A stretch of 64,000 bases of DNA. Origin: Bryoerythrophyllum caledonicum (taxonomy: Eukaryota; Streptophyta; Bryopsida; Pottiales; Pottiaceae). Shown here piece by piece: positions 1-64,000 of this stretch. The DNA lies in NCBI GenBank assembly GCA_963971425.1, contig OZ020525.1:11662187-11726186 (forward strand). The letters are read 5' to 3'. The number at the start of each line of letters is the position of its first letter. Positions within the stretch are counted from its first letter, which is position 1. The position numbers were made by a program, and so were the translations under genes. The notes beneath the pieces were generated by a model, which did no database searches, was not told the DNA's origin, and saw only the letters and a list, made by a program, of their open reading frames with translations.

Positions 1-389
1 GCCATGTGTCGGGGTCCGTGGAGGTACATATTGGGCATGTAATGGATGGGAATCTTTCAATACCAAAGAAGAGTTGTTTTCGGGCGTTTCCCATGTATTG
101 TCCGGTACGGAATTTGATAAGGCATGTAATTTGCAAGTCGGTGATAATGGGATTTTTCCAAAAGTTTGTTGATAGTTCATTGTCTATATTGTTGTTACTA
201 GTCCATTTTTCTATGTTAGGAAAGTTTTCTGAGATTGTGTCAAGGTTGTTATATAGGTCTTGTTTTTTGAGATATTTATTGAGGAATCTAACCGGTCCTT
301 TATTGGGCGTGTCTTCTTTGGAGGGCCAGTCTTCTTTTTGGAAGTAGTATGGGGTCGTGTGGGCGTGTTCGTGTGGATCTTTGGCATTT

Positions 390-720
390 TTGTGTAATTT
401 TTCACGTCCCTCTTTTGCAAGTTTGTCCGCTTGTTCATTTCCGGCAATATTGGCATGTGCTCGAACTTTATGGAGTGTTGTGATTTGTCTTCGTTTTAAT
501 ATCAGTTGGACCATTGATTTTAGTATGATTTGGTCGGGGTGGCTATTGTGAAGGGTAGGATGTGTTATTTGGGTATTTAATAGATATAGTGCGTTAATGC
601 AGTCTGTAAAAATGTGTACTGGTTCATTATTGTATTTGTTTGTGACAATTTTGAGTGTTTTGTGGATGGCCATGAGTTCAGCTCTGAGGATATTTTGTAG
701 CCCGTGTAGCCTTTTGGCTA
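390..720 (-). pseudogene. LINE ORF2 RNase H domain
   Basis: The minus strand reads AELMAIHKTLKI (about 690-655), FTDCINALYLL (about 620-585) and KVRAHANIAGNEQADKLAKEG-like sequence (about 465-405). These carry the Glu of the second helix, the central TD and the C-terminal HANxxGNExAD motif of type I RNase H. The domain removes RNA from the RNA/DNA hybrid. The same block is readable in the right-hand copy near 63,450-63,760, which supports the call. Confidence 0.85.
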
Positions 721-759
721 ATTGGATTTCTTTCGTAGGGTTATAGATTCCATAACCGG

Positions 760-3399
760 CTTTTTCTCTGTGCCAGTTACCTGGGCTAATTTATTCTGGT
801 GGTTTGAAGGAGCCATGGGTGTAGTAGCTATGTGCGGGGTCAAATTTTGGTGAGGTGGTGGTTTGGTAGTGCGGTAGTGGTAGGGATTTTAAGCGGTAGT
901 TGAGTGTATTATTGTTGTATTTTAGTTTTGACCATTTTTTGTTTTTGTTGACGGATGTTTGTATTGGTGTCGATGGGGCTATCTTTGTGTATAGCCAATG
1001 TATGTTTAGAGTTTTGGCTATGGAGGTAAGTTCTACCATTTGTGCTTGGGTGCCAAGAGTTTGATTTTGGTGGTGGACACATATTATTTGTAGTGTGGAT
1101 GGTTCTATCCGAGGTTTTTTTAGTTCAAGGGGGATAGTGGGCTATTCGTATGGTATTGAATCTGCTTCAAATATGGCAATGATATGGAAGTCTCGGAATT
1201 GATTTAATTGTTGATTAAAGTTTTGGTACCAATTTCTGTCTGGGGTGATGATGAGTGTAGATGTGTGATTTGGGTCATTTTTGGCTGCAAGGCGTCCCCA
1301 GTGTAGTGTTTGTTGTGTTTCTTCTTTGTTGTGGAGGTGTGCTATACCATTACCGATCCATTTGTGGTCAAAGGCTTTACCTTGAGAGCCAAATATTTTA
1401 TCCCTTTCAAATGGGGAGAAGAATTTTTTTAGTTTGGTGGAGCATGTGACAGGGGAGGAAAAGTATGATTGTTCAAGAAGAAGAAGAACGCCGGTCCCCG
1501 AAGGGGGACGGCGTGAATAAAGTGTCTGTTCATTCCACCACCAAGTCCATGCCCACCGGGCATGGGTTGGTAGGATCAAGATGATTGTTCAATGTTAAAG
1601 GATGATATAAGTGAGTCTAGTATGGGGGTAGGTATTGTGTATTGTGCATTTTTGAGGGGATTGTTTTTCGGGATTCGATATTTGTATCTTTGGTATAAAC
1701 AAATTGATTCGGTTTCAAATGATTGGATGATTGGTTCAATGTTTGTGGGTGTTTGTAATTTTGTATTGTATTGGTTCCATAGCCATTGGAGTCTAGTAGT
1801 GGTAATGGTTTGTAAGTGTCGGCCATTATCTTCATATAGGTGTGCTAGGTTGTTGTTTATTTTTATTGTGTTTGAGGTAATGAGGATGTCATTTTCGGGG
1901 TTACATTCTGTGGTATATATGTTTAGGAGTGGGATAATTATTGGTGGAGTTACGGATCTTGTATCTTGGATTTGTTCTTGGGGGTGGTGGGTTTGAATGA
2001 TTTCGAAGTAGATTTTATTTTGGGTTCTTTGATAGTATTGTTTTAATATTTCAATGTTGTGGATGGAGGTATTATGGTCATGTCGTGGGAAAAGGCTCTT
2101 TTGAGGGAGCCACTTGTTAAATGTTGTATGGTTGTGTTGCCATTGGCATAAATATTTGGTGTATGTGTTTTGTATGTTGTTGTAGTCTATGTGTTGTATA
2201 CGTTTATGGTGTATTATTTTATTAAAGGGATATAATGTGGGGTTTTTGTGGATGTATGGTGGGGGCCGGGGGTGATGACGTGTAGTCGGGTTAGGGGAGT
2301 GGGCTTGTTGGGAGATGTTTCTCCGGGAGATGTTGTTGTTGGGAGTGATGAATTGATCTTTGAGTCTATGGGAGTATGGGTGTGTGAGGCAGGGGGTATT
2401 GCATGTTGTTAGACATATTGGTCGGCAGAAGAATTGTTTGGCAATCTTTAGGGCGCATTTAATTAGTTTGGAGGGGATGAAGTGGTAGATTTTGAAGTCC
2501 TCATTATTCATAATGTGTGTGCCATTGGGGAGAGTAATTTGTTTTAAGTCGAAAATATTTTTTGAGAGGAGTTTGTGTAGTAGTTTGTTGGAATGTTGGG
2601 GATTGAGTGTGTTTTGGTTTTGTGTTTCTTCGCGCCATGATATTTCTAATGGTATGGGATCTATGAGATGTTTGGGGGTTTGCTTTTGAGGTGTATTTTT
2701 GCTATATGTTTTAAAAGGTAGAGTGTACAAGTTATTGGTGACCTTATGCAATCTGTATTTTTAATTCTTGGAATGTTTTCGGCTCCCCCATGTTGAGCTA
2801 AGACATATTTAGTTAGTCCCGTGTATATTTTCCCTAATCGTCCTTTATCATTTAGAGCATTTTGTAGTTGTTCACCTATGCATCTTAGATAAGCATTTTT
2901 AAGGGAGAAGGCTTCCAGGCCAAATAAATTCTTTGGGAGTTGGGTTATTGTATTTGACATGCATTTTGGCATGCCACAAATAGTTTTTTGTATAGCTATA
3001 ATTTTTTTATCTATTTTTTTTATGGCTGGCATAGAGTAAGGTACAACGTAGAAGCTATATTCAACTCCCGGTCGTAGTACAATGTCAATCATTTTTATTT
3101 TTTGTTTCATAGTAGCCGGGCATGTTGACAGTTCTTTGCATTGCTTAATGAGTTTTGTTGTTGTGCTGTGAATTTGGATCTTCCATTTTAGTGATGGGAC
3201 TAGGTTTGTCCCTAGGTAAGTGTATGGTTTGTTTTGGTGTAGTATTGGGATTGGTTGGTTTCAGAAATTAATGTTGGAGGCTTGCATTATTGCTTTGAAT
3301 GTGGTAGGGTTTATTTTGGATTTATTTGGGCATCCAGTAGCAGCACATTTTGGAACTCCTACTTCCATACCAATCCATTTGCAGTATCTGTCTGTTTTG
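760..3399 (-). pseudogene. LINE ORF2 connection / C-terminal region
   Basis: This is the long region between reverse transcriptase and RNase H. Open pieces at 3110-2661, 2751-1576 and 1579-1142 hold patches that recur in the right-hand copy: KQKIKM near 3110, FYVVPYSM shortly after, and SPVTxS near 1440. The conservation between copies shows it was coding. I recognise no enzyme domain here. A short SINE-like sequence interrupts it at 1477-1580; the right-hand copy lacks that insertion. Confidence 0.6.
1477..1580 (-). mobile_element. SINE-like 104-bp insertion with 12-bp target duplication
   Basis: ATGATTGTTCAA occurs at 1465-1476 and again at 1581-1592, with 104 bp between. The corresponding place in the right-hand LINE copy (about 62,690-62,705) has no insert, so this is a clean insertion. 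Read on the minus strand, the insert ends in a (TTC)n tail, as retroposed short elements do. It contains two strong hairpins: a stem of about 10 bp with one bulge (plus strand 1489-1513) and a perfect CATGCCC/GGGCATG stem (1548-1564). I see no convincing tRNA A/B boxes, so the parent RNA is unknown. Confidence 0.65.
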
Positions 3400-4190
3400 T
3401 CGATTTGGGTTTCTAGTGATTATATTTTGTTGGTTATGGTCGCGAGGTCGTCGGCGTATGCGGCCGAGTTTTATGGTGATTTGCGAGGTACCAAAACTAT
3501 ATCCGTTTTTACCTCTTTCGAGCCATCTGAGTAATGGTTCTAGGAATATGATAAATAGGTAAGGACTGAGGGTGTCTCCTTGTATAGTTCCTCTTTGTAT
3601 GGGGATGGATTTGGTTTTGTCGAAGTACTCGCCAATGTATTGTGTAGTAGATTGCGAGTAAATGTTCCCAACTAGCACGGTTGCATCTTCTGGGTAGCCA
3701 AGATCTGTCATTATTGCCAATAGTCTAGCGTGATCAATAGAACCAAAGGCATTCTTGAAGTCAATATAAAGGATATATATATCTTGGTTTGTAAATCTAG
3801 CATCTTCTAAAGCGGCTATTATGGTTTGTATTTGTCTGGATGTACTTCTTTCTGCTCGAAATCCTTCTTGGCTATCGTGTAGGATTTACAATTTTTCCCT
3901 ATATGAAGATAAAATATTTGTGAGTGTGCTGGTGTATAGTTTGTAGATTGTCTTAGCTAGTGCTATTGGTCTGTGGTTGGATAGTATGGAGGGGTCTCCT
4001 TTTTTGTAAAGTAATATTGTTGAGCTTGTTTTCGAGGAGTTCGGTATTTGTTTTTGTTTGTGATAGTGAGAGAAAGATAGAAATAATAATTTATGAAATC
4101 TAGGTGGCATGTTTTTAAGTATAGAGTTTGGTACTCAATCTGGCCCTCGAGCTTTGTTGTTACCAAGGTTTTGGAGGCATGTGTCATATG
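3400..4190 (-). pseudogene. LINE ORF2 reverse transcriptase
   Basis: Reverse-transcriptase motifs follow each other on the minus strand. NLGNNKARGPD (about 4167-4135) is the fingers motif. A KKGDPSILSNHRPIAL block lies near 4040-3960. Palm motif A, YIDFKNAFGSIDH, lies at about 3770-3731, and RGTIQGDTLSPYLF near 3585-3540. The catalytic YADD is at 3458-3447. YADD is in a different frame from the preceding motifs, so a frameshift lies just before it; additional stops are present. The motif order and the KKGD and QGD signatures are those of non-LTR reverse transcriptases. Confidence 0.85.
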
Positions 4191-5089
4191 TGGTTGTATT
4201 AAAATATGTATATAGTGGGATTTCGGGGTGTCCCCTTTTATCTAAGGTATAGCCATCTAGGTCATGCCATGGGTATTGGCATACTGCACATATGGATTTA
4301 GTTGGATGTTGTGGTTGGTAATTACATGTTGGCACTGTAGGTCTATTATTTTTTATTTGTTGGTTGAATATTTCGTTCGCGATATCATTTGGGCTAGTTA
4401 GAATGTTATTGTATTGGTCTATGATACAATCTAGAGGAGGAGATTTGGTATGTTTGAAGATTTTTCTATATTTTTTTTTGGGGAGGTTTCATATAGTTGT
4501 CTGTACTTAGAGATGGTTTTTTTGATATTATCTTTGGCGTATTTTGTAGTGACATTTCGGGCTTGTTTATTGGCATTTTTTGCTATCTTTGCAATGTCAT
4601 TAATCCATGTATCATGTGGAAGGTTTTGGGAGGGTGGGGTAGGAATTTGGGTGTGTTGTCGGTTTAGTAGTTCATTACATATGGGGTGGTCTTGCCATTG
4701 AGGGTTGTTTTTTACAATTCTGATAGTTTTTCGTATTATATGGTATGTATCTAGGTGTTGTTTCCATATTTTTGCAAGTGTTTGGGATAGATACCCGCCT
4801 TGTTGTGTAGTACGGTTGGTCATTTCTGGTATTGGCTGTGCTTTACATGTATATTCAAGTGTTTTAGAGATATTTTTGGTGACTGTGTCTTATGGGGGGA
4901 TGCTTCATGCCATAGGGATTGAGAAAGTTGGTTGTTGTTCTCAAGAGTGCTTATGAGGTAGTCAATTTGTGTGGAGTTTTCTTCGAAGAATTTTGTGTCA
5001 AATTTCTCTAAGTTGTCTTTTGGGATGGGGTTAAGTATTCGTATGGTGGCATTGTCTGGGGTTATGGGGATGCAGCTAATTACTGTGTT

Positions 5090-5865
5090 GTTTGGGATGT
5101 GGAGATGTACTGGTGCGTGATCAGAGTTGAGGCTCATGTCTGTATTAGTTGTTGAGGTGTATTGTGTATTATTATTTGTTTTTATGTAAAATCCGTCTAT
5201 TAGACTGCAATCACCATAGTTATATCCACCTTGTCGGAAGTAGTGTGTATCGGTGTTTATGTAAGTGAGGTTCAAGCTTTCTGTGAAGAGGCGCCATTGA
5301 AAGTCCGTGTTTTGGGGGGGAGTGTTATGGTTTCCATTCTGTCGCCCAATTAGTGCTATGTCTCTGTTGAAGTCACCAACAATGGCGCCATTGAAATGTT
5401 GTTGTTGACTTGTAATGTGATAGTGTTTTGTATGTCTATTATGTATCTAGTGTCTTCAAGATGAGATGGCATATACATGTGAAGGATTAGCCATGGTTAA
5501 AGTGGTTGATTGGTGATTTTGATTATTTGGAGGTAGGGTGATATGTGCATAGGGGTAGGGATTTTTTTAATGTTGCCTGGAAAGGCGGTTTTTTTGTGGA
5601 TTAATGTGAGGAGGCCTCCCCGGCTTGGTGTGTATGGTCTATGTAGTTGAATACTTCTTGTTAGTGTATGTGTGTTACTAAAAATGAGTTTATAATCTTT
5701 GAAAATGTTTTGTATGTATTTTGTGGATTTTGTGGCGGATATTTTTGTTTCTTGTATGGCGATAATGGTTGGTGGGGTGCTTGTGTGTGTGATTAGGTTT
5801 TGTAAGCTGGGGAGCGCAGTATTTAGAGATGCGGCGTTTCAAGTAATGATGTAAGTATTGTTGTT
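5090..5865 (-). pseudogene. LINE ORF2 endonuclease (EEP/APE type)
   Basis: Reading the minus strand from about 5865 gives an N-terminal strand resembling xITWNAASL, with the Trp codon now TGA. It continues with an IIAIQETKI motif holding the metal-binding Glu. At the C-terminal end, 5275-4820, comes SLIDGFYI followed by SLNSDHAPVHLHI. The SDH motif is the catalytic Asp-His of AP-endonuclease-like enzymes that nick the target DNA for target-primed reverse transcription. The middle part contains further stops. It sits between the 2A-like motif and the reverse transcriptase, the usual LINE order. Confidence 0.75.
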
Positions 5866-6490
5866 GTCTAAGTTTCTATTTTGTGTTTGCGGAGGGAGGT
5901 TAGGGGGTGGGGGAGGTGGATGTGTATATGCTGGAATTGGGTCTAAATATTTTAAAGAATTGTTTATTAGAGTGTCTGGGAGGTCAGGGAATTTTTGTTT
6001 TACTACGTCATGTGTGGGGGTGGGTTTTGTGTGTGGATAAAGTCGTATAATATGTTGTGTATAGATGTCCCGCTATTTATTATGTTTTGGTTTTCTTCTA
6101 GGAAAGTTGTATACAGGTGTGGAGAGTCAATGTGTCTTTCGGGTGGATTTTGTAAGTCGGAAAGGGTATTTAATAGTGTGTTGGTCCATTGAGTAATATT
6201 TGGATTTAGTGGGTCTAGAAGGCGGTTACACTCATTTATGTTTGGATGTATAGTGTTTACTAGGGCATATAGGATGTGTGATGGGGGGTGGGAGTTTTGT
6301 TGTTGGATGTATCGGGCTATGTGTGGGTATGTAGTATTTTGTAAATGGTGTCGAGTGTGTGTGTTTTTTAGGAGAGGTGAAAATGTTTGTGTCTATATTC
6401 CGGATGTAGTTTGATGGAGTTTGGTATGAAGTATATTCTGGCGTTTTTCTTGTGTGTTGTGGGATGTCTTTTTAGTACGTTTGGCATGGG

Positions 6491-7319
6491 TCAAGGGTTG
6501 GTTTCAATGTCTCCACATAGTAATATTAATTTTTTGTGGTGTGCAAGGTTTTTAGTGATGTGTTTTTTATTTATTGGATAATGTGTGTATTTTTGGTGTT
6601 TGGTTTTATTACATTTATTTTTCATATTTGTATTTTTTCTTATGTTTATAGTAATTTTATTATTATTATTTTTGTGTTTGATATTTTTCCATGTTGGTGT
6701 TGTTGTTATTTTACCATGTGTTTTCCTTATAAATTTTTGTTTTTTTATTGGTTTTGTTGTATATATGAACTTTGCTTGTGTTGTTTTTGTGTACGTGTCT
6801 TTGTGAACATACGTGTATGTTTGTGTGTATGTAGGTGTTGTATTCATTAGTGTAGATATGTGTTTTTGTGCGTGTGTATTTTGTGTTTGTGTTTGTATGT
6901 GTTGGTGTGTGTTTTTTTGTAAGGGATGGTGATTTTGATGAGTTTGTGTGTTTTTATGTTTGTATGTATGGTGTGATGCTTTTGGAGTGTAGGTGCGTGT
7001 TGAGGATTATATTGTATTGTGAGGTTTTTGTTTTTTGTTCTTTGGATATGTATGTATCTCGAGGATGTATGTATGTATTTTTGGTGGTAGTGTTTGTATA
7101 GAGTACGGTACGCAATATTTCCTTTGAATTTTTTGAAATAATTTTTGTATTTGATATAGTACCTCGTACATTTTTTGATTTTTGTGTATTTGTGCCTGTA
7201 TTTTACTATGTGTCTAAGTACTAGTATTCTGAGAAGTGTATTGTAGTCTATACTATACCAAGTATTGTACCTATGGGGTAGAGTGTGGTAACTAATGATT
7301 ACCGTGTAGTCTTGTATCC
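6491..7319 (-). other. A/C-rich linker of the LINE ending in a 2A-like motif
   Basis: Between ORF1 and the endonuclease the sense strand is a low-complexity A/C/T run encoding mainly Thr, Lys, Ile, Tyr and His. Two open stretches here (7323-6847 and 6847-6491) are in different frames and look like composition artefacts, not conserved protein. The last ten codons before 6491 read LLCGDIETNP. The next codon is TGA, followed by a Pro codon. D-(V/I)-E-x-N-P-G-P is the consensus of 2A translational-recoding peptides, which are known in some LINEs at the junction upstream of the endonuclease. The stop therefore stands exactly where the invariant Gly should be. Confidence 0.6.
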
Positions 7320-8975
7320 TCACATGTTTGATGGGTCTTTGTCTTCAAGTGATAGGTTCTTCTTCCCCGTGATGACGGACATGCTCTTGAGTACTCCAAG
7401 CAAAGCATCTTGAAGGTTTTCTATCTCACCTTTGAGTTCTTTGTGCATTTTATCGGTATACTCTTGTATTTCCTTCCTAATCTTCTTGTTGTTGGTCTCT
7501 AGGAGCTCCACCATGTCTTTCTTGGTGATGGTCTCATTCTTGTCTTGCAAGGTATAGGTGGAGATGGTGTTGACAATTTCGGTGTTGACAATTTCGATGT
7601 TGATGTCATCAAAGCCAAAGCCCTTCACTTCTTCCTCGGTGGGTCGATTGATGTCTTCCAAGCTCGTTCTATGAGGTGCAAAATCTACATAGTTGCCATT
7701 CATAACAAAGGTTTTGTGTACAAATGTTCTATACACAATGGGGTTAGCGCATAACACATTAGCATTTCCATTGTGCCAATTTCTATCTTCTTCGTGGAAC
7801 CAAATGTTTCTTACGTTAGTTCCTTCCATAATTTTATAGATTTCATGTGAGGTATTCATAACATCAAGATGAATAGGGAGAAGAGAGAGGATTAGGGTTA
7901 GGGTAAGGGCTTCTTTCCTTGCTTTGGTTTCTACCACCCCGTTGCCTCCCTTGTTGTCTTGTACTTGTTTTGCTTGTACCACCTCTTCTCGAATGGTAAA
8001 GTGATGTGCGAGCATTTTCTTCATTTGTAGTGGTGTTGTAGCAATGATGAATGCGTGTGCATCACCATGGCCTTTTTGAACACCGGAGATCTCGAGTTTG
8101 TGTCCTTGGTGGAAGCTACTCTCAAGGATTTCCTTAAAGAGGGCTTGGGCTGAAAAACCCATCAAATTATCACTTTTGACCTTCACGGAGAGGTTAGCAC
8201 TTTTTGCAATCCCAAGGTAGGTCTTGCATATTTTTTCAACTACAAGCTCATCATCAATATCAAGGATAAATGGCCTAATGCCCTTCAAAAGTAATAGACC
8301 ATCATATTCGGGTTTGAGTAAATGCATTTTGATACTTCTACTCCATACTCCTTTCTTCCCTCATTTTTTGATGCTCAAACATTGAATTACTAGTGGGTCT
8401 ACTATGCTCTTTCCATGTACTATGTCCATTTTATTGAGCCTTTCAAGGACCATCTTTTTAACAATATCATGTATAAGAGGGATTTTAGGAAGTTCAAAGT
8501 GAATTGCAACGTGGTCATCAAGGGATAGGCCGGAATTCTCATTAATCTTGATGTCATATGGGATTTGGGTTAGATTAAAATGTTGTCCCTCAATTCCTTT
8601 TATTGCCATGGGATATAGTGTTTGTGGAACCCTAGGAAACGCAATTCTTGCAACACTTACCTCTTCCGCTTCTTCCTTGCACATACCTCTTGTCATCATG
8701 TCCTTCACATTCTTGCCGCTATAGAGTTCCTCCTCTCCTTCTTCCACCACTAAGGCCTCCATAGCTTGGAAGCCCAACCAGAATTTAAATTTGGTAAGTT
8801 CGGGAGTTTGAGTGTACTTACCTTTTTCGGATGGGGAAGCTCTGCTCTTCTTGCTTGTGCTTGTGGTTTCTTCACCTTTCCTTGCTGCCTTTAAATTATG
8901 GGCCCTAGCTAGACTCTCCTCCGATGATTCCACCTCCATCTCTATGTCAAGATTTTGCTTGAGATATCCTGCCAT
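7320..8975 (-). pseudogene. LINE ORF1 protein with one in-frame stop
   Basis: Two open stretches, 8975-8361 (204 codons) and 8327-7320 (335 codons), lie in the same frame. They are separated only by a TGA at 8361-8363 and 11 further codons, so they were probably one protein of about 550 residues. The N-terminal part is charged and Ser/Lys-rich (residues about 15-60), suiting an RNA-binding or nuclear tail. The C-terminal 60-70 residues are Glu/Lys-rich with heptad-like spacing and probably form a coiled coil, as in many LINE ORF1 proteins that trimerise. I see no clear RRM or CCHC knuckle. The assignment rests mainly on position directly upstream of the ORF2 modules in the same orientation. 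The ATG at 8975-8973 is the first Met of the frame. Confidence 0.6.
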
Positions 8976-10420
8976 GGTGGATTTGAAGCTTACCTGGTTA
9001 CTGGAGTGATGTGAAGTGAGCTAGAGTGGAACTTGTCGTTGGGTTGGAGGGTCGCAGGTTTGCGACCCTGCTGTTGGGTCGGGGGTCGCTACTTGGGTCA
9101 AAGGGCCAGGACGTAGAGCCTGGAGAGGTTGTTGACATTCTGGGAGGTCGCAAGTCGTCATGTTGCCGGTCGTTGGGGTTTTTGGGAGGTTGCAGGGCCA
9201 GTTCTCTAATTGCTGGACAGTAGGTCGTTACGGTTTCGGGAAGGTCTCAGGCCGTTGAGGATTCGGGGGGGGGGTCGTGGGTTGTTGAGGACATTTGAGG
9301 TTTCGGGAGGCCTGAAGAAGACCTTCTACTCCGCTGGGTCGTGAATCGATTGTGTGCTGCGTTGGGTTGAGGCAGATATAGTTGCGCTGCTTGCTGGCTC
9401 TAAGTGGGTGCAGCGCTGGGGTCGCTGGTGTTTGTTGATGGGCGTTGGTCTTGATTTTGCTGTGGGCGCTTGGTCGCTAATGTTTGTTGAGGGCGTTGGT
9501 CGCTTGTTTGCCGGGATTCGTCGGGTTGGGGTCTCTGGTGTTGGTTTTTGCCTGGTTGCAGATTTCTATTCGCGCGCCTGGCTCCTTCGTGCGTCATACT
9601 TATTGTGCGCCTGCTCCTTCACGCCTTGCGGGATCTGGTTTGCAGGATCCTTGCGCCTTGCAGGATCTGGGGAGGCCTCGACTCTGGGCTTGGGTCGTTG
9701 GGGTTTACAAGGAGGCTGGGAGTCTGAGTCGCGGTGTTGTGTTCTAGTGAGGGTCGTGAGGGTCTGTCTCGGAGGCCTGGGGAGTCCGGGTCGCTGGGGA
9801 TTACAAGGAGTTTGTAGGTCTAGGTCTCGATGGTGTGTTCTAGTCTTGTGAGGTTTACAGGGAGTTTGTCTATAGGGAGTCTATCTGGGTCGCTGGGTTT
9901 TTTGGAGGGTTTTGTCTGGATCTATCCTAGTCACAGGGATTTTCAGGGGGAGGGGGATTGTTTCAGATTTTGGGGAGAGGAGGACTGCGGAGGTTTTCGG
10001 GGAGGAGGGGGCTATAGATGGTGGGTGGATTTTTAGAGGGCGAGGAGCTGGAGCTAGAGAGGAAGGGAAGAGAGGGGGAGGGGGAGAAGGAGGGGGAGGG
10101 AAAGGAGAGATTGGAGAGGGAGGGGAGGGTGATGGTCGTGGGGGAGAGGGGGGTCTTGTTGCACGAGGGAAGGAGCTGTGGAGATGTAGGAAGAGAGTTG
10201 TGAGAAAATTCAAAGGTGTTGTTAGTATACGTACCTGGAAGTTTTTGTGCTCGTAATGTGCTGGTTGTTGTGTTGTTGTTGCTTGACTGCGGAGAGAGTT
10301 GGTGCGGGTCTGTTGACTGTTGCGTTGTTGTCTTATACGCCCTAGCTCTTGTGTCTTTGGTTTTGATGCTTTTGATACTGATGATGTGTTTGCCTACTGC
10401 CGCTGCGTAGGATGTTATGT
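8976..10420. other. Purine/G-rich block upstream of LINE ORF1
   Basis: This stretch is G-rich on the plus strand, hence C-rich in the LINE sense, and probably includes the LINE 5' untranslated region. Between 9,030 and 9,900 the words GGTCGC and GGATCTGG recur irregularly. 10,030-10,160 is an almost pure polypurine run that could form triplex or quadruplex structures. The open frames here come from base composition and resemble nothing I know. The 5' end of the LINE is not visible. Confidence 0.4.
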
Positions 10421-10430
10421 AGGTTGGTCC

Positions 10431-11798
10431 AGATCTGGAAATTTTGGCCAACGCTTGTGCGTACGGTCTGGATCTGGTAGAACTGATTTGTTTCGATGGT
10501 TGCGCAGATTTGGCGACGTGCGTGATGTGCTCCTTGGCGCCTTGGGAGTTGCTAATACTCTACTTCTTCTGAGGACAACTCTGATGTTGCTGCACCTGAA
10601 CCACTTAATAAAACATATTGATGTGTGTACACGATTGCATACTGTGTTAACAAAATCTAATACCAATAACAAATATTTGCAAGAGATGGGAGGGTGAGAG
10701 GTAGCCTGTGATGGTGAATTGGATCTGCGTTGCAGCAGTGCTGGGTGATGACTTCACGCTATCTTGAACCTTGAGTTTCTGGGTTGGGAAGGGGAGACTT
10801 GATGGGGAGGTTTATAGATCAAATCCCGGTACTCCAGATCTAGGATAGGTCGTTTTTTCTATGAGCTAAGTGATTGCAGATCTGGCCCCAATACTAAGTT
10901 CTCCGCTTCACAGCAGACTTGTACAGATCTGCACCTGCTTAGAGCATCTTCAAACTCCCCTCTTTAGATCTCGTGTTGAGCCACCCAACTCATCTACTTT
11001 GCATCTCAAATCTCAGCATACCACCTCAGATCCACTCACTATGAGGGCTCACAATAGGGCCAGCCAACTCCTATCTCTCATAGCTTGTAGCTCACAAGCT
11101 AAGTCCCCCACCTCCCCTCACCAAGAAATATGGAGCTCACACACTAGTCATTCAAACTACAAGACACACTTTTCTCCGCATGGTAGACACAATATAATCA
11201 AAAACCAATTACGAAGAACCAAGGACCAACCACAACCAAAGGGCTCAGTTCAAATAAATTATCTCTAAAGTTGGATGTGTCTTTTGAGAAGGTTTTAAGG
11301 AGGATCATATCATTCCGGGGGAGGTTGGTTATTTTCAAGTTTTCCTTTGTGTAGGAGTATGGACATCGCATGTTGGATAGCAGTAGGGTTGATTTTTGTG
11401 AATGTCTTTTTAATTTGATTAATGGAGATATTGAATGTTTTTCAAGACTTTTCATCGAGGGGATATGGGTAGTGGCTCTAGCAAGAAGTTGTAGATCAAT
11501 CGCTAAGTAAGGAGATCCGAGATTTGTGGTGAGGGGAGAGGTGGGACTTAGCTCCTCGGGAGAGACTACAAGCATTGAGAAGTGGCTGAACTCGGTTGGA
11601 GCCCTTGTATGTCTTAGATCTAGGAGGGAGGTTTTTCTAAAGAGCAGTCTGTTGTTGGAATAGGTTCAAACGTCAAGATCTGGAAGGTGCAAGCTACTGA
11701 ACGAGAGCGTGGAGTCAAGATCTATGTAGAAGATCTACTTTGTGTTGGTATATAGATCTTGCTCACCGCATCACTCACAACTTTATTTGACCAGATCT
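10431..11798. repeat. Cluster of eleven AGATCT palindromes
   Basis: AGATCT begins at 10431, 10836, 10878, 10925, 10966, 11616, 11676, 11718, 11731, 11754 and 11793. Random sequence of this length would hold fewer than one. Many are embedded in CCAGATCTGG or TAGATCTAG-like longer palindromes. No convincing gene lies in this stretch. It could be the promoter/5' region of an element, with the palindrome as a protein-binding site. Confidence 0.6.
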
Positions 11799-12640
11799 AG
11801 ACTAGGAAGCTTAGATGTGCATAAAACCTCCACTAGTCCTCCTCTCGCACGACCGACACACTCAACAAGTAAAGATTGTTGCCAAGAACATTGCAACACT
11901 GCCGCTCAGCATTGACCAACCACTTTTACAGGCTACATCTAAACCCTTCTTTCTCCTCATTTGTTCTTTCATTTTAGTACTTGCATATCTTTTTATCATC
12001 ACGTGTGCTTGCAAAACTTGTCCAGATAGTGATATCAAAGTTGTACACAAGAAGAGAAAGACCGGATCACATCAAGTAAGGAAAATCAAGCAAGTTAAAG
12101 CCAAGAACAACACAAGGCAAACATTGCACACAAAATCAAGTCAGTCCTCACTTAATCCCTTAATGCATAATATTCCTTCTACTTTTCATTAACTTTGTAG
12201 TATCCCAAGATTTACAATTACGAGGTGGCGACTCGAGTTCTATATAAGACAACACCATAATACAGGTTACACCCTCACACCCTCTGTGGGAATCCGTTCC
12301 CACAAGGTTCCAGAAGTTAACCTAAAAATCCGGCAAAAACAAAAAAATTAGTTAAGTAAGTACGATAGTCTGGACTAGAATAAAACTTATAGTCAGTTCG
12401 TAAGAATAAAGACGGATGAACCCGGTTGAAATCCCTAATTGATCCTAAAGCTGCTAAAGTGATGGCCGGAATAGTTATCGGAACTCCGGGGAAGTCTGTC
12501 ATCCGGAGCTATCACCATTAGCCGTACTTTTTCCAGAAGCCGGTCTAACGGCCAACTACAAAAGGCCGCAACACAAGGGAAACCTCTTTCTTTCTTTCCT
12601 TCTTTCTTCGTGCGTCTCTCTCTCTCTCTCGTTCTCCTAA
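11799..12640. other. No recognisable gene
   Basis: I see no supported gene here. A 20-nt perfect inverted repeat, TGTGGGAA-tccg-TTCCCACA, lies at 12281-12300. A short CT run lies near 12,612-12,632. An open frame at 11,815-12,192 contains a hydrophobic stretch but has no recognisable homology. Confidence 0.4.
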
Positions 12641-12649
12641 CTGCTGGTC

Positions 12650-13660
12650 ATTAGGGTTTGTTAGCTATGGGGAGTTCCGGAATGGATAGAGGCGTATGGC
12701 TTCCGGGCCGGGCGCACCAAGGTGGTAGAGCGGAGAGACAAGTTCTTGGTGGAGGAATTCGAAGGGAAAGCCGACCCAAAGGAGGGGTACAACATCTAGG
12801 ACTTGAAGCATCAGGATGCCCGGTTGGTGCTAGGGTTTCTAAACCCTATCTTTCATCTGGAAAAGCCGAAGCGGCTGGTGTCGAAGTGGGCCTGCACTTT
12901 CCTCGAAGCGCTCCAAGGAAAGATACTGGAGGATTAGGGAACCCTTATGAGCGAGATGATCAACCGGCTGGTGGCGAATCTCCAGAAGGTCAAGAAATCC
13001 ACGACTCCTCTGGCCTCCTATGTGGTGCAGTTCTACTGCCACCACCAGCAACTCACTCAGACGGAACAGAGGATGTATGACGAAGTCTTAAGCTTCCAAG
13101 AGTACAGAGGTGAGGAGACGGAAGAAGAGTTTGGAGGGGAAGTTGAACCAATGCCGGACTCAGCAACAGTGAATACTCTGGAAGAAGACCGGAGGGCAGA
13201 GAAGAGGGCACAAGACAAGGATCCGAAACCGGAGAGTCCGGACACTAGTACTTTATCCAAATCGTCAAGCTCAGATAAGGCCGGGCCGTCGGAGGAAGCC
13301 AGCCGGAAGAGGAGGAGGCTCGACCCACGGAACTCCGGAGGCCAGATGATGGAGATTGATGAGATTCTCTACGGCCTAAGCTGGAGAGTGGACGCCCTCA
13401 AGGAACTCAATGTCGTAGTGAAAAAAGGAGTGTAACAGGTTTTCCAGAGCCTAGAGGTCAGCCGGATGGAAGAGGTCAACCTCCGGATAGAGGACCTCCG
13501 GGATAAGGAGATTTTGCTGAAGGCGGTGCACCTACAGGTCACCAACATGTACCAAGCCAACACGACGTTGGAGAAGCAGGCAACGCGCTTACGGCAAGAG
13601 GTAGCACGGGCGGTGGTGGCCCGGAAGCAGGCGGAGGCAAGGGCCAACGCATCGGCAGCT
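12650..13660 (+). pseudogene. Degraded ORF of unknown, possibly element-derived, origin
   Basis: A long plus-strand frame can be followed from about 12,665 to 13,760 with a few breaks. The first third is globular-looking, with Trp/Leu-rich patches. The middle (13,080-13,330) is acidic and Ser/Glu/Lys-rich. The last part (13,440-13,660) is a strong Glu/Arg/Ala coiled coil. A structural protein of a retroelement is one possibility but I cannot name a family. The frame runs directly into a Helitron fragment at 13,663, so its 3' part has been replaced. Confidence 0.35.
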
Positions 13661-13662
13661 GC

Positions 13663-13822
13663 CTTGATCCGCGAAACGTCGTCATTCCGTGCGGCAAGGA
13701 TGGCACGACCGCTGAAGTACTCACGCGCATTTGCTTCGACGTCAGCAATTCCTCCATAGACGACATTGATCAAGCCGTTCAAGGTGTCATTGCCGACAAT
13801 CATCGCCCGTGGACACCTGATC
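13663..13822 (-). pseudogene. Helitron helicase fragment, copy A
   Basis: This 160-bp block is about 95% identical to 14,252-14,416. Read on the minus strand it gives MIVGNDTLNGLINVVYGG, then a segment ending in RAILAARNDDV. These match the C-terminal part of the Pif1-like helicase of Helitrons, where the motif is normally RAILxPKNDDVxxIN. It is a fragment with sharp borders joined to unrelated sequence on both sides. Confidence 0.6.
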
Positions 13823-14213
13823 AGTGTTCATTTTTTTCCTCCTCCACCAATACCAATGTGACAATTGTCACTCACATTGTATTGCACTGATATACACCAT
13901 CCACAATTTATACCTTCGATAAAATAAACTAACTCAAAAATAAAACTCAAATAATCCAAGGTAAATTAGATTAAGCAATTTTAATTAAACCCTAAAGGAT
14001 CAAAACATTTTTCCCTCAAAATCACTCCAAAACTGCCATTTTCAGCGCATTCAACATGAAATGATACAAAATGTTTTTTCTGAAAATTTAACCGCATACA
14101 AAAACACCGTCATGCTTCGAGGGTTATTATGATGATACAAGCCTCGATACCTGTTGTTCCGATCGGGGAAGGTTTTTTATTAGTGCTCCTCAGAATAAAA
14201 TTTGTTTGAAGTA

Positions 14214-14520
14214 TTATATTTTAGATTGCAATTTGCATCCCTCAGGACGTCGTGCGTTGATCCGCGAAACATCGTCATTCCGTGCGGCAAGGATGGCACG
14301 ACGGCTGAAGTACTCACGCACATTTGCTTCGACGTCAGCAATTCCTCCATAGACGACATTGATCAAGCCGTTCAAGGTATGATTGCCGACAATCATCGCC
14401 CGTGGACGCCTGATCATGTCATCCTTCACATTCTCCAGCCTATCCTCCCCGAGCTCCAGGAGCCACTTTGGAAATGTACGATTGCCCCAAATTTCGGCGT
14501 TCACCAACAACAACGTGCAT
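14214..14520 (-). pseudogene. Helitron helicase fragment, copy B
   Basis: The minus-strand frame 14,513-14,214 reads a WGNRTFPKWLLELGED-like segment, then VVYGG and RAILAARNDDVSRIN. This is the conserved order in the Rep/helicase proteins of Helitrons (WLLxLG, VY, RAILxxxNDDVxxIN). It is longer than copy A and lacks the rest of the helicase. The two copies are direct repeats separated by about 430 bp. That spacer (13,823-14,251) holds no gene I can recognise. Confidence 0.65.
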
Positions 14521-14535
14521 GTTCTGGCAAAGTCT

Positions 14536-14585
14536 TAGGTTTAGGGTTTAGGTTTTAGGGTTAGGGTTAGGATTTTGGGTTAGGG
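14536..14585 (+). repeat. Interstitial telomere-like repeat
   Basis: About 50 bp of degenerate TTTAGGG/TTAGGG/TTTTAGGG units. The plant-type telomere unit is TTTAGGG. This is an interstitial array next to a Helitron fragment. Confidence 0.75.
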
Positions 14586-14783
14586 AGCGGCGGACAGACA
14601 GACTGTCGCCTATTATATAGGTAGATGCAAAGCAATTCAACGATTGGATGACCTTTTTGCTTTGATTTTGCAATGATATGATGGGCACATGGCTTACCAA
14701 GACCCACGGTCATGGGGAAGCCACCCTACAACTGTGCTCAGTGTTCTAAAGTCTACACATCTTCAGCATTAGCTTGAATTCAA

Positions 14784-16100
14784 TGTACAGTCCCCTTCAA
14801 TAAGGTTACGTACTTTTTGCATTCCTAGGGATAGTAACTTTCAGTGCCGCCAACTTTGACACCTTCTTGAGGTCTAGAAAATTGTTATTTTACCATGAAA
14901 TTTTTGGCACAAGATCATTTCTATGTTGACAACATGTGTGCCAAATTTCAAGGCCAGAAGATGAATATAGAAAAAGATATTCCAAATTTACCAACATGTG
15001 TAGTTGTAAGCCATTCACTACTGCCAATTTTGACACCCTCCTGAGGGCTGAAAATTTGATATTTTACCATGAAATTTTTATCACAAGATCATCTCTATGG
15101 TGATAACATGTGTGTTAAATTTCAAAGCCATGTGATGAATACAATAATAGATACACAAGATTGTTTCTCATAGTTTCACATGTTGGTAGATTTTGAATAT
15201 GGGTTTCTTTATTCATCTTCTGGCTTTGAAATTTGGCACACATATTATAAACATAGAGGTGATCATGTGTTAAAAATTTCATAGTAAAATAACAATCTTT
15301 CAAACCTAGGGAAGGTGCCAAAGTTGAAATGGTACCCGGTTGTTTCTCACAATTAGCACGTTGGTAGATTTTGATTTTTTTCTTTTCTATCGTGGATATT
15401 TTAGACTTGAAATTAAGCACACATATAATCAACATAGAGATGGTATCATGTCCAAAATCTCATGGGAAAAAATATAAAATTCAATCCATGGGAGGGTGTC
15501 AAATTTGGCAAGAGTGAAATGTTTCTCACAACTACACATGTTGGTAGATTTCAAAAATCTTTTGCTATGTAGGTATTCTGGCCTTAAAACTTGGTATACA
15601 TATATTCAATACAGACATGGTTTCATGCCAAAAATTTCATGTGCAAGAACAAAAGATTTAATCCTTGGGAGTGTGTCAAAGTTGGCGAGGAGTGAAATGT
15701 TTCTTACAACTACACTCATAACTACACATGTTGCTAGATTTTAAATATGTTTCTTAGTGTGGATGTTTTGGACTTTAAACATGTAATAAACATAGAGAAG
15801 GTCCCATGCCAAAAATTACATGGGCTAAAACAAAAAATTCAATCCTTGGGAGGGTGTCAAAGTTCGTAGCTATTCTTAGTGCTTCCCATGTTGATAGATC
15901 TTGAATATCTTTTTTTTTATTCGACTTTCGACCTTGAAATTTTGCACATGTGTTGTCAACATAGAAATGATCTTGTGCCAAAAATTTCATGGTAAAATAA
16001 CAATTTCTCACCCTCAAGAGGATGTCAAAGTTGGTAGCACTGAAAGTTTCTATCCCTAGGAATGCAAAAAGTACGTAACCTTATTGAAGGGGACTGTACA
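14784..16100. mobile_element. Foldback-type DNA transposon with tandem-unit inverted ends (Tc1/mariner-like termini)
   Basis: The left end (14,784 onward) and the reverse complement of the right end (16,100 leftward) match over about 170 bp, starting TGTACAGTCCCCTTCAATAA. With TA taken as the target duplication, the element would begin CAGTCCCC and end GGGGACTG, like Tc1/mariner ends. The interior is made of degenerate units of about 175-185 bp. Two lie in one orientation on the left (starts near 14,850 and 15,023). Five lie in the opposite orientation on the right (borders near 15,310, 15,487, 15,671, 15,856 and 16,021). No transposase is encoded, so it is non-autonomous. Confidence 0.8.
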
Positions 16101-16762
16101 GTATTTCGGATTTGTATGTGGGTTCCAATGTGGGTGGGCCTGGATTCGGTGTTTTCTGATCGAATTCTGCGTCATGATGGGAATTGAAGAGTAGTCGCAT
16201 TATGTGTTGGGTTTGAGGGAGATGAGAATTTTGGTTGTTTGGTATGTGGGGTTGGAATTAGGGTTTGAGCTTGTGTTCGTCTTCCGCGGCATGGTAACAT
16301 GAGAATTGAACGATAGCTACATCATGTCGTCATGAATGAAGGTTTTGTAGGAAGTGGGAAATTTCGGTTGTTTTGTGAAAGGAGATGAGAGGTATGTGGG
16401 ATTAGGGTTTGGACTCAATCTGGGGTTACAGTAAACAGCTGCATTTTGTGCGTGAGAATATTACAGTGAACTGGTCGTTCAGTTGTTTAGTAATGAGAGG
16501 TATCGGAGAGATTGGAATTAGGGTTTGGGATTCACTCACAACTAGGAATGGCAATTGGTTCGTAAGTGGTGAGAGTGAAGAACATAATAACATAAGAGAA
16601 GACCCACTAGTTACTGCAATCACCTGGCTTTGCAGTCATGAAGAATTGAAAGATAAGCTGCATTATGAGGTTGTAGGAGAGCAGGTGGGATGAAGCCTGA
16701 GTTTGTGTTGGGATTATCTGTTTGCAGGAGTGATGCTGCTCTGAACTTCCCAACCGAGGGCG
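16101..16762. other. Upstream region of the COA1-like gene
   Basis: This stretch holds degenerate repeats of GGAATTAGGGTTTGRR and TATGTGGGRTT words about 100-130 bp apart. A possible 3' splice site (TTGCAG) lies near 16,730, so a 5' non-coding exon is possible. No other gene is recognised. Confidence 0.35.
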
Positions 16763-17681
16763 ATGAGTTTGCGGAGGAAACTCACAGCGGTGGTGTTACT
16801 TGGAGTGACGGGAGTCGGAGCATTGAGCATCTTTGACGACTATCTCATCTTCCAACAATGCAGCCAGTGAGTCCTTCGTTCACTTGTTACATTTTGGATT
16901 GCAACCAGTCAACCCTTAAAGGTCTGAGAAGCCATCTCTGGGTTGCAACATGATGTTTTCTGTGTATTTCACATACAAGGTGTAAGAATTGATGTATGAC
17001 ACATGGCATTTCAAATTTTGATCATTTTTGCACCTACTCATGTTAGAGAAGTTGCAAAACGGTCATGTATTCTATATGTATGGTGTCGTATTTGAACATG
17101 ATAAGGTTCAGATTAGTTGAAATGACCTCCAAATGAAAGATGCTACTTGAAGAATCTTTAATCCAAAGGTGTATTCTAAGAGCAAAATACGCGACCTTTA
17201 AGGGTTGATTTCATGCGTTTGGGGAAACTGACTGAGCAGGAGTGCTTTGGTGACGGCAAACTCGGATTCCGAGTTGAAAACAGTTTTGGGGGAGAAGATT
17301 GAGCAGGGGCCTCTGTATGCGACCACCATGGGAATAGACCGTGAGGGTAACTCGGCGAATTGCAGGTTTCCTGTAGTAGGGAGCTTGGCCAAGGGGAACC
17401 TTCACCTTCGAGCAGTCCGATACGAAGGTACGTACTTGCCTGAGCTCCTTGAAGCCAGATAGATTTAGATTTCTATCCTGGAATAAGTGGTTGACGCCGT
17501 ACTTCCCCGGATGTTCTGGCGGGCGATGGGAAATCTTAGAGTTAGAGGGTCTCGTTCCCACCGACAAACCACCGGCTCACAGGCGCCTGAGCCTGCTGCA
17601 CAGAAGGCCCAAGATAGGAGACACCAGAACCGGGGGACCATGTGGAACACCCAGCACCGTGGGACACCAGGAAGTCTGATC
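16763..17681 (+). CDS. COA1: COA1-family cytochrome oxidase assembly protein (spliced)
   Basis: Exon 1 (16763-16866) encodes 34 residues starting MSLRRKL, then a hydrophobic membrane segment (LTAVVLLGVTGVGALSIF), and ends in phase at a GTGAGT donor. Exon 2 starts at 17240 after TGAGCAG and continues the frame through LGEKIEQGPLY, CRFPVVGS and KGNLHLRAVRYE. Small COA1 proteins share one N-terminal membrane helix, a GPLY/GPW motif, FPVxGxKGxG and a final W..L.V strand. They help assemble complex IV at the mitochondrial inner membrane. The last strand (RWEILELEGLV) is present at 17,520-17,560 but in another frame. A 31-nt GT...AG interval (17428-17458) would restore it but is short for an intron; otherwise exon 2 stops at 17460. 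This is the only likely host gene in the window. Confidence 0.6.
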
Positions 17682-18318
17682 TTTCCTTCATTTTCAACCA
17701 TTCTAGCATTGAATTAGTCAGGGGAAGTAGCAATGATGCAACAAGCGCTTGTGAGTGATGCCACATTGTTTATACTTGTGCTTGAGATTTTTTGTTACAA
17801 CAATTTTTTTCAGAATAAGGAGTTCGAAGCGCCAATTGGTGCCAGGCAGCCTTCACAACTCAGTATGGGATCTTTCTCACTGGACTACTTAGTGCAATCT
17901 TCGTTTCATGTGTGCACCAACAGCATCCTTGCTGTGCAAATACAGTATCTTATATTTATCCCATTCAGGTAAGCCCCCCAATAACCGACAAGTTCAGCAA
18001 CGTGCATACATGGAGAGGAAAGAATTTTACATTTATTTTTCAGTGATAGCCAATAGAATTACAATCTTAACCCAAGTGATTTCATATTTTTCCCATGAAT
18101 TTTCAAAGTGGGCTGCTATGTTTAGCCGGTGCCCGCCAATAGATATCTCCCAAAAGTGCCAACCAAAAGTAAGGGGTCTTGACTAATAGTACAAACTTCC
18201 ATTTGGAGTTGAATGGGTGGTAATGGGATACAAGTTGGTTGGATATTCCTCAATTTTATAGCTATTGGTCATTGGATCTAGTTGGTTAGATGCCAACCCG
18301 CTTGGAAACGCCGGCTCA
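17682..18318. repeat. Intergenic stretch with a dispersed repeat
   Basis: About 17,969-18,110 is clearly related to 54,064-54,220, with shared words CCCAAGTGATTTCATATTTT and ATATGGAGAG. An unnamed dispersed repeat is therefore present in two places. I find no gene here. Confidence 0.5.
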
Positions 18319-18637
18319 AGGCCCGTTCGCACTAGGCGGAAGAACTCATGTTCACCACAAGTGCTGCAAGAATCTGCGTCATAAGGGTAAATGTAAAAAA
18401 TCATTCAAAAAATTAATGAACTAAAATCCAAAAGTGAATAGTTCTTGCGGCCACTTGAATAGTACTTACTAACGCAAAATACTGGCTCATCGTGGCTTGC
18501 GTGCGGCAACCGTATGCAATAGTGACTTGAGTTGGTGTGAGACAAGAGTCTACAGTGTTTTTGAATAAGAAAATGTTTTCTCAAATTACCCTAATGCGGA
18601 ACGCAAGTCCACCACAAGTGCAAGTGCGAACGGGCCT
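18319..18637. mobile_element. 319-bp MITE, PIF/Harbinger-like
   Basis: The left end AGGCCCGTTCGCACT (18319-18333) is matched exactly by the reverse complement of the right end (18623-18637). The element is flanked by TCA on both sides (18316-18318 and 18638-18640). A 3-bp duplication with GGCCC-type ends suits PIF/Harbinger miniature elements. The right duplication overlaps the target site of the neighbouring hAT element. It has no coding capacity. Confidence 0.75.
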
Positions 18638-18644
18638 TCATAGC

Positions 18645-21600
18645 CAGTGTTGATTTTTCACAAAGTTTTAACCCGTCCATGTCCAAAAACCTTGAATTGA
18701 AAGGCAAAAAAAATTGCAGCCCGTCCCAAAACCGGTAATCTCAAAACTAACCTGTCCATGGAAAGGTTAAAAAAAAAAACCCGTCCCAAAACCGGTTCAA
18801 AAAAGAAATACCCGTCCCGTATGTTTATAAAAAAATTATATTAAAAAAAACCAAAAAAAAAAACAAAAAAAAAACACAAAAAAAGAACAGGCAGAGCCTG
18901 CAGGCGGCAGTTGCAGAGCCTGGCCGCTGCAGAGCTTGGCTTGGCCCGGCTCTGAAGCCTGGCCCAGCCCGGCCTGAAAGCCCGACCCGGCCAAGCTCTA
19001 CAACTCAGGTCGAGGTTGAGGCTGCACAGGCTGCACAGACTGCGAGGCTGCACATGCTGCAGAAACTACGAGGTTCAGTTTTTGGCTCATTTTTTTGGGT
19101 CCAGCTCTTGCACAGCTCAGTGGTGCGTTTTCAACCTGGTTGTGATTTTTTGAGGTGGACTAAAGCTTCAGGACCTAGGTATGTTTGTTTACTTTGATAT
19201 TTCTTATTTTTTTCAAGTGATAGAGAAGTAATGTATACAAGAAATCAACATAGAGTCTAGGTTTAGGGTAAGTCACACATTTAGGATTTTTGTATTTCAT
19301 GTGTGTGGTGATTGATCTGTTTTGAATATGTATTGCACTTATGTCTTTGCCAGTGTCTGGAGTACCCAGGCAAAGGAGTGATGCCCGGCAACAGAGCATT
19401 CTCCATATGTTTAGGGCATCTTCTTCTTCTCAAACTTTGAGTGATGGGAGGAATGAAGTGCCTGAGTTGTCAGAATCTTCTGTTAGGGGTTCTCCACGTG
19501 GTATTCCTGATGTTGAGGTAGAGCGAGGTGGCGTTCAAGGTCATGATCAGATCAGAGAGGACATTGAGATGGGGGAAGAGAATGAGATGGGGGAGGACAA
19601 TGATTTTGATGATAGTGCACATGAGGAGGATAGTGTAGGAGTACAGGTTCCAGCTCATGGTGGTGGAGGGCGGGCTCCAAGGAGGAGGAAGTTTATGCCC
19701 GTATGGCGTCAGGGAAGGCCCTGGTTGATGCACATTGCTCTCCCTAGACAGAAGTCCTACATGAAGTGTGCAGCATGTCAAGCAGCTAGTCAAAACTCAT
19801 GATGGGGGACGAGAGGAGAAGGTTGTGAGTCATTGCAACTTTCAGCTGTGAAGGAGCATGAAGGATCAACCCTTCATGCTCATGCCATGCTCAGGTAGAG
19901 ACTGGTGAGAGATAACCTTGAGGCACTTGCCATGGCTAGACATGTGGTAAATGCTATTGATGCAGAGAGTGCTAGAATTATTTGTGGTATGAAGATTTTA
20001 TACCATTTGGTAGTTAATAATAGAGCTATCAACCAGTATGAGGATATGTGTCAGATAATTAGACACCTCAGGGCTTCAGACATGCCTGTCAATGATGAGT
20101 ACGGTGCTTACACTAGTAGACAATTTGCATATGATTTTTTGTGGGCCATTTCACAAAATTTGAGGGATGTTGATCTTTTAGAAGTTAGAGATTCACCGAT
20201 GATCTCTCTTCTTGTAGATGAATCAACCGATCGTAGTCTAGAGCAGCATTTGATTGTGTATGTTTGCAGTCTATCTCGTGGTGGCTTACGCCCTCCACGT
20301 ATGCAGTATGTTGGTTTGTCTGGTGTTCCACGAGCCATAGGAGAGGTATTCTATTGGAATGTGGTGGATTTATTGGAGGAGTTGCAGTGGCCTCTTGACA
20401 AATTAGTGGCTTTAGCTACCGATGGAGCGGCTTCTATGACTGGGGTGAGACAAGGACTAGCAGGCAGACCTCGGGCAGATGTACCAACACTTGTTAATGT
20501 GCATTGCATTGCACATAGGTGAGTCTTTAATTTTAAGTTTTTTTTAATGAATTTCATTATTTTCTAGAATGTAATATATTCACTAATTAATTCTCGTGTT
20601 TGTTTAGAGATGCACTGGCAGCCAGCGATGCAGCTGAGGCATCACCGGAGCTCCAGGTTTTGGATGATTTCTCCAACTTTGCATACACGTGGGTGGGCAG
20701 GTCATCATTGCGGCGGACACAGCTTGATCAGTTGATGCTGGAGTTTGCGATGGATCCATTGGTTGTTCTCCACATACATGGAGTTCGATGGTTATCCCGT
20801 GGACAAGTGATGCAACGGATTTTGGATTGTATGCCCTCGTTTCTGGAGCTTTTCCGTGAAGAAGAAGCAGTGTGGTATTGTAAACTCACATCCTTTCAGT
20901 TTCAATTCCTTCTACGGTTACTTGTGGATATTCTTACTGAGTTGAATAAACTCAATAAGCTATTTCAGAGTGACCATGTGGATATTACTCAGATTGGAGG
21001 TCATTTAAACATTTGTATCACAATATTGAGTAGACGTTTTCTAGCAGCTAGAGGTGCAACATTTGGAAGAGGTTCAAGGGCATTGTGGCCATTTTTGGAG
21101 ACTTGTGCAACTTCTATGGAGATGGAGTATCCAGTTGCAGATGGTGGCTTGAGAACCTATCCAATGCATTTGGAGAGTGTTACTGGGAGAGCCGGTACTA
21201 TTGAGGAGTGCAAACTCATTGGGGCAGAGTATGTGCAGAGGGTGGTGGATGCATTGAATAACAGGTTTCCAGACTTAGGCATCTTCAATGCATGCAAGCT
21301 CTTCAGCCCCAATCTCTATCCTGCAAATGATGATGAGAGGACTCGTATTACTGAAGAGTGGTTGGAGAGGTTGTTTGTGAAGTTCCAGAGTTCTGAAGAA
21401 GAACAAGATCGGTGTTGAGGTGAGTGCTTGGAGATGGTAGAGACCATGAGAGAGATGATCCCAAATAAGTCTTTATTTGAAGCATGGGAGTTTGCAGGTA
21501 CAACTTCAGAGTGGTCCATCAATTAGCCTGGTTTGAGTAACTTGTGGACGAGAGTTATGGTGATTCCTGTGAGCACTGCAATATGTGAGAGGGGTTTTTC

Positions 21601-22201
21601 CAAACAAAACCTGATCAAGAGTCATCTCCGTACTAGGTTGAAGTTGGAGGCTTTAGATGCTTTGATGCGCATTTCATGTGCAAATATTCCAGTTGAAAAC
21701 ATTAATTGGAATGCAGTGATGCTTGTCTGGAGAAACATGAAGGATAGGAGAATTCATCCACTTGTTTGAATGGTAAGTTCTTTTTTTTTTTGTAAAAATT
21801 GAACATGTTTATATTAACTAAATTTTTATACAATTGCTTAGTTTACCTTCAATTTAAATCTTTGACATTGTGTTAAAAAAGTTCTAAATATTGTGGTTGA
21901 TGAATCAATGTGTGCAGGCGAATCCAGCCTTTTGAAGATTGGTATTTTGATTAGGTATTAGTGGTTTGACTCCATTATGTTTACATTCACATGTCATATA
22001 TCACATAATGTAATTGATATTTGCATCATTCATTTTTCTGGGAAAAAATTGTCAATTTTTTTTTATTTTTAGAACCCGTCCAAAGTGAATTTGACACGTC
22101 CAAAAACCGGTTCATTTTCAGAGAACCCGTCCACTGGAAATGTTTTTTTTTTCAGAACATGTCCCGGGACATGTTAGGGACCTTGTGAAAAATCACCACT
22201 G
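18645..22201 (+). mobile_element. Complete hAT transposon (hAT-1)
   Basis: An 8-bp direct duplication TTCATAGC occurs at 18637-18644 and 22202-22209. The ends are inverted repeats: left CAGTGTTGATTTTTCACA, right reverse complement CAGTGGTGATTTTTCACA. Subterminal copies of ACCCGTCC lie at both ends (18,670-18,820 and 22,070-22,140), as transposase-binding motifs do in hAT elements. A GCTGCACA-rich tract lies at 18,890-19,070. The transposase gene lies at 19,341-21,769 and is broken by stops, so the copy is whole in outline but inactive. Confidence 0.92.
19341..21769 (+). pseudogene. hAT transposase (two exons, four in-frame stops)
   Basis: Exon 1 (19341-20518) starts with a Ser/Arg-rich tail and an acidic stretch. 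A zinc-finger-like region follows: KCAAC, then a CE...H...H pattern. Next come the RNase H-fold motifs LLVDESTD and ALATDGAASMTGVR, which hold the first two catalytic Asp, and VNVHCIAHR. An 89-bp intron (20519-20607, GTGAGT...TTTAG) splits HR from DALAASDAA, keeping the frame. Exon 2 ends with the hAT dimerisation region (VIPVSTAICERGFS, then RTRLKLEALDALMRIS). In-frame stops: TGA 19800, TAG 19896, TGA 21416, TAG 21524; I see no frameshift. The family resembles the ZNF862/C17orf113-like branch of hAT. Confidence 0.88.
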
Positions 22202-22652
22202 TTCATAGCCACTAGCTCATTGACTACAGTTTGTAGACATCATGTACAAGAATAGAAGTGGTCCAATAGCTCGGCATAATACATTGATTGCCTGTCAAAA
22301 CTTGGAATTTTCTGAGGCCAACGCCAGTGTGGAGCTTCCACCCTTACCAGAATGGTGGGCCTCAAGCCAACAGTGGAGCAGCCCACTCAAATGGACCCAC
22401 TTCGCTAAAATTGATGTTTAGTGTAGTATACACTAAATGCAAATCCATACACCAATTGCGAACACAACATTTAGTATAGTGACATAACCATACACTAAAT
22501 GCCATCTACTACTCTATTTGCCAATTCTCGTAAAGATCACATAATATTTTTTTTCACTTGTACACATTTAGTGTATTAATAGTTGAAGTACAAAAAAATG
22601 GTTCAACAGTCGAGGGCTATCAAGGTATCTTATCAGCAATCTACTGAAGAGT
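22202..22652. other. No recognisable gene
   Basis: AT-rich stretch with a word (ACACTAAATGC) repeated near 22,430 and 22,490. I see no coding signal. Confidence 0.35.
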
Positions 22653-22771
22653 ATAACTCATTCAATTTTTGTCAAAATTGGGCATATGAGGTGTTTTTTG
22701 ACATGTACAAAAAATGCAGATGTCAAAAAACACCTCACATGCCCAATTCGGTCAAAAATTAAATGAGTTAT
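22653..22771. repeat. Long near-perfect hairpin (two 52-nt arms, 15-nt loop)
   Basis: 22653-22704 and 22720-22771 are inverted copies with only a few mismatches. Both begin with ATAACTCATT when read outward-in, and the core is GAGGTGTTTTTTGACAT. Such a foldback could be a miRNA/siRNA precursor or a tiny MITE. I see no flanking duplication. Confidence 0.7.
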
Positions 22772-23072
22772 GGCCTTTTGAAAGTTGAGAATGAGGAGAA
22801 GTATGGCTGCCCGTTGAAAATCATAGTTTAAGAACGTTTCTAATAAATATTGCATTATAAATTATTCTTACTTGTGGACATTTAGTGCATCAAAAGTGAA
22901 GAAGGTTTTAAGTAATCAGCGATTTGCAACAAAAATATTGCAAAAACAATTGTACATATGGAAGGAAAGTGAAATTGCAACTTTTAAAAAAACATTTGGA
23001 AGAAAAGTATTGGAAAAGAAAAACTTAGAAATAAAATAAAAGTGAAATTGCAACTTGAAATTTTTGTTTAAA

Positions 23073-23240
23073 CTAGCAATTTGCGCTTGCTTTGCAATGC
23101 ATTAGTCCAACCATTTTAATGTAGTTTTTTATTACAAATTATTATAAAAAAAAAAGTAACATGATTCACTACACGGTTGATTGCGTGGTTGATCGCTGGG
23201 TGATTCACTACGTAGATTATGATTTTAGTAGTATGATTGG
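23073..23240 (-). mobile_element. Helitron-like 3' end region on the minus strand
   Basis: On the minus strand the sequence ends TTGCAAAGCAAGCGC, a few bases, then CTAG|T at 23073. Helitrons end in CTRR before a host T, with a short hairpin (here TTGC-aaa-GCAA) just inside. The same block recurs at 36,274 onward and, without the terminus, at 37,100-37,290. The 5' end is not identified. Confidence 0.5.
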
Positions 23241-23569
23241 AAGAAAAATATCGGAAAAATCAGAATTTAACAATGGGAAGAAAAGAAAATTGGAACATAA
23301 GAGAAAAGAAAGATTTGGAAGAAAAATATTGGAAACATAGGGACACGGACATGGGAGGTAAGGAGAAGTGTCCCTTAATCTCTAAAGCTCCTCATCAATT
23401 TCACATCAAACACACTTCAAAATTATTGATTCTAGTGCCATGAGTAAAGAAGGAAACACAAGCTTTTCTTTCCATTTTTAACCATACAATCTCATTCTAT
23501 AAATACTTATCAAGGAACCTACTCACAATATTTCATTAACTTTTATTGCACAAATTGAAAAATTACAGC

Positions 23570-24100
23570 GGCAGAAGTAGGGAAAACATTTCATTTTCTT
23601 CCCTATGTTGAGTAGATCAGCAGACTTGACTTCACTTGTTGTCAAATTTTTGTACTACACAAGGTCTAAATTCAGTCATAGCATGGTATTAGTTCCTTGA
23701 ACACCAATTTTTAGAAGCTGAAAAGAGGTGTAGCATATTCAAAAAAGTTGTGCAAGGATTGGAGGTTCAAAAATGGCCAATTCACGTTTTATTTTTTGTG
23801 AACTATATATTTTTTACAATGTCAATCCAAATGGTCAATAAGAAGATTTACACCACATCTTGTAGTGAACAAAACAAAAAACATAAAGATTTCTAAGCTT
23901 TTAGGGAAAAAGATGATCCCTCCTTGTCCAACAATGTGTGCAAAAGTTTGAATTGGATTAACATGCTTTTTTTACACTGAAGGGAAGAATGATTTTGGAC
24001 ATCTTTAAACAAGGTAATATTCTTTATATTTAAGAAAAATCTTGATGTGAACAAAAACTTCTAGCAATAAAGTTTGAGATGCCCACCGTCCCCATTTGTG
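23570..24100 (-). repeat. Unnamed dispersed repeat (R family), inverted copy
   Basis: The reverse complement shares long patches with 25,250-25,640, 44,390-44,770 and 47,470-47,860. Examples are GAAGTCAAAGTCTGCTGATC-like sequence, CACCTCTAAAAATTGG-like sequence and GAACATGCTACACC-like sequence. It is non-coding. Confidence 0.6.
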
Positions 24101-24479
24101 GCTTTGAATGGTACTAACTTTCATACCATGATTCGAATCGAAATAATAAAAATACCTCCACAAACCTCTTATAAGAAACAACTTGGTAAAAAAATTCAAA
24201 AAGAAATTTTTCTTCTAGATTTTAGGAACTTGCCGAAAATGAAAATTGTCTCGACTCCCCCCAAAGGAAAATGGTTCTTTAGGGGTGAAGATAAAAGAAA
24301 GATTTGGTAGAAAAATACTCCGAAAAGAATAAGAATATAGACACGGAAGGAAAGTAAGTTTAGAACTGAACCTCTAAATGGAAAAAGTCTCAATGTTGAT
24401 TTGTTTAAATCTTGGGCACGTTCCCATGCCTCCAATATATATTTATAATTTTCTAGAGGTACATAAGAATATTATTTAT

Positions 24480-25640
24480 TTTTTTATTGAACCTATGGAT
24501 AAAAAGTAATGCCATATCAAAGAAAAACTTCTCGAGTAGCGGCTTGTCCGACAACGTATTCTATGACACTCTTGTTTTTAGTGATAAATAGCATAGTAAC
24601 CCACATCAAACCTTTTCTCACATTGTCACACATTGTCGGGCACGGTACCAAAAAACTTCCTTATATTCCACATAAAACTTTTAGGTCTTCATATCCTATA
24701 TAATAAAAGAATTTAGGATGAACAATGCATCGGATGGATGAACGTGTCAGATGTAAAACACGTCGAGCTTGGATGAAAAAGTGGTGCGAAAGTTAAAAGT
24801 TATAAATTTTAACTCCCGGTCACGTGACTCTCTTTCTTGATTTTGACCTCTTGATGTGAAGGGTGAGGCACGGTGATGCATTCTTCTTGACTCTTGATAT
24901 TAGGTAGTAACCTAATGACTCTTGATTTTGACCTCTTGATGTGAAGGGTTTTCTCCTCTTATATTGGGCAAGTGATACTTATGTGCACAAAGGGTTGATC
25001 AAAATGCAAATGTAAAGCAAAAGTACTTTATTTTTGAAGTGGATTTAAACTAGGGTAACGTTTTCATGCACTCCAAAAATATATGTACTTTTCCAATTAG
25101 ATTCGATTTGAGCTTATAGGTTTTAAAATACAAAACATACAAACGTAAATTAAACACACCAAACTCCGCTCTCCCCGTCGGGACGACGGGCACCAACCCT
25201 AGTTTTTATATAAAAGTTTTTCTAATTAAGATATGATGTATACCTTGTTACTAACCATTTGGATTCTCATTCTAAAACATATGAAGTTTACAAAATATAA
25301 AACGTGAATTGAGAAATTTTGCACAACCACTTATTATAGATTTTTTTTGAACATGCTACACTTCTTTTCTACCTCTAAAAATTGGTGTGTAAGGAAACAA
25401 TATAATGCTTGACATGATGGTAATGAGTTTAGACCTTATGTAGTGTGAAAAATGGACGTCAAGTGAAGTCAAAGTCTATTGATCTACTGAATGCAGGGAA
25501 AAAATGAAATCGTTGCTCTACTTCTAGCACTTTAACCTTTCAATCCGTGCGGTCAAAGTTTATGAGATTTCCTGAGTATGTTTTTTACTATGTCGTAATT
25601 AAGATTCTATGGTTAAACATGGAAATAAAAAAAAAATCTT
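24480..25640 (+). repeat. R-family dispersed repeat interrupted by a Helitron
   Basis: 24,480-24,693 and 25,203-25,640 are two halves of one R-family copy; the intervening 509 bp is a Helitron. The paralogues at 43,970-44,080 and 44,320-44,420 run uninterrupted through the equivalent point (CTTCGTATGATTC). The family is AT-rich, at least 550 bp long, and includes the word TCAATCCGTGCGG near its end. It has no ORF and no ends that I can define. Confidence 0.65.
24694..25202 (+). mobile_element. Non-autonomous Helitron H1 (509 bp)
   Basis: The element starts TCCTATATAATAAAAG and ends with the hairpin CCCGTC-gg-GACGGG followed by CACCAACCCTAG. It is flanked by A on the left and T on the right: 5' TC, 3' CTAG, A|T target and no duplication, the Helitron rule. 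The borders are confirmed by uninterrupted R-family paralogues. Inside, a word GATTTTGACCTCTTGATG occurs twice (about 24,839 and 24,923). It carries no coding sequence. Confidence 0.85.
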
Positions 25641-26107
25641 CTTTCCTTATTCATTGCCCAAGAATCAATGGTTTAAAAGTGTTTTTTATGTGAAGCCGCA
25701 AAGGAAACTTAAGGATTAGGAGAAAAGAAAAACATGCAAGAAATACATTGGGAAAACATAAGAACTTATATTTAAGAAGAAAGGGATGTAAAAATACAAC
25801 TTTATAATTAGAAAGAAACTTAAAGATAGAATAATTTTCCTATGACAAATTAGTCATTTCTAGTCCATCAAAGTATGGACGGTACTTTGCAATGATGTAT
25901 TGCAAGTGCAAAAAAAATTGATTAATAGTCCAAGTGTTGTCTAACCCTAATGCTAAGCCACATCTAATCGTAGATTTCCTAGCATAAGACATATGATCAC
26001 AATCAATTTTGCAATTAACATCTTAAACTGAATCTACCGCTAATTGAAGAAAAAAATGCTTTCCGAGATTAGAAAGCTTCCCCGACCATTGACCGCCGCC
26101 GCAAGCA
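25641..26107. other. No recognisable gene
   Basis: AT-rich stretch without coding signal or clear repeat boundaries. Confidence 0.3.
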
Positions 26108-27230
26108 TTATTTTGCCAAACCTTTTATTGAATTAGTTTGGTTTTCTTGATCTCCCATCATTTGGTCCATGCATCCTTGATCTTTGAAATTATAAATGTG
26201 TCCTCCAGTTGGCAAAGATGGGTTGCACATGGGAGTAGGTATTTCAGAACCGTTCTCTTCTGAGCTAGAATGTTCGCCAATACTGGGGTTAAATTGTGCG
26301 CCGTACAACTATCCACCCAAATGAGCTTGATGCAGTTATGAGGATCGGCTTGGAATGCTCGAGGTTCCTCAAAGTATTGAGGGAATATAGTTTGATCCAT
26401 CCAACCCTTTGGACCTGTCCGATAAGTTGGTAACAAACTCCCAGAATGTTGTCGTCCAAACCACGGATAGAATAATTCCTATTTTCAGTATTGAAAATAA
26501 GCATGGGGGTTTCTATTGCGGTTCTACGACCCCTTGAAATCCAAACAAACATAGTCATTGTCTTCGTACCGGCAACAACATTGGCGTATTTAACTGAAAC
26601 GTCTCCCCAAAACCCTAGAGTTTGCCCATTGTCCATATTGATAGTAAAATGGGTTTCATCAAGGTTTTCGATAAGATTTTCATCCAAAATACTGGATTGA
26701 AATCCCCGCTGTGAAGTCCCTAAATGATACGCGGTGTTTTGTTCAATCTGGGTTTCTTTTTCTAGACCACAAATCAAGTGTCCCGTTGTACAAGAAAAAC
26801 AATGTTATTAACATCCATGAATTGAAGTATCCATGATGACGTTAATTTGTCGGTTAGGAGCTTTCTATCCTTAGGGTCTCTTGACTTGGTAGTATAAAGT
26901 GAATCTATACGTAAAAGTATTGTTTGAGCCAATTCAAGAAAGATGGATGAAGAAAACTTTACCCCAGCCCGTTTGTAGACCTTGAAAGAGTGTAAAAGGC
27001 GTGGGTAGAGCCATTGGACCCATTCCGATTGATGTAGGCCCTGCCCGTTGGCCGCCTTACTAAGGATAGGTTTGTGTTGTGCTGCGCTCTAAAATGTTCT
27101 GGAAACGCCTGGACAATCTTGCCATATAGTCCACGTTTTCAGCAAAGTTCTTGGTCCTCCATCATCCAAGCGACAATGGTTTGGCGGGTATGAATTGCGG
27201 AAACTTATTGTAGGGCGCACGCCCAGCGTT
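26108..27230 (-). pseudogene. Tc1/pogo-type DDE transposase remnant
   Basis: Minus-strand frames read, from N to C terminus: a helical region near 27,050-26,850 (KLLTDKLTSSWILQFMD); ENLDETHFTINMDNGQTLGF with the first catalytic Asp; MTMFVWISRGRR; RGLDDN; GPKGWMDQTIF; IWVDSCTAHN with the second Asp; and TVLKYLLPCATHLCQLEDTFIISKIKDAW. This is the DDE_1 endonuclease pattern, normally ending LCQPADxFIIxKIKxxW. The parts are in at least two frames (26,777-26,289 and 26,436-26,158), so frameshifts separate them. No terminal repeats were found. Confidence 0.8.
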
Positions 27231-27510
27231 TGTATGGCTAAAGGTCTATCCCTGCCAGGGTTGTCTATTGTGTCGTGACGAGGATAATTTCCGTCACAAT
27301 GTCACGATGTCACGACACAATGACGGCATGACATTGTGACGGATCGTGACTTTACTGCGACGGGGCCATTTTGATGGCAGAAAGCACAATCTTCACATTT
27401 ACCTCTAGAGAGATACGTTGGATTCAGAAAGGAATCTACATGCCACATGTGCACATGTCATCAACTGCGGTAAATTCATGTCGCAATAATTTTCAGCTTG
27501 GGTTGAAGGA

Positions 27511-27690
27511 GTGTCCGCGCCAATCCGCGCCTCACTCCGTCATCGAAGGCTGTCCGCGGCCAGTCGCCGCCTCAATCCGCGGCCATTCCGCGCTCAGTCC
27601 GAACCACTGTCGCTTGTATTCCGCGGGCAGCCCGCGGCAGTCCGCGGTCAATTCGCGGCTACGTCCGCTGCCAGTCGGCGCCCCCACCGC
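27511..27690. repeat. TCCGCG-rich array upstream of the hAT-2 gene
   Basis: About fifteen irregular copies of TCCGCG, GCCCGCGG and CAGTCCGCGG in 180 bp, in otherwise AT-rich sequence. A TATAAAA follows at 27713. The reverse orientation of the same word makes the array at 31,370-31,632. Confidence 0.75.
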
Positions 27691-27712
27691 GCCTGCTCCA
27701 TTTGAATTTCAG

Positions 27713-27719
27713 TATAAAA
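27713..27719 (+). promoter_or_regulatory. TATA box of the hAT-2 transposase gene
   Basis: TATAAAA lies 147 bp before the ATG at 27866 and directly after the CG-rich array. The start would lie about 30 bp downstream. Position and sequence are the only evidence. Confidence 0.5.
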
Positions 27720-27865
27720 TAGTGTCGTTCCAAGGCGATGGTGCTTAATCCTGCATAGTGGCTTTCAAGACCTTGGATTCTTTGTACAAGAATGCATTGC
27801 TCGAAATCCCATTGTAGAGGAGGGAATTGCTGACCCGTAGTTGGCTCTGAGTCCCGTGCGACGCC

Positions 27866-30800
27866 ATGCCGCGTCGGAATTATGTATGGGATCTATGGTA
27901 CGAAGACATGGGCAACGCTCCTTCAAGAGTAGCACGACAAGTGAAGTGTCGGTTTTGTTCTCACTCTATGGTTTATAGAGCCGACATGATGTTGTCGCAC
28001 ATGGGGTACCGTCATCCTAGTAATCTAGGTCGTGACGTCCAATTGTGTAGGATGGTGCCTCCACATGTGCGTGTGTTGTTTCAAGGTTGTGATGGGATTG
28101 TTCCTAATCGTCCTAATGCTGCCAACGATGTACCATGTTCCCAACAACGTGTTGATGACGAGAATGGGATTGGAGTGGAACACTTATTGACACAATCTGT
28201 GGTGGACGACGTAGAGCAGATTCAGAACTCCCAAACAAGTCGTGGCGTGGAATCTATACACTTAGATAGGGAGCCTTTTGAGCTACGTCAAGCGACCTTG
28301 CCTAAGGGCTTCAACATTTCCAAAAGGCAACTCTTGGACAAGGCTTGGTCTAGTGCTTTCTATGAAGCGAATATTCCATTCAATATCATTAGGCACCATG
28401 CGTTTGTAAAAGCGGTTCAGGAAACTGCACGCGCACGAATGCCCGCCTACCATCCACCGACCTACAATGTCGTACGTACGAAGTTGTTGACAAACAAAAA
28501 AATTGATGTACAAACGGCTGTCAATGTAGCCATGGGTAATGCTATATCAAAGTATGGCGTTACAATATGTAGTGATGGCTGGGACAACGTTCAGAACCGA
28601 CCTTTGCTAAATGTTGTTCAGTCATGCACAAAAGGGGATGTTTTCATAGGCATCATCGATACATCGGGAAATCATAAAGACCACTTCTATGTTGCTTCTC
28701 AAATCCGACCGTTTCTGCAAATGGTTGGACATGCAAATGTTGTCCAAGTATGCACGGACAATGCTCCAGTCATGGCGGCCGCATGTCGTGACATCATGCA
28801 AAAAATTCCACATGTCTATGTTCAAGGATGCGCTGCCCATTGCTTAGATCTTTTACTGGAAGATTGGGGCAAAGAAGCGTGGGTACAAAGGATTGTTAAG
28901 AAGGCAAGGGTTGTTTGTTTATTCATCAAGAACCACCATGCCCCACAAACAATCTTTCAAAGGTTATCACCCGATCTTTCTATTCATTTGCCCAATGAGA
29001 CACGGTTTGCAACAAACTTTCTCACAATACAACGCCTCCTCCAAGTTCGCTAGGCATTGGAGCGAATGGTGGTTGATGAAGACTGGCACGCTTTTTTAGC
29101 GGAATTGCGGACTCTAAATACAAGGGCACATGCAAAAGGCCTTTATGCACGACGCGTTATACGCTCGGATGGATTTTGGTACGTTTGTGTGAATTTTGAG
29201 TACATGGTGTTGCCGGTGGTACGTGTTCTTCATGTGTTTGACGGCAATGCTCCCGCTATGGGTCATGCATGGAAGGTCATGCATGAATTGGGGATCCATG
29301 TTCAAGGATTCCGCAATGCCCCGTTCTGCTTGGAACAAGATTTGGCAACAAGGGCATTAGATGCCTTTAACGCAAGGTGGAGGCTCATGATTACTGACCT
29401 TCATTGGGCGGGGGCTATGTTGAATCCTTCTTTGCGTGGATGGGCCTCGTTGCACGAACACAAGCTTGCGAAACCAATCTTGAATGGTGTTCTTCGGAAC
29501 CTAGTTACGAGGGAGGATGATCTAGGTTTGGTTCTCAATCAGGTTCAAGATTTCATTGAGAACAGAGGGACATTTGCAGATTCCATGCAACCAAATGTCT
29601 TGAATGTACCGCCCCATGAATGGTGGGATGCCATGGGAGGCGGGGCAAAGCAATTGCAAATTATAGCAAGACGCATCCTTGCTCAAGTATGTTCTATTTC
29701 GGCATGCGAACGCAATTGGAGCATGTACTCTTATGTTCACAACAAATCCCGCAATCGCCTACAACATAGTCGGGCGGAGGACCTCGTTTACATTTACACC
29801 AATTCTAGGCTCCTTAGGCATCGAAGAGGAACGAGGGTTGCTCAGTAGCTTGAGTTGAATGGCGTGCATTCCGATGATAAAAGCAATGGAGACGATTCTG
29901 ATGAAGCAAATGATGATGGCCATCATATCGATCATGATGGACTTCGTAATTTTGACATGGACGCTAGTACTTTCGATTCGGACAATGAAGATTCAGATGG
30001 TGACGGTGGTGAGGGTCACCGTGATGGGGATAACAGTTCGGATTATGACGGTCTTCACTTTGATGGTGATCGTAGAACTGGAGATATTGGTGTTTTTGAG
30101 TTTATCGAAGGTGAAAAACCACAACATGTTCAATTGCCATCTAACCTTCGCGGGGATGATGATGGGCCGTCATTTGGACAACTTTGTGCAGGACAAGGAC
30201 TCTGGCGTGAACAGGAAGGGGGCGTTCACCACCAAGCCGTCCACATAAACGTTGACTTGTCATCCCAGCATGAAAGTGATTAGTTATCATTTGGTGGGGA
30301 AAGGCAACATATCCCGGATCACATGGATGAGGAGGCCACTACACCGGCGGGTGATACGTCTCTTGTGCCATCGAGGGTGGTTTGCAATGGCAATTCCAAT
30401 CTGCCATGTATTACGACTTCAAATGTTCAAGGGTTATCCACACCTATTGGAGACGTTGTAGTGAATGTGTCAACCACAGAGGTTGATGTACCTCCCCAAG
30501 TTGGAATACAAAATTGGCGGATCACCTGTAGTCATGTAGTTGCGGGGAGATTTGGTGGAGCGACCACACGGGGGGTCGGTGCTTCATTGGTAGCACTTCA
30601 AAACAATCACCCAAATATTGGACAAGGACGAAATTCTCGGCAATCCATTTGGTCGAATAATGTTCATAGTCCAACCGTTTGAAGGCAACCTCTCACTCCA
30701 GCAAGTGAGCGAGGTCATTCTCTACGCAGGGGTGGAAGGGTACTTGTAACAAGTGGAAGGGGGATAGTTTCGTCCTTAGATGTAGACATCAATGCAATTG

Positions 30801-31156
30801 TTGATGTAGGTACAGCACTTCCACATTGCGGGGAGGCTTCTACAAGCACCGCAAGTGCTAGTGGTCGACGAAGGACTACACAAGGGAGGAAGAGATGTCA
30901 AAGGAATCAAGGAATACTAATGCCATTTGTCGGTGAAGCTTACGGCCCATCTGACGGAAGACCCAATATGGATGACAATGGAATACGTGACATCGACGGC
31001 TCTCGTCCAACAAGGAGGTTGGTTATTGGTCGAGACGATAACTTGCAATTGAGAAGTGCTACTCCATAGTCCGACGATGAAGAGAGCACGGATGAATCTG
31101 ATGTGGATCCACGGTGCATAGAAGAGAATGACCCAACAGTTCGAGTGCGATCTTGA
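27866..31156 (+). pseudogene. hAT transposase with BED finger, DUF659 and long C-terminal tail; five in-frame stops
   Basis: One frame runs for 1,097 codons. Residues about 25-50 form a BED-type zinc finger (CRFC ... H...H). Residues about 190-320 match DUF659: SDGWDNVQNRPLLNVV, VGHANVVQVCTDNAPVM, then CAAHCLDLLLEDWGK. Residues 600-660 hold the hAT dimerisation region (SISACERNWSMYSYVH). An acidic Asp/Glu/His-rich tail and a low-complexity C terminus of about 430 codons follow. In-frame stops are TAG 29051, TAG 29846, TAG 30281, TGA 30680 and TAG 31067. No frameshift is visible, so the tail belongs to the same protein or to read-through sequence kept in frame. The ATG at 27866 is the first in frame after the TATA box. 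Confidence 0.85.
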
Positions 31157-31196
31157 GTGGATGTCTATTAAATTTCCCATCATGCATACAACGAGG

Positions 31197-31310
31197 TCTA
31201 TTGATATTCTTTGTGTATGTTTTCCATATGTTTCATAATATACTCTTACTTTTTAATGTCATTATTATTTCCAGACATTCATCTCGCACAATAAGGTACC
31301 CAGTAAATTG
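31197..31310. repeat. 3'-flank repeat, copy 1
   Basis: This block is related to 35,412-35,568. Shared words are GTTTTCCATATGTTTCA, TACTCTTACTTTT, then AGACATT and AAGGTACCCAGTA. It lies just after the hAT-2 frame, and the other copy lies after the RING gene, so the two gene units share flanks. Confidence 0.6.
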
Positions 31311-31369
31311 AATGCGAAAAATATTTTGGAGTTAGCGGACATGGAGTGAAGTGCCCGCAGATATTGCAT

Positions 31370-31632
31370 CGGACTGGTGCGGACAGGTCGCGAAATGCCC
31401 GCGGACTGCCCGCGGAATGGTGGCGGATTGGACGCGGACTGCCCGCGGACATGGAGCGGACTGCACGCGGACAGGGAGCGGATTGCCCGCGGACAGAGAG
31501 CGGCCTGCACGCGGACAGGGAGCGGACTGCACACGGACGATGAGCGGACTGTCTGCGGACAGGGCGCGGACGAGGCGCGGACAGGATGCGGACGAGACGC
31601 GGACAGGTGCGACCCTACAGTCGCGGACAAGG
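31370..31632. repeat. CGCGGA array upstream of the RING gene
   Basis: At least twenty copies of GCGGACTGCCC, CGCGGACAGGGAG and variants, period roughly 11-19 bp. They are in the opposite orientation to the array at 27,511-27,690. CpG density is far above the surroundings. The array ends just before a TATA box. Confidence 0.8.
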
Positions 31633-31645
31633 GCAGACAGGGGGA

Positions 31646-31653
31646 TATAAAAG
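31646..31653 (+). promoter_or_regulatory. TATA box of the RING gene
   Basis: TATAAAAG lies 14 bp after the CGCGGA array and 400 bp before the ATG at 32046. The arrangement repeats that of the hAT-2 gene. Confidence 0.5.
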
Positions 31654-32045
31654 GGGAGGGAGGAAATATTTTTTGCACACCTTCCCGCGAATCCTGGACG
31701 CCCTGATGCACTTGCCTCCACGTTGACGGCGGTGTGCGGGGTTTTTCAGAGTGGAAAAGTGATCCTTTTGAGGACGGAGATTACCCGAAAGGGGAATTTT
31801 TAGTCCTCAAAAGCATTAGCACAGGTACAGAAGCTGTTGAAGTTGTCAGAGATTTGAAGAAGCCGTGTATGTGATACTTTTTAACAATCTCTCATCAGCA
31901 CTAATTTGAAGTGCTTGCATGGGATTAATTGTAGCACTATTTTGAAGTGCAATTAGTTATAGGCGGCATATTGATATTAGAGTAGTTAGCTAGTATTAGA
32001 ATAGCAATTAGAAGTATTTTGTAGTGGTTTAGGATTGTTTAAAGC

Positions 32046-34193
32046 ATGGCAACCATGCATAGCCGTGGTGGAGGTGGTGGAAGTGGTGGAGGTGGTGGAG
32101 GGAGGAGGAATTTAAATGCGCCAGAGTTGGGTGCGGGTCCCTCAAAAAGAGCCAAGAAGGCTGCGGATTTGGAGCTAGAAATTTACGGAGACCTTAATCT
32201 CTTGGCGTACTTCAGATGGAAAAATCTACCGGAGCCATGGACATGTCAGCAGGCGTATGAGCACATTGGTTTTGCTCACCTCGACCGATGGTATACTCCA
32301 GAAGTTCACAAGGATCATTGCCGAACGAAGCAATTGATGTATGCCAACATTACTTCCGTAGAGATAAAATGGAGGTTCTTGGAGATTTTACGAGCCATTT
32401 CCCACGAAACACGTTGGCCAAAGAATACCATTCCTAGAAGAATAGTTGTGATGGTATACGCGGAGTGTGTGTTGCACAAGCGGGTTGATTGGTCAACGCT
32501 TAATCAAGCTTTGGACCTCCCTAGCAATGTTGAGAAGCATTTAGGCGACGCACTTACATCGAGGTTGCCTATACTATCAATTCCTAGAAATCCCGTGCCG
32601 GAGTGGTTTAGCAAAAAGAGTAGTTTGGTTGATCCACCAGCCCAACAGTTGCCAGCGGATCGAGCGATACCAAAGCCCCGCAATCGAAGGAATAATATTG
32701 TGCCGACTGGTGAAGTGCCTCGTGATGGTGGGTCCCAATAAGGCCCCCAGAATGTGGCCCTCGTTCAATATTCTCCGGAAGTTGTCCTCGTCCAACAAGA
32801 TGTGGATCAACAAATCGTTGACGAGATATGGAACCAATGTAGTCCGAGATTGGGGGATCTTAATATCGGACATGTGACGGCACAACAACACGATCAGTTA
32901 CGCGGGGAGAATGATGCGTACAAGGCTGAAGCAGAAGAACGTGCGAAAGAAGCAGCTCTAAAAACAGAATGCTTGGAAGCGGAGAAGAACGAGATGGTTG
33001 CTAGCATGGCCCAATTGCGGATTGAATTAGAAGAAGCCCACCATTGTAATACGAAATATGAAGCAAGTATTTCTGCAATGCAAAACGACATACTCCAACT
33101 CCATACCGATAGGAAAACCATGATGTTGGGCACGGTATTGGCGGCATCACGTGCGAGACAATGTGAGGCTAAGATAGCAAAGATTGCTGAAGAGTGGACA
33201 TCTAACCACAAGTTGAGAGCCTTCTTACTTACATCTTGGCGGACGTTGGAAAAAATGTATCCAAGTAGATGGGATGACATGGACCCATAAGTGACTACTG
33301 CCAATGGTACCATCGACTGGGCGCGCATTCAAGAAGAAGATCACCGTTTTGATATCTATGAGAAGGGTAGAGATGGGCAACATAAAATATGGGCAAATGC
33401 GGGGACAATGACTACAGAGGGTCAAACTTGTCCCATTTGTCAATATCCATGGGGCCCGGAAGGGTGTTATACGCTCGGAGCATGTGGACATTCATTCCAT
33501 CCACAATGTCTCATTGAGCATATGATCCAAAGTCGCTCATGCATCATCTGTCATTCGCCGTATCATGCCCGTCTATATTTGCAATTTGGCTTGAGAGATT
33601 TCATGCCGACACATTGGGAGTATCGTCAAGAATACTTTCCAAATTTTGACGTAGGCACTGATGAAGAGAAACCCGTTAAATGGAATTGAAGATTCAACGT
33701 ATCACATGCAGAGCTGGTTGCAGTAAACGAGGCATATGGCACCTTAAAAGATCCAACGAACATACTGCGGGCGGCGGAGGGGTTGTATCCTAACCAACCA
33801 CCAGATTACGGTCTGAAGATGTTTTTCTACAATGTAATGGGGTGGCATTTTGATCGTGAGACACAGACAATATTGCATGGCCTTGGGCCTGCACCACATT
33901 ACAACTCATCCGGAGAGCTGGCGGTCACTGGTGCGGAATTCAGGCGTATGTATCGCGCAGTGGAAGAAGTCTCAGAACTACGCAATGCAATGGTGGACTT
34001 GGTTGCGAAAAGGACGTATCATCAACCCCGGCTACATAGTTTGGCCCTTGACTTTATCTTGAACGATGTTTCCCCAGAAGTCAAGGCTATCCTCGATGGT
34101 CTACAGAATAGACAGAGACCGGAAACAGAGGTGCTACGAGCTTCTTATAGACCTCAAACGCGCCGTAATGATGGTACCTCATCGTTGCGCTAA
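32046..34193 (+). pseudogene. Coiled-coil/RING-H2 protein, probably element accessory gene; three in-frame stops
   Basis: One frame of 716 codons contains a Gly-rich N terminus and a basic SKRAKK stretch. A globular Trp-rich domain follows (residues about 45-200). A strong coiled coil lies at residues about 285-390 (Glu/Ala/Lys heptads). A RING-H2 finger starts near residue 460: CPIC, ACGHSFHPQC, then SCIICHSPYH, giving C3H2C3 spacing. A C-terminal domain of about 170 residues ends at 34193. RING-H2 fingers usually act in E3 ubiquitin ligases. In-frame stops are TAA 32739, TAA 33288 and TGA 33687, with no frameshift. It follows the hAT-2 gene on the same strand with the same promoter layout, suggesting one two-gene element. 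I do not recognise the N- and C-terminal domains. Confidence 0.7.
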
Positions 34194-35380
34194 GGGTATA
34201 GAAGATAAATAGTGCGTACTAATTCAGCATATTTTTTTCTTTAGGCAGATATCAAATAGTTTAGGTTCCTAGAATCGCAAAATCTATTAAATATTTAGTA
34301 GAAAAGAGAGATGTAATGTACATGTGTACAAATTCCTTCTTGATTTTGAGAAAACAAATTTAGAAAACTTCCATCTACCGGAAGCACATTTTCCAATTCT
34401 CGCTACATGTTCTTCTAGAAACTTTCTAATTTCTTCTAGAGTAGACCTTTGTAAAAAAAGAATATTGATGTGCAAGTTGCAAATCAAAATCATATTTTCT
34501 TGTATTATTTATCTGCTTATTATTTTTAAAAAATCCTGGAAAGTAAGACTTGAAATGGATGTAAAATAATTCCAATAAAGATAGTATTTGTTGTTTATTG
34601 CAGACAATTCTTCGAATATTTCATCGTTTTTTTCTTCATCTTTGTTCGGCTTGGATTCTTCTCCCTATAACTTAGGTTTAACGTTTAACATTCAAGTAAG
34701 ACTTTTCTATGTAACATCGTTATCATCATTGCCAAGGTGTTGTAACGAATTAGACGAGGTAAAGAAAAGGCAACGCATATCTCAGAAATTGGTAGAAGCA
34801 GTGGAGGGCTGGCAAATTACAAATTCAGACTTACCATTTTTAGAAAATGAAACCCTTCTATTAATTCCCTAGTAACAATGTGGGCCATTTTCCTTAATTC
34901 CATGACTTCACATGAAATGCTCTTTTTTGTATAGACAATAAATGATTTTCGATGTTGGAAATGACACACCTGAAAATGTATCGTTGCAAATGAAGAACTT
35001 CATTGAAATAGAATGAGAAGGAATTAAAAAAATTTGAAATGAGAACCTTGTTCCTTTGGTTCCCTCTCATTCTATTTTAATTGAATGCTTTAGTGATAAA
35101 TCTCCTCCTCCTTCTCATTCTAATTTAGTTTAGATAGTCATCTGCGATTAATCCTCTTCTAATTTAATTGGGATCTATTACCCCTAAGGGCAAGATTCCT
35201 TACATGGCCCGTCTTGCCATCTTTGACAAGGGCGGGTCACTCATGACCAAAATAATTCCCCAACCCGCTCAAAGACTAGTTCAATCAACCACTCCCATAA
35301 AGAGACATTAAAATTATATTTAAAGTGAAATTTTGGATTCTCAATCGTAAGGTCTTGAAATATACTTCTGTATGAATCCA
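34194..35380. other. No recognisable gene
   Basis: AT-rich. It contains a hairpin-forming inverted repeat around 35,001-35,085 (TAGAATGAGA and its complement) and an unexplained open frame at 34,588-34,872 without known motifs. Confidence 0.35.
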
Positions 35381-35406
35381 AAACCTAAACCCTAAACCCT
35401 AAACCC
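35381..35406 (-). repeat. Short interstitial telomere-like repeat
   Basis: About three CCCTAAA units (AAACCTAAACCCTAAACC and following). It lies at the edge of the 3'-flank repeat. Confidence 0.6.
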
Positions 35407-35411
35407 AAGTA

Positions 35412-35568
35412 AACAATTATATTGATATCCATTCTTTGTGTTTTCCATATGTTTCACAAAATACTCTTACTTTTAAGTCTTATTTTATACCCTTTCTGTA
35501 AGTTTACCATATGTTTTCTTTTTATTTCTAGACATTGTAACACACGATAAGGTACCTAGTACAGTCAG
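35412..35568. repeat. 3'-flank repeat, copy 2
   Basis: Related to 31,197-31,310, but with about 40 bp extra in the middle. It ends at GGTACCTAGTA, where a pogo-like terminus begins. In copy 1 the sequence runs on unbroken after CAGTA. Confidence 0.6.
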
Positions 35569-36170
35569 ACCTCGATAAGGGTTGCCTCGAAAAGTGTTAA
35601 CACTCTACATGTGTTATGGAGATTTCCGATCCCTTCAAATTAAGACTAGTAAGTGTTATGTGTTAAGTGTTACACATAAACAAGATATTATTCAATATCG
35701 TGAGACTGTTAGCTACTGGTGGAAAGATTACCAATATAGCATTAACTGCGTGGGCCATTGCACACTTTCAAGTAAATGTGACTGAGATTAATATTGGAAT
35801 AACAATAGTGCAAAAAGAACACTTCAGTTGACTTGATGTTGGGCACCTCGGTGATTCCAAGCGCATACAAGAGTCTCAATTCCCTGAAGTGGAGGAAGCC
35901 ACTCTTACTTGGTTTACGACAATGCAGGAAAATAATGTAGTTCTATTTGATGACCTTGTGGTGGCTGCTGCAAAGAGATTTTGCGCATTACTTCCAAGAG
36001 GTGCTAACGAGAAAGAGCTTCTATTTTCTCATGGATGGGTGCAAATTTCAAGAAGAGATATGATATCAAGGGCTATACCCGTCATGGTGAAGACGCACTC
36101 AGGGGACATTTATGTAGAGGTTTTAAAAAATAAGGAATACATCAAAACATTTGGTATCTCAGTATAGGCA
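35569..36170 (+). mobile_element. Pogo-like element remnant with 5' terminus and CENP-B-type HTH fragment
   Basis: CAGTCAGACCTCGATAAG directly after TA at 35567-35568 is a typical pogo/Tigger-class terminal repeat. Downstream, 35,889-36,167 encodes MEEATLTWFTTMQENN, FDDLVVAAAKRF and FSHGWVQISRRD. This pattern matches the CENP-B/Tc5-type helix-turn-helix of pogo transposases (LExALxxWF ... A ... F..S.GWL..F..R). The DDE domain and right terminus are missing. Confidence 0.7.
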
Positions 36171-36273
36171 CTTTCTAAACTCGGAAAATATAGGTATACA
36201 ATGCCATGCTAAAAAAAACATGGACGACAACAAAAAAAAATATAACAATTTATGTTATATTTTTAGAGGAGGA

Positions 36274-36416
36274 CTAGCAATTGGCGCTTGCTTTGCAACG
36301 CATTAGTTCAACCATTTTAATGTAGTTTTAATATCACAAAATACAAAAAAGAAAGGTAACAACAATCTACATAAAATATAAATATATCTTCAAAACCCAT
36401 GCATGAATTTTTATAA
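36274..36416 (-). mobile_element. Helitron-like 3' end region on the minus strand, second copy
   Basis: On the minus strand it ends GCGTTGCAAAGCAAGCGC, a few bases, then CTAG|T at 36274. It is close to the copy at 23,073. Helitron H2 is inserted in or beside it at 36,417. The 5' end was not found. Confidence 0.5.
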
Positions 36417-36727
36417 TCTATATATATAAAAGAATATAGGATGAAGAACACGTCAAGTGGATGAACACGTAGATGAAAATGGAGCGTCAAATGAATGAAC
36501 GCTACAAAACAATTCCACAATTTCTTTGCATGTGCCCTTTGGAGGAATCCATTGAATGTGCCCTTTGGAGGAATCATTTGAATGTACCTTTTAGAGGAAT
36601 CCTTTGAATGTGTCCTTTCATTAGGATTTGGATTTGATCTAATCCAAAATTTAAAGTTTTTATCTACATACATTTGTTTAACTCAAGATTGCCCATGACC
36701 CGTCGGTTAGGACGGGGGTTCCACTAG
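36417..36727 (+). mobile_element. Non-autonomous Helitron H2 (311 bp)
   Basis: Starts TCTATATATATAAAAGAATA after A and ends with hairpin CCCGTC-ggttag-GACGGG, then GGTTCCACTAG before T. The 5' end is closely similar to H1 (shared TATAAAAGAAT-TAGGATGAA pattern), so the two belong to one family. Four copies of a unit of about 30 bp (TGTGCCCTTTGGAGGAATC and variants) lie at 36,531-36,625. Non-coding. Confidence 0.82.
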
Positions 36728-38229
36728 TGTTATGAACGTCAAATTTGTAATCAAGAGTTTCAAATTTATTTTGGATAAGCACAAATTGCAACACACAAAT
36801 GCAAATTTCACACACCCACAAACTCAATTTGCAATTACAATCTCAAAACTTGCAATCTCACCTCAATACTTGTAATTTCAATCTCCACAACCCGAATATG
36901 TAATTTTGCAACTCCAACTTTGTATGCCAACCTCCAAGCTCACAACTCCAACTTCACAACTTTTTCACTCGAAGTTTACAACTCATAATTTACAATTCAA
37001 TCTTTTAGTGCTTAACTCAAAAAAAAAATTGGACGTCCAATTTCTAATCAAAAGCACAGATTGCAACACACAAATGCATATTTGTCACACCCAAAAACTC
37101 AAGCTAATGCTTTGCAATGCAATAGTCCAACCATTCTCATGTAGTTTTTATATTACAAACTATATTTAAAAAAAGGTAACATGATTTACTGCGTGGTTGG
37201 CTGCACCGTACCCATAGTTTACTCCAAGGTTGACAGCGCGATTGATCGGTCCGTGGTTCACTGCGCGGATTATGATTTTAGTAGTATGATGGTATGTGCC
37301 CAAAAAGATAAAGTACTTTTGTTGGTTAATATTTTTTCTAGACAACAAGTGCCTAATGGAGGTTCAAGATTGAGGGTGACACAAATAGATGAATAATGAA
37401 TCAAAGTTTCGTAATTACATCCATTATTTCTATAAATGTTATGTATTTACCTTTTAAATTCTGCTAAGTGATTTTTTGTTGTAAGTTTTACAAATCATCG
37501 ACATCACAACTTATAAGTGTTATGAGTTACCGATGCCTAATAGGAATTTACACTACGGTGGGGAACTCCACCCGCCGGTAAAGAAGTCTCAGCCAAAATT
37601 ATTAGTATAAATCTTTAGGACTACCTACCGCACTACCTCGACCGGCGCGAGTACAAAGACGACGATTAGGTTTGTATAACATGTCTGAGTTGGTAGGGAT
37701 TTTGCCAGCAAAATTGCTAAGGGAGGATGTACAGCTCTGTTTGTAATTTTTTGAATTCGGAATAAGTCTTGCGCTGGAGTTGGCTTTCGAAACTGAGCTC
37801 TAACCCTTGGCTTGAACAACTTAGTCCACGCCTGAAGATTATACGGTTTGTGGATGGTTTTCTACAAGCTGGATCGGCCAAGGCGTACTTTTTTGGATTG
37901 GTTTCCATCGTGCCTCATGAGTTTTTCATCTGCATTGTTTGCTGCAGCTGCAGCTTGCCTTCCAAACCTGCACAAAACATCACACAATCAATTCGCTTCA
38001 AGAGACAAAACTCATTTTAAATGACTCTCTGATACAAGTTTACCATGTGCACTATGCGATATCGTTGTTATAACCTGTAATACTCGGTTGATATTGAGGC
38101 GCTGAAGAAGACTGCCTGTAAAAAGTAGGTGTATCTGAAGTGTTTTTTCAAGACTGAGGAGCTGATTTTGGCAGGTCCAAAAATAATTAGCATGTAATTA
38201 ATAGTACAAGGCGTGATTTTCTTACTTTT
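36728..38229. other. A/C-rich repeats and decayed sequence
   Basis: 36,730-37,090 is full of CAACTCACAATTT-like words and a duplicated ATTGCAACACACAAATGCA. 37,100-37,290 is another copy of the block at 23,080-23,240. I recognise no gene from 37,300 to 38,229. An open minus-strand frame near 37,625-37,908 has no known motif. Confidence 0.4.
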
Positions 38230-38402
38230 GGTTGAGTGAGGCGCTCTGGCCGCCATGAATGAAGTTGTCGCTCCGCGAATTGATCTCCGCCGCGACAATT
38301 TTGAAGATGTGGACAGGGATGAGAAATGCAGGGCCAGGGCCGACAAGCTCAAAGACGCACACATCCCCTTCCTCCAGCATATGTCCTTGTTGCAGTACTA
38401 AC
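38230..38402 (-). pseudogene. B3 DNA-binding domain exon fragment
   Basis: The minus-strand frame reads GHMLEEGDVCVFELV, then a few residues, then IPVHIFKIV. The pattern LxEGDVCVFEL...LxVHIFRV is the C-terminal part of plant B3 DNA-binding domains (REM/VRN1-like). The piece is bounded by a possible acceptor (TTGTTAG, 38,403) and a possible donor (AAAA|GTAAGA, 38,229). No other part of a B3 gene is visible nearby. It sits about 85 bp inside a Helitron 3' end, so it may be a captured exon. Confidence 0.55.
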
Positions 38403-38484
38403 AACCATACAATATGCTAAGCTTGATGTCGGTCCGTCCGTTCCCAGTAAATAAATTCATCCAACAAAAATTATCCAACAAGAA

Positions 38485-38515
38485 AGGTGTCCAAAGGACA
38501 CGGGTACCCCACTAG
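38485..38515 (+). mobile_element. Helitron 3' end (H3)
   Basis: Hairpin GTGTCC-aaa-GGACAC at 38487-38501, then GGGTACCCCACTAG before T at 38516. These are the features of a Helitron 3' terminus. The matching 5' TC end is not identified, so the element's length and whether it includes the B3 exon are open. Confidence 0.6.
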
Positions 38516-39124
38516 TGTATATATATAAAAGAGAAGAAGAAGGAAGTGGAGATGGTAAAACGGTCAAGAAGGCTTCTAGGGGAAGAACCCTTGCTAATCC
38601 TCTTCTTAGATAAATTAGAATTAGAATTATCGTAAGACTAGCAATTGGTTGACAAATTGTTGGTTTTCAATTATTTAGAACTCGGATTTGACCGTACGAA
38701 TAGTTTATTTTGAGGTAAAAAAGTGTTTTAAACACATTGGTGAAGTCGGTTTGGTCAAAAGTGTATTACTTTGGAAGACCATCCAGCTCAATAATTGGGT
38801 TTAGAACTTAGGGTTAATTTGGACCCTTGATCTAGTTAAGGGTTCTTTAACTTGGATGGTGGAGATGTTGTTGCCGCCCTTAGGCCTTCTTGAAAGAGGA
38901 TAAAGAGTCCTTCGGCGCCCTTCTCTCTCTTCTCTTGGGCGAAGCTATGCAAAAATCTCCCCCACTCTTTGTATTATTGTCGAGCTGCGGTTGCAACTCC
39001 ATTGTGAATTAGCTTTTTAGAATTAGGGCGTGAAACTTCACATGTAGTTATATCTAGTTGTTAGTGTTCTAAGGATACTAGGCACGCTGGATTTGAAGTA
39101 AGGACGTGGAAGTTGTGGAGTTTT
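38516..39124. other. No recognisable gene
   Basis: AT-rich sequence with no coding signal that I can support. It forms the left flank of the 12.8 kb two-gene element. Confidence 0.35.
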
Positions 39125-39722
39125 AACACGCAATTAAGCAATTATGCACTTAGCCAAGTGCACTGCTTGCTGGTAGAAAGCCGCAAGTTATTTGCTCATA
39201 ACTTTTTTTTAAATCAAAATTTGGCAAAATTTTAGTATGTTTTTTGTCAAATTTTTTTGGTGTTTGTTGTGTCATACCTTGGCATCTTCATGTTCATATC
39301 AGTAATATATTTTTTACATTTGCTACCTTTTTTTAGAAAATATATGATTTCTAATCTAGTTTACAAATCCTGCTACAAAATCATAATCATGTGCCCAAAG
39401 AGATTATAAATTTGTTATGAGTTATTATAGGATTTTAGAGTAGTGCACTACAAATACAATGTGTAAGAGATATGAAAATATATATGCAATTTCCTAAGAC
39501 AGTGTAAAGTACCTCACTGTATTTTATAATGCAAAAACAAACATAATCAAGCAATTCCACACTATTGCCGAGGAATTCTAAAATCAAACATATCATATAG
39601 ACCACCCAATATATAAATATATACCACCCATCGAACGATAGACACATCTCAAACTACATTATACTAACGCACTTGCCACCTAAACTACGTGCATGCTCTA
39701 CTATAGTATATAGCTCCACGGC

Positions 39723-42700
39723 TCATAGCTCATCTTCTGGCGGAACGACTCCCTCCACGTTTCCAATGGCGCTACCTACCATAGCGGACAGTTCATGATC
39801 CTGCACTGGACGATCTCCCACATCTTCGATGCCAATGGATGCACACTCAACAAATCGGTAATTGCCAGGTACACCCTCCCGCGTATGCCTTACGCGATCA
39901 TCATTGTAGAAAAAGCCATCTTCAGGATTGAAGGACATCTCTCGCTCTGATGAGAAGGCCCCCTGAAATGCAATGATGTCCTCGGATACGCTAGATCTTG
40001 GAACGGAAGCCAAACCTGGTCCGATATCACTCTGAGTACCTCCAAACGTCTCTTGTGTCTCCGATACAGGCTCTGATTGAGAAGGCATCAAAGGCTGTGG
40101 AATCCTCCTCTGCACCGAAAAAAATTCACATGAATCCAATCCTTCTTCCTCCATCTCCAGCCTAGGACCATCAAATGTATGCCCCCCTCCTGCCCTTGTC
40201 GCCAATCTAACATCTACTACACCGGTATCTTGCATCCTCTCTGTAGGTGTTGCAGATGTCTGCCCTGAAGTATCTCCCACCGCCCGTTGCGTTGATGGAA
40301 TCCTGTCTCTTGGAGGAGACTAGTTCACTCCATCTTCATCGGCGTCTGAACCACTGCGTGATGAGAAATCTTCAGTGGTACCTGAACGTGGCAATCTCTC
40401 ATTTAAACCACCTCCATCCTCATTGTCGTCTTCATTCCTCACTCCACCAACCGCCTCTTCGGTCTCAGGTACGATGTTGCAACCAGTACTTGTTCCACCA
40501 GTCATGACCAACAGTTGTCCTTGGAAATTGTCGGACAACTCATTGTACAGAAATGAAACTCTGTCTGTACAATCGTCAATGATGAAAACCTCAGATCCCT
40601 GGAAATCTCCTTCAAGGATCGTGGGAATGGCTGTTGATATGTTACACGCCACTAAACCCCAACCACGGGGCAAGTATGAGCCCACTAGTCTTGCCAGCTC
40701 TGATGGAGATCTCTCAAGTGAATCAACTTCAGAGGGTTGGCGTGCCTCACTCCAGTGATCCAAGAAAACAAGAGGAAGTGGAACGTCTCCAGAAACATAG
40801 TTCGGGCCAGGAGATGTACCCACAGGGTGCTGCATACAAATCACAACATCACCAATCGGTTGTACTACTTGCTCCAGACGCCCATTCTCTGTAAAATCGA
40901 GAGCATAGGGATTAACCGAGTTTGGATCAAATGCCCAACATCCACGTCGCATAGTACATCCCTCTGGAAGCTTCAGCTTCGTGAAAAACTCTTCGTTGGC
41001 ATACACGGCCGCTGGTAACAAGAAGATGACGTTCCATCGTTCAATATTTGCCATCCATAATGCCAGCTGTGCAAAAACTGCGGATAATTGGGCGTCTCCC
41101 CAATGAACATCTCCATGCCTCCCACCGCCACGTCGACAATCAATCACCCACAAACATGGTTTCCCCAACTCTATGTAGTCGGTGCGGAATAACCCTCTTC
41201 TACACCGAACCGGAAGAAGATTCTCTGTGTCGCTCTGGCTTGGCCTCTTGACTTCCATCTGCCATTCCCAATTAGCAGTAGCCAGTCCTCCCACATCCAC
41301 AGACAGTCCAACGTATCCACGCCCCCCTGCTGCAATGTCACCATAATGAAACCTGATGGAAGGGGGGATGAGGTAGCCTATGTCTTCCAGTTTAGACACC
41401 TTCCCCCGCACAGGAGCAGTCCAAGCTTTTTTCATGGCAGCATTCAAAAGCTTCCCAAACGTATCAAGTTGTGCGTTACTCCTCGGAAAATACTTTCCTA
41501 CACGGATACGAAAGAAATCCTCCATGGAATCAGGTGTACTTTCCTTGTTCTCCACCATCAACCAACGGATGGAATTCATCACAGCTTCTCGTCTCTGATA
41601 TCGGTCAACCACACCGGCAATCGTACGAGGATGTGGATTCTTGTCTTTTACACCGTCAAAGTAATATGCTTGACGTGGTCTTACTCCATCCTCCCCCACC
41701 GGCTTCGCTGCAGCAGACTTTGCCAACCGAAGATAATATGGATTCGGAACCCTACCTAACGGCCTCAACCAATTCTGCGTCATCTCCTTTCTTGTTGGTC
41801 GTACGTCCACATTTGGATCCAGCTCTTTCTTCCTCGCCATGTCCTTCCACTTGTCCTCTTCCTCCTTGCTGTAAAAGAGAATGCCGTCTTCGTAGTCCTT
41901 GCATACTTGAATGATAGCTTCGAAGCGGTCATTGTTCCAATTCCATGCATGATTGGTCAAATCCTCCATGTTTTTGGCCAACCTCTTCACCGTGACAACT
42001 CCATCCCCCTTGGGCAACTTGTGCACTGCACTTGCCGCACTCACCAAAGCAACAGCCCTGCGTGCATCGTCCGTACGTAGTGTGCTATCAGGCCTCCCGT
42101 ATAGATCCCAAATCTGACGGATCTTCCTCAAATCCTCCTCCATGGTAGAATATGAATGTCTCTGGAACTCCGCCACGTTGATCCGCGCAGACTTCTCAAT
42201 GTAAAAGCGACGATCATCATACACCAAAAAAGAGGCCTCCCGCCGCTCAAACGTGTCCAGATACTCGTCTAAAGGCATAGTACCATCTCTCCACTGTTGC
42301 TGTGCAAACTTACAAGCTGCTACTACGTGTTGCCCATCCACCAGTTCCCAAATGATATGATCTTGAAGCCAAGAATACTGGGATCCCATAGCACCCTGTG
42401 CAGAAGCACTCCCGTGTACAATGAACATGCGCTCAAACTCTCGTGCAGTACCTACCAATGGAAATGGCAGCTCTTCCTTCTCAACGACTCCATCATCGGT
42501 GGTAGTATGCACGATGTATCTGATCGGTCGAAGTACCAATCTACTCACCCGAGTCGCGGATTCTGGGTCTCGTAAGCGGTTGAATACTTCTATGACCCTC
42601 TTCTGTGATAAAACCCGGTGGTTGGTTTCCGGATTCTCCACAGAGACAATGCGGTCTATGTGTGCCTTAAACACAAAATTCCCCCACACAGATCCTTTCG

Positions 42701-43688
42701 CAATCTCCTCTGTTGTAGGCACTGGTGCTTTTAAATTCATTGGAGTTGGAAGATCCTATGGTATCTCCGCATTGTCTTCAAAATCCTCTGGTATACTGTC
42801 TAGAAGGTTGTGAAAATCTTCTTCCTCCGGCGCCATGGCTGACAAATCAGCTAAATCTCCCGGTATAGATGTAGGGGCCCTACGATGACCATCAGACGTC
42901 CTGAGCCCCGACCTAGGAATCCTGCCACCCGATCTTGCACTTCTCCCAATCAACCTCCTCCCACTTGGATCCATACTTGATAGGCCTTCTCTTGAACCAG
43001 AATCTACATCACTGTCAACACGCCGTGGCCTCTTCGTAGGACGTCTACTCGTTAATAGAGGATTCGGTAATGTCTGTACCTCAGAAGTTGTGGTGGGATG
43101 TTGGCCTCCACTTCCTCTCCCCCCCTCCAGTGGTCGCCAATCTAGTTGCAACGGCTCAGCAAGAATTCGATAAACTTCTGTTTCTTCTGGTTCCGTTGGT
43201 GGGGCTTGAGTTGTCGCACGCGATGGGTCCCTCTCCCGAAATGCCTCATATCTGATATGTTCCTCCATAATCTTCTTAGCCTTCAGCACCATCTCTGGTG
43301 ATAACGCTAAACAGGCTAAGACGTTATTGTGTCTAGCAGTACGTACCGCAAGAGAGATGTTCAACCAAAACGTCTGCAATGATTTGAGGAATTTCACTTG
43401 ACCTGGATTTTGAAGAAGATTCAAAGGGACAGGTGCAAGAAGCAACTTCTTCGAAAGTGAAGTCTTCACCTCCGATTGACCTGGACCCACTGCGCAAGTA
43501 ACGTATACCATATCATCACGTCGAAGAGTGATTGCCTGGATTTTGCCAAAACTCTTTCCCAACGCTGATGTACGCTTCCCCAGCTCAAAGGGATAATCCG
43601 TCACCTATAAGAAAGCGCTCGTCTCATCCACTTCCACGATCCACCAACCGTAGCTCTCCCAGATTCTATCAATATTTAGTGGTGCCAT
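39723..43688 (-). pseudogene. ParB-like + degenerate permuted methyltransferase-fold protein; three in-frame TAG codons
   Basis: One minus-strand frame of 1,322 codons runs from an ATG at 43688-43686 to a TGA at 39725-39723. It is interrupted only by TAG at 43605-43607, 42756-42758 and 40320-40322. Residues about 320-520 resemble a ParB/sulfiredoxin-fold domain, with WELVDGQHVVAACKFA as the ParB box and a downstream SARINVAEFQ...EEDL helix pair. The last third has the order of a beta-class (permuted) DNA amino-methyltransferase. WVIDCRRGG stands where DPPY is expected. Later SPSELARLVGSYLPRGWGLV leads to CNISTA, where the AdoMet-binding FxGxG is expected, then EVFIIDDC. Both key motifs are replaced, so catalysis seems lost. 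The C-terminal part is Ser/Glu/Gly-rich. A DNA-binding accessory role is my inference. Confidence 0.6.
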
Positions 43689-43739
43689 AACGCCACACTC
43701 AAAAAACCTGTGTATCATTACAAAACGATAGTCACTATT

Positions 43740-44800
43740 AGTATGGAATAAGAATTTTTGAACCACCACTCATTGCACAATTTTTTTGAACATGCAACAT
43801 CCCTTGTCTACCTCTAAACTTTTTGCACTACAGAAGATCTAAATCCAATACCATCGTGTTAAGCATGTTTTTAGTTCTTTGGTGAAATAGCATATTAATC
43901 CAAGTCAATTATTTTCACACATTGTCACACATTTTCGGCTACCATATCCAAAAAACTTCTACCTTTCCACATAAAACTTTGAGAACTTCGTATGATTCAC
44001 TTTTGATTTTGCCTACAGCCTTATATGATGTAAAACTTCTTATTGACCATTTGAATTCTCATTTAAAACATGATCGAGTTCACAAAAAAATATAACGTGA
44101 TTTGAGAATTTTTGAACTTCCACTCATTGCACATTTTTTTTGAATATGCTAAACCCCCTGTCTACCTCTAAAAACCTCTACACAAGATCTAAATCCAATA
44201 CCATCGTGTTAAGCATGTTGTTAGTTAATTGGTGAAATAGCATATAAATCCAAGTCAATTATTTTCACACATTGTCACACATTTTCGGCCACCGTATCCA
44301 AAGAACTTCACCCTTTTCACATTCAGATCTTTGTATGATTCACGTTTGATTTTTCCTACGACATTATGTAATTTAAACCTTCGTATTGAGCATTTGGATT
44401 TTCATTTCAAACGATATCAAGTTCACAAAAAGACATAACGTGAATTGAGAATTTTTGAACCCCCACTCATTGCACAATTTTTTTGAATATGCTACACCCC
44501 TTTTCTAACTCTAAAAATTGGTATACAACAAACTAACATCATGCTTAACATTATGGTAATTAATTAAGACCCTTTAAAATGCAAAAATTGGACATTAATT
44601 GACGTCAAAGTCTGCTGATCCAGAAAACGCAGGGATGAAAATGAGCCTTCTCTCTACTTCAAACATTATAATCTTTCAATCCGTGCGGTAAAACTTTATG
44701 AAATTTTTTGAGTGTATTTCTTAATAAGTGATTCTTGAGATCCTACGGTTAAAAGTACCAAAAAAACCTTCATTTTTTTCCCTTGCTAATTGCACTAAAA
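43740..44800 (+). repeat. R-family repeats, three partial copies in tandem
   Basis: Starts near 43,750, 44,090 and 44,440. Each carries TTTTTTGAA(C/T)ATGC(A/T)A, TCTACCTCTAAA-like words and CACATTGTCACACATTTTCGG. Period about 340 bp. They match the copies at 24,480-25,640 and 47,250-47,860. Non-coding. Confidence 0.65.
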
Positions 44801-45019
44801 CTAGCATTTTTAACGATTTTGGGTCCACATCATTTATGGACCAAGGTACTTGGGGTATCAATATCGAGGGTATCATAACCAGGGTATGAATTAGTGGGCA
44901 CCACAACCGGTTATCAACCAAGGTTTAAGGTTCGGGTATCAACTTAGGGTTTCTAATTAGGGTTTTGGAATTTCGGGTATCAACAAAGGATATCAATCCT
45001 TGCACCATGGGTAGTCCTA

Positions 45020-45880
45020 GGAGGGGTGTGCGCGCGCACACCCCTGGTTGTTGTTGTGAGGGATGGCTGTGAGAGTGAGAGAGAGGGTTTGGAGGAGGGA
45101 GAGGATTGTGGGTTTGTGAGAGGAACTTGTGAGGGCGGAGAGTGAGTAGAGAGGAGTTGTGAGGGAGAGGAATGGAAGGGAGGTGTGAGGGAGAGTTGTG
45201 GCGGCTAGGGTTTGGAGAGAGATGGAGAGTTCGGGAGNNNNNNNNNNNNNNNNNNNNNNNNNNNNNNNNNNNNNNNNNNNNNNNNNNNNNNNNNNNNNNN
45301 NNNNNNNNNNNNNNNNNNNNNNNNNNNNNNNNNNNNNNNNNNNNNNNNNNNNNNNNNNNNNNNNNNNNNNNNNNNNNNNNNNNNNNNNNNNNNNNNNNNN
45401 NNNNNNNNNNNNNNNNNNNNNNNNNNNNNNNNNNNNNCGGAGAGATTGATGCCGGGAGGCTGCCGCGCCGCTAGTCCACTGCAAGGGTTCTGTGGGGCTG
45501 TGGCGCCTTAACTAAAAAATCCTAAATTTTAATGGAAACCCTGAACTCATAAAGCTCTTCAATTGTCGTCAAGAGGTGGCACGCGGCGGAAACTTACGAA
45601 GGCCAGGTCGTTTTTGGATTGATGGAGGAACACCAGCAGTTGGGGGTGTGCGCGCGCACACCTCCAGTCTATGGGTACTCCATGAGGTGTCGTGCGAACT
45701 CCATGGGAACGGCGGCTAGGGTTTGGGTGCGGCGCCTAGATCTTCGGTGCGGCGGCTAGGGTTTGGGTGTGGCAGCTAGGGTTTGGGTGTGGCGGCTAGG
45801 TCTTGGGTGCGGCAGCTAGGGTTTGGGTGCGGCGGCTAGGGTTTGGGTGCCTGGGTGTGGCGGCTAGGGTTTAAGGCAGT
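45020..45880. other. GC-rich island with assembly gap between the divergent genes
   Basis: G-rich on the plus strand. The palindrome GTGTGCGCGCGCACAC occurs at 45028-45043 inside a larger palindrome, and again at 45646-45661. The gap (N) is 45238-45437. This island lies roughly midway between the two gene starts (43,688 and 48,165) and may be a bidirectional control region. Confidence 0.45.
45711..45874 (+). repeat. 20-bp minisatellite
   Basis: About eight copies of GGCTAGGGTTTGGGTGYGGC with few variants. The unit contains CTAGGGTTTGGG, reminiscent of a telomere unit. Confidence 0.8.
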
Positions 45881-48164
45881 GAGTTAATGTGCCATACTAA
45901 GGATCTACTGCCATAATGCTAGCTACTCTCTCGACTTCAATTCTGTGTGGTTTTGGTGTAATAGTTTCAGTTGAACGAAGGCTGAACTCACGAGTTGTTG
46001 ACTGTTACATGTGTATTCACTGAACTTTGTTGAATTTGCAATTTTGTACGCACTCAAGTTGGTGTCCTCATTTGTGTTCTAAAATATTTGTACTCACCTA
46101 ACACTATCATAACTATCACTGAACTTCAAGCATCAAGAACCTAACCTTGGAGTTCCCTCATTTTCAGAACTGAAACAAACTCAAAAGCTTACCAGAGTTT
46201 CAAAAATCTCCTTGATGTGCAAATTTCCTCCAATCTACACAGAACACAAAGTTCACAGGAATTAGTCAATGAAATAAATATTACATTGCCTTGAGGTTTC
46301 AATTGCAAGAGAGCTCACCTTAGAAACTGGGAAAAGAAATGACCTCTACATTTGCATGAAAACCTTATATCCATGTTGGAATCTTGTGCCTCAAGTTTAC
46401 TAGAGGAAATTTGACTTTGGTCTTTGGACCTTTTGCTTTGTTTCTCCTTAGGTTCCCGCTTTTTACATATAATATTAAAATTTCGAGCTATATGTAGTAT
46501 GAAGATACTTAGAAGTTTTTAACTTATAGTTTACCATATGAATTTTATGCATGTGTTGCAGGTAAAGTACGAAGAGTTGAAAAACATGTTCAACAACAAC
46601 GGAATGGTGATTTAATGTTGGACACCATCAAACAACAGTGCGTGTACCACTAACACCTGCAACGTATCTTGAGGTAAATTTTGTTTTTTATACAACTTTA
46701 ATATTATGTGTTGATTGAGCTTCTGTACTATGTTGTTTGTAGAATAACCTTTATGTGGATGTACAACCCCTTTCTTTTATTAGTGATTGTAACAAGTTCG
46801 AATAGTGTCAGTAATACCAAGTAGAGAACATGGTTCATTTTATTCCCTAGGTTCATTGGATTCCCTTCGTTTCAGTTCACTTGGATTCAAAAGATTGCAT
46901 CACACATGATCTAGATTTATTATCATCATGTCAGAAATGATATTAGTTCTATTTTATACCAATGTTTAGGGATGCAAAACGGGTGTAGCATATTTAACCC
47001 CTAAAGGATCAAGTGTCAAAAATGGGCTTTTTGAAAGTTCGGTCAGGTTCCTATGGTGTCAATTTCTAACATTCATCTTTGAAAATTACACTATAGAAAG
47101 GTATTACAAAGACTTTAGTGGGAATACAATTATTACCTAAATTGGACATTTGTTCAAAAAAATTTAGAGTTTTGAATTTCAAATGGGGAGAGCAGGCAAG
47201 TCGGGCACGTCCAAAATCTATTGCTAGGACACTCTGTTGAATGTGAGATTTTCAGTACTTGCAAGTAATATTATTTTTCTTAATGATGTCAAAGTAAGTT
47301 CTTGTCTTTAGTGAAAAATAACATATCAATCTAAGTCAAACATTTTCACACATTGTCACTCGTTGTTGGGCAAGGTACCAAAAAAACTTCTTGTTTTCCA
47401 AATAAAACCTAGATATCTTTTTATTTTTCACTTTTTATTTTTTCCACAACAATATGTGGTGTAAACCATCTTATTGACCATTTGGACTACCAATCTCAAA
47501 CATATTAAGTTCACAAAAAATTACAGTTAGAATTAACAAATTCCGAACTTCTACTCCTTGTACAGTTGTTTTGAATATGCTAAACCCGTTCTCTACCTCT
47601 AAAAATTGGTGTAGAAGGAACTAACATCATCCTTAACAAGATGGTTATGGATTTCGACCTTCTGTAGTGTCAAAATTAGATACCAAGTGAAGTCAAAGTC
47701 TGCTGATCCACAGCACGCAGGGAAGAATATGAACCATATGCTTAACTTCAAATACTATTATCTTTCAATCCGTACGGTCAAAGTTTATGAAACTTATGTA
47801 TATATATTACTTAATAAGTCTTAATCGAGATCCTATGGTCAAAACTAAAAATAATAGTTTTCATTTCCTGTTTTGTTCATTGCACTAGAATTCATGAATT
47901 TTGAAGTGTTTTGGATGTAACACTGTCATTGTACCTTCAGGGTTAAAGACCCGTGCAAGGAGTTCATGCTTTACAAATTCTTAATTTTTTCCATTTTAAA
48001 GTTGTTTTATCAAAAGGTCCAATATCATCATCATATTTTGAACAGTAAATATGTGTTTAGAAACATATCTTTTATCAGATGAATGGTGCTTTTAAGGTTA
48101 ACAATTAGTACATGTATTTTGACTACTGTGCAGCCAAAATGTTCCTATTTTTTCAATAGTGATA
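45881..48164. repeat. Non-coding centre of the two-gene element
   Basis: 47,250-47,860 is an R-family copy, and 46,860-47,000 includes a short inverted piece of the same family. A segment at 46,562-46,673 is flanked by TTGCAG and GTAAAT, and CTGTGCAG stands at 48,126-48,133. An upstream non-coding exon of the DUF7869-type gene is therefore possible, but I cannot confirm it. Confidence 0.4.
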
Positions 48165-51100
48165 ATGGAGAGCCGCACGATTCAAACTCCTTCAATACGG
48201 CCACACATCCAAAGGGATAATATGCATTCCAATAGCTCTGTGGGGGCCCGATTAGTACGAGCAGCACGTGCAAGGCAAATTCAACAGAGATCTGATGGGA
48301 TCATGACATCTGAATTGGAAAGGGCAGTAGAATTGCTTTCTGAAACAGGGGATGTGGTGGGCTTAGCAACCAGGGAGCATGCATTCAAAAGTGGCATGGA
48401 ATTGAATGGATCGAAGTTGTTCCCATTCGAGGTGGCGGTGCGTATCACTAGGGTAGATGATGCATTGCATTGGACCGGAGAGATTGTAGGAGAACGCCTT
48501 GGCATGTGTGTGGGCTTGATCATTCGTTGGCATCGATCTTTGCTACGTGTAGTGGCAATAGAACCTGATATCATAGGTGTCCATGGTGACAATGGATCAC
48601 AGATATCGCCTACACAAGTGATGGCCCCAGAATTTGATTTTTCTGTGTTCATCAACACACCAGGATCCACGGAGAGGTCTCGACGCAGTAGTCATGCTTC
48701 AAACGCCATAGATGAGAATTCACCATTTTTTCAATCTACTCCCTCAAACATCCAAGATTTGCCCCATGTAGATGGATTTGCTTATGTTAGACCAACACGT
48801 CGTCCATATTCTATGCAAAATAGGAGAAGGAGAGATTCAAGAGAGCCATCATTGACGGAAGCTGCACGAGCTAAGGTATCGCTTAGAAGCGTACAAATTG
48901 CAATGGAACAAGGAGGATGCAAACGCAATTGTTTGAGGGACGTTCCAGCAAGGTATCTATTGGACATGCGATATAATGCATGGGGTAATGAGTTTTCAGT
49001 ACGAAGTACGTGGATGAGACAGATGCTGGTTTCTTTTTACACAAGGACGGAAGGAACTCGTCGAGACAAGTTTGTAACAAAGTTAGATGGGAAAGAAGTT
49101 TGCAATGCCTGCTACGCTCTTGGGGTTGGATATTCACAGAGGCGCTTTAAGCAATTGAAGATGGACTGTTTAATATATGGAAGAGTGACATCAATTCACG
49201 GCAATACCCTTTCAGATCCAATCAGAGAGAGCACTAGGATGTCTACGGCAGAGGCTTGCTTTAAATCGTTTGTCGATGAAGCTGGTTGTCCTCAACCTCA
49301 TCGTTGTATTCGCCGTAAGAGTGACAACGAGGTGGTGCCTCTCATTCTCCTTCCTATGAATACAGCCAAATTTGATGTATTCAATTACGTGAACGAGGAG
49401 GTCAAGAGAATTTGTAATGGTGAAACCATTTCTATGAGTTCGTTCCGGAGGATGTGGCGCATCAAGTATCCCCACGTTCAGGTACCTCCATTCTCGAGAT
49501 TCTCAAAGTGTTATCATTGTTGGGAGTATAAATGTGCCATGGAGGGAACCACCAATGCGGATGCAAGAATAAAGATAAAAGAGTTGTTTATGTTGCATCT
49601 ACGCAACCAGATGGAAGAACGTAGGCATTATTGGATATTCAAGAGGTCGTGTTATATTAGCCCTGAGCTGTATATGTGCATCATAGTAGATGGCATGGAC
49701 CAAAATACGACCATGGTACCGAGGATGCGGCAGACTGTGAAGAACATTGAACACCGGTTTGTGAAGACCCATCTGTGTGGTGCTCTTGTACATGGTATTG
49801 GTTTATATTGCGACGTGTGGTTTGGAGCTCACCACAAACACGATAGCAACCAAGTCGTGAGTACATTGTTGTACGTGATAGGAGATGTGCTGCGGAGGAA
49901 GGGCTTTTTGCCACCAACATTGCGAATCCAGGCGGACAACTGCACACGCGAGAACAAAAACATTTATATGTTTGCTCTATGTGCTACATTGGTAGGATTG
50001 GGGTTTTTTCAGGAGGTGGAACTATCTTTTCTTATAGTGGGCCATACACACGAAGATATTGATCAACGCTTCAGTTGTATATCAAATACGTTGAAGAGGT
50101 CGGACGTGGACTCGTTGAAGGAAATGATGAGTCTTATAGAACAAGGAACATCTCCTACAGAGGCATTTGTTAGCGCCCGGCTGCTAGAGAATGTATGGGA
50201 TTGGAAATTGTTCATAACTCCTCACTTACTGACAGGTCAGGATTCATTGATGGGCATAACATTTCCGCACCACATGCGATTCTATATGGACAATCGAGAA
50301 GGGACTCGTGAAGTACGAGTACAACACAAACATTATTGCAAGGATCCATGGGGACCGGAGGCAGGAACGAAAACTTTGAGGTCGTTGCCATGTAGGGATG
50401 AGCGACCATCGTTTGCGGAAGTATTTGGAGCGGACGAACGGGAGTTGAAGGCGTTGGATGACTTCATTGTATATAAACAAAGGTGCATTCAAAGGTTGCA
50501 GCATGAGGACAAGAATCGTGAGGCAAAAGTAGAGGCTGAAAGATTGAAACTCTATTTAGCTGAATTTCCACACAAGGATCGTAGCAATGAGCATCGTTCC
50601 TCACCGTTTTGGCCTTCAGAGTTCTGCAACACCGTACCTACAGAGACTGCATCTTTGGATGTAATGGATGGTACAAGTGAAGAAAATCGCGAGATAGATG
50701 TCGTAGAGCAGGTAGTGGCGATGCTTCCAAATGCCGAGGCTCGAGGATACTTTGGTCCTCGTAGAGGAAGACCCTCTAATCAAGCAGTGCGTAGGGCACA
50801 ACAAACAGAGCGCAACTATGTTGAGGAACGCGCCGAAGAAGGAGGAATGTATGAAGGTAATCACAACCCATTTCCACCATTTAATCCACAATCTGATATC
50901 CGTTGTGGACAGTTTGTAGCCTTGAGTGTTGATCGAGCAGAGATAGAAGGTGGTGTACCATTCTATGTGGGAAAAGTGATTGAGGAAGGAAAAAACCAAT
51001 GGAGACTTAAGATGAAGGTTTGCTGGTATTGGCCCATCATTCAAAGGGGGGTTACTGATGGACATGGGTCTTCTGCACAACGATATGCAAATTGCATGGA

Positions 51101-51356
51101 TTCATTCTGGGAGCCATCTGGGGAGAGCCATAGTTGGGTAGAGAAAGATGCATGCATTTTTTCATGGGTAGACACATTGGAAAGAACCATGTCCGGGGCC
51201 AGCGGGTGGAGAAAGCGCAATGTATTTGGAGTGCAGGTTGAAAGCAGGATTCGCATTCTTCAATCGGCAAAGGCTCACATCCTACAATATATTGCAATGC
51301 AAACCGAAGCTATCGATGACGACCGTTTGCAAGCAGCCCTAAATTCTATGGAGTAG
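48165..51356 (+). CDS. DUF7869-type protein, putative RNase H-fold transposase, intact
   Basis: This is the longest intact frame of the window: 1,063 codons from the ATG at 48165 to TAG at 51354-51356. A GTG at 48159 is in frame but less likely as start. Residues 1-240 are variable. Residues about 250-340 carry GCKRNCLRD and KEVCNACYALGVGYSQRR, a Cys-rich N-terminal module of this group. Residues about 445-480 give PHVQVPPFSRFSKCYHCW. The core follows: VDGMDQN (Asp about 509/512), QADNCTRENKN (Asp about 591) and GHTHEDIDQRFS (about 626-637). I know this core from large families of uncharacterised animal and algal proteins annotated DUF7869. Two conserved Asp plus an acidic HED motif suggest an RNase H-like DDE/D nuclease; that function is inferred. 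A KRRGRP-like GRRGRPSN motif lies near residue 865. Confidence 0.7.
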   Translation: MESRTIQTPSIRPHIQRDNMHSNSSVGARLVRAARARQIQQRSDGIMTSELERAVELLSETGDVVGLATREHAFKSGMELNGSKLFPFEVAVRITRVDDALHWTGEIVGERLGMCVGLIIRWHRSLLRVVAIEPDIIGVHGDNGSQISPTQVMAPEFDFSVFINTPGSTERSRRSSHASNAIDENSPFFQSTPSNIQDLPHVDGFAYVRPTRRPYSMQNRRRRDSREPSLTEAARAKVSLRSVQIAMEQGGCKRNCLRDVPARYLLDMRYNAWGNEFSVRSTWMRQMLVSFYTRTEGTRRDKFVTKLDGKEVCNACYALGVGYSQRRFKQLKMDCLIYGRVTSIHGNTLSDPIRESTRMSTAEACFKSFVDEAGCPQPHRCIRRKSDNEVVPLILLPMNTAKFDVFNYVNEEVKRICNGETISMSSFRRMWRIKYPHVQVPPFSRFSKCYHCWEYKCAMEGTTNADARIKIKELFMLHLRNQMEERRHYWIFKRSCYISPELYMCIIVDGMDQNTTMVPRMRQTVKNIEHRFVKTHLCGALVHGIGLYCDVWFGAHHKHDSNQVVSTLLYVIGDVLRRKGFLPPTLRIQADNCTRENKNIYMFALCATLVGLGFFQEVELSFLIVGHTHEDIDQRFSCISNTLKRSDVDSLKEMMSLIEQGTSPTEAFVSARLLENVWDWKLFITPHLLTGQDSLMGITFPHHMRFYMDNREGTREVRVQHKHYCKDPWGPEAGTKTLRSLPCRDERPSFAEVFGADERELKALDDFIVYKQRCIQRLQHEDKNREAKVEAERLKLYLAEFPHKDRSNEHRSSPFWPSEFCNTVPTETASLDVMDGTSEENREIDVVEQVVAMLPNAEARGYFGPRRGRPSNQAVRRAQQTERNYVEERAEEGGMYEGNHNPFPPFNPQSDIRCGQFVALSVDRAEIEGGVPFYVGKVIEEGKNQWRLKMKVCWYWPIIQRGVTDGHGSSAQRYANCMDSFWEPSGESHSWVEKDACIFSWVDTLERTMSGASGWRKRNVFGVQVESRIRILQSAKAHILQYIAMQTEAIDDDRLQAALNSME

Positions 51357-51929
51357 ATAGTGTGCTTTTTAGAGGGTATACTAGTTGTGTATGGTAATTG
51401 ATATATAGTGTATGTGTAAGAGTAGTATATTCTAAGGGTGATGTAAGACGTTATGTCATTAATCCTTTAGAGTAAAGCTGTGTTTACTATTGGTGCTAAG
51501 TCCAATTGTTAAAGCATCTATATTTAGTTTTCACCATTGTATGCATTCTGTACTACGTAGAATATTTTTTAATCAACTGCCAACCCTTGCAAAAAGTATG
51601 TTTTTTTGTAATTACGCCTGTTTATGTAGTACAATCCTTGAAATCTATCTTTGAAATATTGTGAAACTATATTAAATACACATTTATCTAGTATTAACGA
51701 GGATCCACCACAAATTAGTTGAAAATGCCAAGAAAATCGCTTCGAATATGAACAACCATGATTGTACGTAATATTGTTGCAGAATCTCAATTTTTTTTTC
51801 CTTTGGAAAACATTTTTTTTCTTTGTTTTTTTTTTTTTTTCCAATTTTGCAACTTTTGTTCGCAATGGCCGCCGTTGTACCCAAGTGCACTTTTAAATGG
51901 CCAAGTGCATAATTGCTTAATTGCGTGTT

Positions 51930-53240
51930 TTTTTAGTGGCAAAGGGTCTGCTACTTAGCAGATTCGGAGGGCCAACTTCGATGGACTAATGCGAACGGAT
52001 CCCTACTCGATTGGGGTTGTAATTTGAAGGGCGTACAGAACCTAAAGCTAGTTTTGAAGGGACTCTAAGCACGCTCAATTCCAAACAAAGACAACAAAGT
52101 TATGGCCGTTGTAGAGGTCATTGCCATACTTGAAATGCGACGGCTTCTAATTCTCTTACTTTTTAGGATGAACCTTCGATGAATTAAGTCAATTGGATGG
52201 ATGTTTGGTTTGGATGATAAGTTGACTTATGTTGGATGGAATCAAATGTCATTTTAAGATTAAAATGACCGTGATATTTTAAGATCACATTAAGGTTAAA
52301 ATTAGCTTCACATATGTGGGACATGATAGGAGGTTTCAGTTGTGAAGATTTCACCTACGGCCCTTCGACTTGTCTTGTATCTAGGCCGTGATAGGAGGTT
52401 TTAGTGGTGAAGATTTCACATACTGCCTTTCTGGTGGCGTGTCAAGTCTGGTTTAGGTTGTGGGGTGATTTATTTTAAAGGTGAAGTCAAAATTGGCTTC
52501 ACACATGATTTTTTGAGATTTTTTGTTGAACAAACAACTTTTTATTAGCTTCTTGTTGACATGATTTTTGTAGAAATCCAACTTACGATTCAAAAGCTAC
52601 AAATGTTTCTAGTAACATATACAAATAGCGCAACGGTTTAGTGTGACATATAACAAATAGTGTAGCAATACTTTGATTAATCCTAAATTCTATAGAAATT
52701 TGACTTGTTATCCATTTAAAAATACAATAAAAACTTTCACTTTGAAAGATGCATGGAAATCTTTGCATCTACTGTACAAATTTTTTAATTTCAAAAATAT
52801 GAGAAGGATATGATATATGCTAAACTTGTAAGTGTATTGTCAATTTTCAACACATAGTTGCATTCTAGGGTTTTTAAGGACATCTTCTATCCCTTTTCTA
52901 CTTTTAAATATAGTGCCCATGTGCCTAATATGATTCTTTTCAAGTTAAAATTAGAAATCTACGACCTCTAATGCAGAAATTTGATATAGATAGTGGTTGA
53001 AGTTTGTTGAAGGTGTTTGGTATGGCCTTAAAAAGATTTTATGTCTTACTTCAAAGGCTGATATATTTTAATTCGAGCGATTAAGCTAAAAAAAAATTTT
53101 ACCATGTACACTTGTTCAATCCTAGTACAAGATCCTATGGTTAGATATGTAAAAGTTGTGTTTATATGCATTTTGTGTTGAATGCATTGAAACTGGCAAT
53201 TTTTAGTGAGTTTGGGTGTTAAAATGTCAGGGTCCTTTAG
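51930..53240. other. No recognisable gene
   Basis: AT-rich flank of the two-gene element. An imperfect direct repeat of about 60 bp (GATAGGAGGTTT...GTGAAGATTTCAC) lies at 52,323-52,440. Nothing else is supported. Confidence 0.4.
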
Positions 53241-53289
53241 GGATTATTGGATTTCTTCTAAGACGATGTGATGCAACAATTTGCTTGAG

Positions 53290-53780
53290 TACTTCATTCC
53301 AAAGTTTTTTTTATAGAATTGAGGTTAGGCAATTGTGGTGAATGCCATATGATCTTAAACTCATGTGTCAAAACCCAATCTTTCATATACTTAGATAAGT
53401 ATTTAGGGTTGACGTGTTGGAAAATAACTTTCTTTTCTTCTAAACCATGCATGTGTATGGAGTTTATGAATTCCATCTCCAAAATATCACAAAATACATA
53501 TGTATCTCCAGTCCTTCTATGAAAGAAAGGTAGTCAATTCTTTTCTAGCCTTTACAACCCCAAGTCATAATAATTCTTCCCCTAGATCTGATAGTAGGTT
53601 GCACATGTTGGTCAAAAAATGTTCTCAGCTCCCTTTTTAACAAAATTGTAGCCAATCTTAGAGAAATAAAATTGAATTTTGTGTGGATTGATGGAGAGGT
53701 GGCGGTGAGCGGCGAGGAGTGGAAACATATGGTAGTGAGTAGTAGTGAGGGACGTGATACATGTTGAAATGTGTCCACAT
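53290..53780 (-). pseudogene. Tc1/mariner transposase remnant
   Basis: Minus-strand frame 53,778-53,545 reads HTKFNFI, QHVQPTI and GRIIMTWGC, matching the Tc1 pattern KFNLFG...HVKPTVKHGGGSIMVWGC. Frame 53,482-53,294 reads VIFQHVNPKYLSKYMKDW, then WHSPQLPNLNSIKKTLE. These match FQQDNDPKHTSKxVKDW and WPxQSPDLNPIENLWE, with the second catalytic Asp position changed (HVN for QDN). Heavily decayed; no terminal repeats identified. Confidence 0.8.
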
Positions 53781-53789
53781 TAAATTTTT

Positions 53790-55744
53790 TCCAGAACCAG
53801 AATCGATGTGGTCCACATCATTTCTCACCAACATTACCACACTATGTTCAATGTTTAGTGTAGTGGATAAAGGGGTGGTAAATTTTGTGAGATTTCAACA
53901 ACATACAACTCTGGCAAGTTTGGAAGTTTCCGGCTTAAACATCTATTGAGAACAACGATCCTAAATTTATTTTTGTAGATTGGCAAAAATGCTACAACCT
54001 TTACTTTGAAGGGCTTTGAAGGAATTTGGGAAAGTAATCAAGCACATAGTACATGGAGATAAGGTAAACCCCCCCTAACCAACGAATTAAGCAATGGGCA
54101 TATATGGAGAGAACAAATAATATTACAATTATATTCTAGTGATAGGCACTAGAACTACATTTAAACCCAAGTGATTTCATATTTTCCCAATAAAATATGA
54201 ATTTGTTATGAATTTTCAATTTATCAAGGCTTTTCCAAGTCCCATTCTCCATTGACGTCCCTCATGTCACAAATTTTGTATAATGATATTTTTTTCAATT
54301 TTGACATTTTCATCTAATAATTTCCCATATAACTCAGCATGCTTTAACCCCAAAATGACCACGGTTAATTTCACTCCAAAATTGGTCCAAATTTGCCATT
54401 GTAAAAAAACAGGTAAAATTTTGGACTTTCAACTATAAGGTCTTCAAATAGACTTCTTCATTATCATGCCGTATTTTTTGGTTGCAATCCACAGCACGGG
54501 TATGAAGATTACAGTGTTTGAAGTGCAACAAAAAGTATTCCCCCACCCCTTGCCCATCAATGTGAAATTTTTGACTCCGCTTAAGGTGTTTTTTGACCTA
54601 AAGACAAGAATTATTTTTTCACATCTTCAAAGGTAGAAATATTCAGTATATATATGATAAATATTGATGTTAATAGAAACTTCTAGAAATTTTTTGGAGT
54701 TGCTCAAAGTCCCAAGTTTTGCACTTAGAATGACATAAGTTTCTCTTTAAAGGTCCATTGTGAAAAAAAATTATATTTCCACAAAGCAACTACTATGCCG
54801 TGTCTTCAAAAAATAAATCCAAAAACTTATGATCAAAATTGAGACCATAGGAACGTGTCAAAAAAGAAAACGCCGTCAAGGGGTAGATGGTCCTCGAGGG
54901 ATTAACCTTTTACCGCCTAGGAAGTCCAAAATGCAACTCCGGAGGTGCTAAAACTCAATTTGCATGAAATCCATGAGGATCTTGGCTTTGAAATGTGAGG
55001 GTCAAATTCATGCACACATTACATGAACACTCTCCAACAATTAGATCATGCTTTGGACTTATAGAACTCTTGGAAAAGTTAGGAATACAACACAAAATAC
55101 ACCAAATACACTAAAATACAGTGAATACAGTGAATACAATGAATACCATGCCACATACTATGTTGTTTTGCACACACATGCACATTGATTTTGGTCCTAA
55201 ATTCTGATTGAACTTCATCTTTAAGACATTCTTCACTATTTTGTGAGTGTTGATCTCTCCTCACATACAAAACTTCCGTTTTTATTCGTATAAGGTTGGA
55301 ACATTTTTGTTTACAATCAAGTAGAAAAAAGAAAAAAAATCACCAATAATTGTGTATAAATATTTTTTTCACATATGATATGTCAATGTGAAGCTATCAA
55401 CCTAGTGCACATGTAAACCGCTCTAATTCAGAGAAAAAAAATTCTTGCAAGAATCTATTGATGATTAAAGTAGTACACCCTCCAAATTCCATAGTTTTCA
55501 CTACCAATATACAGTAACTTTAAACACTATAATCTATTCCAACAACCGTTGGATGTTGTGCAAAATTTCTCCAATGTTCAGGTCAAGGGTTAAGTTCATT
55601 TTTGTAAAGTTAGATATTAATATTAGGCATTGTATTTCCATCAAATCCGGTTCAAAGAAAAAAATCAGCAGAAATCTTGGTTTTTCTAGAGGTATCCGTT
55701 GGCGGTAAAGGGTGGAAGCCAAACCTTACCCTAACCTACAGTAG
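53790..55744. repeat. AT-rich stretch with a dispersed repeat
   Basis: 54,064-54,220 is related to 17,969-18,110. The rest (AT-rich, homopolymer runs) has no gene that I can support. 55,085-55,150 contains a short run of AAATACA/GAATACA repeats. Confidence 0.4.
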
Positions 55745-56113
55745 TACCATAGGTGAACCTGTGGTTCAGCACCTCCATGCCGAACAATTAATTAAAGTGA
55801 GAAATGGCCATTCGGCATCCAAAATAAAAATATATTAACTTTTGCAAGAAATCACATATTTACTGTATTTAGCACATTTGACAACCATGGGGCTTGAATC
55901 CAAGACCTTGGGGTTTTTAATCAAAGCCTCTTTGTATTCACAACTTTGAAGGGAGGCTTTTCCTAGCCCCACTCCCCTTTAATGTCTACTAATGTGACAA
56001 AATCTGTAAATATAGAGTTTCTCTAGTTTTGGCAATTTCATTAAATATTTTCCCACTTAATTCGGCAAGCATTTTCTAATTAATAAACTCCGAACTAGAG
56101 GTTCACCTACGGT
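55745..56113. mobile_element. MITE-like element of about 370 bp
   Basis: ACCATAGGTGAACCTGTGGT at the left is matched, inverted and with few mismatches, by GAACTAGAGGTTCACCTACG at the right. A target duplication is not clear. No coding capacity. Confidence 0.5.
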
Positions 56114-56170
56114 GGCAGCCAGGTTTTTCTTGTAGCTTTTCAACTAATTTTAGCCACTTTAGAAGAACGT

Positions 56171-56424
56171 TATCCTGAGTCTCTGCCACAAACCTGAGAA
56201 TGATCTGCCACAACTTGAGAATAATCTGCCACAAACCTGAGAATAATCTGCTACAAACCTCAGAATAATCTGCCACAAACCTCAGAATAATGTGCCACAA
56301 ACCTGAGAATAATCTGCTACAAACCTCAGAATAATCTGCTACAAACCTCAGAATAACCTGCTACAAACCTCAGAATAATGTGCCACAAACCTCAGAATGG
56401 TCTGGCACAAACCTCAGAATAATC
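56171..56424 (+). repeat. 22-bp minisatellite
   Basis: About eleven to twelve copies of AATCTGCCACAAACCTGAGA-type units (CC/CT and TGAG/TCAG variants), starting just after the MITE-like element. Confidence 0.85.
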
Positions 56425-56630
56425 AAAGTTAAACAGAGACATCTGAACGCGACGCTGCAAATTCCTTGTCAGAGATACTTGGAGGATTTGCGGAGTGTGC
56501 TTTTGGATTAACGCAAGATGGAGTGGTCCTACCCATTCCTTGTCAGTAGAATACTGTACCACCAATCGCATGAACAGTTTCAGATATAATGACGATTTCC
56601 TGCCTTGAAATTTTTAAGCAACATGACTAC

Positions 56631-56843
56631 ACTGATTTTGATGTTTAGTGTCATGGGCAGTAAATGACTTGTAAATGCTATAGTTTCCACTCTTGATGAA
56701 TATTTTTACCGACTATGTCCACTATGATCCCCTCTTTGAGCAGTATAGATTGTTGTGCTCTTCGTAAAAATTTATATCAAAAGAAAAAACTTACAGCATT
56801 TACAAGTCATTTACTGCCCATGACACTAAATTTCAAAATCAGT
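56631..56843. mobile_element. 213-bp MITE with arms of about 47 bp (TA-flanked)
   Basis: 56631-56679 begins ACTGATTTTGATGTTTAGTG and is matched, inverted, by 56797-56843 with about two mismatches. TA lies next to each end (TAC at the left, TAT on the reverse strand at the right), suiting a Tc1/mariner-type MITE. The transcript would fold into a long hairpin. Confidence 0.7.
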
Positions 56844-57061
56844 ATATTGTACCCTAGGGTCGGATTCTGCATAAAACGTTTCTTAAAATAGCTACCGAAA
56901 GTTTCGGAAAGTATTTTTCAAAAACATCAATTTTTTTAGCACGGTGAAGAAATGGCTTTCGAAGAATCTTCTATTGTAGAACTTTGATGAATTCCTATTT
57001 TTAGAGGAAAATAATTATTCAGCACCGACGTTTTGGTACAGTAATCCGAATCAGCCTGTCA

Positions 57062-57271
57062 GAGGTGTCCAAAGAGGTGTTTCCTACAAGAAACTTAGCT
57101 ATTATCCCTGACAGCATTGTGAAGGACAGCCTTGCGAACCTGCATGAAAAGGCTGGGAGTTATGTTACCACCTCCATATCTGTGTCAAATGATTGTGAAA
57201 TATTCACACAATTGCGACATAGATTCCAGAACAATGTCTTGAGTCTTGACAGAGAACCTGAGAAGCTTTAA
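57062..57271 (+). other. Short unexplained open frame
   Basis: The frame from about 57,020 to 57,271 reads EVSKEVFPTRNLAIIPD, then a well-mixed amino-acid composition to EPEKL and stop. A possible splice acceptor (TTATTCAG) stands at 57,022. It looks more protein-like than its surroundings and could be the last exon of a decayed host gene, but I do not recognise it. A MITE inserted exactly at its stop codon. Confidence 0.3.
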
Positions 57272-57366
57272 GGCCGCTTCTAACCAGGCCGAGTCGAGTC
57301 GAGAGTCCGTCCGTAAAAAATTTCTGCCCAAACTATGGCGAGAGTCCAAACTTTTGGATTAAAATG

Positions 57367-57400
<34 letters not shown>

Positions 57401-57951
57401 AAATTTCATTTTAATCCAAAAGTATATATATAATAAAATGAAATATATATATATATATATATATATTGAAGCCTTTGGGCGGCTCTGGTGTGAAGCCCCA
57501 TAGCTCAAGTCCAAAGTCCAAATCCCATATAATTATGCCAAAAAAAGTCAGCCTAAAATCAGCCTAAAAAAATCAGCCTAAAAATCAGTCTAAAAATGAG
57601 CCAAAAAAATGAGCCATAAAAATCAACAAAAAAAAATGAGCCAAAAAATTTGGCGTCTTTCATCTAACGGTCTAGATCTTGTCAGGTTTTGATTATTTTA
57701 TTTAAAAACTCGACGGCCTCTTGAAGGAAGTTTGGGTCGACTAAAAACGGCGACCCAAGTTTTGCTCAAGAGTCTGTCGCCTTGGCGCCAAAACTCTCCA
57801 AAAGTATTGCCATGTAGGCAGATAGGAAGACGACGGCCTTTGGACTTTGGCCTTTGGTGTGAACGCCAAGAAGCCAGACTTTGGCCATTCAAACAATCTC
57901 ATTGGTAGAAACCGACGGACTCTCGACCTTGGATTTGGTGTGAAGGAGCCC
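57271..57951. mobile_element. 681-bp MITE, PIF/Harbinger-like
   Basis: Flanked by TTA on both sides (57268-57270, 57952-57954). Left end AGGCCGCTTC and right end (reverse complement) GGGCTCCTTC share the start, and both reach GGTCGAGAGTCCGTC-like sequence further in. Internal (AT)n runs and TCAGCCTAAAA repeats (57,545-57,650) are present. Non-coding. Confidence 0.65.
57367..57466. repeat. AT microsatellite
   Basis: Two (AT)n tracts arranged around an inverted AAAATGAAAT word, inside the MITE. Confidence 0.85.
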
Positions 57952-57954
57952 TTA

Positions 57955-60929
57955 GTGTCAAGTAGCCAACTAGCTCAGCATGTCACTCACCTTGACAGAG
58001 TAACAACCGTTAAGCATCGGACCTAAAACCGTGCATGAGGTGGGAGTGATGGGCCTATTATCGTTGGTGTTGTTGAAAGGATCTTTAGAAGTACAGAAGA
58101 CGTAGAAGTTGCTGAAAAGATGTGCTAGAATAAGAGAATTAAGAGTTGTGAATGAAAAAAGCAGTCCATTGGTACACAAGAGCTCTATGTAGATGAAGAA
58201 ATTAATGATTTTAGTGACGAAAGAGCATTTTGCATAGTTGGGGCAGGTGATGAAAAAATGGAAAAACTTTTTTTAAATAGTGACACCGATTAGGAATAGG
58301 CATCATTGGAAAGCAGAGTAACAAATTGAAAAAGAGAGATCATGCATTGAGAAGGGACGACAAGAATAGAAGGAAATCAACCTTACAAATGAGTGTCCGT
58401 GTAGGAGAGGTGTTGAAAGGAGTTCACGCAAGACATGGACGGCACGGAGATGGAAACGTGGGACTATTGAGAGTTGAAAACTGCGGAGCAGCCCGCAGTC
58501 TGTCATGCGTTGCCCTAATGATGGGATGGCAAGCCCAGGCTCTACAGTTCCGGATTGTTCCAGATTTTTTGGATCTGCCGCAAAAGACGACAAGAAGTCT
58601 TTTAGTTTAATAAAGGCATACTATGGTTAATGTTCGTGTGAAGACATGTGAGCTTTATTCTGTGAACAAGAGCATGAAAATACAGAATAGTGAGGATCCG
58701 CCGAAGTAGCCGATGCAGCATCATCTGGGCGCAATCGGGCCAGCACTATTGCGCTCCGCGCGCACTAGATTCTCGCAACCAAGAAAGAGGAGAAATTGCG
58801 CTTGTCGACGTTGACGACGCCTCGGTCTTCCAAAGAGTAGGATTGCTACGCCAAGGTGGTCGTACCACCATCCTCGAACGCAATACGCCGTTGTCTATGG
58901 AACCTGCAGGTTGGCGATCACACAACAACATCAACAACATTGCGCTCACCGTTCCTCTTGAATCCCTTATGGGAATCCAACTTGGAGTCAATCGCTTGGA
59001 ATCCAACTTAGAATAAGTCGCCCGGAATTCAACCTGGAGTCAATTACCGACAAAAAGATCGTCTTTTGAAAGCCACATCCTATATGCTGAAGGTGGAAAT
59101 CGACATTTCCCCTCAGAAGCTAGCGCATTTGTTCCGAAAGATGTCATGCCGCTAAATATGTGCAACGCGGGAGATGTCGTGGGAGGTTCCAACGTGTGGC
59201 GCTTGAGTTGATGTTCCTCCCAAGGGACCTTGGAATGTTCACGACAAGAAGGTTGTCTCCAGCACTCAAGCCCCCAATTCCGGTCGAACAAGGTACGGTT
59301 TTCACATTGTAGGTGAAGGGAGTGACATTGGACACGATTGCAGATGTAATTTCAACTAGGTTTGTCGCTCAAGGACTCGCGTGGCAATCCATTTGCTAGG
59401 TGGTTACTCTGCTTCATTGTGGAGGTTGTTGTTCAAGAGGTGACACATGATATAGATGCTTTATACCAATACATGTCTTTTTGTTCCAGCTACAAGAGCA
59501 CGATGTCATCTTGGAGGTCCAGATCACTAAATGTCATCTCAGAGGGCCATATCACTGAATGTCATCTTGGAGGTCCAGATCGTTGAATGGACATTTGGAG
59601 GGATTCTCTGTAGTATTGAGGTAAAATTGTATTCCAAGCTGTTGTACTTTCTTGTAGCCACATGTATCTCGAGTTGGAGATTTACATGCCGGTGTCAGGA
59701 ATACATGTCCTGATACTTGTCTTACAATAGGATTATGTGACTTGGCATGGCAGGCTTTAAGGGCGTTTTTTCCAATACACAATTTTTTCGATTGCCCTCC
59801 CCAGTCATCACCTTCTGAACCGTCTCGAATAAAGAATATGTGAGTACATTTCCTACCATTTCAATCCATCATAATTGGATGTTGCTTGTAATGTTTGAGA
59901 TTTATCTGTTTGAGTGTACTAATGATCGAAGCATTGGGTGCAAGTAAGACAATCCTTTTATGTGATGATCCACAGTGTTGAGGAGACCAAGAAAGCTTGG
60001 ATAAGATACAAAATGGATGTTCTTATTTATCTTTTTGTGTTGGAATGTTATTTTTTAGATTTGATCCTGGTGTTGCTTTGTTGGAATATATGAAATTTGA
60101 TTTGTGGAGGAAATACATGTGGGTAAAGTTAATGTTATTTTGGCACTCTTGAAAGATTTTTGTAGCGGGTACATGTAATCATGCATTCTGTGAGTAAGCT
60201 TGTATTGCCTTATCAATCAAGTTGTACATGTATGTTGTGATCTTGATTAGCATGCATTTTCTTTGCATTGTGAGGATGAGTGATACACCTTAGGCATTGG
60301 TTTCATGTTTTTTTGAGGTAGATGTGTAATTATCAATCATCCCTTTTGAATGGCCAACCACCAAGCTTCTCCACCGTGGAGAAGCTCTGTCTTCTAACAA
60401 GGCTACGGACCCATGACTAAAATACATATTTTGTAAAAGCCAACCCATTTCTCCTTACATTTTTAATGTAGAACGTACATTAAACATATTTTGGTTGCCC
60501 CGACGTTTAAGGGCCAAGGCCTAACAACCATATATGGGTCGTTTTGGCAAGTGCTATAGGTCACCTCAAAGGAAAAAATACACCGTGACTTCGAGGTGGA
60601 GGAAGAGAGGCATCTATTGAAACCATCGCCACGACAATCGGTGCAAGCATTAGCAAGTTACAGTGATTTCCATGAAGAGAAAATGAGGATTTTTCTACTA
60701 GAATGTAGCCACTGCGTAGATGCAATTTTGCATGATCTAGAACAATTACAGTTTTTATCCGGTCCAAGTACCTCATTGGCCTTACATGATTGACTTGGTA
60801 GAAGCCCTTTCCTCACATACAAAGAGGAAACATTTGACAAACTTCCCTTACTTGTGCGATATGGTGGTCAAAATCTTTGTAAATTTTGTGCAAATCCAAC
60901 TTATTAAAATTGAATTTTTTGTAATTTGT
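57955..60929. other. No recognisable gene; short tandem repeats
   Basis: 59,500-59,590 contains three units of about 28 bp (ATGTCATCTTGGAGGTCCAG and variants). 58,970-59,040 contains GAATCCAACTTGGAGTCAA-like duplications. Several open frames of 60-108 codons have no motif I know. The sequence is less AT-rich at 58,690-59,300. Confidence 0.4.
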
Positions 60930-63900
60930 ACAGCATGGATGTTGGCACCCAAAAATGTGCCATCACAAGATGTCCAAACAAATCCAAAATGAACACTTAC
61001 TGCATTCAAAGCACTTATGCAAGCTGCCAACATAAAACACCATAACCAACCCATCCCTATACTACATCAAATTGAGCCATACATGTATCTAGGCACAAAT
61101 CTTGTGCCTTTTGTAAAATGGAAGATACGAATTCACATCACTACCACAAAACTTACTAAACAATGCAAAGAAGTAATAGGATGCCCGGCCACTATGAAAC
61201 AAAAAATCAAAATGGTAGACACACTACTTAGACTTGGAGTAGCATCAAATTTCTATGTAGTCCCATATTCTATGTCTGCTATCAAAAAACTAGATAAAAA
61301 AATCAGTCATACAAAAATCTAATTGTAGCCTCTCCAAATGTATGTCAAACGTCATAACCCAACTCCCACAAAATTTACTTGGATGATAAGCTTCTTCCCA
61401 TAGAAATGCTTACCTCCAATGTATAGGGGAACAACTTCAAAATGCACTCAACAACAAAGGTAGACTTGGTGAGATTTACAAAAGACTCATCCACTCTATC
61501 CTTGCCAAATACGGTGGTGCTAAAAGCATTTCCAAAATAGACAAAGCCAATTGCATTAAATCATTGATCATCCAAACATTCTTTCTACTAAAAAATGAAG
61601 CAAAGTTTACTTCAAAAGCACACTCATTTATTTCCTTTTAGAACCCTCACCTTTGGAACATCTGTGCCTACAAAAAACCCAAAATGACACAAGAATAATC
61701 AACACCTCTCTCAAAAACTTTTGTAAAAACTTTTTCAGAAAATATTACCCACTCAAAACAAATTACAATACCAAATAGAACACACATTATAAATCACAAT
61801 GACTTCAAAACATTTCATGCTACACCATCTAAATTCGTAAAAAAAGGCCCTTAATATTGCCCAACAACTATTTTCCTACTCCCATGCTCTAATTTGTACA
61901 CTACACCATCCCCTACACACTTCGAGAGGCATATATCACCACAAACAACAATAGCTAACTCAAAAACAAAAACAACCCCCTGCCAATTCACCCCCCCAAC
62001 CCACCGCATCCATTCCTTCCTCCCCCAGTACACAGTCTCAAGAACCCATCTATAAATCTCATTATTGACCATAAACATAGAAAACATATTAACGCAAACA
62101 AAATTATAAAGAATGATACCATATATTTATGTCAATGGCAACACAACAACAATACCTACAACAAATGGCTACCCCAACAGTACCTCTTTCCATGGCATGA
62201 CCAAAACACCTCTACCTATAACTCCACACAATTAACACAATACTATCAAAACATACAAAACAAATTCTAATTAAAAATCATTCAAGCAGACCATTCTCAA
62301 AAGCTATTTTATGACTCAATATCTGTGACTCCACCTATAATCATTTCCTCCTCAATATACACACAACAAAATGCAACCCCAGAAAAGACATTCTCACATC
62401 AAACAATACAATTGAAATGAATGAAGACCATACATATATATACAAAGACAACGGGACGCATCTAATAACTATTCCCCTCACTAGACTCCCATGGCTATGG
62501 AACCAATACCATAACAAATTACAAATTCCCAAAAAAATAGAACCAATAATCCAACTATTTAAAACCCGAGATAGTTTGGTTGTACCAAAGATATAAAAAT
62601 CGCATCCCAAAAAATGACCCCCTTAAACTTGCACAATACACATTACCCTCATCCATTCTAGACTCATTAATCTCATCTTTCAACATCCAACACTCGTACT
62701 TTCCATCCCCTGTCACATCCTCCATCCAACTCATTAAATTCTATTCACCTTTCGAAAGAGACAATTTTTTTGGCTCACTAGATAGCATCTTTGACGACAA
62801 GTAGATTGGAAATGATATTGCACACCCCCACAATATAGAAGAAACACAAAAAGCAATACATAGGGCAAGACTTGCAGCCAAAATTGATCCAAACTCTACT
62901 TCCACTCTTATTATCACACTAGACAATAACTTGTACCAAAATTTTAATCCACATTCAAGCCCATATTCAAGTTCTTACATCATTGTTCTATTCAAGGCAG
63001 ACTTGGTACCATATGAAGAACCCACTTTACCACTTGAATTATTAAATAAACCTAGGCTTGAGCCATCTACCATACAAATACTATGCATACACCATCAAAA
63101 TAACATTATTGGTACCACATAACGACTTGCCACAGCTACCTTCATAACAAATAATCTCAACATACGCCAACTATATTTAAAATAGCTCCACCTACACCTT
63201 CCCAAACCCGAGCGAAACGCAACAAATGGTCCCAACTTAGATATGCCAACACAACACAAACCCACCTCACTACACCACCCCCGTCCCCACATATTGTGAC
63301 CATATCCCCTTAAAACTTGCCTTCGCATATAGTTACTATACAGATGGTTACTTCAAAGAACCAATAGAAGCCAACCCATGGCATTGGCATAGAAAAAAGC
63401 GAGATATGATATATATAATTCTACCAAAGGACTAAAAATATCCAAAAGACTACATGGACTTCAAAATATCCTGAGAGCACAAATGATGGCCTTCCATAAA
63501 ACCCTCCAAATTATCACTATACAATATGCTAATGAACCGGCATACATCTTGACAGATTGTATAAATGTACTATATCTATTAAACAAACAAATAACACACC
63601 CTACCCTCCTCAATAGCCACCTCGACCAACTCATACTAACATTAGTGGTTCAAAATGCTACAAAATCGCACTCAAATTATAACCTCCTATAAAGTTAAAG
63701 CACATGCCAATATAAAAAGAAACGAACAAGCGGATAGACTAGCTAAAGAAGGACTTGGTAAATCCTATAGAAATGCCAAATACCCACATGAACATGCCTA
63801 CACTACCTATACTTCTTCCAAAGAGATAATTGGTCTTTCATGGAAGGCACCCGGACAAAGGCCCCATTAGATTACAAAATAAATATCTCAAAAAACAAGA

Positions 63901-64000
63901 ACTAATTAACAACCTCGACTTATCTTGGAAATTATCCTAACACAATCAAATTGACCGTAAACAACAACAAAGACAAACGGACCGTAAACAACAACATTGA
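60930..64000 (+). mobile_element. LINE copy 2, 5'-truncated, running off the right edge
   Basis: Plus-strand homologue of the minus-strand LINE at 1-3,400. It holds CPNKSK (about 60,970), MQAANIKHHNQPIPILHQ (61,017), YLGTNLVPFVKWK, MKQKIKM and FYVVPYSM (to 61,300). The RNase H block follows: LTDCINVLYLLNKQ near 63,550 and KVKAHANIKRNEQADRLAKE near 63,690. Homology starts within the reverse transcriptase, just after the YADD position, with no trace of the endonuclease. This suits 5' truncation during target-primed reverse transcription. Many frameshifts and stops are present. The sense strand is A/C-rich as in copy 1. The SINE-like insert of copy 1 is absent. Confidence 0.85.

Follow-up and report, generated by a model that had tools for sequence, protein, structure and literature searches.

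Introduction

Sola elements are DNA transposons with a DDD transposase that generate 4-bp target-site duplications and occur in Physcomitrella; in the available excerpt of PMC10741241 most of them are 2–9 kb long, some exceed 15 kb, and their terminal inverted repeats (TIRs) measure 11–1124 bp. Sola1 is listed for Physcomitrella in PMC9033089, and the excerpts of these two articles do not mention a ParB/methyltransferase partner. For mollusc Sola1 a mean length of 5445 bp is given (PMC10294476), and Sola2 elements carrying Fanzor1 show AT-rich 4-bp duplications (PMC3627910). Sola1-1_Ec32, a giant transposon of Ectocarpus (21.5 kb), has a gene on the opposite strand that encodes a ParB-like and N4C/N6A methyltransferase protein of 1104 aa (PMC12477816). 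The same article refers to similar ParB-methyltransferase proteins in transposons of green and red algae, citing Iyer et al. 2011 and Petroll et al. 2025, the latter also for giant EnSpm elements, and it describes giant families whose genes all lack homology to transposases. Excerpts of three further articles on giant or new transposons (PMC6431247, PMC10045372, PMC3671162) contain nothing on ParB or on Sola sequences.

Here we describe an element of 12.8 kb within a 64-kb stretch of moss DNA, called the window below. With moderate confidence we read it as one inserted copy of a large, Sola-like DNA transposon with TIRs in a plant-like nuclear genome. The assignment to Sola probably holds, judged from published descriptions and not from sequence. 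Length (12.8 kb including repeats and an assembly gap) and TIRs (32 bp) are within the range given in the Sola excerpt, and the moss element is longer than the mollusc Sola1 mean (PMC10294476). By description it resembles Sola1-1_Ec32, where the transposase and a second large gene occupy opposite strands, but the algal element is longer (21.5 versus 12.8 kb), resides in a brown alga and not in a plant-like genome, and has a ParB/methyltransferase partner, while the partner in the moss element is interrupted and without profile match. Since a like gene pairing is published for the brown-alga transposon, the moss element seems to be a further representative of a type already described. Physcomitrella Sola1 is from a land plant as well, and Sola elements overall have 4-bp duplications, a DDD transposase and TIRs of variable length. 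The other algal transposons, as referred to in PMC12477816, share the idea of an accessory ParB-methyltransferase gene within a DNA transposon. Sola2-Fanzor1 elements also combine AT-rich 4-bp duplications with a second gene, but their cargo is Fanzor1 and their TIRs have 12–21 bp.

Termini and Candidate Target Site

The original prediction had described 32-bp inverted ends with one mismatch, and this was confirmed: both ends agree at 31 of 32 bases (Table 1). When up to 3 mismatches were allowed, the 32-bp end matched the whole 64-kb window only twice, at the two ends themselves, compared to a mean of 0.00 matches in 100 shuffled sequences. A single inverted pair of exact 27-mers spaced 3–20 kb was present in the window, and this pair represents the element ends; in a simulated control (30 Markov-1 runs) inverted pairs of 16-mers occurred with a mean of 0.33 and a maximum of 2. 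The inverted ends are real and not due to chance.

Table 1. Features of the moss element, in order of their position in the window.
Feature	Position	Strand	Basis
Candidate target-site duplication, left copy (TTTT)	39121–39124		TTTT beside both ends
Left terminal inverted repeat, 32 bp	39125–39156	+	Repeat search, shuffles, 27-mer pair count
Partner gene, single frame, 1294 codons	39723–43604	−	Frame reading, codon scores; no profile match
Longest open partner segment, 811 codons	40320–42755	−	Open reading frame
Repeat block, period about 350 bp	43751–44800		Same family as parts of 23400–25694
Assembly gap of 200 N within the element	45238–45437		Between the two genes
Tandem 20-bp repeat with CTAGGGTTT motifs, telobox-like	45710–45850		Repeat search
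Second block, same 350-bp (approximate) repeat family	47267–47918		Match to 23400–25694
DUF7869 gene, likely transposase, 1063 aa from ATG	48165–51356	+	ORF, Pfam; no internal stop
Stretch with candidate catalytic residues	49689–50057	+	Putative assignment
DUF7869 domain	49755–50303	+	Pfam, E = 4.8e-51
Right terminal inverted repeat, 32 bp, 1 mismatch to left	51898–51929	−	As for left repeat
Candidate target-site duplication, right copy (TTTT)	51930–51933		TTTT beside both ends

The tetranucleotide TTTT adjoins each end. By chance, a 4-mer shared between the flanks is expected with an average probability of 0.0054, and a poly-T match tells less than this value. This TTTT is a weak candidate for a 4-bp target duplication, as it is poly-T within a T run and seen in one copy. 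The 200-N gap separates the two genes, so two copies could have been joined across it during assembly, and the genes need not share one element. We consider such an assembly product improbable: the ends differ at one of 32 positions, and the identical tetranucleotide lies beside both, as expected from a single insertion.

Both genes face outward from the centre of the element. The stop codons nearest to the ends are at 39723 and 51356, which yields the distances of 598 and 573 bp that had been reported before. The motif GTGCAC, chosen after the ends had been inspected, occurs three times in the subterminal DNA, not counting the 32-bp ends, while 0.19 occurrences are expected from its rate in the window.

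The DUF7869 Gene

The plus-strand gene had been predicted to be of the DUF7869 type, and Pfam agrees (E = 4.8e-51). The match to DUF7869 (PF25273) covers residues 533–715 of the 1065-aa ORF with GTG start and scores 173.5 bits, well above the curated cut-off of 26; at E up to 1, it was the only Pfam family on this protein. With residue numbers counted from the ATG at 48165, the candidate catalytic residues are D509 or D512, D591 and E630/D631. Their spacing fits a DDE/D triad, and the assignment is putative; both D509 and D512 precede the Pfam match. AlphaFold, run on the single sequence, modelled the protein with a pLDDT of 35.7, too poor for use.

The DUF7869 protein is likely to be the transposase of the element, with catalysis suggested by the residue pattern. 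The ends, the candidate duplication, the unbroken ORF and the spacing of acidic residues support the original view that DUF7869 provides the transposase of a large DNA transposon. In our preferred reading, the protein would act as a DDE/D transposase with RNase H fold that binds to the 32-bp ends, perhaps aided by the nearby GTGCAC motifs. It would then excise the element and insert it into target DNA cut in a staggered fashion, resulting in the 4-bp duplication. With this, DUF7869 gains a concrete setting, an uninterrupted reading frame flanked by genuine transposon ends.

The literature searched did not mention DUF7869 or PF25273, and two further readings have to be weighed against this background. 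Giant families without any transposase-homologous genes are published (PMC12477816), and the moss element could likewise be mobilised in trans, its genes being cargo and the DUF7869 protein not a transposase. This has little probability in our view, considering a long unbroken ORF with DDE/D-like spacing that ends 573 bp from one terminus. Alternatively, the DUF7869 transposon may belong to a superfamily other than Sola, with the 4-bp duplication and the partner being alike by convergence. No test links DUF7869 to Sola, and DUF7869 is the sole Pfam family on the protein at E up to 1; on the other hand, published Sola elements are matched in size, in TIR length, by the 4-bp duplication and by the second gene on the opposite strand. 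We regard a distinct superfamily as rather unlikely. The suggestion of a possibly new superfamily found no support: the excerpt of PMC10741241 already describes Sola as present in moss, with a DDD transposase and 4-bp duplications, and a Sola1 element whose opposite strand carries a ParB/methyltransferase gene has been published (PMC12477816). A new superfamily for the moss element is neither supported nor excluded.

Searches of contig, phage and plasmid collections revealed no relative of the DUF7869 protein. The pattern of the DUF7869 protein was matched by 1 stretch in viral contigs and 10 stretches in genome contigs, none of which was confirmed. The protein had no match in phages or in a PDB sequence search, and a lone match (E = 5) in plasmids. 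Degenerate motif scans of viral contigs yielded 0, 4 and 0 stretches, with PF25273 in none of the four, and tblastn over all loci fetched gave E values of 2.6 or worse. Because the control was positive in 0 of 14 genomes, the PF25273 scan of motif stretches is uninformative on absence.

The Divergent Partner Gene

The original prediction of two long divergent genes was right with regard to the outward orientation, but the gene on the minus strand is not intact. Its frame contains in-frame TAG codons at 42756–42758 and 40320–40322, followed by TGA at 39723–39725. Counting the two TAGs, the partner frame has its third stop at the codon that lies 598 bp from the left end. When codon preferences derived from the 811-codon segment and from the DUF7869 ORF were applied to the partner frame, its two outer segments scored 0.218 and 0.252, and the top score of the non-coding sample (at most 500 windows from 52500–63000) was 0.189. 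Since their codon scores exceed the non-coding maximum, the three segments look like one gene that is interrupted here. Introns or read-through at the two TAGs are possible. In the window, 23 stops have at least 80 open codons on both sides in the same frame (10 TAG, 6 TAA, 7 TGA), and TAG makes up 1758 of all 6266 stop triplets; the slight lean towards TAG among the 23 stops neither supports nor excludes TAG as a sense codon. As a separate observation, TTTCTTATAG precedes the partner frame and may mark an intron ending at 43605.

A ParB/methyltransferase-like function had been proposed for the partner, and it is possible that this label applies. The 811-codon segment contains VDGQHVVAACK (from segment residue 139), which by eye reads like a ParB box. 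None of the profile collections backed the label, neither Pfam, PHROGs, NCBIfam nor a profile of 15 methyltransferases. In Pfam, the partner segments gave sub-threshold rows only, with no ParB family at E up to 10 and no N6/N4 DNA methyltransferase domain. As HMMER filters discard weak matches, a strongly diverged ParB domain could escape the Pfam search. Of the three partner segments, the two longer ones were scanned against PHROGs and NCBIfam and had no match; the third, at the C-terminus, has 198 codons.

For the methyltransferase part, the 15-sequence N6/N4 profile was built from YhdJ of E. coli and 14 phage proteins, all of which were retained, and lacked a ParB fusion; in the Pfam check its two longest members showed a methylase domain and no ParB. 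This profile did not recognise the partner. In hmmsearch, the 811-codon segment received an E value of 0.24 and its N-terminal part one of 0.17, compared with 1.2 for the reversed segment. With hhalign, the whole segment reached a probability of 1.2%, at residues 281–377 and thus outside of the candidate region, while the candidate region itself reached 0.1% and eight shuffles 0.1–0.8%. An active N6/N4 methyltransferase is expected to carry DPPY/W and FxGxG motifs, and by eye both are absent from the 811-codon segment.

A single-sequence AlphaFold model of residues 456–760 of this segment was poor (pLDDT 37.1). Comparison of this model to PDB structures by Foldseek resulted in 563 matches at E ≤ 10 and none at E ≤ 0.001. 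The best E value with the poor model was 0.18, and the first two rows were SAM methyltransferases; among the best 50 of the 563 matches, 20 were clear methyltransferases, 4 possible ones, 23 NTF2-like and 3 other proteins. A PDB sequence search gave two chance rows (E 1.4). With the 806-aa partner segment, 1 stretch in viral contigs and 14 stretches in genome contigs were retrieved, of which none was confirmed; a lone match (E = 5) was found in phages and no match in plasmids.

Taking the partner for a DNA-binding ParB/methyltransferase protein is hence a by-eye reading that the profile tests did not bear out. There is close to an even chance, in our estimate slightly less, that the partner is an unrelated accessory protein or a second transposition subunit and not a ParB/methyltransferase at all. 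The negative profile tests and the lack, by eye, of the DPPY/W and FxGxG motifs of active N6/N4 enzymes point in this direction, while the resemblance of VDGQHVVAACK to a ParB box and the two SAM methyltransferases heading the Foldseek rows (E 0.18 at best, low-confidence model) argue against it. In a more far-reaching variant, DUF7869 would stand for a separate superfamily of transposases that produce 4-bp duplications, and the partner would be its constant divergent companion, a diverged DNA-binding protein of the ParB type that serves as second transposition subunit, its methyltransferase chemistry having been lost; this we view as a long shot.

Under the preferred reading of a Sola-like transposon, the partner would be transcribed away from the transposase from a common middle region and would represent an accessory gene of the sort reported in algal transposons. 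Its product may be a ParB-like DNA-binding protein whose methyltransferase fold has degenerated and which binds or marks the DNA of the element itself; in the present copy the gene is interrupted. We infer the transposase activity and the Sola membership as well as the accessory role and the chemistry of the partner. The pairing of a transposase with a large accessory gene on the opposite strand is thereby suggested for a plant-like genome, too. If it is true that the partner binds and modifies DNA, this would constitute transposon-encoded self-marking of its own sequence, which is testable.

DNA between the Genes and in the Rest of the Window

About 1.7 of the 4.5 kb of intergenic DNA consist of a repeat that is present elsewhere in the window. 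The two blocks of this repeat (Table 1) are probably foreign, because they match parts of an inverted-repeat element at 23400–25694. Because of these blocks and the 200-N gap, the length of 12.8 kb is only nominal. The gap, the repeat blocks and the TTTT beside the ends add to what the original prediction had listed. The 350-bp repeats were also considered as binding sites of the element itself, and this was dropped since the same family builds the inverted-repeat element. A search for a duplication around the block at 23400–25694 revealed nothing convincing, the longest exact common word being 8 bp. The CTAGGGTTT motifs in the tandem 20-bp repeat are telobox-like.

Repeats of the TTTAGGG type are present at 14535–14585, and a DUF659 hAT-like ORF lies nearby. 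Both features suggest a plant-like host.

Other Repeats and Open Reading Frames in the Window

The element with inverted ends at the head of the table is related to the repeats that separate the DUF7869 gene from its partner gene in the candidate DNA transposon (39125-51929). The assembly gap between these two genes has one copy of a 20-bp stretch, GGGGTGTGCGCGCGCACACC, on each side (45023-45042 and 45643-45662), and this stretch contains an 18-bp palindromic core.

Further features of the window, with those that have a strand read on the forward strand
Feature	Position	Strand	Remarks
Element with inverted ends	23400-25694		ends ~460 bp each, 74% alike
hAT-like ORF	27851-29848	+	Pfam DUF659 in first piece
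Same-frame ORF chain	32043-34193	+	single stops between pieces
Direct and inverted repeat cluster	14784-16100		pieces ~80 to 670 bp
Tandem array	56182-56424		22-bp unit, 11.1 copies

The hAT-like ORF is interrupted by an in-frame TAG (29051-29053), and the DUF659 match (E = 4.1e-34) falls on the piece preceding it (27851-29050). For two scanned pieces of the ORF chain, Pfam gave no match at E values up to 0.1.

A long inverted similarity (69-72%) joins the opposite ends of the window, 180-3351 and 60952-63976. Since a reverse-transcriptase match (3325-3885) adjoins the left copy, these are probably two LINE-like copies in opposed orientation.
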